Assembly (NCBI GenBank): GCA_016201285.1
Contig: JACQDE010000019.1
Location: 50,289-114,288, forward strand
From: Acidobacteriota bacterium
GTDB lineage: Bacteria; Acidobacteriota; Terriglobia; Acidiferrales; UBA7541
Length of the DNA stretch: 64,000 nt
Direction: 5' to 3'
Positions 1 through 64,000 of the stretch are shown here, piece after piece. The notes beneath the pieces were generated by a model. That model had not been told where the DNA came from. It searched no databases and saw nothing but the letters and a program-made list of their open reading frames with translations. Numbering within the stretch: position 1 is the first letter of the stretch; the number at the start of each line of letters is the position of its first letter. The position numbers were made by a program, and so were the translations under genes.

Positions 1-1780
1 TCTGCCGCCGGCCTCTACACCGCGCCGGCCGCGGTGCCTTCGCCGGCGACGGTGACGGTGCGTGCCACCAGCGCCGCGGACAACACCAAGTCCGCTACGT
101 CCTCCGTCACGATTGCCGCGCCGGTGATTTCCGTGAGCGTGAACCCGGGCACGGCCAGCGTCTCCGCCAGCGGCAGCGTGCAGTTCAATGCCACGGTGAG
201 CGGCACGGCGAATCAGAGCGTCACTTGGACCGTGACCGGCGCGGGCTGCGCCGGCGCCGCCTGCGGCGCCATCTCCGCCGCGGGTTTCTATACCGCGCCG
301 GCCATTGCGCCCTTCCCGGCGAGCGTGACAGTGACCGCCACCAGCGTGGCGGACAACACCAAGTCCGCTATCGCCAGCGTGACCATCGTTGCCATCATCG
401 CCGTCGCCGTCAGTCCCAACTCGGCCACTGTGCTGACCGGCGCAACGCAACAGTTCACCGCCACCGTCACTGGCTCCGCCAACACCATCGTCACTTGGAG
501 CGTGTCCGGCTCCGGGTGCAGCGGGATCGCCTGCGGGACCGTCAGCGCCACGGGCCTCTACACCGCGCCGGGGGCAGTGCCTTCGCCCGCCACGGTCAGC
601 GTCACGGCGACGAGCGTGGCCGACGGCACTAAGTCCGCTTCCGCCACGGTCACCGTGGCCGCGCCTATTTCCGTCAGCGTGGCGCCCGCCATCGTCAGTC
701 TAGTCACCAGCCAGAGCCAGCAGTTCACCGCCACCGTCAGCGGCACCACGAACCAGACGGTCACGTGGAGCGTGAACGGCGTCGTGGGCGGCAATGCCGC
801 CAACGGCACGATCAGCCCCTCCGGCTTCTATCGCGCCCCGGCGCTCGTGCCGACGCCAAACACCATCACCATCACCGCCACCAGCGCCGCCGACTCGACA
901 AAGACCGCTTCGGCCACGGTGACGATTACTTCGCCGCCGGTGGGCGTGCTCGTCTTCGTCTTCCCGAAGAACCGCAACCTGCCCATCGGGCGCACGCAGC
1001 AGTTCACCGCGGAAGTGATCCGCGCACCCAACAACGCCGTCAACTGGACCATTGGCGGAACTGGCTGCGCCGGTGCGGGCAACCCCTGCGGCACGATCAG
1101 CGCGACGGGCCTCTACACGCCGCCGGCCACACCTCCGGCGCCGGCCAGCATCACCATCACCGCCACCAGCCAGGTGGACGCGACCGCCTCGCAGACAGTG
1201 AACGCGAAGATCGTGGTGGGCGTCAGCATTTCGCCGTCCTCGGCGAAGCTCAATCCGAAGGGCACGCAACAGTTCACGGCCGCGATTGCCGGCTCGGCGA
1301 ACACCAGCGTCACTTGGGCCGTGGTCGGCAGCGGGTGTTCCTTGCCCGGCAACCCGTGCGGCACGATTTCCGCCACCGGCCTCTACACAGCGCCCAGCTT
1401 CGTGCCGCGCCCGGGCATGTTCACCATCACCTCTACCAGCGCCGCTGATCCCACCGAACCGGGCGTCGCCACCATCGAGATCTTGCCCGCCAGCGTGCAA
1501 ATCTCTCCGGCCACCGTGCAGGTGTTGCCCGGCGGGCAGATGCAGTTCATCGCCGTGACTAACATCTACCCGCCGCCGGTTTCCACCCAGCCGGTTCTTA
1601 CCTGGTCAGTGAATGGCGTCGTGGGCGGCAATGCCACCCTCGGCACGATTTCAACATCCGGGCTCTACATCGCCCCGCAGACAGTTCCTACGCCCGCCAG
1701 CATCACTGTGGCCGCCGCCAGCACGGTCACGCCGACGACGACTGCCAGCTCGACGGTCACCATCGGCGCGCCCACCGGCG
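1..1780 (+). repeat. Six complete and one partial tandem Ig-like repeat units in the coding sequence
   Basis: Each unit is about 88-96 codons and follows the order: VSVSP-like strand, QQFTA, a T/NQSVTWSV strand, a Gly/Cys loop (GCxGxxCG or VNGVVGGNA), GTISATGLYTAP, then PSPATVTVTATSxAD. The Cys pair is present in units 1, 2, 4 and 5. It is replaced by the Cys-free VNGVVGGNA loop in units 3 and 6, so two loop types interchange. Unit 0 is cut by the window edge. Confidence 0.9.
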
Positions 1781-4700
1781 CCAGCCCTGTGACCCTGCTT
1801 CCGAGTCTCCAGAAGGTACGGCCCTACGATGTCCCCACGGGCGCCGCCACGCTCACGGTCACTGCCGCCGGGAACCAGTACGCCTCCTGGCAGGTGCTTA
1901 TCGAGGGCCGCAACGAAGACCTCACCGGCGTGGACGTCACACTGAGCGACTTCACCGACACCAGCGGCAACCGCATCACCGCGGCCAGCAACGCCGTCAT
2001 CTATCTCGAGAAATTCATCAACGTGCCCTACGTCTCGCGTGCGCAGAGCGTGCCGGGCGAATGGCCCGATCCACTGGTCCCGAAGAAGGACCCGTTCGCC
2101 AACGAGGTCCGCAACGCCTTCCCGTTCGGCGTGAACCGCATCTCGCCGGCCCACAAAATCTATCCGCGCTTGGCGGGCGACACAGTGAATACCGGCATGG
2201 GCGACGGGCGTGTGGCCCCCGGCGGCGTCTCCACGGCCAGCAGCTTCCGTTTCTTCGTGGTCACTATTGACCGCGCCGGTACGATTGGCGCAGGCTCCGC
2301 CACCTTCAAGTGGTCCAACGACGGCGGCGTCACGTTCCAGCAAATCAACCAGCCCATCCCCAACTCCAACGCTATCCCGCTCTCCGATGGCGTGACCATT
2401 GCCTTCCAGCCCGGCACCGTCACCGGCGTCACCGACTTCAACGTCGGCGATACCTACTGGATCTTCGCCGGGCCCATCCGCCAGCAGCCCGTGTGGATCG
2501 ATCTCTTCGTCCCCAGCACTGCGCCGGCCGGCGCCTACACCGGCACCGTGACCGTGATGCGCAGCGGCAAGACCAACGTGACCCTGACCGTCACCTTGAA
2601 CGTGAAGAATTTCGTGTTGCCGGTCAGCTCCTCCATTCCCGCGTTCTTCGGCATGAACTGGACGAGCCTGCTCAACGCCCATTACCTGGCCACGTCCGGC
2701 TCGCAGACGCTGGCGCTCGGGCAGCTCTACGGCCAGGCCTGCCTGATCAATCGCATCAGTTGCGACACGGTCAGCAATTTCCAGCCGGTCTTCACTTTCA
2801 ACCCGGATGGGTCCATCGCAACCTTCGATTACAGCACCTTTGACCAGGCCACCGGGCCGCTCGCCAACGGCACCATCACGCCGCGCAACGAGCAATTGAG
2901 CCTGATCCGCCTGCCGCGCGTCGGCTCCACCGCCAGCCAGCAGTACTTCGCCACGCAGCATATGCTCGGCGAATTCGGTCGCCGCGGCTGGCGCGCCCGA
3001 GCCTTTGATTTCAGCTACGATGAGCCGGTCACCTCTTCCGACTTCCTGGCCGCGATGGACCGCGTCAGCCTGGTCCGTGCGGTGGACCCGCTGCTCCGCG
3101 CCACCGTGACCGCGGACATCTCCAAGTTCAATTACAACCTGATCGGCTATAACAACGTCTGGACGCCCAACTGGACCACGCTGGAGAATAAGGAATTCTT
3201 CAGCGGCCCGAATCCCTCGGCGCGCGCCTTCTACGACGCGCCGCTCGCCACTGGCGACGAGCTCTGGTGGTACGAATCCTGCCTGACCCACGGCTGCGGC
3301 TCCACCGGCGCCTCGCCGCAGCACGACAACTATCCCAACTTCAACGTGGATGTCCCGGCACTCTTCAACCGCTCTTGGGGTTTCTCCGCCATTCAGCCGT
3401 ATGGAGTCACCGGCCTGTTCGGCCAGAACGCCGTGCTTGCCTACTCGCGCTTCTTCCAGATGGCGGCGCCGCGCGTGGACGTCTGGGACAGCGTGTACTA
3501 CCTCGGCGGCAACGGCGATGGCACGCTCTTCTATCCGGGCCGCCCGAGCGATATCGGCGGCACGACGCACGTCCCGGTCGAATCGCTCCGCCTGAAGATG
3601 ATCCGCGACGCCCTGGTGGATCAGGAGGTTGCCATCTTCCTCCAGAACCGCGGCGACGGCCCGTTCGTGGCCGACACCATCTTCCAGGAGGCCAAGAACC
3701 TCACGTCGGTGCTGGCCGACCCGAACCTGTTCGTTTCGAGCAGCCGCGCGCTGATCAACCAGGCCGGCTCGCCACCGCTGCCGCCGCCCATCAACGTACC
3801 CGCCGCGGGCGGATGCTACACCGATCCCGTCACCGGCAACCGCGTCTGCCGCGTCACCGACCGCGCGCTGTGCGCCCGCGCTGCGCACCACTTCTATTCC
3901 TATTGGCCCATCTGGAACCAGACCGGCACGCACATGATCGTGGAGTGCCTCAGCTGGTCGGGCGCTCCATTGGCTTCGTCCACAGCCATCCTCGTCCGTG
4001 ATTCGGATCTCGCGGTGCTGGGAAATGTGCTGGCGGGTATGCCTGCGGGAGTCAGCCTGAAAACAAGCAATCTGTTTTGGGCGTGGAACAATCCAAACAA
4101 ATTCTTCGGCTACGGCACCGGTGCATCCAAGACGCAGTTGTGGGAATGGAACCCATTTACGAAGACGGGCGCGCTGATCAAGGATTTCGCGGGCTTGACG
4201 TTCTTCGGCCGATCGCTTACGAGCATTACGCTTTCGTACGTCAGTTTCGACGATAACTATTTCCTGCTCGAAGGCAACGACACCACAGGTCTCACCACAA
4301 TCCTGTTTGTTTACGATCGCCTGGCAAATACCGTTCTGATGCCAGGGCTGGATCTGAACCAGTTCCCCTACTACGACGAGTCGGTGATGACCAAGGCCAA
4401 CAAGCCCTATGTGCGCGCAAACGACTCGAGCAACATTCCGCAGGCCTGGGTTTACAGCCTGGACTTTACGACAAAGATTCGACCCTCCGAAGGCGGGCAT
4501 CACGCCCACGGTTTGCTGCCGAACGGCACGCCCGTTCTCACCAAGGCATCTTCCAACCGGAGCTGCCCAGCCGGATCAATTTCCGGAGTTCCGGGAAGCA
4601 GCTGGAAGCCGACCGCCGTCGTGGTCGACGAAACCGTGGACACCACGGGAGCGGGCCAGAATGCGGATCCGCTCGCTTCGGTGTTCCTCAAGTTGGGCTG

Positions 4701-5049
4701 CGGCGTGCCGGGCCAGCACAACTTTGACCACTGGTCCTGGAACAACACCCAGAAAGACCGCTTCTTCAATTCGAGCCTGAGCTACAGCGGTTTTGCGTCC
4801 GACCCGATCGCCTTTGGCATTCTCCGCTTCCGGCTGCAATTCAATGCCCTGGGCAACATCACCGGCGATCAGATTGACCTGCTTGCCCATCATCGCTCGG
4901 ACGACACCAAGTACGGCTACTTCGCTAAGCCGCGCGCCAGTTGCAACCAGCAGGGCTCGCGCTGCATCTTCTCCAGTACGATGACCATCCAAACCAACAA
5001 CCTGGACCCGCAAGAGCATCTCTATGTCGTGGATGGCTTCCCACCATAA
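1..5049 (+). CDS. Giant secreted Ig-repeat protein with DUF4091-like and propeller-like modules (5' truncated)
   Basis: The frame is open from base 1, so the true start lies before the window; at least 1682 codons are present. Three zones are visible. About 580 residues of tandem Ig-like repeats carry the signatures QQFTATVSG, VTWSV and SATGLYTAP. A middle module (about 1795-3780) begins near KVRPYDVPTG and contains GEWPDPLVPK, QPVWIDLFVPS, WWYESC-HGCG and GNGDGTLFYPGRP; it aligns along its length with the minus-strand gene at 6560-8632 (DUF4091/glycoside-hydrolase-like). A C-terminal module (about 3790-5049), with TGNRVCRVTDRALC, EGGHHAHG and LAHHRSDD, aligns along its length with the gene at 5155-6540. 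It is probably extracellular or surface attached, with the Ig repeats acting as spacer or adhesive arms. Catalytic function is not proven; a carbohydrate-active role is inferred from the DUF4091 similarity. Confidence 0.85.
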   Translation, partial: SAAGLYTAPAAVPSPATVTVRATSAADNTKSATSSVTIAAPVISVSVNPGTASVSASGSVQFNATVSGTANQSVTWTVTGAGCAGAACGAISAAGFYTAPAIAPFPASVTVTATSVADNTKSAIASVTIVAIIAVAVSPNSATVLTGATQQFTATVTGSANTIVTWSVSGSGCSGIACGTVSATGLYTAPGAVPSPATVSVTATSVADGTKSASATVTVAAPISVSVAPAIVSLVTSQSQQFTATVSGTTNQTVTWSVNGVVGGNAANGTISPSGFYRAPALVPTPNTITITATSAADSTKTASATVTITSPPVGVLVFVFPKNRNLPIGRTQQFTAEVIRAPNNAVNWTIGGTGCAGAGNPCGTISATGLYTPPATPPAPASITITATSQVDATASQTVNAKIVVGVSISPSSAKLNPKGTQQFTAAIAGSANTSVTWAVVGSGCSLPGNPCGTISATGLYTAPSFVPRPGMFTITSTSAADPTEPGVATIEILPASVQISPATVQVLPGGQMQFIAVTNIYPPPVSTQPVLTWSVNGVVGGNATLGTISTSGLYIAPQTVPTPASITVAAASTVTPTTTASSTVTIGAPTGASPVTLLPSLQKVRPYDVPTGAATLTVTAAGNQYASWQVLIEGRNEDLTGVDVTLSDFTDTSGNRITAASNAVIYLEKFINVPYVSRAQSVPGEWPDPLVPKKDPFANEVRNAFPFGVNRISPAHKIYPRLAGDTVNTGMGDGRVAPGGVSTASSFRFFVVTIDRAGTIGAGSATFKWSNDGGVTFQQINQPIPNSNAIPLSDGVTIAFQPGTVTGVTDFNVGDTYWIFAGPIRQQPVWIDLFVPSTAPAGAYTGTVTVMRSGKTNVTLTVTLNVKNFVLPVSSSIPAFFGMNWTSLLNAHYLATSGSQTLALGQLYGQACLINRISCDTVSNFQPVFTFNPDGSIATFDYSTFDQATGPLANGTITPRNEQLSLIRLPRVGSTASQQYFATQHMLGEFGRRGWRARAFDFSYDEPVTSSDFLAAMDRVSLVRAVDPLLRATVTADISKFNYNLIGYNNVWTPNWTTLENKEFFSGPNPSARAFYDAPLATGDELWWYESCLTHGCGSTGASPQHDNYPNFNVDVPALFNRSWGFSAIQPYGVTGLFGQNAVLAYSRFFQMAAPRVDVWDSVYYLGGNGDGTLFYPGRPSDIGGTTHVPVESLRLKMIRDALVDQEVAIFLQNRGDGPFVADTIFQEAKNLTSVLADPNLFVSSSRALINQAGSPPLPPPINVPAAGGCYTDPVTGNRVCRVTDRALCARAAHHFYSYWPIWNQTGTHMIVECLSWSGAPLASSTAILVRDSDLAVLGNVLAGMPAGVSLKTSNLFWAWNNPNKFFGYGTGASKTQLWEWNPFTKTGALIKDFAGLTFFGRSLTSITLSYVSFDDNYFLLEGNDTTGLTTILFVYDRLANTVLMPGLDLNQFPYYDESVMTKANKPYVRANDSSNIPQAWVYSLDFTTKIRPSEGGHHAHGLLPNGTPVLTKASSNRSCPAGSISGVPGSSWKPTAVVVDETVDTTGAGQNADPLASVFLKLGCGVPGQHNFDHWSWNNTQKDRFFNSSLSYSGFASDPIAFGILRFRLQFNALGNITGDQIDLLAHHRSDDTKYGYFAKPRASCNQQGSRCIFSSTMTIQTNNLDPQEHLYVVDGFPP

Positions 5050-5069
5050 ACCCATGGAAGCAGACCAGC

Positions 5070-5089
5070 GGGGCCGGACGGCCGGCCCC
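5070..5089. other. Perfect GC-rich hairpin after the giant gene
   Basis: Eight-base arms GGGGCCGG and CCGGCCCC flank ACGG, 20 bases after the stop codon at 5049. No T-run follows on either strand, so it is not a classical intrinsic terminator. It may stabilise the mRNA end or terminate with a factor. It sits between the giant gene and the ribosome-binding site of the next gene. Confidence 0.5.
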
Positions 5090-5154
5090 GTGGCGCAGGT
5101 GGAATTCTCTGGAGCGTCCCCCCTCCTTCGACGTTGAATCACGGAGGAATCCTC

Positions 5155-6540
5155 ATGAACAGATGGCTGGCCGCAGTGCTGTTGTCTCTCGTGCCCCTCT
5201 CTCTGCTCGCGCAGGAGCGCAAGGAAGAAGACCGCAGGGAAAAGCCGGATCGTCAGCCGAAGTTGCAGGCGATTACGTTGCCCGCCGTCGGCGGCTCCTA
5301 CGTGGATCCGAGCACCGGCAACCGCATCTGGCGCGTGAGCGACCGCGGCCTCTGCACCCGCGGCGCCAAGCACTACTATTCTTACTGGCCGGTGTGGAAC
5401 GCGGACGGCTCGCATCTGCTCGTCGAGTGTCAGGGCTGGCTCGGCAGCCGCGACTCTTCCACCATCCTGCTTGTGCGCGATAAGGATTTGAAGGTCGTCG
5501 GCGATGCCCTCGGCAGTGCCCGCAGTTTCAACAAGGGCCATCTCTTCTGGTCGTGGAAAGATCCTCAGGCTTTCTACGCCTTCCGCGATTCCGAAGTCTG
5601 GAAGTGGAACCCCTTTTCCGGAAAAGGCTCCCGCATCGCTAGCCTGGACAATCTCAAGGTGGGCGAATCCTCCGTTCGCTCCATCGTGCTCGCGTACGTG
5701 AGTTTCGACGACCGCTACCTGCTCCTCGAACTGCAAGGGCCAAACCTGCGCCGCCAGAAACCCAACCCGCACGACACGCTCGGTCTGCTGACCTACGACA
5801 TGCAAGCTGGAAAAGTGGCCGGGCTGCTCGACATCACGACCTGGCGTTTCTACGACGAAGCGGTCTTCACCAAGGACAATCATGTATGGGTGCGCATGAC
5901 CGACGACGCCGGCGCACCGCAGAGCTTGCGCTTCTCGCTCGATTTCAGCGAGCGCAACCGCGTCGCCGAAGGCGGCCACCACGCCCACGGGATCCTGCCC
6001 GATGGCTCGCCCGTGGCGGTGAAGGAAGCCAGCAACCGCGATTGCCCGCCCGGTTCGCCCAGCGGCAATCCCAACGATAAGGAGTACCCGGCGAAAGGCT
6101 GGAAGCCCACCGCCGTCCTGCTGGACCCGCGCGTGGATACCGCCGGAGCGGAGCGCAACGCTCCGATTGCTTCCATCCTCTTCAAGCTCGGCTGCCAGAT
6201 CAAGGGCCAGCACGAGTTTAGCCATTTTTCCTGGAACAACTCTCAGCCCGACGTGTTTTTCGGGGAAACGTGGAGCTACGGCTCCGCGGAAGGCAATCCG
6301 ATTGCCGACGCCATCATCCGCGTGCGGTTGAAGTTCGATGGCGGGGGGAAAATCAGCGGCGACGAGATTGACGTGCTCGCGCACCACCGCTCGGACAAGA
6401 GACACGGATATTGGGCCACCCCGCGCGTCTCCTGCAACCAGCAGGGTACCCGCTGCCTCTTTGCCAGTGCCATGTCGAACGGCGCGAACGACTCCGATGG
6501 CGGGCCGAACCTGTACATCGTAGACGTGCCGAAGCGTTAG
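5155..6540 (+). CDS. Secreted propeller-like protein, paralogue of the giant protein's C-terminal module
   Basis: 461 residues. The ATG at 5155 is chosen because GGAGG (5143-5147) lies 7 bases upstream and it starts a clean signal peptide (MNRWLAAVLLSLVPLSLLAQ). The upstream in-frame ATG at 5134 precedes that site. Repeated blade-like patterns (WPVWNADGSHLLVE, YVSFDDRYLLLE) resemble beta-propellers such as the oligogalacturonate-lyase class, but this is a weak fold-level guess. Conserved with the giant protein are DPSTGNRIWRVSD, EGGHHAHG, NRDCPPGS, FSWNN and LAHHRSD. The His clusters could bind metal or form an active site. It lies 105 bases after the giant gene and converges on the DUF4091 gene with a 19-base gap. 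Exact function unknown. Confidence 0.85.
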   Translation: MNRWLAAVLLSLVPLSLLAQERKEEDRREKPDRQPKLQAITLPAVGGSYVDPSTGNRIWRVSDRGLCTRGAKHYYSYWPVWNADGSHLLVECQGWLGSRDSSTILLVRDKDLKVVGDALGSARSFNKGHLFWSWKDPQAFYAFRDSEVWKWNPFSGKGSRIASLDNLKVGESSVRSIVLAYVSFDDRYLLLELQGPNLRRQKPNPHDTLGLLTYDMQAGKVAGLLDITTWRFYDEAVFTKDNHVWVRMTDDAGAPQSLRFSLDFSERNRVAEGGHHAHGILPDGSPVAVKEASNRDCPPGSPSGNPNDKEYPAKGWKPTAVLLDPRVDTAGAERNAPIASILFKLGCQIKGQHEFSHFSWNNSQPDVFFGETWSYGSAEGNPIADAIIRVRLKFDGGGKISGDEIDVLAHHRSDKRHGYWATPRVSCNQQGTRCLFASAMSNGANDSDGGPNLYIVDVPKR

Positions 6541-6559
6541 GGTCGTTCGGGGATTGCGT

Positions 6560-8632
6560 TTAGCGGGGGGAGTCTGCCGGCGGTGATTTCTCCGCGATAC
6601 GACGCGCGAGCGTGCGGCGCAGCGCCACCCACGCCTGCGGGTCGGCGGACCAGTGGCGGGCGTCCTGCGCCACGCGCTTCACTTCCTGCCGCAGAAATTC
6701 CTCTTGCCCCAGTTTTCGCAGAAGGTAAGCATACTCCGCATCGATGAAGGAGTCGCGAATCATCTTCAGCCGCAGCGATTCAATGGCGATGTGGTGCTGG
6801 CCGCCGATCTGTTCCGGCCGGCCCGGATAGAACAGCGTGCCGTCGCCGTTCCCACCGAAGTAGTAGATGCTTTCCCAGGGATCGGCCGGGCGCGGAGTCT
6901 TATCCCAGTTGTAGTGCAGCGCAAAGACCGTATCCCAGTAGAGCACGCCGGAGACGTCGTAGGTCACCGCGCTGAGCAGGCCGAACACGCGATTAGCCGC
7001 GCCGGAAGCGTCCACCATGGTGCTGGGCCAGCCGGTGTCTTGTGCAGCGCGGCCTTCGCCGCCGCAACCGTGGCTCATACATGACTGGTACCACCAGAGC
7101 GTGTCGCCCGCCTTCAGCCGCGCGTTGTAGTCCGCCCGCGGCTGCATCTTCCCCCAAAGCCACGACTGCACCGGAAAATCCGACGGCGTCGCAAAGGAAT
7201 TCACCAACGGACACCAGCGGGTAACAATGCCGAACAGCGCATCGTTGAGCTGCGTGGTCGCCAGCCGCGGAATCTGCGGCTCCGCGTCGCGGACGCGCCG
7301 GCCGCGCACACGCAGTTGCTCGAAGTCCTGCAGGCTGTGCGGCTCGTCGAAGCTGTAGTCGAACAGGCGGTCGAACCAGCCGCGCTCGCGGGCGTGCTTC
7401 GCGAAATCCTTCACCACGCTCGCAAATTGTGCGTCGTTCAAGCCGGCGAACTTCGGCAGCCGCAGCGACGTCCATCGCGCGCCGCGCGGCGTGCCCTGGC
7501 CGTCCATGAACGCAGCGGCCGCTCGGTCCAGCCGCGAGTAGTCCGTGCGCGCGATGGAGCCGTCCGGCTTGAATTCGTACGCCGGCGCGAAGTCCCGCAG
7601 GCCGTCAATGGTGATGGAGTTGCGCAGCGCCGCGCGCGCGTAGGACTGCATCAGCTCGAGCGATTGCTGTTCGCTCGCCTTTCCGCCGAAGTGCGCTGCG
7701 GCCACGCCGCTCGAGGTGAAACCGAAAAAACTCGCCAGCGTGAACGTCGAGGGAATCGCAAAGTTCAGGACTTCGATGGAGAGCGGCAGCCGCAACGCCG
7801 CGCCGCCCGCCTTGACGCGGACTTGGCCGGCGTAGGTGCCGGGCGCGGCATCCGCGGGCACTTGCACGTCCACCCAGACGGGCTGGTGACGCTGCGGCCC
7901 AGCAAAGATCCAGAATTCGTCCCCGGCGAGAAAATCGTTGCCGAGGCCGGCGCCGCGGAAGGCCACGCTGACGCCCTGCTCGAGCGCCGCCGGCTTCCGC
8001 GAAGTGGTGCGCGCCGCGGACGGCGTCGCCGGGCCCGGCTCGCTCCACCACTCGAAGGTGGCCGTGCCCAGCGGCCCGGGGCGCACAATTCGCACCACGT
8101 AGCGCTTCGGCGTCCCGCCGGAGTAATGCCCGCCGGCAACGGCATCACCATCACTCCGCGGGAGTGAAAGCGTCCGGCCTTTTTCCGCGGGATACCACTT
8201 GTATGCGCGCGAGATGCGGCGCAGGTCGTAGGGGAAGGCGTTGCGCCGCTCACCGTACTCTGGGTCCACCTTCGGAATCAGCGGGTCGGGCCACTCGCCG
8301 AAGTCTCCCTCCACGTTCGAGCGGTAGAAGATGTTGAGGAACTCTTCGCGGTAGATGATCACGTTGGCCGCGGGAATCCGCGACGCTCCGCGGGCGAACC
8401 CGGAGACGTCCACATCCACGCCCGGGCAGTCCTCGCCGGACGCGGTCACCACCACTTGAAAAGAGCAGATTTCGTTCCGCGCGCAGACCAGCGACGCCGA
8501 CGACGACGGGAGCGCGCCGTACGGCCGGACCTTGACCGGGCCTTCGATGATTCGCGCGGAGCAGCGGGGTTGCGCGGGAATCGCGCCCGCCGCGAGGAGA
8601 AAAACCGCCAGGCATGACTGCAAGGCGCGCAC
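6560..8632 (-). CDS. Secreted DUF4091 (glycoside-hydrolase-like) protein
   Basis: 690 residues from the GTG at 8632, which begins a typical signal peptide (VRALQSCLAVFLLAAGAIPAQ) and has GGCGG 7 bases upstream. The longer ATG at 8701 would overlap the previous gene and bury the signal sequence. Family features are KVRPYGALP, GEWPDPLIPK, QPVWVDVQVPADAAPGTYAG (a beta-sandwich strand), FDYSFDEP, WWYQSC and GNGDGTLFYPGRPE followed by ESLRLKMIRD. The SFDEP acidic pair is a plausible catalytic site by analogy with TIM-barrel hydrolases. It is the last gene of the minus-strand polysaccharide block, 23 bases after a glycosyltransferase, suggesting it trims or processes the polymer. Its closest visible relative is the central module of the giant protein at 1-5049. 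Confidence 0.85.
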   Translation of the reverse strand: MRALQSCLAVFLLAAGAIPAQPRCSARIIEGPVKVRPYGALPSSSASLVCARNEICSFQVVVTASGEDCPGVDVDVSGFARGASRIPAANVIIYREEFLNIFYRSNVEGDFGEWPDPLIPKVDPEYGERRNAFPYDLRRISRAYKWYPAEKGRTLSLPRSDGDAVAGGHYSGGTPKRYVVRIVRPGPLGTATFEWWSEPGPATPSAARTTSRKPAALEQGVSVAFRGAGLGNDFLAGDEFWIFAGPQRHQPVWVDVQVPADAAPGTYAGQVRVKAGGAALRLPLSIEVLNFAIPSTFTLASFFGFTSSGVAAAHFGGKASEQQSLELMQSYARAALRNSITIDGLRDFAPAYEFKPDGSIARTDYSRLDRAAAAFMDGQGTPRGARWTSLRLPKFAGLNDAQFASVVKDFAKHARERGWFDRLFDYSFDEPHSLQDFEQLRVRGRRVRDAEPQIPRLATTQLNDALFGIVTRWCPLVNSFATPSDFPVQSWLWGKMQPRADYNARLKAGDTLWWYQSCMSHGCGGEGRAAQDTGWPSTMVDASGAANRVFGLLSAVTYDVSGVLYWDTVFALHYNWDKTPRPADPWESIYYFGGNGDGTLFYPGRPEQIGGQHHIAIESLRLKMIRDSFIDAEYAYLLRKLGQEEFLRQEVKRVAQDARHWSADPQAWVALRRTLARRIAEKSPPADSPR

Positions 8633-8655
8633 GATGGCACCGCCCGCGAGGAATT

Positions 8656-9354
8656 TCAGGATGTGAACCGGATGCGCAGCAAGTGCTTCAGGTAGCGCCA
8701 CACCTGCGCCGGGCCCATTTTGCTGCCGCCGTGGGTCCGCTCTTCGAACGTGTACGGCACTTCCGCGGCCTTTTCGTAATTGCCGCGCGCCAGCACTTCC
8801 AGCAGGATCTTGTAGCCCAGCGGCTTCAGCGTCCGGCCTTCGATCACCGAGCGGCGCAGCAGGAAAAATCCGGACATGGGGTCCTTTACGCGGCGGATTC
8901 TTCCGGGCAGCAGGATGGTGGCCATCACCGTGGCCGTCCAGGAAATGATGCGCCGGCGGAATTTCCAGTCGCTCACGCTGCCCTGCTCAACGTAGCGGCT
9001 GGCGATGGCCATCTGCGCGCTGCCGCTGCGCATCGGCTCGAGAAGCTTCAAGAGGTGTTCCGGCGGGTGTTGCAGGTCGCCGTCCATGACGCCCAGGATG
9101 TCGCCCTGCGCGACGCGCCAGCCGGCGAGCACGGCGGTGGAAAGGTCGCGCTCGTTCACGCGCACCACCAGCTTCAGCCACGGGCGCTCGGCCTGCAACC
9201 GGCGCACTTCGTCGGCCGTGCCGTCGGGACTGCTGTCGTCCACAATGATCAGTTCATAGACATCGCCGCTCGCGGCCAGCACTTTGCCGGTGCGTTCCAC
9301 CAGTTGTTCGATATTGGCGCGTTCTTTGTAAGTCGGGACGACGAGTGAGATCAC
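8656..9354 (-). CDS. GT2 glycosyltransferase, polyprenyl-phosphate mannose/glucose synthase type
   Basis: 232 residues from GTG 9354, with GGAG 8 bases upstream; the start overlaps the stop of the preceding gene (GTGA). An ATG at 9396 is possible but lacks a ribosome-binding site. It has the GT2 N-terminus ISLVVPTYKERANI, the nucleotide-binding VDDSSPDGT, the DxD-type MDGDLQHPPE and the DPMSGFFLLRR motif of dolichol-phosphate-mannose synthases. It lacks C-terminal GtrA-type membrane helices. The expected role is transfer of a sugar from a nucleotide donor to polyprenyl phosphate on the cytoplasmic face, for use by the membrane protein encoded just upstream. Confidence 0.88.
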   Translation of the reverse strand: MISLVVPTYKERANIEQLVERTGKVLAASGDVYELIIVDDSSPDGTADEVRRLQAERPWLKLVVRVNERDLSTAVLAGWRVAQGDILGVMDGDLQHPPEHLLKLLEPMRSGSAQMAIASRYVEQGSVSDWKFRRRIISWTATVMATILLPGRIRRVKDPMSGFFLLRRSVIEGRTLKPLGYKILLEVLARGNYEKAAEVPYTFEERTHGGSKMGPAQVWRYLKHLLRIRFTS

Positions 9355-11048
9355 GGGCGATTCTCCGCTGCGGGCGCGAGCGCGCTGGCCGGACATCCGG
9401 AAGTCCGGGGGGACAATTGAAAATATCGCCGGCCTTCGATCTGGAACGACGGCAGCAGGCAGTACTCGTTCTGCAGGAATGACGCAAACTGCTTGAGCGA
9501 GGGCCGCGGGTGCTGCTTCTCGCTCCAGGCGGCTTCCGGCGGGTTCTGCCCCAGCGCCAGCCGGTCCATCACAAAAGCGCGCCCGCCCCGCGACTCCACA
9601 GTCTTCACCTTTTCGTTGAAATAGTTCATCCAGTCGGTGCGGTCCCAGGCGTATTTGGTGTAGTCGTTGGTGGTGTTCAGGAAGCGCGCGCCGCCGTACA
9701 GATTCGTCATCGTCAGGTAGGTGATAGAAGCATCCCGGCCGAAATTGACAGGCAGGTCGTCCGGCTTCAAGAACGGCCGGACCGTTTTCATCTCCGCTTC
9801 CAGCACCATGTAGCGGCGCTGGGAGGGCAACAGAGACTCCACGAAATTGTCCGCGGCAATGAAGGCGAGGCAGGCCACCAGCATGCCGGCGAGCAGGCGC
9901 GGCCGGGGAACCCGGCGCAGCAGGTCCTGCACGGCCAGCGCGCCGAACACGTACTGCGAGAGCATGGAGGGCATGAACCGCTGCACGTCGCTCCCCAGCC
10001 AGCCGACGCTGAAGTACATGTTGATAGCCAGCGGCACGTAGAGAGCGCCGCAAAGAATGCGCATCCGCGTGTCGCCTTTCCACATGAGGTAAAGCGGATA
10101 GAGGTACACCGGCGCCAGCAGCAGCCAGACCAGCACGAACTTTCCGAGCTGCCACGGCAGCGACGCCATCTTCACCAGGTGCGGGTCCTTCAGCATCAGC
10201 CCGTTGATCATGTAGGGCAGCTCGTATATCGCCAGGATGCCGTGCGCCTGGCCGAAGGAAGCCTTCATCGGGCTCAAGGCGTCAAACTGCATCGGCTGCG
10301 TGCCCGCCGCCGCCATCCATGCCTTGATCTCCTGCCGCTCGAGCGGGATCTGCACATACAGCAGGCAGGAAACGGCCAGCACCCCCACCAGTATGATTCC
10401 CGTCAGGCTGTACACGGTCAAGTAGCTGCACCGGCGGAAAAACGATTTCGCTGGCGGCAGGAAAAACAGCAACAGCCCCGCCCCGATGGCGTTAAACGCG
10501 TGCACCAGCCAGAACGTGCACGCAAAGCATGCATACGTGGCCGCGCCGAACGCAATCACCAAGCGGCGGCCCTCGCTTATCTCCTTCCCCATTTGCAATG
10601 CAAGGTAATAGCCGGCGAAAGCCAGCAACATCGAGGTGGAGTAGAGCCGCCCGGACCCGACGTAGATCCACACACAATGCGCCGTGGCGTAGGCGAACGA
10701 GCCGGCAAATGAGATCGGGCGCGAATTCGTCAGCTCGAATAGGATGCAGTAGAGCAGCATCACCGACAACGCCGCGGTCGTGAAGTCCCAGAGATCCAGG
10801 ACCGCCCTCATGCCGGTCTCGATGCCCACGTGGTTCAGCCACTGCCACAGCCACAGCGGCAGCATGCGCTGCTCCAGGTGGCGAAATTCCAGCAGCGCGC
10901 GGATCTGGCCCGTCTCCGCCCAGTACACTGTGTCGAGCGCGTCGTTCTCGTCCCACGAAAAGCTCATCATGTACCCGGCCAGGATCAGCAGGAAGATGAG
11001 CAGAGCCTTGCCGAAGCGTGCGCTCAGGCCGGGGATGGAGGAATTCAT
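9351..11048 (-). CDS. Polytopic membrane protein, GT-C/GT39-like
   Basis: 565 residues from the ATG at 11048, which overlaps the upstream stop (ATGA); the longer reading start at 11108 would lie inside the preceding gene. There are about ten hydrophobic helices, starting FGKALLIFLLILAGYMMSF, then SWDENDALDTVYWAE, an early acidic loop of the kind that carries catalytic residues in GT-C enzymes. The soluble C-terminal ~150 residues include FLNTTNDYTKYAWDRTDW. It is coupled to the polyprenyl-P-sugar synthase at 8656-9354, the classic donor-maker/user pair. Family assignment is inferred from topology and context; sequence identity to a named GT-C family was not established. Confidence 0.65.
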   Translation of the reverse strand: MNSSIPGLSARFGKALLIFLLILAGYMMSFSWDENDALDTVYWAETGQIRALLEFRHLEQRMLPLWLWQWLNHVGIETGMRAVLDLWDFTTAALSVMLLYCILFELTNSRPISFAGSFAYATAHCVWIYVGSGRLYSTSMLLAFAGYYLALQMGKEISEGRRLVIAFGAATYACFACTFWLVHAFNAIGAGLLLFFLPPAKSFFRRCSYLTVYSLTGIILVGVLAVSCLLYVQIPLERQEIKAWMAAAGTQPMQFDALSPMKASFGQAHGILAIYELPYMINGLMLKDPHLVKMASLPWQLGKFVLVWLLLAPVYLYPLYLMWKGDTRMRILCGALYVPLAINMYFSVGWLGSDVQRFMPSMLSQYVFGALAVQDLLRRVPRPRLLAGMLVACLAFIAADNFVESLLPSQRRYMVLEAEMKTVRPFLKPDDLPVNFGRDASITYLTMTNLYGGARFLNTTNDYTKYAWDRTDWMNYFNEKVKTVESRGGRAFVMDRLALGQNPPEAAWSEKQHPRPSLKQFASFLQNEYCLLPSFQIEGRRYFQLSPRTSGCPASALAPAAENRP

Positions 11049-12271
11049 TGGGCTTCCCTCTTGGTCGGGACTCCCGGCGACGGCACTGTGCGCGGCGTGG
11101 CGGTCCACATCACTTGTTGCCGGCCGGTCAGGTACCGTGCCATGCCGTGCAGCAACGCTAGGTTCATCACCGAAAAATAGTAGGCGACCGCAAAGATCCC
11201 CGCCGGCGCGCCGTGCCGCTGCCGGCTGTAGCCCGCTAGCGCGAGCAGGTAGAACGCGGCCTGCGCCGCCAGCGCCGCGGCAAAGAACGGCCGAGCTGCC
11301 AGCACTGCGTTGGAGACCAGCGCCGCCAGCAGGAACAGCGGCACCAGCCAGCGCACCACCTTATGCGAGAAATAGGCAAACGCCGGCAGCCCCTTGAATG
11401 GGTTCAGAAAGTGCGGGTTCCGCAGCAGCGTCTGGTAAGCGCCGGCGCCGATGCGTACTTTCCGCCGGTACTCGGCGGCCAGCGTTGGCGCGGCTTCTTC
11501 GGCGCCCACTGCCTCGGGGTCGTACACCACCCGGTGTCCTTCATAACGAATTTCCATTGGGAGCTGAAAATCTTCTACGATCCACTTCTGCATCGGACGG
11601 AAGAGCGAGCGGCGGACGGCATAGACGCCGCCGTTGGCGCCCAGCACGCAGTTCAGCCTGTTTTCGAGAAACTTCAGGGCCACTTCGTAGCGCCAGTAGA
11701 GACCCTCCATTTCCGTCTTGCCGCCAGGGCTTACCAGCCGCAGCTCGCCGCAGACCGCGCCGGTCATCGGGCGGGCAAAGTGCCGCACCAGCCGCCGCAC
11801 GCAGTCCGGCTCGAGTATGGTGTTCGCGTCGGAGAAGATCAAAATGTCGGCCGTGGTGCGCTGGGCCAGGTCGCTGATCACCGCCAGCTTGCCGCGCCGC
11901 GCCGGGAACGGAAACACGCGCAAGCCCGGGTGCGGGAAGCGAGCAGCACGTTCAGGAGTCGAGTCGCTCGGCGCGTCCAGTCCGAGCAGCACTTCCATTT
12001 TTTCGGCGGGATAGTCGAGCTGCGCGGTGTTCCGCAGCTTTTCCTCAATGACGTCTTCTTCGTTGTACGCAGCGATCAGCAGCGCCACGCGCGGCTCGAA
12101 CTCGCGGCGCGCGCCGCCGCGGCGGCTGCGGCGCGTCAGAAGAAAGAGAATGTCGCGCGAGGTCTGCGTCAGCGAGGCCAGCAGAAACAGCAACAGGGGA
12201 TAGAGGGCATACGTGTAAGCCACCGCGCCCACGCTCACCCAGAATACCAGTTCTGCCGCGGACATGGTCAC
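11045..12271 (-). CDS. Membrane GT2 glycosyltransferase
   Basis: 408 residues. GTG 12271 overlaps the upstream TGA (GTGA); an ATG two codons later is an alternative. There is one N-terminal helix, then a GT2 domain with VALLIAAYNEEDVIEEKL, DAPSDST, FSDANTILEPD (DxN/DxD site), GANGGVYAVRR and EDFQLPMEIRYEG (the ED of processive-type GT2 enzymes). Four C-terminal helices follow. This architecture adds sugars to a lipid-linked intermediate at the inner membrane. It lies between the polymerase-like gene and the GT-C-like gene, with stop/start coupling on both sides. Confidence 0.88.
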   Translation of the reverse strand: MTMSAAELVFWVSVGAVAYTYALYPLLLFLLASLTQTSRDILFLLTRRSRRGGARREFEPRVALLIAAYNEEDVIEEKLRNTAQLDYPAEKMEVLLGLDAPSDSTPERAARFPHPGLRVFPFPARRGKLAVISDLAQRTTADILIFSDANTILEPDCVRRLVRHFARPMTGAVCGELRLVSPGGKTEMEGLYWRYEVALKFLENRLNCVLGANGGVYAVRRSLFRPMQKWIVEDFQLPMEIRYEGHRVVYDPEAVGAEEAAPTLAAEYRRKVRIGAGAYQTLLRNPHFLNPFKGLPAFAYFSHKVVRWLVPLFLLAALVSNAVLAARPFFAAALAAQAAFYLLALAGYSRQRHGAPAGIFAVAYYFSVMNLALLHGMARYLTGRQQVMWTATPRTVPSPGVPTKREAQ

Positions 12272-13701
12272 CAGGCCCGACCTCTCACTCCGCTACCGCC
12301 GCGCAGCCGGCCGACGCCTTCATTCCGGCCGTAAGTGGGCTTGCCGTTTCCCGCCGCCGGCGCCGGTCCCACATGGTCCTTCACCCGGTCATACACGGCC
12401 TGCAGCGCGACGCCGAATCCCGCCAGATAGTACAGGTAGTAGTCATAGGCCAGGTGGGCAAAGAAACCGGCCAGCATGAAGGAGAGGATACTCACCTGCG
12501 TGGCCCGCGCCAGCAGACTGAGTTCGGCTAATTCGGGCCGGTCATGGCATTGCTGGTGAATCCGCCGCATGCTCCGGATGGAGGTGATGAGCAGCGCGAC
12601 AAAGAGCAGGAAGGCAGGGATGCCGGCTTCGGAGGAGACCTCCGTATAGGTGTTGTGCGTGCCCTTCCAGGACTGCGAGTCGCGCGTCACCGTGCCGTTC
12701 ACGATCGGGAAATTGCCCAGCCCCAACCCGAACACCGGATTCTGGAACGTGAACTTGATCGAGTGCATGAGCAGCGTCTTGCGCTGCATTTCCGATTGCT
12801 CGGCCGAGAGCGAAGCGGCGCTGGTGGAGTAGCTTTCCTTGTCCCACATGGTGCTGAGCCGGTCCCAGAAGACGCCGGGCGCCACCAGAACCGCCACGAC
12901 AATGGCCAGCACGAAAGCCACGCCCATCAGGCGCGCCTTGGCGCTATCGCGCAGGATCAAGGCCCAAACAAGCAACAGCGAGATGATCACGCAGATCATG
13001 TTGCCGCGCGACGCCGTCTTCACCGTCATCAGCATCACCAGCCCGAACGTGCTCACCAGCACAAGGGACTTGATGATCGAGCGGCTGCTCACCAGCAGCA
13101 CGGCAATGTACGGCAGCATCACGGCCACGGCAATTCCCAGGTAGTTGCCCGAAAAGAAGCCCAGCATGGCCCCGCGCATTCGCCCTTCCGAGTCCATCGC
13201 CGGCCGCTGCACTAGGCTGTACGCGGAAACAAAGAGCATGCACAGGATCATCGCCCAGAGCAGCTTCCGCACGCGGTCCGTCGTGAATACCAGTTGCGAC
13301 AGCAGGAAGAAGATGATCAGCGTCTTCAACCAGTCTTGGTAAAGAATTTCAAACGCACGGCTCCGCCAGAAGGCGAAGGGAACACTCATGGTGAAAAAAA
13401 AAGTCAGGCCGAGAACGAGCTTCAGTTCGGTCGTCATGATCAGCGGCGCCTGCCCGCGGATCACCGCGAACCCGTACGCTGCGATCGCCATCATCGCCGC
13501 AATCTGCGCCAGCGGAATCAGCCGCAACGGGGGAATAATGTCCGAGGGCCGCGCATAGAGAAGGATAGTGAAGAGTAACAGAGCGAAGTAGGCCGACCTT
13601 GCCCGGTGCAGCGCCGGGTCCCTGGCCTCGATCTCTTCGAGCGAGAGTGTTGCCGTCGCCGGCGCCGCCATGTTTCTCGGAATCGTGCTCGTATAACCCA
13701 T
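12268..13701 (-). CDS. O-antigen ligase/polymerase family membrane protein (Wzy_C type)
   Basis: 477 residues with about twelve hydrophobic segments. The large periplasmic loop contains GLGLGNFPIVNG, then WKGTHNTYTEVSSEAGIPAF, the HN-x-Y-x-E-x-G signature of the WaaL/Wzy_C superfamily. The enzyme acts on the periplasmic face to polymerise or ligate lipid-linked repeat units. The start at 13701 is 15 bases after the GT4 stop; an internal ATG at 13671 (MAAPATATL) is a possible shorter start. The end overlaps the next gene by 4 bases. Confidence 0.85.
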   Translation of the reverse strand: MGYTSTIPRNMAAPATATLSLEEIEARDPALHRARSAYFALLLFTILLYARPSDIIPPLRLIPLAQIAAMMAIAAYGFAVIRGQAPLIMTTELKLVLGLTFFFTMSVPFAFWRSRAFEILYQDWLKTLIIFFLLSQLVFTTDRVRKLLWAMILCMLFVSAYSLVQRPAMDSEGRMRGAMLGFFSGNYLGIAVAVMLPYIAVLLVSSRSIIKSLVLVSTFGLVMLMTVKTASRGNMICVIISLLLVWALILRDSAKARLMGVAFVLAIVVAVLVAPGVFWDRLSTMWDKESYSTSAASLSAEQSEMQRKTLLMHSIKFTFQNPVFGLGLGNFPIVNGTVTRDSQSWKGTHNTYTEVSSEAGIPAFLLFVALLITSIRSMRRIHQQCHDRPELAELSLLARATQVSILSFMLAGFFAHLAYDYYLYYLAGFGVALQAVYDRVKDHVGPAPAAGNGKPTYGRNEGVGRLRGGSGVRGRAW

Positions 13702-13716
13702 GTGATTCTTCGCGTC

Positions 13717-14964
13717 CTAGATTCTCCCCGCCGGCCGGTGGCCGGTGACGGCCACGGCGCTGGCATCCGCGGCCCGCGCCAGGATTTCTTCCATCTTGGC
13801 GGCCACGCTTTCCCAGCCATGGTCGCGAACAACTTTTTCGCGGGCCGCGCGAGCAACAGCGTCGCGCCGCGAAGCATCGCCCAGCAGGAACGTCACCGCC
13901 CGGGCAAACCCCTCCGGCTCGTCCTCCAACAGGATGTCACGCCCGGGGGCCACCGGCAAGCCTTCCGCGCCCAGGGTTGTCGAAACGACAGCCCGCTCCA
14001 TGCTCATGGCCTCAAAGATTTTGATGCGCGTTCCGCCGCCGATGCGCAGCGGCACCACCGCTGCTTCCGCCCGCGCCAGATAAGGCCTCACATCTTCGAC
14101 CGTCCCTGTAATCTCTACCCAAGCATCCTCCGCCGCCAGCGCCTTCAGCCGCGCCGAAGGATTCTTTCCCACCACCGTGAGGCTGGCGTGCGGCGCCTCG
14201 CGCCGCACCCGCGGCCACACCTCGCGCACAAACCAGAAAATCCCGTCCTCGTTCGGATGCCAGTCCATCGAGCCGACGAACACCAGGTTGCCCCGCCGCC
14301 GCTCCGCCGCCTGCGGCCGGAAGAACTCGAGGTCCACCCCGGTGGGCAGGTCGGAGACATGCTGGACGCCGAACTCGCCCTCGATGATGCGCCGGTCGTC
14401 CTCGGAAACGGTGATCACGTGGTCGAACGTCCGGCAGACTTCGCCTTCGATTGCCTGCGCCTTCTCCCATTCCGCGCGCAGCAGCCACTTCCGCAGCGCG
14501 TTCGTCTCCCTCTCCCAGTGCCGCTTGCGGATGACGTACTCCACGTTGTGTTGGAAAATCACCCGTGGCCGCAGCGGCGAATCGAGGATCGCCCCGGCGG
14601 TTTGCAGGAAATCCGCCAGCACAACGTCGCACTTCTCGCGGGTCGCAACCTGTTCGATAGCCGCGCGGAATTCCGGCACGCAGTATTTTTCCAGGAAATA
14701 CGGGAAGCGGCTTGCCCGGCTGGCCAGAAACTTGAAGTAGAACGCCGGCGAAAACGTCGTCGTCTCGTTCCAGAATACCGGCGTGCAACTGCGGAAGAGC
14801 TTTCGCATCTCGGCAATGGGTCCCGCATCGCGCTCCCGGTCCGCCAGCGACACGGCATGGATCTCCACACGGTCCGCCAGCCGCGAAAAAATGTTCAGTG
14901 TGCGGATCTTCCCGCCCGCGTCGGCGGGAAAAAGGGGCCTCGGTAATGCCAATAGAATCTTCAC
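13717..14964 (-). CDS. GT4 glycosyltransferase, exosortase-locus (Stp1-like) type
   Basis: 415 residues, GTG start at 14964. A Rossmann-type N-terminus (MKILLALPRPLFPADAGGKIRT) matches the start seen in the PEP-CTERM/EpsH-associated sugar transferase family (TIGR03087). The C-terminal GT4 domain has LVFVGSMDWHPNEDG, the E-x7-E region GGGTRIKIFEAMSMERAVVST and the nucleotide-sugar pocket. It is predicted to transfer a sugar to the lipid-linked exopolysaccharide unit in the cytoplasm. It is the first gene of the downstream half of the block, after a 219-base gap carrying a candidate promoter. Confidence 0.86.
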   Translation of the reverse strand: MKILLALPRPLFPADAGGKIRTLNIFSRLADRVEIHAVSLADRERDAGPIAEMRKLFRSCTPVFWNETTTFSPAFYFKFLASRASRFPYFLEKYCVPEFRAAIEQVATREKCDVVLADFLQTAGAILDSPLRPRVIFQHNVEYVIRKRHWERETNALRKWLLRAEWEKAQAIEGEVCRTFDHVITVSEDDRRIIEGEFGVQHVSDLPTGVDLEFFRPQAAERRRGNLVFVGSMDWHPNEDGIFWFVREVWPRVRREAPHASLTVVGKNPSARLKALAAEDAWVEITGTVEDVRPYLARAEAAVVPLRIGGGTRIKIFEAMSMERAVVSTTLGAEGLPVAPGRDILLEDEPEGFARAVTFLLGDASRRDAVARAAREKVVRDHGWESVAAKMEEILARAADASAVAVTGHRPAGRI

Positions 14965-15035
14965 GGCAGTCCAGGAGCAAACCTTATTCTAGCAGCACAT
15001 CCAGTACCAGTCCTATGTCGACAAAATGCAACGTA

Positions 15036-15065
15036 ATTTTAATATTTTCTATACTTTAAAGACAA
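15036..15065 (-). promoter_or_regulatory. Candidate promoter for the downstream half of the exopolysaccharide block
   Basis: In the 219-base AT-rich gap (14965-15183), the minus strand reads TTGTCT (15065-15060), 18 bases, then TAAAAT (15041-15036). The -10 matches 5 of 6 and the -35 matches 4 of 6 consensus positions. A transcript would begin near 15029 and lead into the GT4 gene at 14964. No sigma-54 type site was seen in this gap. Confidence 0.35.
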
Positions 15066-15183
15066 CTTGCTTTGGGCCGTGCTCCCAGAAAACAGTAATT
15101 TGTTGCTGCAAATGCGCAGCTTCTTGCACACATTTCTGGCCGTTCAAATCCGGCGCTTCGCTCCTTGTTCCTGCGCGGCTGGG

Positions 15184-17154
15184 CTACGGTTTCGCCGTCT
15201 GCACTTCGGTGCGGTCCACTCGCGGTTTGCTCAGCAACTGTGCATCACGGTCAAAGGCGACGCGGCACCACAGTTCGAAATTCAGCAGGCGCCAGATGGC
15301 ATCCGTCGCGTCGGCGCGGCCCCGGCGATGCGCGTCGAGCAGGTCGCGCACGTAGCCGGGATTCAGCAGGCGGCGCTCTTCGAGCCGACCGTCGGTCAGC
15401 ACCTTTTCCACGCGCTCAGAGAGCTGGTGGCGCAGCCACGGCTTCACCGGCGTGGGGAAACCCATCTTCGTTCGGTTCAGCACTTCATCGGGCAGCCGCC
15501 CGGCCATCGCCCGCCGCAATAGATATTTTCCGGAGAGGTAGCGCACTTTGTGCCGCGCCGGGATGCGCGCCGCGAATTCCACCAGCTTGTGGTCGAGGAA
15601 CGGCACGCGGCTCTCGATCGAGGCCGCCATGCTCATCTGGTCCTGCTTCATCAGCAGCTCGACCAGGTAGGTCTTGATGTCGAGATACAGCAGCCGGCTC
15701 AACAGCGATTCCGGCCCGCCGTCCTTCGCGAAAAACGCCATCGAATTCTTGTAGGCGTCCGTCGCCCGCAGTTCGTCCGCCAGCTCGCGAGTGAAGAGTT
15801 TTCCCTGCATGGCCTGTGGAAAGACGGAATACCAGTTGTCGAAATACATGTTCTCGAAGTTCTCGGGACGGTAGAGGAAGGTGTGGCGCAGCTTGCGGCT
15901 CAAGCCCTCCGGCAGAACGCCGGATTCGAGTGACTTCGCCACCAGCCCGCGCAGCGTTCCCGGCACCAGTTTTCGATACGTGGGTCCGTAGCGCAAGTTC
16001 CACAGCGTGGCGCGGTACTTCAGGTAGCCGGCGAAAATCTCGTCGCCGCCCTCGCCGGTGAGCACCACGATCACCTTCTGCCGCGCCAGCCGCGACACGA
16101 AGTTCAGCGCCACGCTCGACGGCCACACCAGCGGTTCGTCCTCGTGCCAGATCAGTTGCGGCAGCGCGCCGAAGAAATCGTCCGGCCCCATCAGCACCTG
16201 GTTGTATTCGGCGCCGATATGCGCGGCGACGTTCTTCGCGTAAGGCAGCTCGCTGAACTGGTCTTCGGCGTAGCCGACGGAGAAGGTCTGGATGCGTTCC
16301 TTCACCAGGCGCGTCATCGTGGCCGCAATGGCGCTGGAGTCGAGCCCGCCGCTGAGAAAGACGCCCAGCGGCACGTCGCTCATCAGCCGCAGCCGCACCG
16401 ATTCGGTGAACAGCTCGTCGAAGCGCTGGACGTATTCATCTTCGCTGGAAATCGACTCGTCCGGCGTGATGTCCAGGTCCCAGTAGCGCTCGATGCGCGG
16501 CTGCGGACTGGCCTCGCCGAGCTGAATGCCCATGCGGTGCCCGGGCAGCAGCTTGCGCACACCGGCGTACATCGTTTCCTCCGACGAGATATAGCCCAGC
16601 GCGAAGAACTCCGGCAGCGCGGCGCGGTTCATCTCCGCGCGCATGCCGGGCAGCTCGAACAGCGCCTTCATTTCCGAGGCGAAGGCGAAGCGCCCGCGCG
16701 AAATCGTGTAGTAGAAGGGCTTGATGCCCAGGCGGTCGCGCGCGCAGAAGAGGCGCTGCTTCTTCGTGTCCCAGATGGCGAAGGCGAACATCCCGCGCAG
16801 GTAGTGGACGCAATCATCGCCGTATTCTTCGTAGAGGTGGATGATCGTCTCGGTGTCGCTGCGTGTCGAGTAGCGGTGGCCGCGGCGCTCGAGGTCCTGC
16901 CGGTACTCCGCGTGGTTGTAAATCTCGCCGTTGAAAACGATCCAGATCGTGCCGTCTTCGTTCGACATCGGCTGGTGGCCGCCGGCCAGGTCCACGATCG
17001 CCAGCCGCCGGAAGCCAAAGCCCGCCGGCGCCGCGGTGTAGTAGCCCTCGTCGTCCGGCCCGCGGTGGAAGATGACGCCGGCCATTGCGCGGAGTTCCGC
17101 CTCAGACGCTGCCCGCGCCCCGTTCAACGCCAGCACTCCGCAGATTCCGCACAT
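15184..17154 (-). CDS. Asparagine-synthase-like glutamine amidotransferase (first of two)
   Basis: 656 residues. MCGICGVL gives the N-terminal nucleophile Cys2. The glutaminase domain shows RGPDDEG, RLAIVDLAGGHQPM and FNGEIYNH; the synthetase domain shows LSGGLDSSA (PP-loop) and LTGEGGDEIFAGY. The length fits the exosortase-A-system amidotransferase family (TIGR03108) better than short AsnB. It adds ammonia from glutamine to an ATP-activated carboxylate. In this locus the substrate may be a uronic acid of the polymer or a surface peptide rather than aspartate. GGAG lies 11 bases upstream of the ATG, and the gap to the heparinase-like gene is 4 bases. Confidence 0.9.
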   Translation of the reverse strand: MCGICGVLALNGARAASEAELRAMAGVIFHRGPDDEGYYTAAPAGFGFRRLAIVDLAGGHQPMSNEDGTIWIVFNGEIYNHAEYRQDLERRGHRYSTRSDTETIIHLYEEYGDDCVHYLRGMFAFAIWDTKKQRLFCARDRLGIKPFYYTISRGRFAFASEMKALFELPGMRAEMNRAALPEFFALGYISSEETMYAGVRKLLPGHRMGIQLGEASPQPRIERYWDLDITPDESISSEDEYVQRFDELFTESVRLRLMSDVPLGVFLSGGLDSSAIAATMTRLVKERIQTFSVGYAEDQFSELPYAKNVAAHIGAEYNQVLMGPDDFFGALPQLIWHEDEPLVWPSSVALNFVSRLARQKVIVVLTGEGGDEIFAGYLKYRATLWNLRYGPTYRKLVPGTLRGLVAKSLESGVLPEGLSRKLRHTFLYRPENFENMYFDNWYSVFPQAMQGKLFTRELADELRATDAYKNSMAFFAKDGGPESLLSRLLYLDIKTYLVELLMKQDQMSMAASIESRVPFLDHKLVEFAARIPARHKVRYLSGKYLLRRAMAGRLPDEVLNRTKMGFPTPVKPWLRHQLSERVEKVLTDGRLEERRLLNPGYVRDLLDAHRRGRADATDAIWRLLNFELWCRVAFDRDAQLLSKPRVDRTEVQTAKP

Positions 17155-17158
17155 TGTT

Positions 17159-19672
17159 TCAGGCTTCTCCTTTGAACTCGATCCACTCGCCGCGGCGCGT
17201 GAATGCCGCCGGCTTGCCGTTCAGCCGCGCCTCCTGCGCGCGCGGCGCGTGCAGCGCAAACCGCCGTGCCGGCCGCGCGTGAATTTCGAGCGCATCACCT
17301 TCAAAAAGCGCGTCCAGTTCGTCGAACATACTATCGGCGCGCACCAGTGCCTGGCCACCGCTTTCCGCGCAGCAGCCGTTGACAAGTACGAGACGCGCCG
17401 GCGCGCCCGACTTCTCGCGCCGCAGGAAGGTCACCTCGGCGTCGGACCACAGTTCGCTGCGATCCGGGTCGAGTTGCTGCCCGCGCACGGCAACGCAATC
17501 CGTCCACGCATCCGTTTCCACCGCCAGGCGTAACCCCGGCCCGGACAGCTCGCGCACGCGCGGCCAGCATGCCGGCGCCGGCCACAGCAGCCAGTGAAAC
17601 CGCGCCGGCGGCGCCGCCGCCTGCGCCCGCGCCACCAGCACCGCCGCGGATTCTTTGTGCCCATAGTCGTTCGAATACCAGCCCTGGATCGGCGATTCCT
17701 CGCCCTTCACAACGGTTGTCTCCATCCCACCCGGCGGCACAAGAAGAAAGCGCACACCGTTTTTCGAGGCCAGCCACGCATGGTGCGATTTTTCAATCTT
17801 CACACCGGGTGCGAAATGGAAAAAGAATTCCAGCGCGTGCGTGCCGATTCCGGCGATCTCGTCGGAAACAATCCAGTAATCCGGTTTCACGAAGATCACG
17901 CTGCGGCGGTGCGTCACCGGCGCGGGGAGCCGCTCGTAGCCGTTGTGCGCGCCGACGGCCACGTCCAGCCGCGGCAGTGCCGAAGAAAACTCAAGTTTTA
18001 CTTCCGGGATGCCGCGCCACTTGAAGAAATCCACCGGCTCAGCCTGGTCGCAGCCGTCCACGGCGAGCGTGTTGTGCGCGCGCGTGGAACGGAAGAAGTC
18101 GCGCCACTCGCGCGAGGACGTGTACACAAACGTGTTCGGGTCAATCAGCCACTCCACGCCGTCGGCCGCGCACAGCAACTCGAGCGTATCGGCGTGCCCG
18201 TGCGCGCACGCGCCCATGCCCTGCGGCCCGGCGTCGAAGAGCAACACACGCGCGCGTTCGCTCCATTCGCTGCGCTGCACCACCAGCCCCGCCCCACAGA
18301 ACGTGCGCGAAGTTTCCTGCGGCGCCGCCGGTGCGAGGCACGCGAAATCCTCCGCCGCACCGGGGCCCAGTAGCCAGAGCGTTTCTTCGTGGAAGCGTCC
18401 AGCGCCCCAGTGGAAATCGCCGCGGCGGAAAAAGACGGCGGCGGTGGAAAGCACGGCGCGATGGTCGTTGTTCGTCACGCCGGGCTCATGATGCTCGAGC
18501 GCGAGCAGCCGGCCGCCGTCGGCGTCGCCGGTCATGGGATGCGCGCCCGAAGGCCAGGCCGTGTGCTGGAGGAATTCGCACATGCGCGCCAGCCGCTCGC
18601 GGTAGCTCGGCGGAAACGCGCAGGCGTTGCGCTCGGCGAGCAGTGCCGCGCACAGGAGGAAGTCGGTCGCGTAGCGGTGGTAGTAGCTCGATTGTTCGAG
18701 GTGCGAGCCGTCCGCGCGCACCTGCTTTTCGCTCTGCTCGAGCAGGATGGTTCTTCCCGTCTCGCGCCAGCCCTCCGCGCCGCGCAGTTCCGGCAGCAGC
18801 AGGCCGATGGCGAACAACGAAAAGCCTTCGCCGATCAGGTGCGTGTTGGGAGAAAAAAATGTCGAGAGATTGTTCGCGATGTACGCAGCGTGCTCTGCGA
18901 GCGCTGCGCTTAGGAGTGCGAGCCGCTCGCCGGTGAGCGCGCGGCTGCCCGCGAGCAAGTGCAGCGCCCACAGCCATGACCACGCGCGGAACGCCGCCTC
19001 CAGGCTGCTGGCACAGTTGATTCCCTGCAGGTGCGGATTCTCGCGCCGCCAGTGCTCAAACTGCGCCAGGCATTCTTCCGCGTACTTCTCCTCGCCCGTC
19101 AGGAAATACGCCTGGCCGAGCGTGAAGAAGTGCTGGTGGCGGTTCGGCTCCCAGACGATTTTCGAATCGCCCGCCTTCTCGAAATCGAGATACGGCTGCG
19201 TGCTCCAGTGCTCGAGCCCGGTTTCTTTGCCGTGGACCAGGTCGCGCCGCCAGGGAATTCCCGCGCCGCACTGCACTTCGGGATAGGCAAAGATGCGAAA
19301 ACGGTGCGCGCAGATGGCATCCGCTTCGGCGCGGATCTGCTCGATCTTTCTTGGGAAATGCCGCTCGTAGGCGGCGCGAAGTTTCTTGCGGTCGCTCCCG
19401 CGGAAATAGAACTGCGGCGTGGCGCGCGCGGCGAAGTACGCGGGCAGCAGCGCCGCGGCTTCCTCGCCGTGATTGTTCTTGAGCGCATCCCGCAGCGCCG
19501 CGTCGGCCAGCTTTTCTGCGTCCCAGCAATCCAACGGCGCGGCGGCTGATTGGCCGTCTCCGCCCGCCGATAACTTCTCCCGCTGGATGCGCCACTTCTG
19601 CGCCGCGCGAAAGCGCAGCTCGTCCACGCTCATCTCCGATAGACGCCTCAGTTTTTCCGCTAAAAGACTCAT
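17159..19672 (-). CDS. Heparinase II/III-family polysaccharide lyase-like protein
   Basis: 837 residues from ATG 19672, overlapping the upstream stop (ATGA); the much longer open frame upstream is out of phase with the real double-glycosyltransferase gene. An alpha-helical N-terminal half (WRRENPHLQGINCASSLEAAFRAW, then NTHLIGEGFSLF and LEQSSYYHRYATDF) is followed by the beta-sheet heparinase domain with HGHADTLELLCAADG and WLIDPNTFVY. Family members cleave uronic-acid-containing chains, with His/Tyr/Asn catalysis in the helical toroid. No signal peptide is obvious, so it may work in the cytoplasm or be secreted by an unknown route. The context fits length control or turnover of an acidic polymer. 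Confidence 0.88.
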   Translation of the reverse strand: MSLLAEKLRRLSEMSVDELRFRAAQKWRIQREKLSAGGDGQSAAAPLDCWDAEKLADAALRDALKNNHGEEAAALLPAYFAARATPQFYFRGSDRKKLRAAYERHFPRKIEQIRAEADAICAHRFRIFAYPEVQCGAGIPWRRDLVHGKETGLEHWSTQPYLDFEKAGDSKIVWEPNRHQHFFTLGQAYFLTGEEKYAEECLAQFEHWRRENPHLQGINCASSLEAAFRAWSWLWALHLLAGSRALTGERLALLSAALAEHAAYIANNLSTFFSPNTHLIGEGFSLFAIGLLLPELRGAEGWRETGRTILLEQSEKQVRADGSHLEQSSYYHRYATDFLLCAALLAERNACAFPPSYRERLARMCEFLQHTAWPSGAHPMTGDADGGRLLALEHHEPGVTNNDHRAVLSTAAVFFRRGDFHWGAGRFHEETLWLLGPGAAEDFACLAPAAPQETSRTFCGAGLVVQRSEWSERARVLLFDAGPQGMGACAHGHADTLELLCAADGVEWLIDPNTFVYTSSREWRDFFRSTRAHNTLAVDGCDQAEPVDFFKWRGIPEVKLEFSSALPRLDVAVGAHNGYERLPAPVTHRRSVIFVKPDYWIVSDEIAGIGTHALEFFFHFAPGVKIEKSHHAWLASKNGVRFLLVPPGGMETTVVKGEESPIQGWYSNDYGHKESAAVLVARAQAAAPPARFHWLLWPAPACWPRVRELSGPGLRLAVETDAWTDCVAVRGQQLDPDRSELWSDAEVTFLRREKSGAPARLVLVNGCCAESGGQALVRADSMFDELDALFEGDALEIHARPARRFALHAPRAQEARLNGKPAAFTRRGEWIEFKGEA

Positions 19673-21906
19673 CCTCGCGCCTCGCTTGCGCGCGCCCCCG
19701 CGGCCAGCAGCAGCGAGATTTCCTTTTCCAGATGGTTGTGGACTTCCGGCGGGCGGACCCTGGCGCGCATCGCGGCCAGGTCGCCGAGCACAGCGGCCAG
19801 TTTGCGGTGCAGATCGGCCGCGTCGCCGGGCGCATAGGTGATCACCGACGGCGGCCGGATGCCGTCGTCCGACGCCACCACCGGCACGCCCAGCTTCAGC
19901 GCTTCGAGCACCGAAGTGCACGCGCCGTCGCGCAGGTGCGTGCGCACAAAAACATCCGAGCGCTGCACCGCCGTGAGAAATTCCGCGTGCGGCAGGTTGC
20001 CGGGGACCAGGATCGCGCCGTCGATGCCGAGCTTGCGCATCTGCGCCGTCGCTTCCGGCGGCACTTCCTGCGGCCCGGCAATCAACAGTCCCGCTCGGGG
20101 AAAATCGCGGCGCACCGCGGCAAATGCCTCGAAGAGCGCTTCCATCGTGAATTCGACGCGGAAAAGCGAGTAGCTGAAGAGGCGCAGTTCGTGCTGTCGG
20201 AAGAATTCCTCGACCGCCGGCGGCAGCGGCACCGGGATTTTCTCGGTGTACTGCACTGAGAACGCAGGAATCGGATAAATTTTTTCTTCTGGAATTCCAT
20301 ATGCGGCGATGGCTTTCTTCACCGGCTCGTGGTTGCAGATCACTTCGCCGCTCGCGGCAAACAGCAGCCGGAAAGCCCAATACCAGAAGCCGCGCGAACG
20401 CGGGAAATAGAGCTGCGTAGGCCCGGCGTGGAATGTGAGCACGGAGGGTTTTCCCGTCAGCTGCCCGAGCAGAACCGCGGCCAACGCCAGCACGTAGCCT
20501 TTCCACGAGTCGCCGTTCACGTGCACCTGAAACGTAAACCCGCGCAGGCGGTAGCGCAGCAGTTTTTTCGCGTAATCGAAGCCGCTCTTCACCGTATCGC
20601 AGCCGCGCCCCTCGACGCAGCGGCCCGGCCCGATATCCATCACCCGCGAATTGGCGCCGCGCTGCTCGAGCGCCTGCTGCACGATCTGCGTGTGCAGCGA
20701 CCAGCCGCACACCGGCGGCGGAAAATTTCCGATCTGCAGCACGCGCGCTACCGGCTGCTTCGCGCGCAGCCGGTTGTCATAGAGTTCTTCCAGCCGCTGC
20801 TTCATCCGCGCAGGCACAAACTCGCGCTCCACGCGGGCGCGCCCCGCTTCGCCCATCGCCCGGCGCAGGACGGGATCACGCAATAGCTCCAGCATCCGCC
20901 GCGCCATCGCTTCGGCGTCGCCGACGGGCACCAGATAGCCGTTCACGCCTTCGTCCACCAACTCCGGCGTGCCGCCCACGCGCGAGGCCACCACCGGGCG
21001 CGCCGCGGCCATCGCTTCCAGCACGGCGTTGGGCAGGCTTTCGAAGTCCGAAGGCAGCACGAGCAAATCGAGAGCGGCAAGGCATTCAGGCACGTCGCGG
21101 CGGTCGCCCGTAAAAATCACGCGCTCGGTGATGCCCAGCGCCGCGGCTAGAGCTTGCAGCGCCGCGCGCTCGGAGCCGTCACCAATGAGGACAAACTTCG
21201 CCGACGGATGCTCGCGCGCCACCAGCGCCGCCGCGCGCAGGAACGTACGGTGGCCCTTTTCCGGCCGCAGCGCCGCCACCACGCCGGCAAGCAGCTCGCC
21301 CGCGGGCAGGCCGATACTTTCGCGCAGATCGGCGGCGGAATGCTCGACGCGGTAGTCGGCCGGCTCCAGCGCGTTATAGATCACCTCGACCTTGCGGCGC
21401 GCGGAAGTCAGCAGCCCCACGTGGCTGCGCGCGGCAGCCTGCGAGTTGGCCACCACGCGGTCCGTCAGCGAGCACACCAGGCGCAGCGCCCAGCGTTCGA
21501 AGGCGGTGCGGTTGTGCGCCAGGTTGCGGCGGCTGGCGATGACCACGGGCACTTCCGCGAGATACGCGGCGGGCACGGCGAAAAGGTTGGTGTAATAGTC
21601 GAAGGCGTGGACCACGTCAATCCGCTCGTCGCGGAAAAACTTCATCAGCCGGTCGAACCAGACGACGGTGCTCCAGCGCTTCAGCGACGTGATCGGAAAT
21701 TCGTGCACCGGAACGCCCAGGGCCTCGACGTCGGCGAGAAACGGCCCGCGGCGCTTCAGACAGCCGACGAGCACGTCGTACTTCGCGCGGTCGAGCAGGC
21801 GCAGCGCCTGCACAAGCTGCCGCTCGGTGCCGCCGTGGATGAAGCTGTCGGTGAACAGCATTAACCGCGGGCAGTGCGGCCCAGGCGCTGTGCCGTCGGC
21901 GCTCAT
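19669..21906 (-). CDS. Tandem double glycosyltransferase (two GT4-like domains fused)
   Basis: 745 residues from ATG 21906 (ATGA overlap with the flippase). Domain 1 (about 1-384) is a complete GT4: FTDSFIHGGTERQLVQAL, VVAALRPEKGHRTFL, LIGDGSERAAL and DFESLPNAVLEAMAAARPVV. Domain 2 (from about 385, VARVLQIGNFPPPVCGWS) is a second GT-B-fold protein with LTFHAGPTQLYFP, LFSYSLFRVEFTMEALFEAF, LIAGPQEVP and RTHLRDGACTSVLEALKLGVPV. The linker RAKQPVA is short and no internal stop separates them. The two domains probably add consecutive sugars. Fusion of two usually separate enzymes in one reading frame is unusual; a sequencing artefact joining two genes cannot be fully excluded. Confidence 0.85.
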   Translation of the reverse strand: MSADGTAPGPHCPRLMLFTDSFIHGGTERQLVQALRLLDRAKYDVLVGCLKRRGPFLADVEALGVPVHEFPITSLKRWSTVVWFDRLMKFFRDERIDVVHAFDYYTNLFAVPAAYLAEVPVVIASRRNLAHNRTAFERWALRLVCSLTDRVVANSQAAARSHVGLLTSARRKVEVIYNALEPADYRVEHSAADLRESIGLPAGELLAGVVAALRPEKGHRTFLRAAALVAREHPSAKFVLIGDGSERAALQALAAALGITERVIFTGDRRDVPECLAALDLLVLPSDFESLPNAVLEAMAAARPVVASRVGGTPELVDEGVNGYLVPVGDAEAMARRMLELLRDPVLRRAMGEAGRARVEREFVPARMKQRLEELYDNRLRAKQPVARVLQIGNFPPPVCGWSLHTQIVQQALEQRGANSRVMDIGPGRCVEGRGCDTVKSGFDYAKKLLRYRLRGFTFQVHVNGDSWKGYVLALAAVLLGQLTGKPSVLTFHAGPTQLYFPRSRGFWYWAFRLLFAASGEVICNHEPVKKAIAAYGIPEEKIYPIPAFSVQYTEKIPVPLPPAVEEFFRQHELRLFSYSLFRVEFTMEALFEAFAAVRRDFPRAGLLIAGPQEVPPEATAQMRKLGIDGAILVPGNLPHAEFLTAVQRSDVFVRTHLRDGACTSVLEALKLGVPVVASDDGIRPPSVITYAPGDAADLHRKLAAVLGDLAAMRARVRPPEVHNHLEKEISLLLAAGARASEARG

Positions 21907-23390
21907 GGCTGTGCCGTCCTTTCGCTCATCAGGCCCAGCCGGCAGAAACCGGCACGCACCGCATCCAGAATCGCGCGGCGCTCCTCCGGATGAATCACGG
22001 CCAGGAAGAGCGCGAGCGCGGCATACACGATTCCAAACACCACAAGTCCCGCGCCCAGCGCCATCCACGCGCGCGAGAACAGCCGCGCGCACGCCATCGC
22101 CGGCAGCGCCGCCGCGGCGCTGGCCAATGAAATCTTCGCCATTTCCTTCCACGGCAGCACGCGCGCGAACGAAACGCGCAACAGCTCGCGCACCTTGTGG
22201 AGCTGCGCGATATTCAACGTCAGCAGCGCCAGCAGCGGCGAAACCGCCGCGCCCCACAACCCGAACCACCTTGCGCCGATCACGCCGAGGCCCAGCGCCA
22301 GCGCTACGCGCATCATGTAGAAGAGCGAATAGGCGCGCATCGCCGCGCAGGCGCGGAAGATGCCGTCCTGCAACAGCCCGCTGAGCGGCAGCGCCAGCAC
22401 GATCAGCACAAAGAGCGGCGCGCTGGCCAGGTAGCGTTTGGTGAAAAGCAGCTCGATGAGCGGCCGCGAAAGCGCCGCGAACGCCACCGCCGCCGGCACC
22501 AGGATCATCAGCACCTTGCGGCAGGCGTTCTGATAGAGCCGGTAGAGGTCGTCGAAGCGCTCCTGGCTGCGAAATTCCGTCGCCCGCACCAGGAACACTT
22601 CGTTCACCGACGACGTCACCACGCCGATCAGCGGGATTTGGAAGCAGGCCACCGCGTAGATGGCGTACTGCTCCGGGTTGAAGTAGTAGCCCACGATGTA
22701 CTGGTGCGCGTAGATGCCGGCGTTGTTCAGCAGCCCGGGCAGCCACAGCGACATCGAGTAGCGGAACTGCTCGCCCAGCCGCGGCGTGAGCGAGAACCAC
22801 GCAGTGTCGCGCATCTGCACCAGCAGCGCGGCCATGCGCAGCGCCGTCGCCAGAATCATCGCCGCCAGGATCGAATCAATTGAGGCGTGCCACTTCAGCA
22901 CCGCCACCACCATCACGAACTTCAGCGATTCGAAGACGGTGATGTTCAGCGACGACGCGCCGATGCGCTTCAGCGTGACCAGCCCGACTTCGGGAATCTT
23001 CGTCAGCAGGTTCAGCGAGAGCAGCGCCGAGAGCAGCGCCATGTGCGCGGCCAGCGCCGGGTTGCCGAAGAACGCGGCGATCGGCCCGGCCAGCAGCATG
23101 ATCCCCGCGCTCCAAGCCGCCGAGAGCGCCAGCACGGCCACCAGCGCCTGCCCCAGGAAGGCGCGCGCTTTTTCGCGCTCGCGCGGCACGAAGAAGTAGA
23201 GGCTCTGCGCAAACGCCATGTCGCCGATCAGGTAGAGCGTCGTGTAAAGAAGAAGAACCTGGCGGTACGTTCCGTAGTCGTACTGCGTCAGTGCGCGGAC
23301 GATCAGGAAGCCGACGAGCGCGTTCAGGACCTGCCCGAGCGCGCGGCTGGCGGTGAGCATTCCCGCCTGAGTGGTGAGCGCGCGCGGCAT
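21903..23390 (-). CDS. Wzx-type polysaccharide flippase (MOP superfamily)
   Basis: 495 residues with about 14 hydrophobic helices. It opens with AGMLTASRALGQVLNALVGFLIVRAL and DYGTYRQVLLLY, the typical Wzx/oligosaccharide-flippase start. It should move the lipid-linked repeat unit across the inner membrane for the Wzy-type protein at 12268-13701. The start codon shares one base with the upstream stop (TGATG), and the end overlaps the double glycosyltransferase by 4 bases. Confidence 0.88.
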   Translation of the reverse strand: MPRALTTQAGMLTASRALGQVLNALVGFLIVRALTQYDYGTYRQVLLLYTTLYLIGDMAFAQSLYFFVPREREKARAFLGQALVAVLALSAAWSAGIMLLAGPIAAFFGNPALAAHMALLSALLSLNLLTKIPEVGLVTLKRIGASSLNITVFESLKFVMVVAVLKWHASIDSILAAMILATALRMAALLVQMRDTAWFSLTPRLGEQFRYSMSLWLPGLLNNAGIYAHQYIVGYYFNPEQYAIYAVACFQIPLIGVVTSSVNEVFLVRATEFRSQERFDDLYRLYQNACRKVLMILVPAAVAFAALSRPLIELLFTKRYLASAPLFVLIVLALPLSGLLQDGIFRACAAMRAYSLFYMMRVALALGLGVIGARWFGLWGAAVSPLLALLTLNIAQLHKVRELLRVSFARVLPWKEMAKISLASAAAALPAMACARLFSRAWMALGAGLVVFGIVYAALALFLAVIHPEERRAILDAVRAGFCRLGLMSERTAQP

Positions 23391-25345
23391 CAGACCACCC
23401 CGGCAGCTTGCGGCCGCAGCGCGGTCTCTGCGGCAACCGGCTCATCGAGCCAGTGCCGGCACCATAGCTCGAAGAAGACCAGCGCCCAGAGTTTTTCGGC
23501 CGCCACGCGCCGGCCGTCGTCCTGCTTCGACAGCAGGCGGTCGAGTTCCGCCGTGTCGAAGATGCCGCGCTCGCGCGTGCGGTGGCCGGTGAGCGTCTCG
23601 CGCACGAAGTCGCGTCCCGCGCCGCGGAACCATGTGGCGAGCGGCACGGAAAAACCCTTCTTGCTCCGGGAGATGATTTCGTCCGGCAAGATGCCCGTCA
23701 CCGCTTTCTTCAGCAGGTATTTCTTCTCGCGGTTTTTGTAGCGCAGCGCCGCCGGCACGGTGGCCATGAACTCCGCCAGGCGATAATCGAGCAGCGGCGC
23801 GCGCGACTCCAGCGCTACGGCCATGCTGGCGCGGTCCACTTTCACCAGGATGTCGTCCGGCAGGTAGAGCATCTGGTCCACAAACTGGATCTGGCTGAGC
23901 AGGTCGGCGCCGTCGCCGCCCGCGGCCTTCCGCGCCCACTCGGCGTAGAGCGCTGCGGCGTCCTGCGCGTTCCCGCCGCAAAGCCGCGCGCGGAATTTCG
24001 CGGTCCACAGGCTTTCTTTTTCCGGCGGCTGGTAGAAGGCCATCGAAGCGGCGTAGGCCCCCAGCGGCGTGAGCGAATTCCGGTAAAAATAGCCCCAGCC
24101 GCGCAGGTTCTTCGGCCAAGCCGCGGCCACCGTGCCGAACGCGGCGCGCCAGACGGAATCGGAGAGCGCGCGGCGCTTGGCCTCGGCATCGAGCGCGAGG
24201 TCGTAGCGGGTGTAGCCGGCAAACGTTTCGTCGCCGCCGTCGCCGGAAAGTGCCACCGTCACCAGTTGCCGCGCGATTTTCGAAACGTAATAAGTGGGAA
24301 TCGCCGAGCTATCCGCGAACGGCTCGTCGTAATGGTGCACCAGGATGGGGAGCACTTCGAGCGCGTCCGGCGTGCAGCGGAAGGTGTGGTGGTTGGTGCG
24401 GAATTTTTTCGCTACCGTCTCCGCGTAGGGTAGCTCGTCAAACGACGCGTCGTCGAAGCCAATCGAAAACGTCTCCACCGGCCGATCGCTCACCTCGGCC
24501 ATCGCCGCCACCACCGTGGAGGAGTCGAGGCCCCCGCTCAAAAACGCGCCCAGCGGCACGTCGGAAAACATGCGGATGCGCACGGCGTCGCGCACGATTT
24601 CGCGGATGCGCGCGGTGCAGTCCGCTTCGGTCAGCCGGGCGTCGGGCGCGTAGCGCAGCTCCCAGTAGCGTTCCGGGCCGCGCAGGCGGAGCCCGTTGCC
24701 GGCCGGGTCGCGCTCCGCCACCATCCACGACGCCGGCGGGAGCTTGTACACGCCGCGGAATATCGTCGCCGGGCACGGCACATAGCCGAGCGACAGGTAG
24801 GCCGAGAGCGCGTGCGGATTCAGTTCGCGCGGCACCGCCGGGTCGGCCAGCAGCGCCTTTAGCTCCGACCCAAAGAGCAGCCGTTTTCCGTCCATCCAAT
24901 AGTAGATCGGCTTCTTGCCGAAGCGGTCGCGGGCCAGCAGCAGCCGCTCGCGGCGCGCGTCCCACAGCGCGATGGCGAACATGCCGTTCAGCTCGCGCAG
25001 GAAGGCGTCGCCTTTTTCCTCGTAGAGATGGAGGATCACTTCCGTATCGCTCTGGCTGCGGAACTGGTGCCCGCGGCGCACCAGTTCCGGCCGCAGGTCG
25101 AGGTAGTTGTAGATTTCGCCGTTGAAGGAGACCCACAAGGAGTCGTCCTCGTTGGTCATCGGCTGGTGGCCGAGCGGGGAGAGGTCAATGATGCGCAGGC
25201 GGCGGTGGCCCAGCCGGCAGAGCGGCGAATCGTAAAAGCCGTCGTTATCCGGGCCGCGATGGGCGAGCGCCCCGGCCATGCGCCGCACCAGGTCGGCGTT
25301 GGCGGGCCGAGCGTCGAGGTCGAAGATGCCGCAGATTCCGCACAT
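23390..25345 (-). CDS. Asparagine-synthase-like glutamine amidotransferase (second of two)
   Basis: 651 residues. Cys2 nucleophile (MCGICGIFDLD), RGPDNDGFY, LSPLGHQPMTNEDD, FNGEIYNY, SGGLDSST and LSGDGGDETFAGY are intact, so both half-reactions should be functional. It differs clearly in sequence from the copy at 15184-17154, so the pair is not a recent duplication and may act on different carboxylates. It lies 66 bases after the initiating sugar transferase and is fused by a one-base overlap to the flippase gene. Confidence 0.9.
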   Translation of the reverse strand: MCGICGIFDLDARPANADLVRRMAGALAHRGPDNDGFYDSPLCRLGHRRLRIIDLSPLGHQPMTNEDDSLWVSFNGEIYNYLDLRPELVRRGHQFRSQSDTEVILHLYEEKGDAFLRELNGMFAIALWDARRERLLLARDRFGKKPIYYWMDGKRLLFGSELKALLADPAVPRELNPHALSAYLSLGYVPCPATIFRGVYKLPPASWMVAERDPAGNGLRLRGPERYWELRYAPDARLTEADCTARIREIVRDAVRIRMFSDVPLGAFLSGGLDSSTVVAAMAEVSDRPVETFSIGFDDASFDELPYAETVAKKFRTNHHTFRCTPDALEVLPILVHHYDEPFADSSAIPTYYVSKIARQLVTVALSGDGGDETFAGYTRYDLALDAEAKRRALSDSVWRAAFGTVAAAWPKNLRGWGYFYRNSLTPLGAYAASMAFYQPPEKESLWTAKFRARLCGGNAQDAAALYAEWARKAAGGDGADLLSQIQFVDQMLYLPDDILVKVDRASMAVALESRAPLLDYRLAEFMATVPAALRYKNREKKYLLKKAVTGILPDEIISRSKKGFSVPLATWFRGAGRDFVRETLTGHRTRERGIFDTAELDRLLSKQDDGRRVAAEKLWALVFFELWCRHWLDEPVAAETALRPQAAGVV

Positions 25346-25411
25346 TCGTTTTGAGGGCCTAGTCAGTTGCCGGCGAGAACGGCGTCCGGAGCGACGCGCC
25401 CGGGCGCGTCG

Positions 25412-26788
25412 TCATTTGGCCCCCCGGCCGAAGAGTACAATTTTAACCGTCTGGAAGATGATGTAGAGGTCAAAGGCCATCGAGATGTTCTTGATGTAGT
25501 ACAGGTCGTACTGCAGCTTTTCCCTCGACTCCTCGAGCGAAGCGCCGTACTGGTAGCTCACCTGTGCCCAGCCGGTGATGCCCGGGCGAACCAGGTGGCG
25601 CAGGTTGTAGTAGGGGATCTCGCGGCTGAGCCATTCGATAAACTCCGGCCGCTCCGGGCGCGGGCCGACGAACCCCATGTCGCCCTTGAAGACATTCCAC
25701 AGTTGCGGGATCTCGTCCAGTCGCGTGCTGCGCAGGATGCGCCCGATCTTCGTGATGCGCGGGTCGTCGTCGCCCGCCCAGGTGGGGCCGGTGTCCGCCT
25801 CGGCGTCCGGCCGCATGGTGCGGAACTTGTAGCAGAAAAAAACATGGCCGTTGCGCCCCACGCGCTTCTGCTTGTAGAGCACCGGGCCCGGCGAGGTCAG
25901 CTTGATCAGTAACGCGATCAGCGGCAGCAGCGGCAGCACCAGAACCAGCAGCGCCGCCGAAATCAGCCACGACATCACGCGCCGCCCGAAGATGATCGAG
26001 CCGTTCAGCCGGAAGCCGTCGGAGAAGATCAGCCAGCTCGGGTGCAGCTCTTCCACTTCGATCTTGCCGTTGATCTTTTCGAGCAGCCCGGTGGCTTCCT
26101 CCACCTTGACGTTGCTCAACCGCAAGTCGAGCAGCTCGCGCACCGGCATGGTGCCGCGGCGGTCGGAGAGCGCCACGATTACGCGGTCCACCGCTTTGGC
26201 ATCCCGCAACGGCTGCAGCGCGTTCGCCAGGTTGTCGCGCGTCAGCGAGCCGTTGCCCATCGCGCCCACCCAGCCGATCACGTCCATGCCCAGCTCGTTG
26301 CGCGTGCGCAACGCCTGCACCAGGCGCTGTGCGCGCTCGCCGCCGCCCAGCACATAGACGCGCTCGCGCAGCAGCGGCTGCCGCAGCAGCCACGCGTACA
26401 CCGCACGCCAGCCCAGCAGCGCAAACGTCAGGATCACCAGGCCCACCAGGAAGACACCCTGCGCTACCAGGAAGCGCGGGAACAGCATGGCCAGCGCCGC
26501 GAGCACAAAGGAAAGCGTGGCGAGCTGCATCAGCAGCCTGAAATAAGTCTCCCCGCGCGACGGCAGCCGCTGCAGGTCGTACAGATCGAAGTAATATGCG
26601 CACAGCATCGTCAGCCCGGTGACGCCGAGGATTTTCAGGAAGCCGCCTTCGTAGTTCAGGGCAATGTAGGAATCCGGCCCGAGCTGAAAAATCACCGCCA
26701 CGACAAACGACAGGCACACCACCACCCCTTCCCCGGCAATCAGCACCAGGGTTCGCGCCGGATAATAGACGTTGAAGAGCCGGACCAC
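25412..26788 (-). CDS. Polyprenyl glycosylphosphotransferase, exosortase-locus initiating sugar transferase
   Basis: 458 residues from a GTG at 26788 (AAGG just upstream). Five hydrophobic helices and a CoA-binding-like Rossmann segment (VYVLGGGERAQRLVQAL) precede the bacterial sugar-transferase domain: KLTSPGPVLYKQKRVGRNG, FCYKFRTMRPDAE, RLDEIPQLWNVFKGDMGFVGPRPERP and PGITGWAQVSYQYG. It loads the first sugar phosphate onto undecaprenyl phosphate at the inner membrane. Its domain order matches the PEP-CTERM-associated EpsB_2 family (TIGR03013). The gene follows the tyrosine kinase by 13 bases. Confidence 0.92.
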   Translation of the reverse strand: MVRLFNVYYPARTLVLIAGEGVVVCLSFVVAVIFQLGPDSYIALNYEGGFLKILGVTGLTMLCAYYFDLYDLQRLPSRGETYFRLLMQLATLSFVLAALAMLFPRFLVAQGVFLVGLVILTFALLGWRAVYAWLLRQPLLRERVYVLGGGERAQRLVQALRTRNELGMDVIGWVGAMGNGSLTRDNLANALQPLRDAKAVDRVIVALSDRRGTMPVRELLDLRLSNVKVEEATGLLEKINGKIEVEELHPSWLIFSDGFRLNGSIIFGRRVMSWLISAALLVLVLPLLPLIALLIKLTSPGPVLYKQKRVGRNGHVFFCYKFRTMRPDAEADTGPTWAGDDDPRITKIGRILRSTRLDEIPQLWNVFKGDMGFVGPRPERPEFIEWLSREIPYYNLRHLVRPGITGWAQVSYQYGASLEESREKLQYDLYYIKNISMAFDLYIIFQTVKIVLFGRGAK

Positions 26789-26801
26789 TTGCCTTGTTCC
26801 C

Positions 26802-27674
26802 TTATCCCTTGCCCTTGCCGTTCACGCCGGAGCGGCCGTGGTAGTAGTGGTAGTAGTAGGAGCTGTAGCCGGAGCCGGGCTCGACGTCGTTGAGCACCAC
26901 GCCGACCAGGTGCTTCTCGCGGAACTCCTGCACGGCGCGCTGCGCCATGTCGTAGGGCGTCACCGCCGAGCGCACCACCATCAGCACCCCATCGCACATG
27001 TCCGCCAGCAGGCTCGCGTCGGAGACGGGCACGGCCGGCGGCGAATCGAGAATCACCCAGTCAAACAGCGGCGCCACCCGCCGCAGAAGAGCTTCCAGCT
27101 TGCCGCTGGCGATCAGCTCCGCGGGGTTGGAGCACGGGGTGCCGCCGGGAATGAAGAAGAGGTTTTCATACGCGCCCCGCTGGATGATGGAGAATTCATC
27201 CGCATCGCCAGCCAAGTAGTCGCTGAGCCCCGGCTTCAACGACGTGCCGAAGGAAAGGTGCAAGCGCGACCACCGGAGGTCGGCGTCAATCAGCAGGGCG
27301 CGGCGCTCATGCTGCCGCACGATGACTTGCGCCAGATTGGCGGCGACAAACGTCTTGCCCTCCGCCGGCAGGGCGCTGGTTACCAGCAGTGTCCGTAGCG
27401 GCTGCTTTTCCCGGATCTGGTAGAGCCGCGATCTCAGCGTCCGGAATTCCTCGGTGCCCGGCCGCGCCTTCTGGTCGCCGGGGCGCGGCGTGCCGAACAG
27501 GACGGTCCGCGGGTCGAAGTTCCACGAGGTTGACCGGCAGCGATCCCGCACCAGGTCGAAGCTCATCCCTCCGGGGCCTTCCGCGGTGGCCACCACCGCG
27601 CTCGTCTCCACCGGGCGGGCGATGCCGCTCCGTTCCTGCTCAGCTTTCTTCAATGCTTCGTGAATGCGGCTCAT
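26802..27674 (-). CDS. CpsD/BY-kinase-type tyrosine autokinase, exosortase-associated
   Basis: 290 residues. Walker A TSALPAEGKTFVAANLA, Walker A' ALLIDADLRWS and Walker B DWVILDSPP are present, and a C-terminal tyrosine cluster (YSSYYYHYYHGR) is the expected autophosphorylation site. It would cycle between phosphorylated and dephosphorylated states with the Wzz-like partner at 28639-30177 to control chain synthesis and export. The N-terminal MSRIHEALKKAEQER is typical of the TIGR03018-like group. The first 35 bases overlap the 3' end of the ATPase gene; a good site (AAGGAAG) precedes the ATG. Confidence 0.9.
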   Translation of the reverse strand: MSRIHEALKKAEQERSGIARPVETSAVVATAEGPGGMSFDLVRDRCRSTSWNFDPRTVLFGTPRPGDQKARPGTEEFRTLRSRLYQIREKQPLRTLLVTSALPAEGKTFVAANLAQVIVRQHERRALLIDADLRWSRLHLSFGTSLKPGLSDYLAGDADEFSIIQRGAYENLFFIPGGTPCSNPAELIASGKLEALLRRVAPLFDWVILDSPPAVPVSDASLLADMCDGVLMVVRSAVTPYDMAQRAVQEFREKHLVGVVLNDVEPGSGYSSYYYHYYHGRSGVNGKGKG

Positions 27675-28629
27675 AGCTTCCTTTCCTTGTGGTGAGCGGA
27701 GATCCGTCCGACCGGCGCAGGTGGTCCACCAGCGTGACCAGGCTCTGCAGCGCCTCCATCAGGCGCAGGTTTTCGCCGCTCGGCGCAGCCGGCTCCAACG
27801 ACGGAGCGTTGGGCTCGAACTCGTGCAACTGGAACTCGCGCGCCACCTCTTCAATCGTGGCGGCGTTGATGGGAGATTGCTGGTCCACGAACGCGCTGAT
27901 CAGGGCGTGCTCACACAGCAGATTGGTGACGCGCGGAATGCCCCGCGCGTAGCCGTTGATCGTCTCCACCGCTTCCGGCGAGAAAATCACGCGGCTGTCG
28001 CCCCCGGCGATCTGCAACCGGTTCGTGATGTAGTTCCCCGTCTCCTCCAGCGTGAGCGGGTGCGTCTTGCAGCGCAGCGTGATGCGCTGGCGGAGTTGCC
28101 GCAACTGCGGCTGGTTCAGCTTCTGTTCCAGCTCCGGCTGCCCGGAAAGCACGATTTGCAGCAGTTTGTCGGTGGCCGTCTCCAGGTTGGTCAGCAGGCG
28201 GATTTCCTCGAGCACCTGCGTGGAGAGGTTCTGGGCCTCGTCCACCACCAGCACCGCGGTTTCCCCGGCCTGGTAGCGCTCCAGCAGCCAGTGGTTCAGC
28301 TTCATCAGCACCTGGCTCTTCAGCCGGGTATCGGTGGGAATGCCGAAGTCCGCCATCATGAAGTCGAAGAACTGTGTCACGTTCAGGCGCGAGTTGAAGA
28401 TGAACGCGGTGGCCACGCGCTCGCGATGCAGCCAGTCCAGCAGCTTGTTCAACAGCGTCGTCTTGCCCGTGCCCACCTCGCCGGTGAGCAGGATGAAGCC
28501 CTTGCGGCTCTGGATGCCATAGGTCAGGCACGCCAGCGCCTCCTGGGTGTGTTTGTTCAGGCAGAGATAGCGCGGGTCCGGATTGACGTTGAACGGATTC
28601 TCGCGCAAGCCAAAAAACTTCTTATACAT
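27640..28629 (-). CDS. ExeA-like AAA ATPase of exosortase loci
   Basis: 329 residues. MYKKFFGLRENPFNVNPDP is the hallmark N-terminus of the ExeA/GspA and XrtA-associated ATPase family (TIGR03015). It carries Walker A LTGEVGTGKTTLL, Walker B AVLVVDEAQNLS, the sensor LSGQPELEQKLN and an arginine-rich LRQRITLRCKTHPL. In type II secretion, relatives help place the secretin in the wall; here it may guide assembly of the Wza/barrel export complex. It has no peptidoglycan-binding tail and ends with a Ser-rich stretch that overlaps the kinase gene. Confidence 0.88.
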   Translation of the reverse strand: MYKKFFGLRENPFNVNPDPRYLCLNKHTQEALACLTYGIQSRKGFILLTGEVGTGKTTLLNKLLDWLHRERVATAFIFNSRLNVTQFFDFMMADFGIPTDTRLKSQVLMKLNHWLLERYQAGETAVLVVDEAQNLSTQVLEEIRLLTNLETATDKLLQIVLSGQPELEQKLNQPQLRQLRQRITLRCKTHPLTLEETGNYITNRLQIAGGDSRVIFSPEAVETINGYARGIPRVTNLLCEHALISAFVDQQSPINAATIEEVAREFQLHEFEPNAPSLEPAAPSGENLRLMEALQSLVTLVDHLRRSDGSPLTTRKGSYEPHSRSIEES

Positions 28630-28638
28630 CGTCGTGTC

Positions 28639-30177
28639 CTAAGCCCCCGCTCCGGGCAAGGCCCGTTCTTCCGTCTTGCGGATGCGCCCCAGCAGGCCGC
28701 GGCTGCGGTTCCCGCCGTCCAGCACCGAAGGCACCAGCGCCAGAGTGGGCAGTTGCAGCAGCGCTTCGATGTCCGCCTCGGTGCGGATGGACTTGTCCTT
28801 CAACTCCAGCAGCAAGCCAATTCCGAAGCCCAGGCCGAGTCCGCCGGCGAAGCCGCCGCCGGCAAACAGCAGGCGGTTCGGGAAGGTCGGCTTCTCGGGC
28901 AGGTTCGGCGGATCCATCACGCGGAACTGCTCGGACTGCTGCCGGCGCTCCAGGTCCGCGGCCACTTCCGAGGCCGAGCGCTTTTTCAGTAGGTCGTCGT
29001 AGAACTGCTGGGCGGTGGTGTAGTCGCGCAGGATTTCGTTGTACTGCTGCTCGACCAGGGGGCTGAGTTCGACGCGAGAGCGATAGATCTTGATCTGCTC
29101 CTGCATACGCTCTTGGTCGCGCGTTTTTTCCTTGATGGTCATCACGTACTGATAGATCTGGTTGCGCAACTGCTGAATCTGCGGCGGCTCGTTCAGCTTG
29201 GCCGCTGCCGCTTTGTCCTTATCCGTGGGCTTTTCCTTGGCCGTGGCGTTGGCTTCGTCAATCTTCTTCTTGAGCTGGGCGATGTCCGCCTTCATTTTGG
29301 CCACGTCCGGGTGGTCGGGCGTATATCGCGCTTCCAGGGTGATGAGCTGGTTCTGCAGCGCCGCGAGTTGCGTCTCCAGCGTCTGCGGGTTGTTTCCCTG
29401 CTGGGAGGATTCCCAGGCGGCGATTTGCTGCGCCAGCAGCGATTCCGAGTAGGTCTTGTCCTGGTGCGTCCGCGTCAGCAATTGGGTCACTGCCTCCAAC
29501 TGCTGTGTCAACCCCATCAGGATGTTCATGTTGGACTGTTCCTGGCCGGGGAGCTGGCCCAGGTAGCGCCGTTTGAACTCCGCCACGCGCTGGTCTTTCT
29601 CGTCCAGCTTGCGCTTGGCTTCCTCCACTTGCTTCTGGAGGAATTCGGTGGTGCTCTCGGCGCGCTGCGCGCGGAGCGCCAGGTTTTCCTTGATAAACAT
29701 CGAGGTGATTTCTGTGCAGACGAGCTGTGCCGTCCGGGCGTTGTCGGCGTCAAACGCGATGGTGAAGCCCGGCACCTCGCCCTGTCGCGCCGTGACCACC
29801 GGCTTCACCGGTGTGACCGTGATCGCTTTGCGCATCTTCGCCACCAGGTCTTCCATCGGCACCTTGGCAGCCACGTCGTCTTTGTACAGGCCGTACTGCT
29901 CGATCATCGGCTGCAGCCGCGTGCGCGAGAGGATCTGCTGCTGCATCGTGCCCAGCCGCTCGTTCAACTGGTCGGTCATCATCGACTGCACGATGGTCGT
30001 GGGCACTTTCTGCTGCTCGACGAGCACCAGCGTCTGCGAGGTGAAGCGCTCCGGCAAGATCAACGAGACGCCGTAAGCCACCACCGGCAGGACCAGCATG
30101 GGCACCACGATCACCCAGATGTGGCGCCGCAGCATCCCTAGATAATCTTCGAGCGACATGTTGCGATGTCCGAGCAT
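28639..30177 (-). CDS. Wzz-type polysaccharide chain-length determinant
   Basis: 512 residues from ATG 30177 with GAGAGGA four bases upstream; the longer open frame to 30327 has no such site. The N-terminal Wzz segment (SLEDYLGMLRRHIWVIVVPM helix, then ILPERFTSQTLVLVEQQ) is followed by a long coiled coil (about 180-400) rich in Gln/Glu/Lys. A GNVR-like PNLPEKPTFPNRLL and a second helix (LLFAGGGFAGGLGLGFGIGLL) end the protein. No ATPase domain is fused; the kinase is the separate gene at 26802-27674. Matches the exosortase-system chain-length family (TIGR03007) in layout. Confidence 0.9.
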   Translation of the reverse strand: MLGHRNMSLEDYLGMLRRHIWVIVVPMLVLPVVAYGVSLILPERFTSQTLVLVEQQKVPTTIVQSMMTDQLNERLGTMQQQILSRTRLQPMIEQYGLYKDDVAAKVPMEDLVAKMRKAITVTPVKPVVTARQGEVPGFTIAFDADNARTAQLVCTEITSMFIKENLALRAQRAESTTEFLQKQVEEAKRKLDEKDQRVAEFKRRYLGQLPGQEQSNMNILMGLTQQLEAVTQLLTRTHQDKTYSESLLAQQIAAWESSQQGNNPQTLETQLAALQNQLITLEARYTPDHPDVAKMKADIAQLKKKIDEANATAKEKPTDKDKAAAAKLNEPPQIQQLRNQIYQYVMTIKEKTRDQERMQEQIKIYRSRVELSPLVEQQYNEILRDYTTAQQFYDDLLKKRSASEVAADLERRQQSEQFRVMDPPNLPEKPTFPNRLLFAGGGFAGGLGLGFGIGLLLELKDKSIRTEADIEALLQLPTLALVPSVLDGGNRSRGLLGRIRKTEERALPGAGA

Positions 30178-30236
30178 GATTCCTCTCTCTTCTCTTCTAC
30201 GTTCTCTGTTGTCGTGCCCCGGATTTCCGGCGGCCG

Positions 30237-31724
30237 CTAGTCGATCTCGTACGGGCCGAAACCCCAGGTGAACCCGAGCGCGAATTGATGCCGCAGCGGC
30301 ATCCGCCCGCAGGCCAGGCCGGTGCACCCCGTCGGCGTGTTGGCGGTCTGCCCGGTCAAGTTATAGGAAAAGGTCAGGCTCGCCTGGCGCGACACCGGCC
30401 GCTGCAGCCGGAACCCCGTATGCCATGTGTTCACAGTGAGGTTTGTCGCCACGGTATTCAACTGGCGGATGCTCTGGTTGTGCGCAAAGCCAAACACGAG
30501 TCCGCCGTTCCACATGCGCGTCAATTGGCGGGTGATTGTGCCCTCCACCCGGTCGGTGTCCGCGCCCACCACCACGCCCGACCCGGTTGTCGCGCCGTGC
30601 GAGTAGTTGAGCCCGAGATCGGTGTTCCGGAAGTTGTAGAGTAGCGAGCTGCGCAGGCCCCACGAAACGCTGTTTTTGGAACCGGACAGCGGGTTTTCGA
30701 AACTGTTCACCCGCGGCCCGCCCGAAAGACGCAGCGCCAGCCGCCCGGTCAGCCGCCGCCCGTACGCCAGATGGATACTGTGAATGTCGGCGGAACGGTT
30801 GATCCCACCGAACCGCATCATGCTGAGCGTATAGACCACGCCGATGGTGTCCGCGGCGGTCATTTTGTAGTTGTAGCCGCTCATGAACTGGTAGTTGTTG
30901 CTGTCGATGAACCCGCTATCCAGGAAGCGCAGCAGGCCGTAGGTCCCGCTGGCTGTCATCGAGGCGCGCGGGCTGATGGTGTACTGAATCTGACCCAGCA
31001 CTGTATTGCTCACGCGCCGGCCGATGTCGGTCAGGATGGATTGGTTCGGCGTGATGCCCGGAATGATGCCGCCTCCGAAGCCGCCGCCAAAACCGCCCAG
31101 GCCCGTGCCAATACCGCCGTTGCCCATTCCGCCGGGCAGGCCGGTGCTGATCCCGCCTAACCCGCCGCTCCCGAAGGAAGATTCGGGCAGGAAAGTAAAA
31201 GAGTCCGCCAACAGCAGGGTCCACCGGCGAAAGCTGATCTGTTCGCTGAGGCCCAGGCGATGGAAGGAACTTCTATAGCTCGACGTCGTGGAGTAGAGCG
31301 TGCCTCCCGCCGAATAGTCGATGCCCAGTTGGGAGCGGGCCTTGATGTGCTGCAGGGCGAGCTGCCCGGTCAGCGTCCCCGCGGTCCGCCAGTCGGCAAG
31401 GGACGTCGCCGAACGCTTGTTGTTGTCCCCCAACTGCGTGAAACGGATCGTCGGCGTGACGAAGCTGCGCCCGCCGCCTTTCGTCCCCAGCGAGAACGCC
31501 TCCGCCCCGGAGAGCGGGCTCTCGTCGGGCTTCACCGCGTTCTGCGGGTTGGCCGCCGGATCATCGAGCGACGCCTTGCTGCTGCTCTCGCCCAGGCTAA
31601 GAGGCGGCAGCGGCGCCACCGGCGGATTCAGCCGCGGATCTTTCTGCTGTTGCGCCCAGGCGGCGGGGACGGCCAACGCCAGGACTACGACCAGGGCCCA
31701 TGTTTGCACTCGCCACTTCAACAT
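30237..31724 (-). CDS. Outer-membrane beta-barrel protein, candidate exopolysaccharide porin
   Basis: 495 residues with signal peptide MLKWRVQTWALVVVLALAVPAAWA. After a Pro/Ser-rich linker, the chain alternates short amphipathic strands and ends in a C-terminal strand with aromatic residues (FALGFTWGFGPYEID), as expected for an outer-membrane barrel. A glycine-rich insert (about residues 187-235: GSGGLGGISTGLPGG and GTGLGGFGGGFGGG) sits in one loop. Encoded between the Wza-like exporter and the Wzz-like protein, it probably forms the outer-membrane passage or tethers the polymer. No named family is certain; it resembles the barrel component listed in PEP-CTERM loci. Confidence 0.7.
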   Translation of the reverse strand: MLKWRVQTWALVVVLALAVPAAWAQQQKDPRLNPPVAPLPPLSLGESSSKASLDDPAANPQNAVKPDESPLSGAEAFSLGTKGGGRSFVTPTIRFTQLGDNNKRSATSLADWRTAGTLTGQLALQHIKARSQLGIDYSAGGTLYSTTSSYRSSFHRLGLSEQISFRRWTLLLADSFTFLPESSFGSGGLGGISTGLPGGMGNGGIGTGLGGFGGGFGGGIIPGITPNQSILTDIGRRVSNTVLGQIQYTISPRASMTASGTYGLLRFLDSGFIDSNNYQFMSGYNYKMTAADTIGVVYTLSMMRFGGINRSADIHSIHLAYGRRLTGRLALRLSGGPRVNSFENPLSGSKNSVSWGLRSSLLYNFRNTDLGLNYSHGATTGSGVVVGADTDRVEGTITRQLTRMWNGGLVFGFAHNQSIRQLNTVATNLTVNTWHTGFRLQRPVSRQASLTFSYNLTGQTANTPTGCTGLACGRMPLRHQFALGFTWGFGPYEID

Positions 31725-31733
31725 TTTTCCCCC

Positions 31734-32372
31734 TCACGGAACGACAATCGTGTCGCCCGGTTTCAAGATGATGTTCTGCTCAGGCCGGCTTCCCTTGATC
31801 ACTTCCTTGTAGTTGAACGGCAATTTGACGGACTTCCCGTTTTCGATCCGCAACACGTAAATCCCTTTCATGTTCGCGAACTGCGTGAATCCCCCCGCGC
31901 TCGAAAGCGCCTGCAACACCGTCATATTCGGCAGCAGCGGGAACGCCCCGGCGCGGTTCATTTCCCCGACAATGTAGTACCGCCGGCTGTTGATCCCCGT
32001 CACGATCACGGTCACCTGCGGGTCGGAGATGAATTTCTTCAGCTTCTCGGAAACGGACATGGCCAGTTGCATCGGCGTCAGCCCGGCGGCTTGCACGTCG
32101 TTGATCAGCGGCAGCGAGATCTTTCCGTCCGGCCGCACCGGAACCAACCGCGTGATGTCCGGCTCCTTCCACACGCTGATGCTGAGCTGGTCCTCGGCGC
32201 CGATCACGTAAGCGGGGTCGTCGGTCGCCGCCTTGGACGCAGTCGGCTCCTCCACCGTGGCGCGCGCCGGCGCCTTGGATTCCTTCGGGTTTACGCGCTC
32301 CTGCGCCGGGATACTGCCGAGCGGCAGCAGCAGCGCCGCCGCCACCATCCAGAACTTGTAACTGGTCTTCAT
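31734..32372 (-). CDS. Wza-type polysaccharide export protein
   Basis: 212 residues with signal peptide (KFWMVAAALLLPLGSIPAQE). It has the Poly_export domain (YVIGAEDQLSISVWKEPDI, then VRPDGKISLPLINDVQAAGLTPMQL) and one SLBB domain (YYIVGEMNRAGAFPLLPNMTVLQALSSAGG). It is much shorter than E. coli Wza and has no lipobox Cys, so it may pair with the adjacent outer-membrane barrel rather than cross the membrane alone. It is 18 bases downstream of the regulator gene and 9 bases upstream of the barrel gene. Confidence 0.92.
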   Translation of the reverse strand: MKTSYKFWMVAAALLLPLGSIPAQERVNPKESKAPARATVEEPTASKAATDDPAYVIGAEDQLSISVWKEPDITRLVPVRPDGKISLPLINDVQAAGLTPMQLAMSVSEKLKKFISDPQVTVIVTGINSRRYYIVGEMNRAGAFPLLPNMTVLQALSSAGGFTQFANMKGIYVLRIENGKSVKLPFNYKEVIKGSRPEQNIILKPGDTIVVP

Positions 32373-32390
32373 CCACCGTCTCCTTGTGTG

Positions 32391-33365
32391 TTAGGAAACT
32401 GCCTGATCGTCCAGCCCGATCTGTTTCAGCTTGTAGAGCAGAGCCTTGTAGCTGATCTGCAACTCCTGCGCGGCGCGCTTGCGGTTCCACCGCGTGCGCC
32501 CCAGCACCTTCAGGATCAGCTCCCGCTCGGCCTGGCGGCTGGCGGCCCGCGCCGCTTCCTTCAACGAGAGCATCTCTCCGCCGCCGTTGCTGCCTTGCGC
32601 CGCCGCCCGCGCCCGCAGGTCGGCCACCGCCGCCCGCTCGTCGCCGAGCGCCACGATCTTCTTCACCATGTTTTCCAGCTCCCGGATGTTTCCCGGCCAG
32701 TCGTATTCGCTGAATTGCGCCATCACGTACCCGCTCGGCTTCGGCTGCGGCCGCCCGAACTGCGCCGCGTACTTCGACAGGAAGTAGCTCACCAGCACCG
32801 GCACGTCTTCTTTGCGGTGCCGCAGCGGCGGCAGGCGCAGGCAGACCCCGTTGATCCGGTAATAGAGCTCTTCGCGGAAGCGCCCCGCGCGCATCTCCTC
32901 TTCCAGGTTTCGCGAGGTCGTGCAGATCACCCGCGCTCCCAGTGCCACCAGCGTCCCTTCCAGCGGCAGCGCGTCCCCGTCCGGCAGTACGTGCAACACC
33001 TTCGACTGGCACGCCGCATCCAGTTCGCTGATTTCGTCCAGCAGAAAGATGCCGCTGGGTTCTGCGCCGTTCGCGCCGTTGCGCGCCCGGTCGTTGAAGA
33101 ACTCCGGCGTCAGCGCCGCGCAGCTCACCTTCGTGAATGGCTCACGCCGCCGCAACGATAGCCGGTGGATTTGCGCCGCCACCACTTCCTTGCCCGTGCC
33201 ACTCTCGCCCTCGAGCAGGACCGGGATGTCCGTCGGCGCGATATCCGTAATCACACGCTCGACCGCCCGCATCGCAGGGCTCAGCGCGGGCACGTAGGCG
33301 TGATTGCCTTGTAAAGGTGTGGCCACCGCCACGTTTGACTCCTGGCCTGATAGCCTGACTTCCAT
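32391..33365 (-). CDS. Sigma-54-type AAA+ regulator lacking the GAFTGA loop
   Basis: 324 residues from ATG 33365, chosen for the strong GGAGGAG six bases upstream (an in-frame ATG at 33443 has none). Walker A GESGTGKE (53-60), Walker B GIFLLDE (105-111), arginine-finger region GRFREELYYRI, sensor II WPGNIRELEN and a C-terminal Fis-type helix-turn-helix (WNRKRAAQELQISYKALLYK) are intact. The stretch between CAAL (85) and GIFLLDE is about 19 residues, where family members have about 33, and GAFTGA is missing. Without that loop, classical contact with sigma-54 is not expected. No receiver domain is fused. It may act as a repressor, co-regulator or hetero-oligomer partner. It is the first gene of the minus-strand block. 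Confidence 0.9.
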   Translation of the reverse strand: MEVRLSGQESNVAVATPLQGNHAYVPALSPAMRAVERVITDIAPTDIPVLLEGESGTGKEVVAAQIHRLSLRRREPFTKVSCAALTPEFFNDRARNGANGAEPSGIFLLDEISELDAACQSKVLHVLPDGDALPLEGTLVALGARVICTTSRNLEEEMRAGRFREELYYRINGVCLRLPPLRHRKEDVPVLVSYFLSKYAAQFGRPQPKPSGYVMAQFSEYDWPGNIRELENMVKKIVALGDERAAVADLRARAAAQGSNGGGEMLSLKEAARAASRQAERELILKVLGRTRWNRKRAAQELQISYKALLYKLKQIGLDDQAVS

Positions 33366-33427
33366 TGCTCCTCCGCGGAAACAGAATCCCCTTGCTTGCG
33401 GATAGGCCAATTTCGGGGGATTAATGT

Positions 33428-33442
33428 GCAAGGCAGATGCCA
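33428..33442 (-). promoter_or_regulatory. Sigma-54 (-24/-12) promoter for the minus-strand exopolysaccharide block
   Basis: On the minus strand, TTGGCA (33443-33438), six bases TCTGCC, then TTGC (33431-33428). The GG and GC pairs are exactly 12 apart, matching TGGCA-N6-TTGC. Transcription would start near 33416, about 50 bases before the regulator ATG at 33365. Confidence 0.65.
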
Positions 33443-33813
33443 AGAACGGCTAGCTGCTTCACACAATTGCTTCTCACGCCAAATCGAGCAGCGACTGTAA
33501 GTTACAAATCGTCCCAGCTACAATAGTACACCCGTACTACCCGATGTGCTCTAAACGCCATCCTTAAAAGTGGTAAGATTTTATCTCTTATGTCCACTTT
33601 TTTTCCATTGAGATTCAGTTCTTGCGGCCTATTTCCTCTCCATCTAAAACACAATACAACACTTAGCTTCAACTGGAGGGAACTTGGGAAGCGCTCAGGG
33701 TGCTTTGGGAAAGTATTTTCCATTCTCCGACGCTCTGGTTTCCACTTCTGGCGCCTCCTTTTAGGATTTCGGCCCAGGTATTATGAACCCAGCATCGCAC
33801 TCCAACGTGCAGT

Positions 33814-33828
33814 TGGCAGAGCTATTGC
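33814..33828 (+). promoter_or_regulatory. Sigma-54 (-24/-12) promoter for the exosortase operon
   Basis: TGGCA (33814-33818), six bases GAGCTA, then TTGC (33825-33828), preceded by T and followed by T, with the GG and GC pairs 12 apart. The predicted start of transcription is near 33840, leaving about 34 bases of leader before the ATG at 33874. Confidence 0.65.
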
Positions 33829-33873
33829 TAACCTGGAGACGCTCGGCTATTCTCCCGATGCTCACGGCGGCTT

Positions 33874-34776
33874 ATGGATCAAACGGAAGAACAGGCAATG
33901 GTAGCCACGGCGCAATCCGAAAGCACGCGCCGTGACTGGTGGCAATGGGCGGTGCTGGCCGCCCTGATCGTTTTCCTTTATTACGACATCCTCGCCCGCC
34001 TGACGCAGCAGTGGATCCACGACCCGAACTTTTCCCACGGCTTCTTCGTGCCCGCGTTCTCCGCCTTCGTGATCTGGAATGAGCGGAAGCGCCTTGCCGA
34101 GCTGGAGGAGAAGCCTTCCTGGTGGGGCGCGGTGTTCATCGCGCTGGCGCTGTGCGTGCTCGTCGTGGGCGTGCTGGGCGCGGAGCTGTTTCTCTCGCGC
34201 TCTTCGCTGGTGCTGCTGTTCGGCGGCCTTTTGATTCACTTCCGCGGATGGATCTGGTTCCGCGCGCTGTTTTTCCCCTGGGCGTTCCTGTTCCTGATGA
34301 TTCCCATCCCCGCCATCATCTTCAACCAGATTGCATTTCCGCTGCAGCTTCTGGCTTCCAAGCTGGCCAGCACCAGTCTCGCGCTGTTCGGCGTGCCGGT
34401 GCTGCGCGAAGGCAACGTGATTCATCTCCCGGCGATGTCGCTCGAAGTCGTCGAGGCCTGCAGCGGCATCCGCTCGCTGATGTCCCTGGGCACGCTGGCC
34501 ATTATCTACGGCTACTTTCTCGAGTCCGGCGTCTGGCGCCGCGTGCTGCTGGCGCTCGGCGCGATTCCCATCGCCGTCGCCGCCAATTCCCTGCGCATCG
34601 TCGGAACCGGACTGCTCGGCCAATACTGGGACCCGGACAAGGCCCAGGGTTTCTTCCACACGTTTTCCGGCTGGCTCATCTTTGTGATGTCGCTGTTGCT
34701 GCTGTTTGGCCTGCACGGCCTGCTGCGGCTGGGCGAGCGCTGGCTCGCTGCCCGGAAGGAGCGCGCCGCCCGATGA
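33874..34776 (+). CDS. xrtA: Exosortase (XrtA/EpsH family)
   Basis: 300 residues with about eight membrane helices. The three exosortase catalytic residues are visible: Cys196 in EACSGIRS, Arg241 in ANSLRIV and His262 in FHTFSGW. The N-terminal DPNFSHGFFVPAFSAFVIW motif is family-typical. Exosortases cut C-terminal sorting tags (PEP-CTERM in EpsH/XrtA loci) on the periplasmic side and pass the protein to a further anchor. The start at 33874 follows a sigma-54-like promoter; ATG 33898 (MVATAQSE) is a possible alternative. The XrtA subtype is inferred from the surrounding exopolysaccharide genes. Unlike many proteobacterial versions, EpsI is not fused at its C-terminus but encoded by the overlapping next gene. 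Confidence 0.92.
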   Translation: MDQTEEQAMVATAQSESTRRDWWQWAVLAALIVFLYYDILARLTQQWIHDPNFSHGFFVPAFSAFVIWNERKRLAELEEKPSWWGAVFIALALCVLVVGVLGAELFLSRSSLVLLFGGLLIHFRGWIWFRALFFPWAFLFLMIPIPAIIFNQIAFPLQLLASKLASTSLALFGVPVLREGNVIHLPAMSLEVVEACSGIRSLMSLGTLAIIYGYFLESGVWRRVLLALGAIPIAVAANSLRIVGTGLLGQYWDPDKAQGFFHTFSGWLIFVMSLLLLFGLHGLLRLGERWLAARKERAAR

Positions 34777-35411
34777 AGCCGCTTCGCTTTGCGGTTGTCG
34801 TCGTTTTGCTGGTCGGCGCCGGCGTTTTCCTCCGCGCCCGCGACCGCGGCGAGACTCTGCCCTCGCGCACGGCACTCGCCGAATTTCCAAAGGAAGCCGG
34901 CGCGTGGCATAGCGAGGACGTGCCCCTGGGCCCGGAAGTGAAAGAGGTTTTGGGGGACGGCGATTTTCTGCTCCGCATCTACCGCTCTCCCGGCCAGCCC
35001 TTCGTGGATTTCTTTCTCGCTTACTTCCCCACGCAGCGCACCGGCTCGACGATTCATTCGCCGCAAAACTGCCTGCCCGGCGCCGGCTGGTCGCCGGTGG
35101 ATTTCGCGCGCATCTCCCTGCCGTTCGCGAGCGGTGGCAAGGTGACGGTGAACCGCTACGTTATCTCCAAAGGTCTCGACCGGCAGCTCGTGCTCTACTG
35201 GTATCAGTCCAACGGCCGCGTGGTGGCCAGCGAATACTGGGCCAAGATTTTTCTGGTCACCGATTCCATTCGCCGCAACCGCAGCGACGGCGCGCTGCTG
35301 CGCGTCGTCACGCCCATCGCCCGAGGTGAAAGCGCGGAGAGCGCCGAACAGCGCGCCCTGGGCTTTGCCCGGGAAATCTTTCCGCAGTTGGACCGGTTCG
35401 TTCCCCGTTGA
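34773..35411 (+). CDS. epsI: EpsI-type exosortase-associated protein
   Basis: 212 residues. ATG 34773 overlaps the exosortase stop (ATGA) with GGAAGGA upstream. A single N-terminal helix (RFAVVVVLLVGAGVFLRA) anchors a periplasmic domain with HSPQNCLPGAGWSPVD, the conserved Cys-containing motif of EpsI, and later QLVLYWYQSNGRVVASEY. The role is unknown but it always accompanies exosortase in polysaccharide loci. Here it is separate from the exosortase rather than fused. Confidence 0.9.
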   Translation: MKPLRFAVVVVLLVGAGVFLRARDRGETLPSRTALAEFPKEAGAWHSEDVPLGPEVKEVLGDGDFLLRIYRSPGQPFVDFFLAYFPTQRTGSTIHSPQNCLPGAGWSPVDFARISLPFASGGKVTVNRYVISKGLDRQLVLYWYQSNGRVVASEYWAKIFLVTDSIRRNRSDGALLRVVTPIARGESAESAEQRALGFAREIFPQLDRFVPR

Positions 35412-35623
35412 CGGGACTCGGCTGCGGCCAGGCATTCCGCCCGGGCGGAAAGGCTTTCGGTTCGGGAATCCGTTTTGTTTTGGGAACGGCGGCGGTCGGC
35501 AAAGCGCAACTTTCCGCCGTGCGTTTCTGTTCTCTGCTAAACTTTCGAGGGAAAATGCAGGAGCGGTGTTGCGTCACGCAGAAAGGAAGCGGGCGGGCGG
35601 CGCACATACGCAGGAAGGTTGAG

Positions 35624-37906
35624 ATGAAGATTCGCCATTCTACTGTGCTCTTGATTGTCGTCGCGCTGCTGGCGGGGATCGGCGCGGGCTGTTCCCGCGA
35701 TCCCAACGTGCGCAAGCAGAAGTATCTCGAAAGCGGCAACCGCTACTTCGAGAAGGAAAAGTACCGCGAGTCCGCCATCCAGTATCTGAACGCGCTCCAG
35801 GTGGACGCGCGCTTCGTGGACGCGCACTACCAGCTCGCCCAGGCCTACATCCGCATGGGTGTGTGGAGCGCCGCGTATCAGGAACTCACGCGCACCGTGG
35901 ATATCCAGCCCGAGCACTTGAAGGCGCAGATTGACCTCGGCAACCTGCTGCTGGCCGCGCGCGAATTCCAGAAGGCACAGGAACGCGCCGAGCTCGTCCT
36001 CGCCAAAGAGCCCAACAACGTGGACGCGCACATCCTGAAAGCCAACGCCCTCGCCGCCACGCAGAACATCGAAGAGTCCCTGAAGAACATGCAGCAGGCC
36101 ATCCAGCTTGCCCCGGATCGCCCCCGCTCCTACATGAACCTCGCGCTGCTGCAATTGAGCGCGAAGAAGGTCCCCGAGGCCGAGTCCAGCTTCAAGAAAG
36201 CCGTCGCGCTCGATCCCAAGTCCGTTTCCGCGGTTCTCGCCCTCGGCAACTTCTACCAGTCACAGAACCGCCTGGCCGAAGCGGAGACGCAAATGCGCAA
36301 CGCCATCTCCGTGGACCCCAAGAGCCATCTGCCCTACGCTTCGCTCGCCCGCCTATTCCTGGGGCAGAATCAGCGCGAAAAAGCCGAACAGGTGCTCCGT
36401 CAGGCCAAGCAAGCGCTCTCCAATAATCCCGAGGGCTATCGCCTCCTAGCCGACTTCTATTTCGCCATCGGCGATCTCGATAAGGCGGAGCAGGAATTCG
36501 GCTCCACGTTCCAGCAACACCCGAAGGACAATCGGATCAAGAAGAATTACGTCCAAATCCTCATCCTCAAGAACAAGCTCGAGGAAGCCACCAAGCTCAA
36601 TGACGAAGTCCTCAAGGACAACCCCAAGGACGTGGACTGCCTCATTCACCGCGGGCAGATTCTCAACCGCCAGGGGCGCCCGAACGACGCCGTACAGGTC
36701 TTCGAGGCCGCCCTCAAGACCGAGGCGGATAATCCCGTGGCCCACTATCACCTGGGGCTCGCCTTCGCCGGCAAGGGCGACGCCGCCCGCGCCGAGCAGG
36801 AATGGCGCGAGGCCGCCCGTCTGCGGCCCACCATGACGTCCGCCCATCAGATGATCGCCGCCGTGGCCTTCTCGCGCGGCGATTGGGACACTCTCGGCTC
36901 CAGCGCCTCGCAGATCGTCGCCGCCGAGCCTTACTCGCCCGACGGTTATGTCCTGCGCGCGGCCGCGCGCTACGCCCGCCGGGATAACACCGGCGGCGAA
37001 GCCGACCTCAAGAAAGCGATCGAGGTCGCACCCCAGAATCCCATCGGCTATTCGCGCCTGGCCAGCGTCCGCGCGGCGCAGAAGAATTTCAAGGAGGCAG
37101 AAAAGCTCTTCGAGCAGGCGCTGGAGAAGGAACCCAACTTCGTCGAGGCCATGCAGGGCCTGCTGGGCATGTACCTGGGACAGCAGCAGACGGCCCGCGC
37201 GCTCGCCCGCCTGGACCAGCAGCTTGCCAGGACGCCCAACAACTCGGCCTACTTCTACATGAAGGGCACCATCCTGGCCGCGCAAAACGATCTGGAAAGG
37301 GCGCAGGCCGCTTTCGAACAGGCCATCAACCTGAACAAGAATTTCCTGGACGCCATGCTCTCACTCGCGCAGATCCAGTACGGCCGCGGAGATGTGGATA
37401 AGGCCGCCGCCGTGTATCAGCAGAGCATCCAGCAGAATCCCATGGACGTGCGGGCATACATCCTGCTGGCTTCGCTCGAAGAGAACCGCAACAACTGGCA
37501 GCGCGCGCAGGAACTTTACGAGAAGTCGCTGCAGGTCGCTCCTGACAACGGCCCGGCGTCGAACAACCTGGCCTTCCTGCTGCTCGAGCACGGCGGCAAC
37601 GTGGACGTGGCGCTCTCGCACGCCCAGATCGCCCGCCAAAAGCTGCCCGAATCACCCAATGTGGCCGACACGCTCGGCTGGGCCTACTTCCACAAAGGCG
37701 TCTATGGCCAGGCCATCACCATGCTCGAAGAGGCCGTGAAGGGAATTCCGAACAACGCCACTTTCCATTACCACCTCGGCCGCGCCTATCAGAAAGCCAA
37801 CGACGCAAACAAAGCGCGCCAGCACTTCAAGCGCGCCCTCGAACTCAGCCCCAAGGAAAACGTCAAGGCAGAGTGCCTCAAGTCTCTCGCCGAACTCGGC
37901 GGCTAG
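35624..37906 (+). CDS. prsT: PrsT-like TPR-repeat lipoprotein of the exosortase system
   Basis: 760 residues. ATG 35624 follows AGGAAGG by 5 bases; the longer frame from 35408 starts inside the epsI end and is rejected. The lipobox LAGIGAGC gives lipid-modified Cys23. Nearly the whole chain is tandem 34-residue TPR units (for example YFEKEKYRESAIQYLNALQ and AEAETQMRNAISVDPKS), about twenty of them. This is the layout of the PEP-CTERM TPR lipoprotein PrsT (TIGR02917), probably a scaffold for the export complex. The 212 bases before it hold no clear promoter, so it may be read through from the exosortase promoter. Confidence 0.9.
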   Translation: MKIRHSTVLLIVVALLAGIGAGCSRDPNVRKQKYLESGNRYFEKEKYRESAIQYLNALQVDARFVDAHYQLAQAYIRMGVWSAAYQELTRTVDIQPEHLKAQIDLGNLLLAAREFQKAQERAELVLAKEPNNVDAHILKANALAATQNIEESLKNMQQAIQLAPDRPRSYMNLALLQLSAKKVPEAESSFKKAVALDPKSVSAVLALGNFYQSQNRLAEAETQMRNAISVDPKSHLPYASLARLFLGQNQREKAEQVLRQAKQALSNNPEGYRLLADFYFAIGDLDKAEQEFGSTFQQHPKDNRIKKNYVQILILKNKLEEATKLNDEVLKDNPKDVDCLIHRGQILNRQGRPNDAVQVFEAALKTEADNPVAHYHLGLAFAGKGDAARAEQEWREAARLRPTMTSAHQMIAAVAFSRGDWDTLGSSASQIVAAEPYSPDGYVLRAAARYARRDNTGGEADLKKAIEVAPQNPIGYSRLASVRAAQKNFKEAEKLFEQALEKEPNFVEAMQGLLGMYLGQQQTARALARLDQQLARTPNNSAYFYMKGTILAAQNDLERAQAAFEQAINLNKNFLDAMLSLAQIQYGRGDVDKAAAVYQQSIQQNPMDVRAYILLASLEENRNNWQRAQELYEKSLQVAPDNGPASNNLAFLLLEHGGNVDVALSHAQIARQKLPESPNVADTLGWAYFHKGVYGQAITMLEEAVKGIPNNATFHYHLGRAYQKANDANKARQHFKRALELSPKENVKAECLKSLAELGG

Positions 37907-37918
37907 CGATTTCTGACT

Positions 37919-37947
37919 GTAGGGGCGGGCTTTAGCCCCGCCCGGCG
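37919..37947 (+). repeat. GTAG-headed hairpin repeat
   Basis: GTAG followed by GGGCGGGCT, TTA and GCCCCGCCC, forming a GC-rich stem with one bulge, 13 bases after the prsT stop. It belongs to the same architectural class as the other GTAG hairpins in the window. Confidence 0.6.
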
Positions 37948-37965
37948 TTTCGCTCTCGCCTACGC

Positions 37966-37997
37966 AAAAAAAGGGGCCGGTCCGAAGACCGGCCCCT
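37966..37997 (-). terminator. Intrinsic terminator of the nucleotide-sugar dehydrogenase gene
   Basis: On the minus strand a perfect 10-base stem (GGGGCCGGTC and GACCGGCCCC, loop TTCG) is followed by seven T (complement of 37966-37972). It lies 19 bases beyond the dehydrogenase stop at 38016. On the plus strand no T-run follows, so it is directional. Confidence 0.85.
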
Positions 37998-38015
37998 GCT
38001 ACAACCGGCAAAAAC

Positions 38016-39329
38016 CTACCAGCAAATTCCAATCTGCTTCGCGGGCGAACCATCGAGCGTCCGTGACCGGCCGAGCTGCACCACAACGTGGTCCGGCCGG
38101 AGCAGGTCGCGCAACTGCTTGAACTCCCGCGCGTCGCGGCTCACCACGATCACTTCGGAATCCGCCACCACCGCCTCCAGCGACGACTGCAACAGCTTCC
38201 CGATGTGCGGGATGGTCTGTTCGACGAACTGGCGGTTGGCGCCGACAATCGCGCTCAGCTCCACCTTTGCGTCGTAGATCTTCACCTGGCAGCCTTCGCC
38301 GAGGAGTGCCTTCACCAGCTCGATCATCGGGCTTTCGCGCAGGTCGTCGGTATCGGACTTGAACGAAAGCCCCAGCACGCCGATCTTTTTCTTCCCCGTG
38401 CCGAGGATCATCTCCAGCCCGCGCTGCACATGGACTTGGTTGCTCGGGAGAACGGCCTCGAAAACGGGCAGCTTCAGGTCGAGTTCCTTGGCCTTGTAGG
38501 TGATCGCGCGCAAGTCCTTCGGCAGGCAGGAGCCGCCGAAAGCGAAACCCGGCTCGAGGTACGCGCGGGAAATGTTCAGCTTCTCATCCATACAGAAGAT
38601 CTGCATCAGCGCGTGGCTATCCACGCCCACGGCACGCGCCAGCGTGCCCACCTCGTTGGCAAACGCAATTTTCAGCGCGTGGTAGCAGTTGCAGATGTAC
38701 TTCAGCATCTCCGCCACGCGCACTTCGGTGTGGATCAGCGGCCGGTCCAGAAAGCTGTAGAGCCCCGCCACTGGCTGCGCCTGCTGCGGGTCGTGCGCGC
38801 CGATGATGGTGAACGGCGGCGCGTAAAAGTCCGCCACCGCCGTGCCTTCGCGCATGAATTCCGGGTTGTAGCAGACGGCAAAATCTTTTCCGGCCTTTTT
38901 CCCGCTCTTCGCTTCGACGTTCGGAATCACCAGCGCGTCCACTGTGCCCGGCAGGATCGTGCTGCGGATGGCTACGGTGTGGAAGCCGGATTTCTTCGCG
39001 AGTGCTTCGCCCATTTCCTGGCTGGCTTTTTCCACGCCGCTCAGATCGAGCTGCCCGCTCTTCATGCTCGGCGTGCCGACGCAGACCAGCGAAAGCTCGG
39101 TGGCGGCCACGGCCTCGGCGGAGTTGGTGGTGGCGCGCAGGCGGCCGTCGCGCACCGCGTCGCGGATCAGGTCGCCGATGGTCGGCTCGATCACCGGCGT
39201 CTGCCCGGCGTTGATCAGCGCCACCTTGTTCGGGTTCACGTCCACGCCGACCACTTCGTGCCGCTGGTCCGCCAGGCACGCGGCGGTCACCGTTCCCACA
39301 TACCCCATTCCGAAGACGCTGATTTTCAT
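38016..39329 (-). CDS. UDP-glucose/GDP-mannose 6-dehydrogenase, AlgD-like
   Basis: 437 residues. MKISVFGMGYVGTVTAACLA is the NAD-binding start; VCVGTPSMKSGQLDL, NPEFMREGTAVADFYAPP, VAEMLKYICNCYHALKIAFANE and the catalytic-Cys motif PGFAFGGSCLPKDLRA follow. FAFGGSCLPKD and the HALKIAFANEVG region resemble GDP-mannose dehydrogenase AlgD more than UDP-glucose dehydrogenase Ugd (usually GFGGSCFPKD), so the substrate is uncertain. It makes a uronic acid precursor, and its neighbour is a uronate-epimerase-like SDR on the other strand. The two heads are 237 bases apart. It ends at a strong intrinsic terminator. Confidence 0.9.
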   Translation of the reverse strand: MKISVFGMGYVGTVTAACLADQRHEVVGVDVNPNKVALINAGQTPVIEPTIGDLIRDAVRDGRLRATTNSAEAVAATELSLVCVGTPSMKSGQLDLSGVEKASQEMGEALAKKSGFHTVAIRSTILPGTVDALVIPNVEAKSGKKAGKDFAVCYNPEFMREGTAVADFYAPPFTIIGAHDPQQAQPVAGLYSFLDRPLIHTEVRVAEMLKYICNCYHALKIAFANEVGTLARAVGVDSHALMQIFCMDEKLNISRAYLEPGFAFGGSCLPKDLRAITYKAKELDLKLPVFEAVLPSNQVHVQRGLEMILGTGKKKIGVLGLSFKSDTDDLRESPMIELVKALLGEGCQVKIYDAKVELSAIVGANRQFVEQTIPHIGKLLQSSLEAVVADSEVIVVSRDAREFKQLRDLLRPDHVVVQLGRSRTLDGSPAKQIGICW

Positions 39330-39566
39330 CGCTGGCTGTCTCTGCGTGGATCCCGTGCGGGCGATTTACCGTGCGGAACGCTCCCGACAAACTCCGTCGG
39401 GCCGGCCGGCGCGCACTCCGGCGAGTATGCCGAAAACCCTCCGTTTGCGCAACCGCCGCGCCCGGCCGCGTTTTCCTGTGCAACAACGCCGCCCGCTCAC
39501 TTTGCGGATTCCCCGTTTGCTGGTAGGCTAGCGATTTCGTCGGGAACGGAACGAGCTGACAAACCC

Positions 39567-40559
39567 ATGGCCCTCAAATTTCATCGCATCCTGCTCACCG
39601 GCGGCGCCGGCTTCATCGGGAGTCACACCGCCGAGGCCCTGCTCCGCCGCGGCGCCGACCTCACCATCGTGGACAACCTCGATGAGTTTTACTCGTCCGC
39701 GTGGAAGCGCGCCAACCTGAAAGACGTCCAGCAGACCGGCCGCTTCGCCTTCGAGCAGGTGGACATCGCCGACGACGACGCGTTGCGCGACGTCATCGTC
39801 CGCTCGAAGCCCGAAGCCATCATTCATCTCGCCGCCCGCGCCGGCGTGCGTCCCTCCATCGAGCAGCCGCGCCTCTACGAGCGCGTCAACGTCGCCGCCA
39901 CCGTCAACCTGCTCGAGCTCGCCCGCGAGTTCCACGTGAAGCAATTCGTCTTCGGCTCCTCCAGCTCCGTCTATGGCGCCACCAGCCGCGCGCCCTTCTG
40001 CGAAGACCACGTCGAGATGAAGCCCATCTCGCCCTACGCGGCCACGAAGCTCGCCGGTGAAATGCTCGGCTACACCTACGCGCACCTCTATTCGCTGCCG
40101 GTGATTTGCCTGCGCTTCTTTACCGTCTATGGCCCGCGCCAGCGCCCCGACCTGGCCATCCACAAATTCACCGCGCTGATGGAAGCCGGCAAACCCGTGC
40201 CCGTCTTCGGCGACGGCTCCACCGGCCGTGACTACACTTTCGTGGACGACATCGTCTCCGGCGTGCTCGCCGCGCTGGAATACACGCCGCCCGCCGGCAA
40301 TGCGCCGTTCGACGTCTTTAATCTGGGGAATTCGCATCCGGTGAAATTGAACGAGCTGGTGGAGTTGCTCGAGCGCACCACGGGCAAGAAAGCCATTCGC
40401 GATCAGAAGCCACTGCAGCCCGGCGACGTCCCGCTCACTTGGGCCGACGTCTCGAAGTCCGCGCGCCTCCTCGGTTACAAGCCAGCGACGCCGCTCGAAG
40501 ACGGCCTGAAAAAATTCGTCGCCTGGTACCGCGCCGCTGACCCCTCCCGCCGCGCGTAA
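39567..40559 (+). CDS. NAD-dependent epimerase, UDP-glucuronate 4-epimerase-like (extended SDR)
   Basis: 330 residues from ATG 39567; the long frame upstream to 38088 is antisense to the dehydrogenase. It has TGGAGFIGSHTAEALL (NAD site), HLAARAGVRPS, the catalytic FGSSSSVYGA and SPYAATKLAGE (Y-x3-K), LRFFTVYGPRQRPDLAI and DYTFVDDIV. RAGVRPS and YGPRQRPD are hallmarks of the uronate 4-epimerase branch. It probably converts UDP-glucuronate to UDP-galacturonate for the exopolysaccharide. The ribosome-binding site is weak. Confidence 0.85.
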   Translation: MALKFHRILLTGGAGFIGSHTAEALLRRGADLTIVDNLDEFYSSAWKRANLKDVQQTGRFAFEQVDIADDDALRDVIVRSKPEAIIHLAARAGVRPSIEQPRLYERVNVAATVNLLELAREFHVKQFVFGSSSSVYGATSRAPFCEDHVEMKPISPYAATKLAGEMLGYTYAHLYSLPVICLRFFTVYGPRQRPDLAIHKFTALMEAGKPVPVFGDGSTGRDYTFVDDIVSGVLAALEYTPPAGNAPFDVFNLGNSHPVKLNELVELLERTTGKKAIRDQKPLQPGDVPLTWADVSKSARLLGYKPATPLEDGLKKFVAWYRAADPSRRA

Positions 40560-40561
40560 TC

Positions 40562-40584
40562 GTAGCGCCCACCTTCAGGTGGGC
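40562..40584 (+). repeat. GTAG-headed hairpin repeat
   Basis: GTAGC followed by GCCCACCT, TC, AGGTGGGC: a perfect 8-base stem with a 2-base loop, starting two bases after the epimerase stop. No T-run follows directly, although a T-rich tract begins about 30 bases on. Confidence 0.65.
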
Positions 40585-40650
40585 ATCTGCCGCTGGCGGG
40601 TGGCCGTTCTCCGCTTTTCTGTTTTCCCTTTTCTATTTTCTGTTTCCTTC

Positions 40651-41223
40651 TTAATTCGCCTGCGCCTGCTGTTGCCGCACCGCGCGCGAAAGAAACAGCA
40701 GCGCCTGTTGCAGGTGCGCAATGCCCAGTCCCCAGCGCAGTTCGGCCTGCTCGGGTGTGCCGCCGCTGCCAGTGAGGACCAACCGCAGCGCGTAGCCCGT
40801 CCGGCCCGATGTCCGGTACGTGCACCGCAGCACGCACACCTCGGCCGCCAGCGTGTCCGCGCCGGATTCCCGTTCCAGCAGCTCGCGCAGGCCCCCGGCC
40901 AGCGACTCGTAGCTGCTCCGCTCGAAGTTGTGTCGTTGCGCGGAGAAGATTACGTCCACTCGGGACCCGAACTCCGCCGCCTCCGCAGCGCCGGGCTCTT
41001 CTTTTGCCCACGTGCGGCAGGCCACGCTCGCGAGCACAGACTCCGCACTATTCAGTGCCACGAGCAGACCGCGCAGCGGCCGGTAAAGGCGCGCCGGCTC
41101 GATCTGTTCGATTGCGGCGGGGTTTTCGCGCAAGCTCAGGTAGCCGCCGGACGCCCCGCCGTCGCCGGCGACTTCGAGCACTGCAGGCTCCTTGTCCAAT
41201 TCCAGCCGCAGCTTCACGCGCAT
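40651..41223 (-). CDS. Hypothetical protein, 190 residues
   Basis: Not recognised. ATG 41223 (MRVKLRLELDKEPAVLEVAGDG) is preferred over the upstream in-frame ATG at 41301, whose extra residues are Trp/Arg-rich and low quality. There is no signal peptide or membrane segment. It appears mixed alpha/beta with a C-terminal helix ending in a Gln/Ala-rich tail (LSRAVRQQQAQAN). It stands alone between convergent and divergent neighbours. Coding evidence is the long frame and amino-acid makeup; it could be a lineage-specific protein. Confidence 0.5.
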   Translation of the reverse strand: MRVKLRLELDKEPAVLEVAGDGGASGGYLSLRENPAAIEQIEPARLYRPLRGLLVALNSAESVLASVACRTWAKEEPGAAEAAEFGSRVDVIFSAQRHNFERSSYESLAGGLRELLERESGADTLAAEVCVLRCTYRTSGRTGYALRLVLTGSGGTPEQAELRWGLGIAHLQQALLFLSRAVRQQQAQAN

Positions 41224-41294
41224 GGAAGAAAAGCTATACCGGCGTCTCCACGTCCGCAAGTGCAAACACGGCCACGGCGGGAGCCAAAAAGACC

Positions 41295-41329
41295 TTGACA
41301 CGTCAACTGTATCAGTGTATTAGTACAGT
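41295..41329 (+). promoter_or_regulatory. Promoter and inverted-repeat operator of the gntR-ABC operon, probably leaderless
   Basis: TTGACA (41295-41300, perfect -35), 17 bases, then TATTAG (41318-41323, 4 of 6). The ATG follows at 41330, only 7 bases after the -10, so the mRNA would begin at or next to the start codon. ACTGTA (41306-41311) and TACAGT (41324-41329) form an inverted repeat that straddles the -10, a likely site for autorepression by the GntR protein. Confidence 0.65.
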
Positions 41330-41716
41330 ATGATTCTCCACGTGAACCCGTCTTCCGGCCTGCCGCTCTACCTGCAGATTGAAGCGCAGGTGAAACAGGC
41401 CGTGGCCGCCGCGGCGCTGAAAGCAGATGACGCGCTTCCCTCGGTCAGGAAGCTGGCCGCTGACCTGCGCATCAATCCCAATACCGTGGCGCGAGCCTAT
41501 CAGAACCTGGAACGCGACGGCGTGATTCGCACCGTGCCGGGTGGGGGCTGCTACGTGGCGGACGGAATGCCGGGCCTTCTGAAAACTGAAAAAGTACGCA
41601 GGCTGCGGCCTCATGCACAGCAGATTGCTGTGGAGGGAATGCAGCTCCGGCTTTTGCCGGAAGAAATTCTCAAGCTGGTTCAGGAAGAGCTCGAAAAGCT
41701 GGGAGGCAAGTCATGA
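41330..41716 (+). CDS. GntR-family regulator, YtrA subfamily
   Basis: 128 residues. The winged-helix start LPLYLQIEAQVKQAVAAAAL, LPSVRKLAADLRINPNTVARAYQ and LERDGVIRTVPGGGCYVA matches GntR. The short C-terminal tail (two helices, no large effector domain) is the YtrA type, which controls adjacent ABC transporters. The stop overlaps the ATPase start (ATGA), so the three genes form an operon. It probably binds the inverted repeat at 41306-41329. Confidence 0.92.
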   Translation: MILHVNPSSGLPLYLQIEAQVKQAVAAAALKADDALPSVRKLAADLRINPNTVARAYQNLERDGVIRTVPGGGCYVADGMPGLLKTEKVRRLRPHAQQIAVEGMQLRLLPEEILKLVQEELEKLGGKS

Positions 41717-42630
41717 GCGATCTCGCCATCTCGACGCAAGGACTGGTCAAGGTTTATTCGAAGGTACGCGCGGTGGACGGCCTGAACCTGAGCGTGCCTC
41801 GCGGCGCCGTTTACGGTTTTCTGGGGCGCAACGGGGCGGGAAAGACGACTACGATGAAAATGCTTCTCGGTCTGGCGCGGCCCACCGCGGGCTTGGCGCG
41901 CGTGCTGGGATGCGATATCGGGCGGCAGCGCGTGGAAATTCTCCGCCGCGTCGCCTTCGTTGGCGAATATAAGGTACTTTATGACCAGCTCACTCCCGCG
42001 GAAATGGTCCGCTTTACGTGCAGCTTCTACCCCGGCTGGTCGGAGGCTGCGGCGGTGAAGTGCGCGCGGCAGCTCGAAATCCCCATGCAGCAGAAGTTCG
42101 TCAAGCTCTCCAAGGGCAACCGCGCCAAAGTGTGGTTGCTGCTGGCACTGGGGCAGGCGGCGGAACTTCTGATACTCGACGAGCCCACGGCGGGGCTGGA
42201 TCCCTTCATGAACGACGCGCTGCTGAAACAGCTCGCCGAAGACACGTCTATCGAGGGTCGCACTGTGTTCTTTTCTTCGCATCACCTGGCCGAGGTCGAG
42301 CAGATTTGCGACTGGGTGGGCATCGTGGACGAAGGCCGCATGCTGCTCGAAGCGCGGCTCGACGATATCCGCGAGCACTACCGGCTGGTGATTGCGGCCG
42401 GGCGCGACCTGCCGGTGGGGAAAACGCCGCCCGTGGTGGCTGCGGCGCGGAACGGCCAATTCTCGCGCTACTTGTTGGCGCGCGACGCCGAGCCGTTTGC
42501 CGCTCAACTCAAGTCGCAAGGCGCGGCGGTGACGCAGGTCTCCCCGATGAGCCTGCGCGAAGTTTTTTGGAACTCGTGCGCAAGGAGGAAACATGTACTT
42601 CTGGAAATGCTGGCGCGACACCCGCGGTAG
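41713..42630 (+). CDS. ABC transporter ATP-binding protein
   Basis: 305 residues. Walker A GFLGRNGAGKTTTMKMLLG, Q-loop-equivalent FVGEYKVLYDQLT, a variant signature LSKGNRAKVWLLLAL (LSGGQ in most ABCs), Walker B LLILDEPTAGLDP and the switch SSHHLAEVEQ. GGAGG lies upstream. The C-terminal ~80 residues are a short regulatory extension. It powers the permease whose start overlaps by 38 bases. Export of an unknown compound, often antibiotic or envelope stress related in YtrA systems. Confidence 0.92.
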   Translation: MSDLAISTQGLVKVYSKVRAVDGLNLSVPRGAVYGFLGRNGAGKTTTMKMLLGLARPTAGLARVLGCDIGRQRVEILRRVAFVGEYKVLYDQLTPAEMVRFTCSFYPGWSEAAAVKCARQLEIPMQQKFVKLSKGNRAKVWLLLALGQAAELLILDEPTAGLDPFMNDALLKQLAEDTSIEGRTVFFSSHHLAEVEQICDWVGIVDEGRMLLEARLDDIREHYRLVIAAGRDLPVGKTPPVVAAARNGQFSRYLLARDAEPFAAQLKSQGAAVTQVSPMSLREVFWNSCARRKHVLLEMLARHPR

Positions 42631-43315
42631 CTTCTTTACCTTCCTAAGCGCCCTGGTGGCGGCGGGCGCATACGCGGCCTACGTGAAACTCGATCCGTTT
42701 GGCTGGATTGCCGCCAAGCCGCTGGAATCACGTCTGCTGTGGCAGGGTTTAGCCACCGCGCTGCTCGATACGACTGTGCACACGGTTCCGCTCGCCGGCG
42801 GATTGTTCCTGGGTGCGCTCGGCGTGGGCGTGGAGTTTGAGAAAGGTACGGCGGACTTTCTTCTCACTCGTCCGCGCATGCGGCGGTACTTCCTGTGGAC
42901 AAGCTGGGGGCTGGGCGCGGCGCAGATGGTGGCGCTGGTGCTGGTTGGTTGCCTCTTCCTGGTCGCCCGGCTCGGCCGTCGTCCTATGAATGGCCCGGGA
43001 GACTTCTTTCGCCTCTTCGCCGCATTTTGCACGTTGGCCCTGTTCTTCTACACGCTTACCTATCTGATGACGACTCTGGCCCGCAACAGCCGGAATGGCA
43101 CGGCTCTCGCCATCCTTGCCTCTGTGGGGTATGAGGGGTTGTACGCTTGGCTGCGCTTTTGGTATAATATCTACATCCCTTTTTTCGTGAATCTGTTCGA
43201 AACCTCCTTCCACTCCGCCGCTGGTTTTTCGTTCACCCCCGTAGTTGGCTGGCTTAGCGTCTGCCTGGCGCTCATGCTCGTGGCTCAATTTCGCTTTGAC
43301 CGGGCGGAGATTTAA
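42593..43315 (+). CDS. ABC-2 type permease subunit
   Basis: 240 residues with six hydrophobic helices, including TVHTVPLAGGLFLGALGVGVEFE and QMVALVLVGCLFLVARLG. The E-x-G-T-A-D-F-L-L-T-R-P motif after helix 2 is typical of ABC-2 permeases with a YtrA regulator. AAGGAGG lies 4 bases before the ATG. It should dimerise and couple with the ATPase. Confidence 0.85.
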   Translation: MYFWKCWRDTRGSFFTFLSALVAAGAYAAYVKLDPFGWIAAKPLESRLLWQGLATALLDTTVHTVPLAGGLFLGALGVGVEFEKGTADFLLTRPRMRRYFLWTSWGLGAAQMVALVLVGCLFLVARLGRRPMNGPGDFFRLFAAFCTLALFFYTLTYLMTTLARNSRNGTALAILASVGYEGLYAWLRFWYNIYIPFFVNLFETSFHSAAGFSFTPVVGWLSVCLALMLVAQFRFDRAEI

Positions 43316-43368
43316 CCCCGGGTTTCGGATTTCAAATACAAGCGCCCACCGTGGCGCAGGAGGGCAAG

Positions 43369-43791
43369 ATGTGGAAAATCAACTGGGGACGAGTTGTTCT
43401 TTGCGGGTTCTTGACGGGCGTCGTGTGGGGCGTGCTGTATGCGATTGCACTTCCTCTCGTCGGGAGAGATTTCATGGCGGCGCTGCCGGGTGGGTTTGGC
43501 GGACACATTCCGGGAACCAGCGCTGGTTTGCGCGGAATCGTCGTTATGATGCCCCTTGTGCTGGGGATCTCGACCATGTGGCTCTACGCGGCCATCCGTC
43601 CGCGCTACGGCCCAGGGCCGAAGACCGCTGCCGTGGCTGGGTTTGCCTTGTGGTTTTTCGGCAGTTGCGTTGATGCTATCTGGGCCGCGTTTGTGGCGGT
43701 TCCACTAGGAGTACTCGTGGGACCTGTGGCCGCAAGCCTACCAATTGTTCTCGTGGCGGCTGTCGTCGGCGCCTGGCCCTACAAGGAGTGA
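43369..43791 (+). CDS. Small four-helix membrane protein of unknown function
   Basis: 140 residues. ATG 43369 is chosen because GGAGG stands 6 bases upstream; an in-frame GTG at 43351 is less likely. Four hydrophobic helices (VVLCGFLTGVVWGVLYAIALPL, IVVMMPLVLGISTMWLYAAI, VAGFALWFFGSCVDAIWAAF and VAASLPIVLVAAVVGAW) fill the protein. It lies 53 bases after the permease and could belong to the operon. No family recognised. Confidence 0.65.
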   Translation: MWKINWGRVVLCGFLTGVVWGVLYAIALPLVGRDFMAALPGGFGGHIPGTSAGLRGIVVMMPLVLGISTMWLYAAIRPRYGPGPKTAAVAGFALWFFGSCVDAIWAAFVAVPLGVLVGPVAASLPIVLVAAVVGAWPYKE

Positions 43792-43962
43792 GCAGGGGGT
43801 CCTCAATGCGTTCGAAAAGTGACCTAAAATCCGAGGCCCTGACTGTCTAAATTAGTGGGGAGCACTACACTGGCCTGCATTGCTTCGACTGGTCAATCGC
43901 CTGCTTCGGAGATAACCCCGATGCCGGGTGCGCGGGCCGAATTTGCGGCCGGCCCTTTTCGT

Positions 43963-43991
43963 TTGGCGGAGGCACCGGAGTCGGCTACAAT
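43963..43991 (+). promoter_or_regulatory. Promoter of rpmE
   Basis: TTGGCG (43963-43968, 4 of 6), 17-base spacer, TACAAT (43986-43991, 5 of 6). The start would be near 43998, giving an 83-base leader. The rest of the 289-base gap (43792-44080) shows no gene. Confidence 0.55.
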
Positions 43992-44080
43992 AGAGGTTTG
44001 TCCGTGGCCTAGCGACGCGGCTGGATTACCCCCGCTCGAACAAAACCGCGCAGACCGGCCCGGTGAAAGGGAGTTTCCCC

Positions 44081-44311
44081 ATGAAAGACGGCATTCATCC
44101 CGACTACCACGAGCTCACTGTGGCCTGCGCCTGCGGCCACACCTTCAAGACGCGCTCCACCTTCAAGGGCAACATCATGCGCGTGGAAATCTGCTCGAGC
44201 TGCCACCCGTTCTTCACCGGCAAGCAGAAGCTGATTGACAGCGCCGGCCGCGTCGAGCGCTTCCAGCGCAAATACGAAAAATTCGAAAAGGACAAGGCCG
44301 CCAAAAAGTAG
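44081..44311 (+). CDS. rpmE: 50S ribosomal protein L31 (bL31), zinc form
   Basis: 76 residues from ATG 44081, with GGGAG 7 bases upstream. [19 protein letters not shown] starts the family. Cys16, Cys18, Cys38 and Cys41 (CAC and CSSC) make it the zinc-binding (C+) form. [20 protein letters not shown] is the L31 signature. It sits on the large subunit and bridges to the small subunit. Confidence 0.96.
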
Positions 44312-44331
44312 CGGCGCTGCTCGCAATGCCC

Positions 44332-44358
44332 CCGGCGGCGGCCTAAAGCCGCCGCTAC
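44332..44358 (-). repeat. GTAG-headed hairpin repeat, reverse orientation
   Basis: Read on the minus strand: GTAGCGGCGGC, TTTA, then GGCCGCCG. The stem is 7 bases with one bulge. It lies 20 bases after rpmE and just before the thyX promoter region. Confidence 0.6.
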
Positions 44359-44392
44359 ATCTTTCTCCCGCACGCGTTGTACAATGCCGCCC

Positions 44393-44410
44393 GTCCCGAT
44401 GAATCGGGAC
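44393..44410 (+). promoter_or_regulatory. Palindrome between the -10 box and the thyX start
   Basis: GTCCCGATGAATCGGGAC has 8-base perfect arms around GA, 4 bases before the ATG at 44415. A TACAAT -10 box is at 44380-44385, so the palindrome would form a leader hairpin or be an operator. A near copy (GTCCCGAT-GAA-ATCGGGA) occurs at 56471-56488 after lon, so it may instead be a dispersed repeat. Confidence 0.4.
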
Positions 44411-44414
44411 AAGC

Positions 44415-45995
44415 ATGGCCACGCAACCTTCCATGTCACCTGACGCGCCGCCGGAACGTCTGGTCGAATCGGCGCTCCCCCGCGTCACGCTGCGCAATTT
44501 CTTTTCCCATTCCTACGATTCCGCCATCGCCGCTGCGCGCACCTGTTATTCCCCGCGACTGATCGGCCCCCAGGAAATCACCGACAAGCAGCGCGTGAAC
44601 ATCGGCGCCGCCACCTTCTACGGCGGCCACCACACCGTCTTCCAGCACGCGCACTTCGAGTTCGGCCTCGAAAACGTCAGCCGGCAGTTCGTCTGGTCGT
44701 TCCTGCACGCGCACCCGTTCTACAACTCCGAGCAGCAGTCGCAGCGCTATGTGCGGCTCGACCAGGCGCGTGCCTACGTGCCGCCGCCCTCGGCGCGCTT
44801 CGGCCCCGAGGAACGCGCCATCTACGAGCGCGCCGTGGCCCGCGCCTGGGAGTACTACCGCGAGCTTACCGCGCTGCTCAAGCCCGACACGCGTCACATC
44901 CTCGGCGACATCTGGCACGTCAGCGCGATGTCGCACCCCAAGCGCGTCAAGAAAGTCGAAGCGCAGGCCGAAAAACGCGCCATCGAGGTTGCGCGCTACG
45001 TCCTGCCCGTCGCCGCCTTCACCGCCATGGTGCACACGCTCTCCGGAATCGTGCTGCACCGCCTGTGGCGCATGCAGGCCGCCAGCGACACGCCGAGCGA
45101 AGCAAGACTCGTGATCGGCGAAATGGTCGCCCGCGTTCGGGAAACGGACCCACAGTTCTTCGACCGCTTCGACAACGAGCCACTCGACGAGTTGCCTGAG
45201 TGGAAGCAGGCCACGAGTGACGGCGACGCCTTCGCCTGCGAATTCGACGCGCGCCTCGCCGGAAAAACCTCCGTTCTGGTGGACTACTCCACGAACGCGA
45301 TTGCGGTCATGGCCGACGCTTATCGCGCCGTCGTCGGCCTTACGCGCGACGCCTGCACCGACGCCGAGGCGCTCGACCGCCTGCTGAACCCCGCGCAAAA
45401 TCCCTACCGCCTGCAAACGCTCAACATCGGCGTGCACGCGCCGATGATGCGCGCCTTGCAGCACGCCAATTACACCTTCGCCAAAAAAATCAGCCACACC
45501 GCCGACAGCCAGGACCAACGCCACCGCATGGTCCCCGGCTCGCGCCCGCTGCTGGTGCTTTCCGACACGCGCGCACCGGACGCCATCCTGCCCATGCTCA
45601 TCGCGCAGAACCCGCGCGCCCGCGAAGTGTACGAGCGCGCGTTGGCTGACGCCTGGACCGCCAAAAACGAATTGCTCGATCGCGGCGTCCCGCCCGAGTT
45701 CGCGCTCTACTTGCTGCCAAACGCAAAATCCATTCGCCTGGTCGAGTCCGGCTCGCTCCTTCACCTGATGCACAAGTGGACCATGCGCACCTGCTTCAAC
45801 GCGCAGGAAGAGGTTTACCAGGCTTCTATGGAAGAGGTAGCCCAGGTCCGCGCCGTGCATCCCGAACTCGCGCGCTACATGGGCCCGCCGTGCCATCTCC
45901 GCGCCGGCATCGCCACGCCCATCTGCACCGAGGGCTCCCATTTCTGCGGCGTCAAAGTCTGGCTCGACTTCCCCAACATCCAGCGCCGCATGTGA
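44415..45995 (+). CDS. thyX: Double-length ThyX-like FAD-dependent thymidylate synthase
   Basis: 526 residues, about twice the 215-250 of ordinary ThyX. Two ThyX-like halves are visible. The first (about 20-260) has [15 protein letters not shown] and [11 protein letters not shown], the S-x-R-Y part of the signature, but LHAHP stands where RHR is expected. The second (about 280-526) has [21 protein letters not shown], which supplies RHR (369-371) but not S-x-R-Y. The signature therefore seems shared between halves, as active sites in ThyX tetramers already lie between chains. It would make dTMP from dUMP with methylene-THF, NADPH and FAD. No thyA is in the window. Confidence 0.85.
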
Positions 45996-46003
45996 AGACT
46001 TCG

Positions 46004-46527
46004 ATGGCGAAAACGAGCGCGCTTGTTCTGGCTGGTCGAATCGAGTCGCGAATCTTGCTTCTGCGGGGACAGAAGGTCATGTTTGACGCTGACCTTGCAA
46101 CCTTATATGCAGTTCAAACAAAGGTTCTCGTGCGGGCCGTGAAGAGGAATATTGACCGTTTTCCGGAAGACTTCATGTTTCAACTGACCCAAGCCGAGTT
46201 CCGCAACTTGAGGTGCCAATTTGGCACCTCAAGTCAGTGGGGTGGCCGGCGCTTTCCGCCCTTCGCCTTCACGGAACAAGGCATCGCCATGCTGTCCAGT
46301 GTCCTGAACAGCCCTCGTGCCATTCGCGTGAACATAGAAATTATGCGCGCGTTCGTCCGGCTGCGACGGGTCTCGCATCTCATGCGGATCTGGAGCGCAA
46401 GCTGCAGGAACTAGAAAGAAGATCCGAGGCTCGATTTGAAGCGGTATTTAAGGTCCTGAAGGAATTAATGATTCCGCCGCGAAGGAATCGAAGAAGAATC
46501 GGCTTTAGGGTATCGAGGACCAGTTGA
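46004..46527 (+). pseudogene. ORF6N/KilA-N-domain protein, frameshifted
   Basis: From ATG 46004 the frame gives [41 protein letters not shown] and [21 protein letters not shown], the ORF6N DNA-binding domain of phage and mobile-element proteins. After MRAFVRLRR (about 46369) the family's expected continuation appears in another frame: [20 protein letters not shown] to the stop at 46527, ending RRIGFR as ORF6N proteins do. One missing base near 46370 explains this; a sequencing error is possible. As written, the first frame ends at 46414 (about 136 residues). It starts 8 bases after thyX. Confidence 0.85.
46207..46233. repeat. Perfect 13-base-arm palindrome inside the ORF6N gene
   Basis: CTTGAGGTGCCAA, T, TTGGCACCTCAAG. 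It encodes part of [11 protein letters not shown] sister palindrome with the same outer eight bases lies at 46548-46574. Confidence 0.9.
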
Positions 46528-46547
46528 ATTCGGTGTGGAGAATGCAA

Positions 46548-46574
46548 CTTGAGGTCACATTCTGTGACCTCAAG
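46548..46574. repeat. Sister palindrome downstream of the ORF6N gene
   Basis: CTTGAGGTCACA, TTC, TGTGACCTCAAG: 12-base perfect arms, total 27 bases as in the copy at 46207-46233. Both are preceded by GCAA. The outer CTTGAGGT/ACCTCAAG are identical while the inner bases differ. In one frame it reads NLRSHSVTS, like an ORF6N fragment. Confidence 0.9.
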
Positions 46575-46598
46575 AATTGCCCTGATGAAAACCCCTGA

Positions 46599-47018
46599 AT
46601 GACGCGCCGCGGATCACTCGCCTACTACTTCGCAGCCATCACGCTGGGCAGCTTTTTTCTCGCGGTCACCTATTACGCACATCTCCTGCTAGACGGTGCG
46701 CCGCGCGAAAATATTGGGCGCGATTTTCTTGTCACCTACTTTTTCACCGTGATGCTCACGCTCGTGCCCATGCTGCTCTGCGCGTTCCTGCTGCGCCGTG
46801 TGGCCGTCGCCTTCCGCTGGAGCGCGCCCTGGCCGTGGATGCTTTGCGGGGCCGGACTCTTTTTGACGCTGGTGCAGGCGCTCGGCTGGCTGGGCAATGC
46901 GGTGCAAACCGACAAGCTCGTCGTCGAGTCATGGCGCATGGCGCTGATGTTTCTGCTCGTCGGGCCGATGCTGGCCGTCAAGCAGCCCTTCTGGCTGCCG
47001 CTCCCCGCCGCGCTCTGA
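46599..47018 (+). CDS. Small membrane protein of unknown function
   Basis: 139 residues with four hydrophobic helices: LAYYFAAITLGSFFLAVTYY, FFTVMLTLVPMLLCAFLL, PWPWMLCGAGLFLTLVQALG and MALMFLLVGPMLAVKQPFWL. There is no signal cleavage site and no recognised family. The next 263 bases (47019-47281) contain a GTAG hairpin and a pyrimidine-rich tract before prfA but no gene. Confidence 0.6.
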   Translation: MTRRGSLAYYFAAITLGSFFLAVTYYAHLLLDGAPRENIGRDFLVTYFFTVMLTLVPMLLCAFLLRRVAVAFRWSAPWPWMLCGAGLFLTLVQALGWLGNAVQTDKLVVESWRMALMFLLVGPMLAVKQPFWLPLPAAL

Positions 47019-47058
47019 CGGCCTGGCTCCTCTTCCGCATCCACCACGCCTTTGAGCC

Positions 47059-47084
47059 GTAGGGCCACGATATATCGTGCCCCT
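47059..47084 (+). repeat. GTAG-headed hairpin with an AT core
   Basis: GTAGGGC then the self-complementary CACGATATATCGTG then CCCCT. It has the GTAG head of the other intergenic hairpins but a different, AT-centred loop, so it may be a separate family. Confidence 0.5.
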
Positions 47085-47281
47085 GCAGCTGAGAACACAC
47101 GCAACGCCGCGGCGTTTGACTTCGCCCCGAATCGCCGCTATTCTGGTCTCTGGATTTACTGCGATGTTTGCCCCGTTCTATTAGCTGACCTCTTCGAGCC
47201 CGAGCGCTCTCGGGCTTCCGCGCAAACGCATTTCTCTGTTTTCTGATTTCCATTTTCTCTTTTCGCTTTTGAGGTTCCGCC

Positions 47282-48373
47282 ATGGCTGCTTTGACGCTGT
47301 TTGAAAAACTGAATCAGATCGAAACGCGCTACGACGAGATGACCGCGCAGCTCAGCTCCGCGGAAATCATGAACGACTCGGCGCGCTTCCAGAAGCTCGC
47401 CAAGGCCCACGCCGAGCTTTCCGCCATCGTCGAGAAGCACCGCGAATGGAAGCAGATCGAAAAAGGCCTGCGCGACGCCCAGCAGATGCTCATCGAAGCC
47501 GAAGACGCGGAGATGAAGCAGCTCGCCCATGACGAGCAGCGCGCGCTCGAACTACGCAAGGACGCCGTCGAGCGCGACCTGAAAGTCCTGCTGATCCCCA
47601 GGGACCCCAACGACGAGAAAAACATCCTGCTCGAAATCCGCGCCGGCACCGGCGGCGACGAGGCTTCGCTCTTCGCCGGCGACCTCTTCCGCATGTACTC
47701 GCGCTACGCCGAATCGCAGGGCTGGAAGGTCGAGCTGCTGGAAAGCTCGCCCGGCACGCTCGGCGGATTCAAGGAAATCATCGCCGCCATTTCCGGCCGC
47801 AAGGTCTATTCCAAATTGAAGTACGAAATGGGCGTGCACCGCGTGCAGCGTGTCCCGGAAACCGAGCAGCAGGGCCGCGTGCACACCTCCGCCGCCACTG
47901 TCGCCGTCATGCCCGAAGCCGAGGAGATCGACATCAAGATCGAGGCCAAGGACATCCGCGTGGACACCTTCTGCTCCTCCGGTCCCGGCGGCCAGTCGGT
48001 GAACACCACCTATTCCGCCGTGCGCATCACGCACCTGCCCACCAGCCTCGTCGTCTCCATCCAGGACGAAAAATCGCAGATCAAGAACCGCGCCAAGGCC
48101 ATGCGCGTCCTGCGCACGCGCCTCTACGAGATGGAGCAGGAGAAGCAGCACGAGGCCATCGCCGCCGAGCGCCGCGGCGCCATCAAGTCCGGCGACCGCT
48201 CCGAAAAAATCCGCACCTACAATTTCCCGCAGAACCGCGTCACCGACCATCGCATCGGCTTCACCCTGCACCAGCTCGATCAGGTGATGGAAGGCAAGCT
48301 CGGCCCGCTGGTGGACGCGCTGGTGACGCACTATGAATCCGAGCGCCTGAAACAGGAATTGGTGGAGGCGTAA
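47282..48373 (+). CDS. prfA: Peptide chain release factor 1
   Basis: 363 residues, normal RF1 length. The catalytic GGQ is at 236-238 ([17 protein letters not shown]). [20 protein letters not shown] and [20 protein letters not shown] are standard. The nearby prmC product methylates the GGQ glutamine. The ribosome-binding site is weak (GAGG 8 bases before the ATG). Confidence 0.97.
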
Positions 48374-48378
48374 TCGCC

Positions 48379-48426
48379 GTAGCGGCGGGTTTACCCCGCC
48401 ACGCGGCGGCATAAAGCCGCCGCTAC
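48379..48426. repeat. Pair of GTAG hairpins in opposite orientation
   Basis: A plus copy (48379-48402: GTAGCGGCGGG, TTTA, CCCCGCC) is followed at once by a minus copy (48403-48426) ending CTAC. The two heads face outward, like a BIME of paired REP elements. It fills the 62-base gap between prfA and prmC. Confidence 0.75.
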
Positions 48427-48435
48427 ACACCGCCG

Positions 48436-49359
48436 ATGGACATCCGCACCGCATTGAAAGACGCAATGCAGCGCCTGCGCGCGGCGCAGGTGCCGTCGCA
48501 CACGCTGGCCGCCGAGCTGCTCCTGATGCACGTCACCGGGCGCGAGCGCGTCTGGCTCTACGCGCATCACGAAGAGCCGCTCGAACCCGCGCAGGCGGAA
48601 AACTATTTCGAGCTGGTCGCGCGCCGCATCTCGGGCACCCCCACGCAGTACCTCACCGGCAAGCAGGAATTCTGGGGCCTCGAGTTCGAAGTTTTTCCAG
48701 GCGTGCTCATCCCGCGCCCGGAAACCGAGCACGTCGTCGAAGTCGCCCTCGAACGCTTTAGCGTGCAGCGCGGCCTTTCCTTCGCGCCGCATACTTCGCT
48801 GGGAGGCGCGTCCGGCGGCGCGTTGCGCATCGCCGATGTCGGCACCGGCTCCGGCTGCCTCGCCATTGCGTTGGCGAAAGAATTCCCTGAAGCGACCGTC
48901 GTCGCCACGGACATTTCCGCCGCCGCGATTGAAATTGCTCGCCGCAACGCCAATCGCCACTCCGTGAGCAACCGGATTCAATTTGTGCAGTGCAGCCTCC
49001 TGGATTCGTTGCTTTGCTCGCCACTCGCCACTCGCCACTCGCCACTATCCTTCGATCTCATCGTCAGCAATCCGCCCTACGTCGGCCGCGAAGAGGCGGA
49101 CCTTCTTCCCCGCGAGGTCCGCGAGCACGAACCGCACGATGCGCTCTTTGGCGGCGCACATGGCAGCGAGCTTTACGCACCGCTCATCGCGCAAGCTGGA
49201 AAACTCCTGCGCAGCGGCGGAATTTTCGTTTGTGAAATCGGCGCCGGAGTACTCGACCACGTACGCCCGCTCCTTGCCGACGCATCCATCTGGACGGCCA
49301 TCGGTGTCACCAACGACCTCGCCGGCATCCTCCGCGTCCTCGCCGCCCAGCGCGTGTAA
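48436..49359 (+). CDS. prmC: Release-factor glutamine methyltransferase
   Basis: 307 residues. The N-terminal helical domain (LKDAMQRLRAAQVPSHTLAAE), GTPTQYLTGKQEFWGLEFEV, PRPETEHVVE, the SAM-binding ADVGTGSGCLAIALAKEFP and the catalytic NPPY (212-215) are intact. It methylates the GGQ glutamine of release factors; prfA is directly upstream. A Ser/Leu/Thr/His-rich loop (about 195-206) just before FDLIVSNPPY is encoded by a 7-base tandem repeat at 49018-49045 and is longer than usual for the family. Confidence 0.95.
   Translation: MDIRTALKDAMQRLRAAQVPSHTLAAELLLMHVTGRERVWLYAHHEEPLEPAQAENYFELVARRISGTPTQYLTGKQEFWGLEFEVFPGVLIPRPETEHVVEVALERFSVQRGLSFAPHTSLGGASGGALRIADVGTGSGCLAIALAKEFPEATVVATDISAAAIEIARRNANRHSVSNRIQFVQCSLLDSLLCSPLATRHSPLSFDLIVSNPPYVGREEADLLPREVREHEPHDALFGGAHGSELYAPLIAQAGKLLRSGGIFVCEIGAGVLDHVRPLLADASIWTAIGVTNDLAGILRVLAAQRV
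49018..49045 (+). repeat. Four tandem copies of the 7-mer TCGCCAC inside prmC
   Basis: Four exact copies, contiguous. Because 7 is not a multiple of 3, gain or loss of one copy would shift the reading frame upstream of the NPPY active site. Confidence 0.95.
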
Positions 49360-49372
49360 CTCACGCGGTTTT

Positions 49373-49397
49373 GTAGGACAGGTTTTCAGCCTGTCCG
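49373..49397 (+). repeat. GTAG-headed hairpin repeat
   Basis: GTAG then GACAGG, a TTTTCAG loop and CCTGTCC (stem GGACAGG/CCTGTCC). It is 13 bases after the prmC stop. Confidence 0.6.
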
Positions 49398-49453
49398 GCA
49401 CCTGTTCAACAGTGCCACCCTATGGAGTGCGGCGGCTTGACGCCGCTTTGCCG

Positions 49454-49471
49454 CGCGCAGCTTGCTGCGCG
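49454..49471. repeat. Perfect inverted repeat upstream of dinB
   Basis: CGCGCAGC, TT, GCTGCGCG, preceded at about 49428-49445 by another GC-rich hairpin (GGCGGCTTGACGCCGC region). It lies in the 138-base gap before dinB. Confidence 0.6.
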
Positions 49472-49497
49472 TATCGTCCCCCGCGTACTCTATCCCC

Positions 49498-50745
49498 GTG
49501 CCGAAGCTCGCCAGCTTTCGCGCAAAGAAGACCCCGCCGATCACAGCAGAGACGGGCGCAGCAAGCAGCGCCCCTGCGTCTTCGATTCTTCACGTGGACA
49601 TGGATGCCTTTTTCGTCTCCGTCGAACTGCTGGCGCGCCCCGAGCTGCGCGGCAAGCCCGTTGTGGTCGGCGGGCGGCCCGATCACCGCGGTGTCGTCTC
49701 CGCCGCGAGTTACGAAGCGCGCAAATTCGGCATTCACTCGGCGATGCCTCTGCGCACCGCCGCGCGGCTCTGCCCGCACGCCGTTTTCCTCGATGGCCAT
49801 TCCGCGCTCTACTCCGAATGGAGCGACCGCATCGCCGCGATTTTCGCGAAGTACTCGCCTATCGTCGAAATGGCTTCCGTCGATGAAGCCTATCTCGACC
49901 TGGCCGGCACCGAGCGCCTGCACGGCCCGCCGCTCGCCGCCGCGCACAAGCTGCGCTGCGAAATCTGGGAGCGCACGCATCTCCCTGCCTCGATGGGCTT
50001 GGCCGCGACGCGTCTGGTGGCGAAAGTCGCCAGCGATCAGGCCAAGCCGCGTGGCCTGCTGTGGGTTGCGCCGGGCATGGAAGAGGTTTTTCTTGCGCCG
50101 CTGCCGGTGCGGAAAATTCCCGGCATCGGCAAAGTCACCGAAGCCGGTCTGCACGCGCTGGGCATTCAGACCGTCGGCCAGCTCGCCGCCGTGCCGCTTG
50201 AAAAACTGGAAAACGCCTTCGGGCAGTGGGGCGTCGCGCTGCACCGCAAGGCGCGCGGCCAGGACGCCTACGAATTTTTCCTCGATGCCGAGCCCAAGTC
50301 CATCTCCCACAATCACACCTTCGGCGTGGACATTGATGACGCCGAAACTCTGCACACCACGCTCAGCCATCTCGCCGAGAAGGCCACAAAACGCCTGCGC
50401 GATTCCGGCCTGTACGCCCGCGTCGTCACCGTCGCGATCCGCTACAAAAGCTTCAAGACCATCACCCGCGCGAAATCCCTCCGCGAACCCACCGACCTCG
50501 ACTCGGTGATCCTCGCGACCGCGAAGGAACTTTTTCAAGCGAACCGGGACCGCCGCCAGCAGGTGCGTCTGCTGGGCGTCGCGCTTTCCGGCTTCGAACA
50601 CGCCGCGCCGCAACTCGACCTGCTCGACGCCGGGCGCCGCGAGCGGTTGGAAAAGCTCGCCCGCGCCACCGACCGCCTCCGCGAAAAGTTCGGCTTCTCG
50701 AAACTCCAGCGCGGCAGTTCCCTCCGCCTCCCCGACGACGAATAA
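49498..50745 (+). CDS. dinB: DNA polymerase IV (Y-family)
   Basis: 415 residues from GTG 49498 (MPKLASFRAKK); a TTG at 49462 inside an inverted repeat is the longer alternative. Catalytic residues are Asp34 in HVDMDAFFVSVE and Asp129-Glu130 in SVDEAYLD. The thumb helix-hairpin-helix (VRKIPGIGKVTEAGLHALGI) and the little-finger domain are complete. Translesion synthesis opposite damaged bases. No SOS box was recognised in the preceding bases. Confidence 0.93.
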   Translation: MPKLASFRAKKTPPITAETGAASSAPASSILHVDMDAFFVSVELLARPELRGKPVVVGGRPDHRGVVSAASYEARKFGIHSAMPLRTAARLCPHAVFLDGHSALYSEWSDRIAAIFAKYSPIVEMASVDEAYLDLAGTERLHGPPLAAAHKLRCEIWERTHLPASMGLAATRLVAKVASDQAKPRGLLWVAPGMEEVFLAPLPVRKIPGIGKVTEAGLHALGIQTVGQLAAVPLEKLENAFGQWGVALHRKARGQDAYEFFLDAEPKSISHNHTFGVDIDDAETLHTTLSHLAEKATKRLRDSGLYARVVTVAIRYKSFKTITRAKSLREPTDLDSVILATAKELFQANRDRRQQVRLLGVALSGFEHAAPQLDLLDAGRRERLEKLARATDRLREKFGFSKLQRGSSLRLPDDE

Positions 50746-51018
50746 CGAAATTCGAAACTCAAAAAACGAAAACCGCAAATCGTTCCCGCCCGCGTAAGTC
50801 GCGGCCTGCTGCGTCCGTCCGTTCTTTGTTCTTTTCTGTCTCGTCTGTTCTCTGCGCTCCTCTGCGTCTTCTGCGTCTCTGCGTTGGGTTTTGCTCTTTC
50901 ACTTCTTCACTTTCTCACTTCCTCATTTCCACGCCTCACCCTTCATCTGTGTTCATCTGTGGTTTCAAAATGTTTTCTGGCAGCCGGCCTTCACTGCGTC
51001 CGCCTCCCGCGCTTGCCG

Positions 51019-51024
51019 TATAAT
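51019..51024 (+). promoter_or_regulatory. -10 box (TATAAT) of the PP2C gene, possibly leaderless
   Basis: A perfect TATAAT lies 9 bases before ATG 51034; no good -35 was found. The 288-base gap before it (50746-51033) is unusually pyrimidine-rich (long CTCTGCGT and TTCACTT-type runs at about 50825-50945) and holds no gene. Confidence 0.5.
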
Positions 51025-51033
51025 GTCGCCGGT

Positions 51034-52236
51034 ATGTCCACAACGCACACCACCGGGCCGGAGAAGCCGCCGCTCAATCGGAACGAGCGCTTCGTTCGCG
51101 CCGGCGCCGCGGTGGGCCGCGGCGTCAACGCCGGTCGCAGCTTCTGGCAGCGCGTCACCGAAGGCCTCGAGCTCCACGACCTCTGGACGCAATTCCAGTC
51201 CGAGGCCCGCGCCAGCTACGGCCTGATTTCCCAGGACGTGGACTGGAAAGCCCTCGAGCACGAATCCGGCTGGCGACGCTACTGGCGCACCGCCCAGGCG
51301 TTCTTCTGGGCCCTGTTCACGAAGCTCACTCCCGCGCGGCGCGTGCTTTTCCTGGCTGCGCTCGTCCTCACGATGTTCGGCAGCCTGCAATTCCGCACGG
51401 AAAAATTCTCCACCCAGCTCAACTTGGGCGGCGTCGGTGTGCTGGCTCTTATCTTTGTACTCGTGCTGGAGCTCACCGACCGCGTCACCATGAAGCGCGA
51501 CCTCGAAATCGCCCGCGAGATCCAGCGCTGGCTGGTGCCCGCGCGGCCGCCGGAAGTTCCCGGCGCGGACATTGCCTTCGCCACGCGCCCCGCCAACACC
51601 GTCGCCGGTGATTACTACGACGTCTTCTTCCGCGCGCCCGGCGCCGCCGCGCCCGACGAGAAGCGCCTGCTGCTCGTGGTCGCCGACGTCGCCGGCAAAA
51701 GCGTCCCCGCAGCGCTGTTGATGGCCACCTTTCAGGCCAGCTTGCAGACGCTCTCCGCCGCCCGCACTTCGCTCGAGGAGTTGGTCGCCGGGCTCAACCG
51801 CTACGCGTGCGCGCACTCGCTCGGCGGGTTGCGCTTCACCACCGCGTTTATCGCCGAGCTCGACCCCGCCACGCGCTCGCTCAGTTACATCTGCGCCGGG
51901 CACAACGCGCCCGTGCTCCGCCGCGTCACCGGCAGCATCGAGCGGCTTGACGCCGGCGGCCTGCCGCTGGGCATAGAAAGCGCTACGCCGTATGAATCCG
52001 GCTGCGCGCAGCTCGCCCGTGGCGACCTACTCGTCATCTTCACCGACGGGCTGATCGAAGCCATCAACGAAAAAGACGAGGAGTACGGCGAAGCCCGCCT
52101 GCTCGAAATCCTCGACACCGTCCCCGGTGAAAGCGCTGCGGAAACCCAGCGCTTCATCATGCAGTCGGTGGATGCCTTCGTCGGCGCCACCCGCCAGCAT
52201 GACGACATCACCTGTCTCATCCTCCGCGCCATCTAA
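51034..52236 (+). CDS. PP2C-family serine phosphatase (SpoIIE/RsbU type), membrane anchored
   Basis: 400 residues. After a cytoplasmic N-terminal region there are two helices (about 104-145: RRVLFLAALVLTMFGSLQF and GVLALIFVLVLEL), then the SpoIIE domain: IAREIQRWLVPARPPEVPGADIA, AGDYYDVFF (metal-binding Asp), VVADVAGKSVPAALLMATFQ, ICAGHNAPVL, FTDGLIEAINEKDEEYG and RQHDDITCLIL. Such phosphatases act on anti-anti-sigma factors or similar phosphoproteins. No partner-switch genes are adjacent, so the target is unknown. Confidence 0.9.
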   Translation: MSTTHTTGPEKPPLNRNERFVRAGAAVGRGVNAGRSFWQRVTEGLELHDLWTQFQSEARASYGLISQDVDWKALEHESGWRRYWRTAQAFFWALFTKLTPARRVLFLAALVLTMFGSLQFRTEKFSTQLNLGGVGVLALIFVLVLELTDRVTMKRDLEIAREIQRWLVPARPPEVPGADIAFATRPANTVAGDYYDVFFRAPGAAAPDEKRLLLVVADVAGKSVPAALLMATFQASLQTLSAARTSLEELVAGLNRYACAHSLGGLRFTTAFIAELDPATRSLSYICAGHNAPVLRRVTGSIERLDAGGLPLGIESATPYESGCAQLARGDLLVIFTDGLIEAINEKDEEYGEARLLEILDTVPGESAAETQRFIMQSVDAFVGATRQHDDITCLILRAI

Positions 52237-52248
52237 TGAGAGGTTTCA

Positions 52249-52293
52249 GGTTGTAGGTGGCGGGTCTTAGGTTTTCACGTACCACCTACAACC
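52249..52293. repeat. 12-base inverted repeat between the PP2C and cca genes
   Basis: GGTTGTAGGTGG (52249-52260) and CCACCTACAACC (52282-52293) are perfect complements with a 21-base loop, followed by related ACCTA-rich sequence. It could end PP2C transcription. The CATAAT -10 of cca follows at 52324. Confidence 0.75.
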
Positions 52294-52335
52294 TAACACC
52301 TACCACCTTTTCTCCCAGTGCCGCATAATCCCTCC

Positions 52336-53670
52336 ATGCACTCACGCGCATTAGCAGACAAGATCTGCGCTTCCCTCCACGCCGCCGGCCACCAGGCCTG
52401 GTTCGTGGGCGGCTGCGTGCGCGACCTCATGCTCGGCCGCGACTCTGCCGATTTCGACATCTCCACCGACGCCACGCCCCCGCGCGTGCTCGAACTTTTC
52501 CCCGGCAGCATTGCCGTGGGCGCGAAGTTCGGCGTCATCCTGGTGGTCGAAGACGGCGCGAAGGTCGAAGTGGCCACGTTCCGCAGCGACATGGGTTACT
52601 CCGACGGCCGGCATCCCGACCGCGTCGTCTATTCCCAAACCCCGCAGGAGGACGTTCTTCGTCGCGACTTCACCATCAACGGCCTGCTGATGGACCCGCG
52701 CAGTGGAGAAGTGCTCGACTTCGTCGGCGGCCGCGCCGACATCGATGCGAAGATCATCCGCGCCATCGGCGAGCCGGCGCTTCGCTTCGCCGAGGACAAG
52801 CTGCGCATGGTGCGCGCCGTGCGCTTCGCGGCGCGCCTCGGCTACGCGCTGGAGCCTGCCACCTTCGCCGCGATCCAGCGCCTCGCGCCGGAGGTCACCG
52901 TCGTCTCCGCCGAGCGCCTCCGCGACGAGCTCACCAAGCTGCTCACCGAAGGCGCCGCCAGCCGCGGCTTTGAGCTGCTGGACGAAGCCGGCCTGCTCCC
53001 GGTGCTTCTTCCCGATGTCGCCAAAATGAAAGGTGTCGAGCAGCCACCGCAATTCCATCCCGAAGGCGACGTCTGGATTCACACGCGTATGATGCTGGAG
53101 ATGCTTTCCCCAGGCTGCTCGCCCACACTCGCCTGGGGCGTGCTGCTGCACGACGTCGGCAAGCCGCCGACCTTTGCGCCGCCCAGCGGACCCGATGGCC
53201 GCATCCGCTTCGATGGCCACGTCGAGGTCGGCATGCGCATGGCCGAAGAGATCTGCCGCGAGCTGCGTTTCTCCAATGAGGACGCCGCGCAGATCGTCGC
53301 GCTCGTCGAGCACCACCTGCGCTTCAAGGACGTGCCGCAGATGCGCGCCTCCACGCTCAAGCGCTTCGTGCGCCTGCCGCGCTTCGAGGAGCACCTCGAG
53401 CTGCACCGCCTCGACTGCCTCTCGAGTCATCGCATGATGGATAACTACGACTTCGTCCGCCGGTTCCTCGCGGAGACGCCCTCCGAACAGGTCCGGCCGC
53501 CGCGCCTGATCACCGGTGACGATCTCAAACATCTCGGCCTCGAGCCCGGCCCGCAATTCCGCAGCCTCCTCCGGGCCGTCGAAGACGCCCAGCTCGAAGG
53601 CCGCCTAACCAGCCGCGAAGGAGCTCTGGACTATGTGCGCGCAAAACTCGCCGGCTCCGCGGGGAATTGA
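52336..53670 (+). CDS. cca: CCA-adding tRNA nucleotidyltransferase
   Basis: 444 residues from ATG 52336; the in-frame GTG 52318 would place the CATAAT -10 box (52324-52329) inside the gene. WFVGGCVRDLMLGR and ADFDISTDA form the nucleotidyltransferase active site, RRDFTINGLLMDP and RFAARLGY the neck, and a C-terminal HD domain (LLHDVGKPPTF) adds phosphohydrolase potential. It builds or repairs the 3' CCA of tRNAs. Confidence 0.93.
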   Translation: MHSRALADKICASLHAAGHQAWFVGGCVRDLMLGRDSADFDISTDATPPRVLELFPGSIAVGAKFGVILVVEDGAKVEVATFRSDMGYSDGRHPDRVVYSQTPQEDVLRRDFTINGLLMDPRSGEVLDFVGGRADIDAKIIRAIGEPALRFAEDKLRMVRAVRFAARLGYALEPATFAAIQRLAPEVTVVSAERLRDELTKLLTEGAASRGFELLDEAGLLPVLLPDVAKMKGVEQPPQFHPEGDVWIHTRMMLEMLSPGCSPTLAWGVLLHDVGKPPTFAPPSGPDGRIRFDGHVEVGMRMAEEICRELRFSNEDAAQIVALVEHHLRFKDVPQMRASTLKRFVRLPRFEEHLELHRLDCLSSHRMMDNYDFVRRFLAETPSEQVRPPRLITGDDLKHLGLEPGPQFRSLLRAVEDAQLEGRLTSREGALDYVRAKLAGSAGN

Positions 53671-54015
53671 ACTTCTCCCGCGGCCTGCCGATAGTCCTCC
53701 AGTCGGAGAAAGTGCGCGCAAGGCCGCTCAGGCAGCGTCCGGAACGCCGCTTGGGCTCCATTGTGGATGCACTGAATTAGGAGCAAGATCGAGGGAAATG
53801 AGCGGTGGCGACTGACAATGTATATGTAAATTGCTGTAAAACAAGTTGTTATAGCATTTCGCATTGCGTTGTATTCTTTAGTGCTATATGCTAAGATTTG
53901 TTTAGCGCAACGGTGAGGTGATTGGCGCATCCTTGCTTCCTGCGCCCGCATCTATATACTCTGTACTGGGGCAGCAAGAGTGCCTTCGTTCTTCGGGTTC
54001 TGTGAGGGAGCAGAC
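53671..54015. other. AT-rich intergenic region before lon
   Basis: 345 bases with no gene. The middle (about 53815-53905) is far more AT-rich than anything nearby, with TATATGTAAA and GTGCTATATGC stretches, possibly a remnant of foreign DNA or a regulatory zone. TTAG-N9-CTAA near 53878-53894 is too weak to call a heat-shock operator. Confidence 0.45.
53933..53960 (+). promoter_or_regulatory. Candidate lon promoter
   Basis: TTGCTT (53933-53938), 16 bases, TATACT (53955-53960). The -10 fits 5 of 6; the -35 fits 3 of 6. The start would be near 53967, 49 bases before the lon ATG. Confidence 0.45.
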
Positions 54016-56445
<2,430 letters not shown>

Positions 56446-56542
56446 CGGTGCGCCGGCCTTCTCCGGTTTCGTCCCGATGAAATCGGGAATCGGAGTCCGG
56501 AAATCGGACAGGCCGGCAATTGTCGCCCGCTGAAAACAAATC

Positions 56543-56580
56543 GGGGCCGGATGCGTCGCATCCGGCCCCGTACTTTTTCT
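56543..56580 (+). terminator. Intrinsic terminator of lon
   Basis: GGGGCCGGATGCG, T, CGCATCCGGCCCC (13-base perfect arms) followed by GTACTTTTTCT. It ends just before the convergent histidine-kinase gene. Confidence 0.88.
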
Positions 56581-56602
56581 CCGCGCGATTTCTGCGGCCG
56601 GC

Positions 56603-59600
56603 TTACCGCGCTTCCGCCGGCAGCACCGCCGCGAGCGCCGGCTGCAGCCAGGCCATTCCCTCTTCGAGTTTTGTGTGCGCCGCCTCGAGCCCGGCCAGGT
56701 CACCGGCCCGCGCAAAGATTTCCAGATCCCGCGCGGCCTCGAACACGCCTTTCGCGCCGATGGTTCCCACCGACCCTCTGAGGCTGTGCGCGGCATCGCT
56801 CAGCGTCGCGGTGTCATGTTCGCGGATGGCCCTGCGAATGGTGGCCAGCAGCCGCGGCGCTTCGTCCAGGAACACCGCGATCAGTTCTTCCAGAAGCTCC
56901 GCGTCGCCATCCACGCGGGCCAGGGCCTCGCTCAGGTCCACTGCCGGAGTCGCGTTCGAAGGCGCTCCTTGTGGCTTCGCCGGGGTAGATGTCTTGCGCG
57001 CCTGCGCCTCAATGACCCTGTAAAGTTCGTCCGGCTTGATCGGTTTCGAAATGTAGTCGTCCATGCCGGCGGCCAGGCACCGCTCGCGGTCTTCTTTCAG
57101 GGCGTGCGCAGTCATGGCCACGATGGGGATGTGCGTGCCGTTCCGCTTGTCGATTTCCCGGATGGCTGCGGTGGCTTCGATTCCGCCCATGTCCGGCATC
57201 TGCACGTCCATCAGGATGAGGTCGAAGGACTCCCGCTCCAGCGCCGCGAGCGCCGCGTGTCCGTTGCCGGCCACGATCACCGTGTGCCCGGCCTTTTCCA
57301 GCAGCCGCACCGCCAACCGCTGGTTCACCAGGTTGTCTTCAGCCAGCAGGATGCGCAACCGCGGCTTGTTCTCGCGCAGCGAGTGCTGCGTCACCAGCTT
57401 CGGCGGCGCGCTCCTTTGCGACCGCTCTCCGAGCACCGTCATAATCGCCTCCTGCAGCGTGGACGGCCGGATGGGTTTGCTCAGGTAGCTGGCGATGCCC
57501 AGCTCCTTGCATCTCGCGGCGTCGCCGCGTTGTCCGGCCGAGGTCAACACCACCATGGTTGTCCCGGCGAGATCCGCATCCGCCTGAACGCGCCGGGCCA
57601 GTTCAAACCCGTCCATATCCGGCATCCGCGCGTCAATCAGCACCAGTCCAAACGGCTTCTTGGCCCGCGCCGCCTCCTGCATCGCCGCCAGCGCGGCCTT
57701 CCCGCTTTCCACCGCCACCGGTTTCATATTCCAATCCCGCAAGAGTTCCAGCAACAGCCGGCGGTTGGTCTGGTTGTCGTCCACTACCAGCACCGGCAGG
57801 CCCGCCGGGATGCGCAGTTCCGGCGCGGGCGGCAGAGCAGCCGCCTGCGTTTGCACGCCCAGCTTCACCGTGAACTGAAACGTGCTGCCCTTTCCGATTT
57901 CGCTTTCCACCCAGATCCGCCCCCCCATCAGCTCCACCAGCCGCGTGGAAATGGATAGTCCCAGCCCGGTGCCTTCATACTTCCGCGAGTACGAGCCATC
58001 CGCCTGCCGGAACGCTTCGAAGATCATCTGTTGCTTGTCCGCTGGGATGCCGATTCCCGTGTCGGTGACGGCAAAGTGCAGCCACACTCCGTCCTGCTCG
58101 CTGCCTTCCGAATTCACTTGCACCACCACTTCGCCGTGTTCGGTGAACTTGATCGCGTTGCCCGTCAGGTTGATGAGAATTTGCCGCAGCCGACCCGGGT
58201 CTCCGATCAGGCGGTCCGGCACGTCTGAGGCCACGTCGTAGGCCAGCTCCAGCCCCTTCTGGTTCGCGCGCACCGCCAGCGACTTCATGGTGTCGGCGAC
58301 GGTGTCGCGCAGGTGGAACTCGGCCAGCGCCAGTTCCAGTTTCCCCGCCTCCACCTTGGAGAAGTCCAGGATGTCGTTGATCACCGTCAGCAAGGAATCC
58401 GCCGAGGTCTTCACCATTTCCAAATACTCGCGCTGCTCCGGGTTCAGCTCGGTGTCCAGCGCCAGTTCGGTCATCCCGAGGATGCCGTTCATCGGCGTGC
58501 GGATCTCGTGGCTCATGTTGGCTAGGAACTCGCTCTTCAGCCGGCTCGCTTCTTCGGCGGCTTCCTTGGCGTGGCGCATCTGTTCCTCGGCCAGTTTGCG
58601 CTCCGTGATGTCTTCCACGGTGCCGATGTAGAAAAGGGTGGCGCCGCCCGCATCGCGAACAGCGCGTGAGTTCTTGGAAAACCAGGTCTTGCTGCCATCC
58701 TTGCGATACACCTGATAGTCGAAGTTCTCCACCAATCCCTGCTCTTCCACCTGGCGCTTGAATTCTGCGCGGCGACCGGGATCAACGTACGACTGGCGGG
58801 CGATGTCGGTACGGCTGGCCACCAATTCTTCGGGCGAATCGAAGCCGTACATGCGCGCCAGGGCCGGGTTCACACTGAGATACCGGCCTTCGGGAGTGGT
58901 TTGGAAGATCCCGACAATGGCTTCTTCGAAGATTCCCCGGTACCTCTCTTCCGCCTGCCGCAGGGCCTCTTGGGCCCGCTTCCGCTCGGTGATGTCCACC
59001 GTCGTGCCCTCGAAGCCGACCAGTTTCCCTTCCCCGTTGCGAATCGCCCGGGCGTTTTCGGAAATCCAGATGACGCTGCCGTCCTTGCGATACACCTGGG
59101 ATTCGTACTCGGACACCGTGCCCTGTTCCTGCATCCGGCGAATGAACTCCGCGCGCTGGCTGGGTTCGACGTAGAGAGGGCGCTGCAAATCCGCTACGCT
59201 CTGCATCAGCTCTTCGGGTGACTCATACCCGAGAATTCGCGCCAGCATGGGGTTCGCTGTCAGGTAACGTCCGTCGATGGTGGTCTGGAAGATCCCCTCG
59301 ACAGCGTTCTCAAAGATGGAGCGGTATTTCTCCTCGGCTTCTTGCAGTCTCTCTTCGGCTTCCTTGCGTGCGGTGATGTCTCTCCCAATCGAGACAAAGT
59401 GCGTGATGTTCCCCTGGGTGTCCTTCAGCGGCGCGATGGTCTTATCTTCGTAGTACAACTCGCCGTTTTTTCTCCGGTTGATAAACACGCCGCGGAACAC
59501 TTCCCCGGCGAGAATCTTTTTCCAGACTTCCTGATAGAACCGGCCGGAGTGCTTGCCCGATTTGAGGATTCGAGGCGTCTTGCCGGTCGCTTCTTCCTGG

Positions 59601-60889
59601 GAGTAGCCGGTGCTCCTCTCAAAGGCGGGGTTGACGTACTCGATGATTCCATCGCGATTCGCAATCAACACGTTGTCTGCCGTTTGGTCCACGGCGCTGG
59701 ACAGTTTGCGCAGCGCTTCTTCGGCCTGTTTGCGCGCAGTGATGTCCTGGTAGAGACCGAACGCCCCCCGGATTTCTCCGTCCACCCGCAGCGGCACGCC
59801 GTGGACTTCCACGTCCACCAGGGTGCCGTCGCGGCGCTGGCGCCGCGTGGTGGCATGGACCGCTTGCCCGCTTTGGTTCTGCGCGGTGAATTGGGTCGCT
59901 TCGGCGGAGAGTTCGCCGGGGGCGATCAGTTCGTCCACCGTCGCCCCGATGATTTCCTCTGCGTTGTACTGGAAGAGCGTCTCGAACGCGCGGTTGCACA
60001 GCAGAATCCGGGTGTTCGCATCGAGCACCACCGTGGCCAGGGGACTCGTCTGGATCAGAGCGTTCAGTTGCACAGCGCGCTCCTCGGATTCCTTCTGCGC
60101 GCGCAGCCGTACAGCCATTTCGCGGCTCAGGTCCCGGGTGCGGATTTCCACCCGCTTTTCCAGTTGGTCATTGGCCTGCCGCAGCGCCAGGTCCCGCTCC
60201 TGGATCTGTTCCAGCATCTCGTTGAACGATTCGATCAGCAGGCCCACCTCGTCCCGTCCCTGCGGGATCACGCAAAGCGAGTAGTTCTTTTCGCGGGAAA
60301 TTCTCTGCGCCGTCTCGGCCAGGTGCAGGATGGGGTTGGAAATCACACGCTGCAGCCGCGCCGAGAGGAACAGCGCCGCCAGCACCGAGAATCCCAGCAC
60401 CAGCACGGCCAGGCCCGCGTACTGCAGCAGCCGCGCGTTCAGCTTGCTCAGACTGTGGCGGATGTACACCGTGCCGATCCGCTCCCCGTCCAGCACGATC
60501 GGCTGCACCAGCACCAGCCCGCCCTGCTCAAACCGCGCCCCGTCCGCCGGCCGCGAAGGGACAGGAATCTTCACCGCTGCGGCGGCTTGGTATTCGGCAA
60601 GAACATTTCCGCGCGCGTCGTAGATTGCCGCGGTTTTGACGTCGCTCTCCGCGCTCAACACCGCCAGGGTCTGCGCCGCGGATTTCTCGTCCTGGAACGA
60701 GAGCGCCGCCGTGCTGTTGCCGCCAACCACCGAAGCCAACGTGGAGACTTCGCTGACCAGTAAGCGCCGGTGATCCACGAATTCGTACACGCCGATCGCT
60801 GCGCACGCCAGCAGCAACACGCTGCTGCTGGCCAGCATGATGATCAGCCGCAGTTTTCGGCGGATGGACGCATCGCGGAAATTCAGCAT
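56603..60889 (-). CDS. Hybrid sensor histidine kinase: CHASE8-like, HAMP, four PAS, HisKA, HATPase, two receivers, Hpt
   Basis: 1428 residues. TM helix (about 14-35), a periplasmic domain resembling CHASE8 of YfiN (LASVVGGNSTAALSFQDEKSA, IYDARGNVLAEYQ), second TM (about 156-176), HAMP, coiled coil, then four PAS units separated by DITARK/DITERK linkers. The kinase core has His794 in SHEIRTPMNG and the ATP-binding GTGLGLSIS. Receivers carry Asp1086 (DARMPDMDG) and Asp1228 (DVQMPDMGG). The Hpt has His1368 (AHSLRGSVG). Such His-Asp-Asp-His relays pass phosphate to a separate regulator, none of which is nearby. The start follows the YfiR-like stop directly, suggesting tight coupling. Confidence 0.93.
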   Translation of the reverse strand: MLNFRDASIRRKLRLIIMLASSSVLLLACAAIGVYEFVDHRRLLVSEVSTLASVVGGNSTAALSFQDEKSAAQTLAVLSAESDVKTAAIYDARGNVLAEYQAAAAVKIPVPSRPADGARFEQGGLVLVQPIVLDGERIGTVYIRHSLSKLNARLLQYAGLAVLVLGFSVLAALFLSARLQRVISNPILHLAETAQRISREKNYSLCVIPQGRDEVGLLIESFNEMLEQIQERDLALRQANDQLEKRVEIRTRDLSREMAVRLRAQKESEERAVQLNALIQTSPLATVVLDANTRILLCNRAFETLFQYNAEEIIGATVDELIAPGELSAEATQFTAQNQSGQAVHATTRRQRRDGTLVDVEVHGVPLRVDGEIRGAFGLYQDITARKQAEEALRKLSSAVDQTADNVLIANRDGIIEYVNPAFERSTGYSQEEATGKTPRILKSGKHSGRFYQEVWKKILAGEVFRGVFINRRKNGELYYEDKTIAPLKDTQGNITHFVSIGRDITARKEAEERLQEAEEKYRSIFENAVEGIFQTTIDGRYLTANPMLARILGYESPEELMQSVADLQRPLYVEPSQRAEFIRRMQEQGTVSEYESQVYRKDGSVIWISENARAIRNGEGKLVGFEGTTVDITERKRAQEALRQAEERYRGIFEEAIVGIFQTTPEGRYLSVNPALARMYGFDSPEELVASRTDIARQSYVDPGRRAEFKRQVEEQGLVENFDYQVYRKDGSKTWFSKNSRAVRDAGGATLFYIGTVEDITERKLAEEQMRHAKEAAEEASRLKSEFLANMSHEIRTPMNGILGMTELALDTELNPEQREYLEMVKTSADSLLTVINDILDFSKVEAGKLELALAEFHLRDTVADTMKSLAVRANQKGLELAYDVASDVPDRLIGDPGRLRQILINLTGNAIKFTEHGEVVVQVNSEGSEQDGVWLHFAVTDTGIGIPADKQQMIFEAFRQADGSYSRKYEGTGLGLSISTRLVELMGGRIWVESEIGKGSTFQFTVKLGVQTQAAALPPAPELRIPAGLPVLVVDDNQTNRRLLLELLRDWNMKPVAVESGKAALAAMQEAARAKKPFGLVLIDARMPDMDGFELARRVQADADLAGTTMVVLTSAGQRGDAARCKELGIASYLSKPIRPSTLQEAIMTVLGERSQRSAPPKLVTQHSLRENKPRLRILLAEDNLVNQRLAVRLLEKAGHTVIVAGNGHAALAALERESFDLILMDVQMPDMGGIEATAAIREIDKRNGTHIPIVAMTAHALKEDRERCLAAGMDDYISKPIKPDELYRVIEAQARKTSTPAKPQGAPSNATPAVDLSEALARVDGDAELLEELIAVFLDEAPRLLATIRRAIREHDTATLSDAAHSLRGSVGTIGAKGVFEAARDLEIFARAGDLAGLEAAHTKLEEGMAWLQPALAAVLPAEAR

Positions 60890-61528
60890 TTATTGACTCC
60901 CCTTCACCGTGGCCGGCTGGACCGCCTGGGCCACGCTCAACAGCTTGGAACTGAACTTGATCCCCGCGTGCTGGCCCACGTCCTGGTTGATCTCGAAGCG
61001 CACCTGGTCGTCGCTCGAAAGGAAATGAATCATCCCGCCCATTTGTGTGAACGTGTCCGCCTCGCTCACGGTGACCACCGGTGCGCCTTTGACGCTCTCC
61101 AGAATGGCCGTCATCCGCTTCTTCTCCGACGGGCTGATGAACAGAATGTGGCAGCCCCGCAGCTCCCGGATGTCCCTGGTCTCCCAGATCTGCAACGGTC
61201 TGCCGTTAACCGCTTTGCCGAAGCCTGCCGGGGTCAGCGCGTTGCCGAAGGGATTCCTGCCTGTCACGCAGATGACCAGCGGCGCTCTGGCACTGCTGAA
61301 CGCCGTGTCCGGCCACTCGATAAACTTCGCAAAATTGAACAGGAACGCCGCCTTGACCTGGTATTCCTCCCGCGTATCCGCCTGCGCCCGCGCCGGCGCC
61401 GCCCATCCCAGCGCGCACGCCGCCAGCAGCCACGGCAGAGCGCGCCGGAGCCGGCCGCCGCAGGTCAGTCCTCGCGCCAAAACGAACCTCGGCGCTGTGG
61501 GAAGGTTCATAGCCCCGTGGCATGCCAT
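60890..61528 (-). CDS. YfiR-family periplasmic protein (DUF4154)
   Basis: 212 residues. ATG 61528 has GAGGA 8 bases upstream; ATG 61510 (MNLPTAP) is a shorter option. A signal sequence (ALPWLLAACALGWAAPARAQA) precedes EEYQVKAAFLFNFAKFIEWPD, the YfiR-family hallmark, and ICVTGRNPFG, CHILFISPSE and IHFLSSDDQVRFEIN. In Pseudomonas, YfiR is a periplasmic redox-sensing repressor of the diguanylate cyclase YfiN. Here its likely partner is the histidine kinase whose gene abuts it. Cys residues at CVTG and GCHIL could sense redox state. Confidence 0.88.
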   Translation of the reverse strand: MACHGAMNLPTAPRFVLARGLTCGGRLRRALPWLLAACALGWAAPARAQADTREEYQVKAAFLFNFAKFIEWPDTAFSSARAPLVICVTGRNPFGNALTPAGFGKAVNGRPLQIWETRDIRELRGCHILFISPSEKKRMTAILESVKGAPVVTVSEADTFTQMGGMIHFLSSDDQVRFEINQDVGQHAGIKFSSKLLSVAQAVQPATVKGSQ

Positions 61529-61725
61529 AACGTTTTCCTCGGTGAAGATCGTCTTCGGAGCGGCCTGAAGATCTCAGGAGAAGGGGTCCTGCAACGTTGG
61601 GGCCGCCCCGCTGGTTTCATCGGCGGAATGGCCCGAAAACTTTAGTGTTTTGTGCGCGCCGGCCGCGCCCGCGGAGTTTCCTGTTGCGCGTGAAAAAACT
61701 TTCGCGTAGAGCTATTTGTCTGGTT

Positions 61726-62328
61726 ATGGCCCCCACCCGTGAACAAGCCGCGCTCCGCGCCCGCGAAGCCGTCCGGTTGCTGCTCGGCGCGCTGCAGGAG
61801 AGCCGCGTGGTCGCGCGCTTTGTGGACACCTACGCCGCCGCGCACCATCGCCCGGGCCTGAAGACGCACCCCGCTGCTCATCGCGATCTTCTTCTCAACC
61901 TCCGGCGGGAAGCCCTGCTCGCCCTGTGTTCGCGCATCAGCGGCGAGCTGCCCCGGCGCATCGCCGGCCGCGTGACCAAACAGTTGAAGTCCGCTGACGC
62001 CACCGCCATCGACGCCTTCCGCGCCGAATTTTTTGTCCAGCTTGCCGCGGCGCTGAAGTGGTCGCAGGTGGATCTCGAGGAATTCTGGAGTGACCTCGAC
62101 CTCTACGCGCAAATCGCTGCGCGCCAGCCTGCGCCCATGCGCTCCGGCAAAGCGTCCCGCGGCGCCGCCGGCCCGTTCGTGGACCGCTGCGCGCTTCTGC
62201 TGGACCCGTCCATGTTCGAGCAGGCCCGCCGCGCCGCAGGAAAATTCCTCGGTGAGCTCAATGCGTTGGCGGAAAAAACGCTCAAGCAGGCCTTCGCCGC
62301 CCGCCGCAAAAAAGGCGGTCTGTTCTGA
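61726..62328 (+). CDS. Hypothetical protein, 200 residues
   Basis: Not recognised. ATG 61726 is used; in-frame GTG at 61690 is possible. It is helix-rich with repeated Leu heptads (LLLNLRREALLALCSRISGE, RRAAGKFLGELNALAEKTLK), basic at its C-terminus (FAARRKKGGLF) and has no signal peptide. The neighbour upstream diverges; a GTAG hairpin lies 4 bases after the stop. Confidence 0.55.
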   Translation: MAPTREQAALRAREAVRLLLGALQESRVVARFVDTYAAAHHRPGLKTHPAAHRDLLLNLRREALLALCSRISGELPRRIAGRVTKQLKSADATAIDAFRAEFFVQLAAALKWSQVDLEEFWSDLDLYAQIAARQPAPMRSGKASRGAAGPFVDRCALLLDPSMFEQARRAAGKFLGELNALAEKTLKQAFAARRKKGGLF

Positions 62329-62332
62329 AACT

Positions 62333-62355
62333 GTAGCGCCGGCCTTCAGGCCGGC
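62333..62355 (+). repeat. GTAG-headed hairpin repeat
   Basis: GTAGC, GCCGGCCT, TC, AGGCCGGC: perfect 8-base stem with the same 2-base loop as the copy at 40562-40584 but an unrelated stem. Confidence 0.65.
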
Positions 62356-62401
62356 ATTCTTCTTCCGAAATCTCTATGTGTAGCCCGCAAAGGAGAAGCC
62401 A

Positions 62402-62863
62402 ATGAGATTCCCTGGCAGATTCGTGTTGGGCCTCGTCGTTATGTGTTTTGTGCTTTTCGCTGCGACCACATTCCACGCCGGTTCGGCCGCCGCGCAAACG
62501 AAATCCGACGACGCGCCCTTCGTCGTCGAGTACTACTACAAGGTCAAATGGGGCTACGCCGGCGAGTTCATTCGCCTCTTCAAGAAAAACCATTTCCCGC
62601 TGCTGCAGAAGGAAATGGAAGCCGGAAGGATTTTGCAGGTCACCGCCGTCGCCCCGCGCTACCACGGCACCGAGGACGACCGCTGGGATTATCGCGTTAC
62701 GATCGTCTACAAAAACGTCGCCGCGGCCCACGAGACGCCCAACCGCGACTCCTGGCTCCGCCAGCTCTATCCCGACCGCGACGCCTTCGACAAGGAAGAG
62801 CAGCGCCGCTTCGAGATCCTGCTCGCCCACTGGGACCTGCCCATTGTCCCCGTCCCGTTGTAG
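62402..62863 (+). CDS. Secreted hypothetical protein, 153 residues
   Basis: AAGGAGA precedes ATG 62402. Signal peptide (LGLVVMCFVLFAATTFHAGSAAAQ) is followed by VVEYYYKVKWGYAGEFIRLFKKNHFPLL, an EthD/dimeric alpha-beta-barrel-like pattern, and ending HWDLPIVPVPL. Function unknown. The stop codon TAG belongs to a GTAG hairpin (62860-62883), so the repeat inserted at, or formed, the gene's end. Confidence 0.7.
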   Translation: MRFPGRFVLGLVVMCFVLFAATTFHAGSAAAQTKSDDAPFVVEYYYKVKWGYAGEFIRLFKKNHFPLLQKEMEAGRILQVTAVAPRYHGTEDDRWDYRVTIVYKNVAAAHETPNRDSWLRQLYPDRDAFDKEEQRRFEILLAHWDLPIVPVPL

Positions 62864-62883
62864 CGGCGGGTTTACCCCGCCAC
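62860..62883 (+). repeat. GTAG-headed hairpin overlapping a stop codon
   Basis: The 24 bases are identical to the plus copy at 48379-48402. A degenerate version without the head follows at about 62909-62932 (GCCGGCGAGTTTACCCCGCC). The TAG of the head is the stop codon of the upstream gene. Confidence 0.7.
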
Positions 62884-62999
62884 TTCGGGCTGCGGCGGTT
62901 CTGAATGTGCCGGCGAGTTTACCCCGCCACTCGAAGCCGCACTCGCTTTCACCTCAGGTTGAACGTTCGCACGTTCTCACTTTCATACATTCACACGCT

Positions 63000-63776
63000 C
63001 TACTTCGCCGCCAGAAACGCGTAATGGCTCGCCGTGGCCATGAAAAACAGCATCGGAAACGAAAAATAAAAATTCACGCGCGAGGTGAGAAACGCCAGCC
63101 GCGCCAGTTTCGTCGCTTCCGGAGGCATCGGGGTGCCTTGCTCGGCGTTGGCTTTCGTCCACGCAATCAGTTTTTTCTGGCAACGCCAGATCAGGCCCCA
63201 CACGTTGAGCAGCATCATCGTGCCGATCCCGCCGCCCACGCCGATGGAAAGCGTCCGGTTGCTCACGTCCGGGTGGCTCAGCATTTCGAGCGCCAGCCAT
63301 GCCGCGCCGGTTGTGACGACGGCCACCAGCACGCCGAGGACGTAGCCGTTGTTCTTTAACGCCGTCTGCGCCATCATCAACAGACCGTAAATCACCACGA
63401 ACGCCAGCACCCACACGCCAAACCACATCCCCATCCATTTGCCGAAGAGCGCCGGCTCGTGCGCGTTCGCCGCGTCCGTTTGCAGATAAATCATGAAGTA
63501 GCGGAAACCCGCCAGCCACGTCACCACCGCCGACCACCGGAACCACCACAACGCCTTCGGCATCAGCACCGGAACGACCTTGCCGCGCGTCGCTGCGTCC
63601 AGCTCCTTCATCGCCGGCACGTTCACCAGGTTGAAGAAGTAGAGCAGCCCGAGCCACGTGATCCCCGCGACAAAATGCACCCAGCGCAGCACGATCTGCT
63701 CGTTCGCGCCCGCCCCGGAGAGGAACGTAATGTGCACGTCCAGCAAAAAGAGTCCCGGCAAAAACGCTGTCGCCAT
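63000..63776 (-). CDS. PuuD-like membrane protein (urate hydroxylase N-terminal family)
   Basis: 258 residues from ATG 63776 with AAGGAAGGA upstream. Seven or eight hydrophobic helices include VLRWVHFVAGITWLGLLYFFNL (the family-typical opening with His), WWFRWSAVVTWLAGFRYF and GTMMLLNVWGLIWRCQKKLI. The cytochrome-like C-terminal part of full PuuD is absent, as in many membrane-only homologues. Substrate unproven. The insertion-sequence end begins about 89 bases upstream of its start and may affect its promoter. Confidence 0.65.
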   Translation of the reverse strand: MATAFLPGLFLLDVHITFLSGAGANEQIVLRWVHFVAGITWLGLLYFFNLVNVPAMKELDAATRGKVVPVLMPKALWWFRWSAVVTWLAGFRYFMIYLQTDAANAHEPALFGKWMGMWFGVWVLAFVVIYGLLMMAQTALKNNGYVLGVLVAVVTTGAAWLALEMLSHPDVSNRTLSIGVGGGIGTMMLLNVWGLIWRCQKKLIAWTKANAEQGTPMPPEATKLARLAFLTSRVNFYFSFPMLFFMATASHYAFLAAK

Positions 63777-63864
63777 CGTCGTCCTTCCTTTGTTCGATTG
63801 GTTGAGGATGCCTGTACGGGCGCCGCTATTCTATGCGATTCCGCGCCAAAAACCGAACGGCCGT

Positions 63865-63922
63865 ATCGCGCCATCTAAAATGTAACCGAAGGGAGCAACA
63901 TCGCGCCATTTAAGATGTAACC
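63865..63922 (+). repeat. Two direct repeats at the left end of an insertion sequence
   Basis: Near-identical 23-base units at 63865-63887 and 63900-63922 share ATCGCGCCAT and ATGTAACC and differ at two positions; the period is 35. They lie just before the transposase start and are probably transposase binding sites. Confidence 0.65.
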
Positions 63923-63952
63923 CAACCAAAACGCGTTTTGGAGGAGGACAGG

Positions 63953-64000
63953 TTGGGGAACCACGGGCGATGGGAGTATCTGCGGGCGATTTATGGGCGC
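63953..64000 (+). mobile_element. Start of an IS transposase (integrase-core type), cut by the window edge
   Basis: TTG 63953 with GAGGAGG (63941-63947) 5 bases upstream begins MGNHGRWEYLRAIYGR, which resembles the N-terminus of DDE/integrase-core transposases common in Acidobacteriota and relatives. Only 16 codons are visible, so the family is a tentative call. Confidence 0.55.

What the first reader, a model, noticed from the sequence alone, without database searches (positions are those of the whole stretch)
1..8632. Rosetta-stone fusion: the giant protein joins two modules that adjacent genes encode separately
The giant protein's centre (about 1795-3780) is homologous along its length to the minus-strand DUF4091 gene (6560-8632), sharing GEWPDPL-PK, QPVW-D--VP, WWY-SC, GNGDGTLFYPGRP and ESLRLKMIRD. 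Its C-terminus (about 3790-5049) is homologous to the gene at 5155-6540, sharing TGNR--RV-DR-LC, EGGHHAHG, LAHHRSD and SCNQQG-RC. Gene fusion usually marks functional partners, so the two uncharacterised families probably act together, perhaps as two steps in cutting a surface or environmental polysaccharide. The window holds both fused and split forms side by side.
Basis: partly seen in the sequence, partly recalled or inferred. Interest (0 to 1): 0.78.

Follow-up and report, generated by a model that had tools for sequence, protein, structure and literature searches.

The report
Surface enzyme fusing glycosidase and lyase
An acidobacterium encodes a giant protein that joins two modules which two neighbouring genes also encode separately; one module resembles enzymes that cut sugar chains at GalNAc and the other resembles a pectin-fragment lyase, so the pair likely trims the polysaccharide that the adjacent gene cluster is predicted to make.

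The parts
1..5049 (+). C-terminal 1682 aa of the giant protein (whole gene L003:6285-15038 = G000:C54:46584-55337, 2917 aa): lipobox-like N-terminus, 19 Ig-like repeats of about 90 aa, GH123-type module Ga, PL22-like module Gb
   Evidence: repeats counted by a motif; Big_2/I-set
1813..3762 (+). Ga: GH123/DUF4091-type module of the giant; catalytic-type Asp-Glu at giant residues 2242-2243 (window 3019-3024)
3790..5034 (+). Gb: PL22-like beta-propeller module of the giant
5155..6540 (+). gene B: stand-alone PL22-like propeller, 461 aa, signal peptide by eye; starts 105 bp after the giant's stop, same strand
6560..8632 (-). gene A: stand-alone GH123/DUF4091-type enzyme, 690 aa, Asp429-Glu430, signal peptide by eye; starts 23 bp after a GT2 gene on the same strand
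8656..33443 (-). predicted EPS biosynthesis cluster ending in A: GT2, membrane protein, GT2, O-antigen-ligase type, GT4, amidotransferase, heparinase II/III-type protein (17159-20710), GT4s, flippase (21903-23390), amidotransferase, polyprenyl glycosylphosphotransferase EpsB_2, tyrosine kinase, ATPase, Wzz, Wza-type export, sigma-54 activator
   Evidence: 17 proteins scanned; two, of 585 and 495 aa, without a family; several XrtA names below the curated cut-off
38016..39329 (-). UDP-glucose/GDP-mannose dehydrogenase family gene, a possible source of uronic acid precursor

Best explanation
The giant protein joins a GH123-type glycosidase module to a PL22-like beta-propeller, the same two modules that genes A and B encode separately beside a predicted exopolysaccharide cluster, and the pair likely cuts that cluster's own polymer at two kinds of linkage. 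Shown: full-length homology, the order Ig repeats - glycosidase - propeller, the intact Asp-Glu pair in A and in the giant, recurrence of the fusion and of A/propeller neighbourhoods elsewhere, and the position of A at the end of the cluster. Inferred: the glycosidase would hydrolyse internal beta-GalNAc (or beta-HexNAc) linkages by substrate-assisted catalysis, as Group 1 oligosaccharide-releasing enzymes do; the propeller would cut a uronate linkage by beta-elimination, as PL22 does, but with a different active-site set (six invariant His, with Arg424, Asn428, Gln430, Tyr419). The giant would hold both modules away from the outer membrane on a lipid-anchored 19-repeat stalk, while A and B act in free form, together trimming, releasing or remodelling the EPS.
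Against: PL22's HPH motif (metal ligands by recall) is, by eye, not kept in B, which has PR at that place. hhalign finds no link in the C-terminal half (E 0.22). Propellers also serve as binding scaffolds. The giant's module matches only the N-terminal GH123 Pfam models, not the catalytic-domain model PF13320, up to E 1 (none up to E 0.001 for the whole protein). Foldseek ranks Group 3 NgaDssm level with Group 1 NgaCa (E 1.2e-24 against 1.7e-24), so the OR-only type is not settled. Two or more EPS query hits occur in only 20 of 80 A loci (11 Acidobacteriota, 8 labelled Proteobacteria or Acidiferrobacteraceae, 1 Myxococcales), and the two amidotransferase queries can count one gene twice, as perhaps in L047; most Myxococcota loci have no hit. 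Nine of 17 B-profile genomes have no A. In G012 the giants carry no B module. NgaMg, a Group 1 protein, was inactive on all substrates tested. Two relatives have lost a residue of the DE pair. Localisation was not tested.
Confidence: 0.55

Rival explanations
1. The glycosidase module is the only enzyme; the PL22-like propeller has lost lyase chemistry and serves as a carbohydrate-binding module that holds the substrate. (The rivals are not mutually exclusive.)
Against: Six His plus Arg424, Asn428, Gln430 and Tyr419 are invariant in every row that covers them in a 20-row alignment, more like a catalytic site than a variable binding face; stand-alone genes without a GH module exist (P0002-P0013).
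Confidence: 0.25
2. The pair degrades polysaccharides of other organisms (environmental GalNAc/uronate glycans) for food, not the cell's own EPS.
For: GH123-type enzymes and PL22 are known in nutrient glycan breakdown (recalled); an anchored surface form would suit scavenging.
Against: A lies 23 bp after a GT2 gene of the cluster, with EPS-type neighbours in 11 of 14 Acidobacteriota A loci; no uptake or uronate-catabolism gene was named among the 17 cluster proteins scanned.
Confidence: 0.15
3. The fusion is incidental domain shuffling: repeat-rich lipoproteins pick up nearby secreted domains, and A and B have no shared substrate.
For: G012 has giants with the GH module but no B; P0014 and P0015 carry B behind other repeat domains.
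Against: The same order recurs at 58-67% Ga identity in three other proteins; co-occurrence and proximity exceed chance.
Confidence: 0.12

Closest known systems
Group 1 oligosaccharide-releasing beta-N-acetylgalactosaminidase NgaCa (PDB 8K2F/8K2G; Sumida et al. 2024, PMC11087588), GH123-related, DUF4091
   Different: A and Ga carry a 109-114 aa insert in the N-terminal domain found only in their own clade among 25 rows; the giant adds 19 Ig-like repeats and a C-terminal propeller; Group 3 NgaDssm is nearly as close; substrate not tested.
Oligogalacturonate lyase, polysaccharide lyase family 22 (PDB 3C5M, 3PE7)
   Same: Best structural match of B by about 9 Z units and of Gb by about 7; shared first-blade signature.
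   Different: 16% identity or less; no PF14583 match for B; HPH replaced by PR, by eye; signal peptide by eye and six invariant Cys, whereas PL22 lyases are cytoplasmic by recall.
EPS-cluster hydrolases and lyases that process their own polymer, such as PslG, PelA, AlgL (by recall)
   Same: A degrading enzyme encoded inside a polysaccharide biosynthesis cluster.
   Different: Different folds (by recall); here the hydrolase and lyase-like modules are also fused on one lipobox-bearing repeat stalk.

Membership tests
GH123/DUF4091 superfamily (beta-N-acetylgalactosaminidases) | GH123 Pfam domains above cut-off in gene A | tested here: met
   PF13320 catalytic 32.6 bits (cut-off 23.1), PF22680 31.8 (27); PF19543 18.1, below its 22
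GH123/DUF4091 superfamily (beta-N-acetylgalactosaminidases) | GH123 Pfam domains above cut-off in the giant | tested here: inconclusive
   N-terminal models only: PF19543 24.8 (22), PF22680 27.8 (27) on the window part; 23.2 and 26.4 on the whole protein; no PF13320 match. Homology to A and fold support membership
GH123/DUF4091 superfamily (beta-N-acetylgalactosaminidases) | Catalytic Asp-Glu pair | tested here: met
   A D429-E430 and giant D2242-E2243; aligned with the DE of NgaDssm
Group 1 OR-type beta-NGA | Closest fold to NgaCa with an open cleft | tested here: inconclusive
Group 1 OR-type beta-NGA | Releases oligosaccharides, not GalNAc, from beta-GalNAc linkages | not testable with these tools
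   needs an assay
PL22 oligogalacturonate lyase | PF14583 profile match | tested here: not met
   no Pfam family for B up to E 1; no PF14583 match in the window's genome
PL22 oligogalacturonate lyase | PL22 propeller fold | tested here: met
PL22 oligogalacturonate lyase | HPH motif near the C-terminus (metal-ligand role recalled) | tested here: inconclusive
   by-eye comparison puts TPRVSC against THPHPSF; no residue-level structural alignment was available and the profile alignment did not reach this part
Outer-surface lipoprotein | Signal peptide with lipobox | tested here: inconclusive
   hydrophobic stretch ending LLQTAC (Cys60) then GGG; the G012 giant has LSGC-GG; read by eye, no predictor

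The most novel reading that the evidence does not exclude
B and Gb found a new polysaccharide lyase family with a His-rich propeller active site that lacks the PL22 metal site, and with A they form a dedicated GalNAc hydrolase plus uronate lyase machine for a self-made glycosaminoglycan-like EPS, giving the oligosaccharide-releasing beta-GalNAcases their missing natural substrate.
Probability: 0.3. Interest if true: 0.75.

Novelty: new variant of a known kind. Interest (0 to 1): 0.55.

Why it matters
Sumida et al. [quoted passage not shown] Here a relative of such enzymes lies at the end of a predicted EPS cluster and its paralogue is physically fused to a lyase-like partner. That points to one testable substrate (the cluster's own polymer) and gives an unnamed propeller family a predicted chemistry.

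Tried and rejected
Tried without result: a sequence link of B to any solved structure (four hits, E 0.2-1.3, on His-tag-like stretches); Pfam and NCBIfam for B; a second protein search with the B profile (the same 16 proteins); B in GTDB genome contigs (19 pattern matches, none confirmed); a profile link of B's C-terminal half to PL22 (E 0.22); global hhalign, whose residue pairing was not usable; an extended-propeller profile against PDB (none) and against PL22 (probability 4.5%, E 0.009); promoter and terminator scan 4900-6750 (none found); papers on PL22 active sites (listing only; the JBC paper asked for is not held). The tree of B modules is poorly resolved, so I draw no conclusion on whether B came from Gb. 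I recalled GH193 as a CAZy number for Group 1; one search lists GH193 in papers on beta-1,2-glucanases, so the idea was dropped.

Rejected: that both families are uncharacterised; that the giant is a frameshift or assembly artefact of A and B (the modules are 38% and 48% identical, the frames are open, and the fusion recurs in three other proteins).

Limits, rows dropped and biases: protein searches scored only the 7994-7998 candidates sharing most words, within a length range. One search kept the best 80 of 86 loci; the 14 Acidobacteriota loci were counted by record title. L103 was left out of the A tree (3 stops); P0014, P0015 and the fused proteins were trimmed to the B module and G044's row to 430 aa for the B tree. 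The two 399-genome searches are taken to be the same draw because the same handles appear; only 4 and 2 candidates per genome were scored, so matches may be missed. Alignment A5 was built from 8 proteins, 6 of them found as neighbours of A, so the, 111 figure (7 of 8 tight-propeller genomes have strong A, p 2e-10) is biased upward; at a looser cut it is 7 of 17, p 3e-7. G223, G069 and G043 show the same gaps as L053, L033 and L034 and are almost surely the same genomes, so the two results are not independent. Cut-offs for 'strong A' and 'tight propeller' were set after seeing the tables. Genomes are related, so p values are optimistic. Control queries included the UDP-sugar dehydrogenase; 8 of the 15 control-hit loci are hit by it and by PcnB.

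Full report
WHAT IS THERE. The window is G000:C54:50289-114288 of a 3.67 Mb, 87-contig assembly. The giant open frame runs from L003:6285 to 15038 (2917 aa); the window holds its last 1682 aa. Its N-terminus has a hydrophobic stretch ending LLQTAC-GGG (by eye). There follow 19 Ig-like repeats spaced 89-97 aa (motif count), then module Ga, then module Gb.

THE HOMOLOGY IS FULL LENGTH. BLASTP: A against the giant 253/664 identical, E 4e-132; B against the giant 207/433, E 1e-132; A against B nothing better than E 0.69.

MODULE A. A passes the Pfam cut-offs of the GH123 catalytic domain (PF13320) and of one N-terminal model (PF22680), not of PF19543. The giant matches only the N-terminal models: both above cut-off on the window part, PF22680 just below on the whole protein, and no PF13320. 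A profile of 7 A-type rows finds 8k2f (E 5e-48), 8k2j, 8k2h, 5l7v/5l7r and 5fqe among 11 PDB sequences. The Asp-Glu pair of A (429-430) aligns with the DE of NgaDssm in that output, and Ga has it at 2242-2243. In a tree of 25 A-type rows, A groups with G012's L027, and Ga groups with P0017, P0018 and P0019, then with two G012 proteins that lack B; together they form an 8-row clade (100/100) marked by a 109-114 aa insert, against 0-2 aa in the 17 other rows (P0017, a partial protein, shows 28). So A and Ga are paralogues that, on this tree, parted before the window's genome and G012 did.

IS THE PARTNERSHIP GENERAL? (1) A length-restricted search found three other proteins with the A-B order: P0017, P0018, P0019; all look partial at the N-terminus. 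(2) In 61 relatives B matched 3, A matched 9, and all 3 had A; two of the three B matches are remote. (3) In 399 genomes of the class the B profile matched 17 and A matched 70, both 8 (p 0.004; 0.011 without the window's own genome). With strong A (E<1e-40, 15 genomes) both 6 (p 9e-6), 5 without the own genome (p 9e-5). Nine of the 17 B-profile genomes have no A, and outside the window's genome the B-profile matches are weak and partial. (4) These weaker matches belong to a wider propeller family, linked to B by hhalign at probability 98.6%, E 1e-15 over 358 columns. A model built from the B set and six such proteins found one within 10 kb of A in 6 of 80 A loci (L033, L034, L047, L048, L053, L058), all 6 among the 14 loci titled as Acidobacteriota. 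About 0.1 is expected for 14 loci if a genome of 5.5 Mb holds two copies; counting the four loci of Bryobacterales or Bryobacteraceae as one still leaves p 6e-5 under that rough model. In G223 the gap is 3.7 kb, in G069 3.8 kb, in G043 7.5 kb (these three appear to be L053, L033 and L034 again); in G123 it is 23 kb, and in G044, G051 and G055 the genes are on different contigs.

GENOMIC SETTING. A starts 23 bp after a GT2 gene on the same strand and closes a cluster that runs to 33443: Wza- and Wzz-type proteins, tyrosine kinase, EpsB_2 glycosylphosphotransferase, two amidotransferases of XrtA/PEP-CTERM type (below that model's cut-off), flippase, GT4s, a heparinase II/III-type protein, an O-antigen-ligase-type protein and GT2s. 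A UDP-sugar dehydrogenase lies at 38016-39329. In G012 the homologue of A also follows matching EPS genes, and a giant with Ga but no B lies 3.6 kb further on. With 17 cluster proteins as tblastn queries, 29 of 80 A loci have at least one hit and 20 have two or more; 10 control proteins from elsewhere in the window hit 15 of 80. Among the 14 Acidobacteriota loci, 11 have two or more EPS hits, 8 have the heparinase type, and 3 have a control hit. In most Myxococcota loci none of the queries hit, so the EPS setting is shown mainly for Acidobacteriota. The giant itself follows a diguanylate cyclase, a sigma-54 activator, a polysaccharide deacetylase and an ATP-grasp gene.

HOW IT MOST LIKELY WORKS. 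By the folds, A/Ga would hydrolyse internal beta-GalNAc-type linkages (NgaCa has an open cleft and acted only on the disaccharide substrate Gal-beta1,3-GalNAc-beta-pNP: PMC11087588) and B/Gb would eliminate at a uronate linkage. A heparinase II/III-type protein and a UDP-sugar dehydrogenase in the same region fit a polymer with HexNAc and uronic acid, but the polymer is not known. The anchored giant and the free A and B would then give one cell surface-bound and free versions of the same two cuts. Shown are homology, order, recurrence, proximity and predicted fold; substrate, chemistry, localisation and role are inferred.

NOVELTY. The GH123-type part is a new member of a known kind. The PL22-like propeller family is unnamed in the libraries searched here (Pfam, NCBIfam), and no listing of the paper searches made here (open-licence library only; apart from PMC11087588 I saw listings alone) shows such a fusion. 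Overall: a new variant of a known kind.

Noticed in passing
L003:180-6041 (about 4 to 10 kb upstream of window base 1): Diguanylate cyclase, sigma-54 activator, polysaccharide deacetylase, ATP-grasp and a 271-aa gene without Pfam family precede the giant; G012 has an ATP-grasp gene, a 269-aa gene without Pfam family and, by sequence, a sigma-54 activator before its giant.
   Followed up: partly
P0018; L028:5331-7316: Two relatives have lost one residue of the catalytic pair (DSP and NEP instead of DEP), so some repeat-bearing members may be non-catalytic.
   Followed up: no
window 7895-8221 (A residues 138-246): A 109-aa insert in the N-terminal part, shared only by A, Ga and their closest kin among 25 rows; function unknown.
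   Followed up: no
L169:12526-14679; L170:7114-10041; L025:1194-3332: A wider family of PL22-like propellers with C-terminal repeats, which match CE2_N (carbohydrate esterase 2) in G044 (L025); found near A in 6 of 14 Acidobacteriota A loci.
   Followed up: partly
window 17159-20710: Heparinase II/III-type protein inside the EPS cluster, with a hit in 8 of 14 Acidobacteriota A loci; its long N-terminal extension may be a wrong start.
   Followed up: no
window 15184-17154 and 23390-25345: Two amidotransferases of XrtA/PEP-CTERM type in one cluster; whether the genome has an exosortase was not checked.
   Followed up: no
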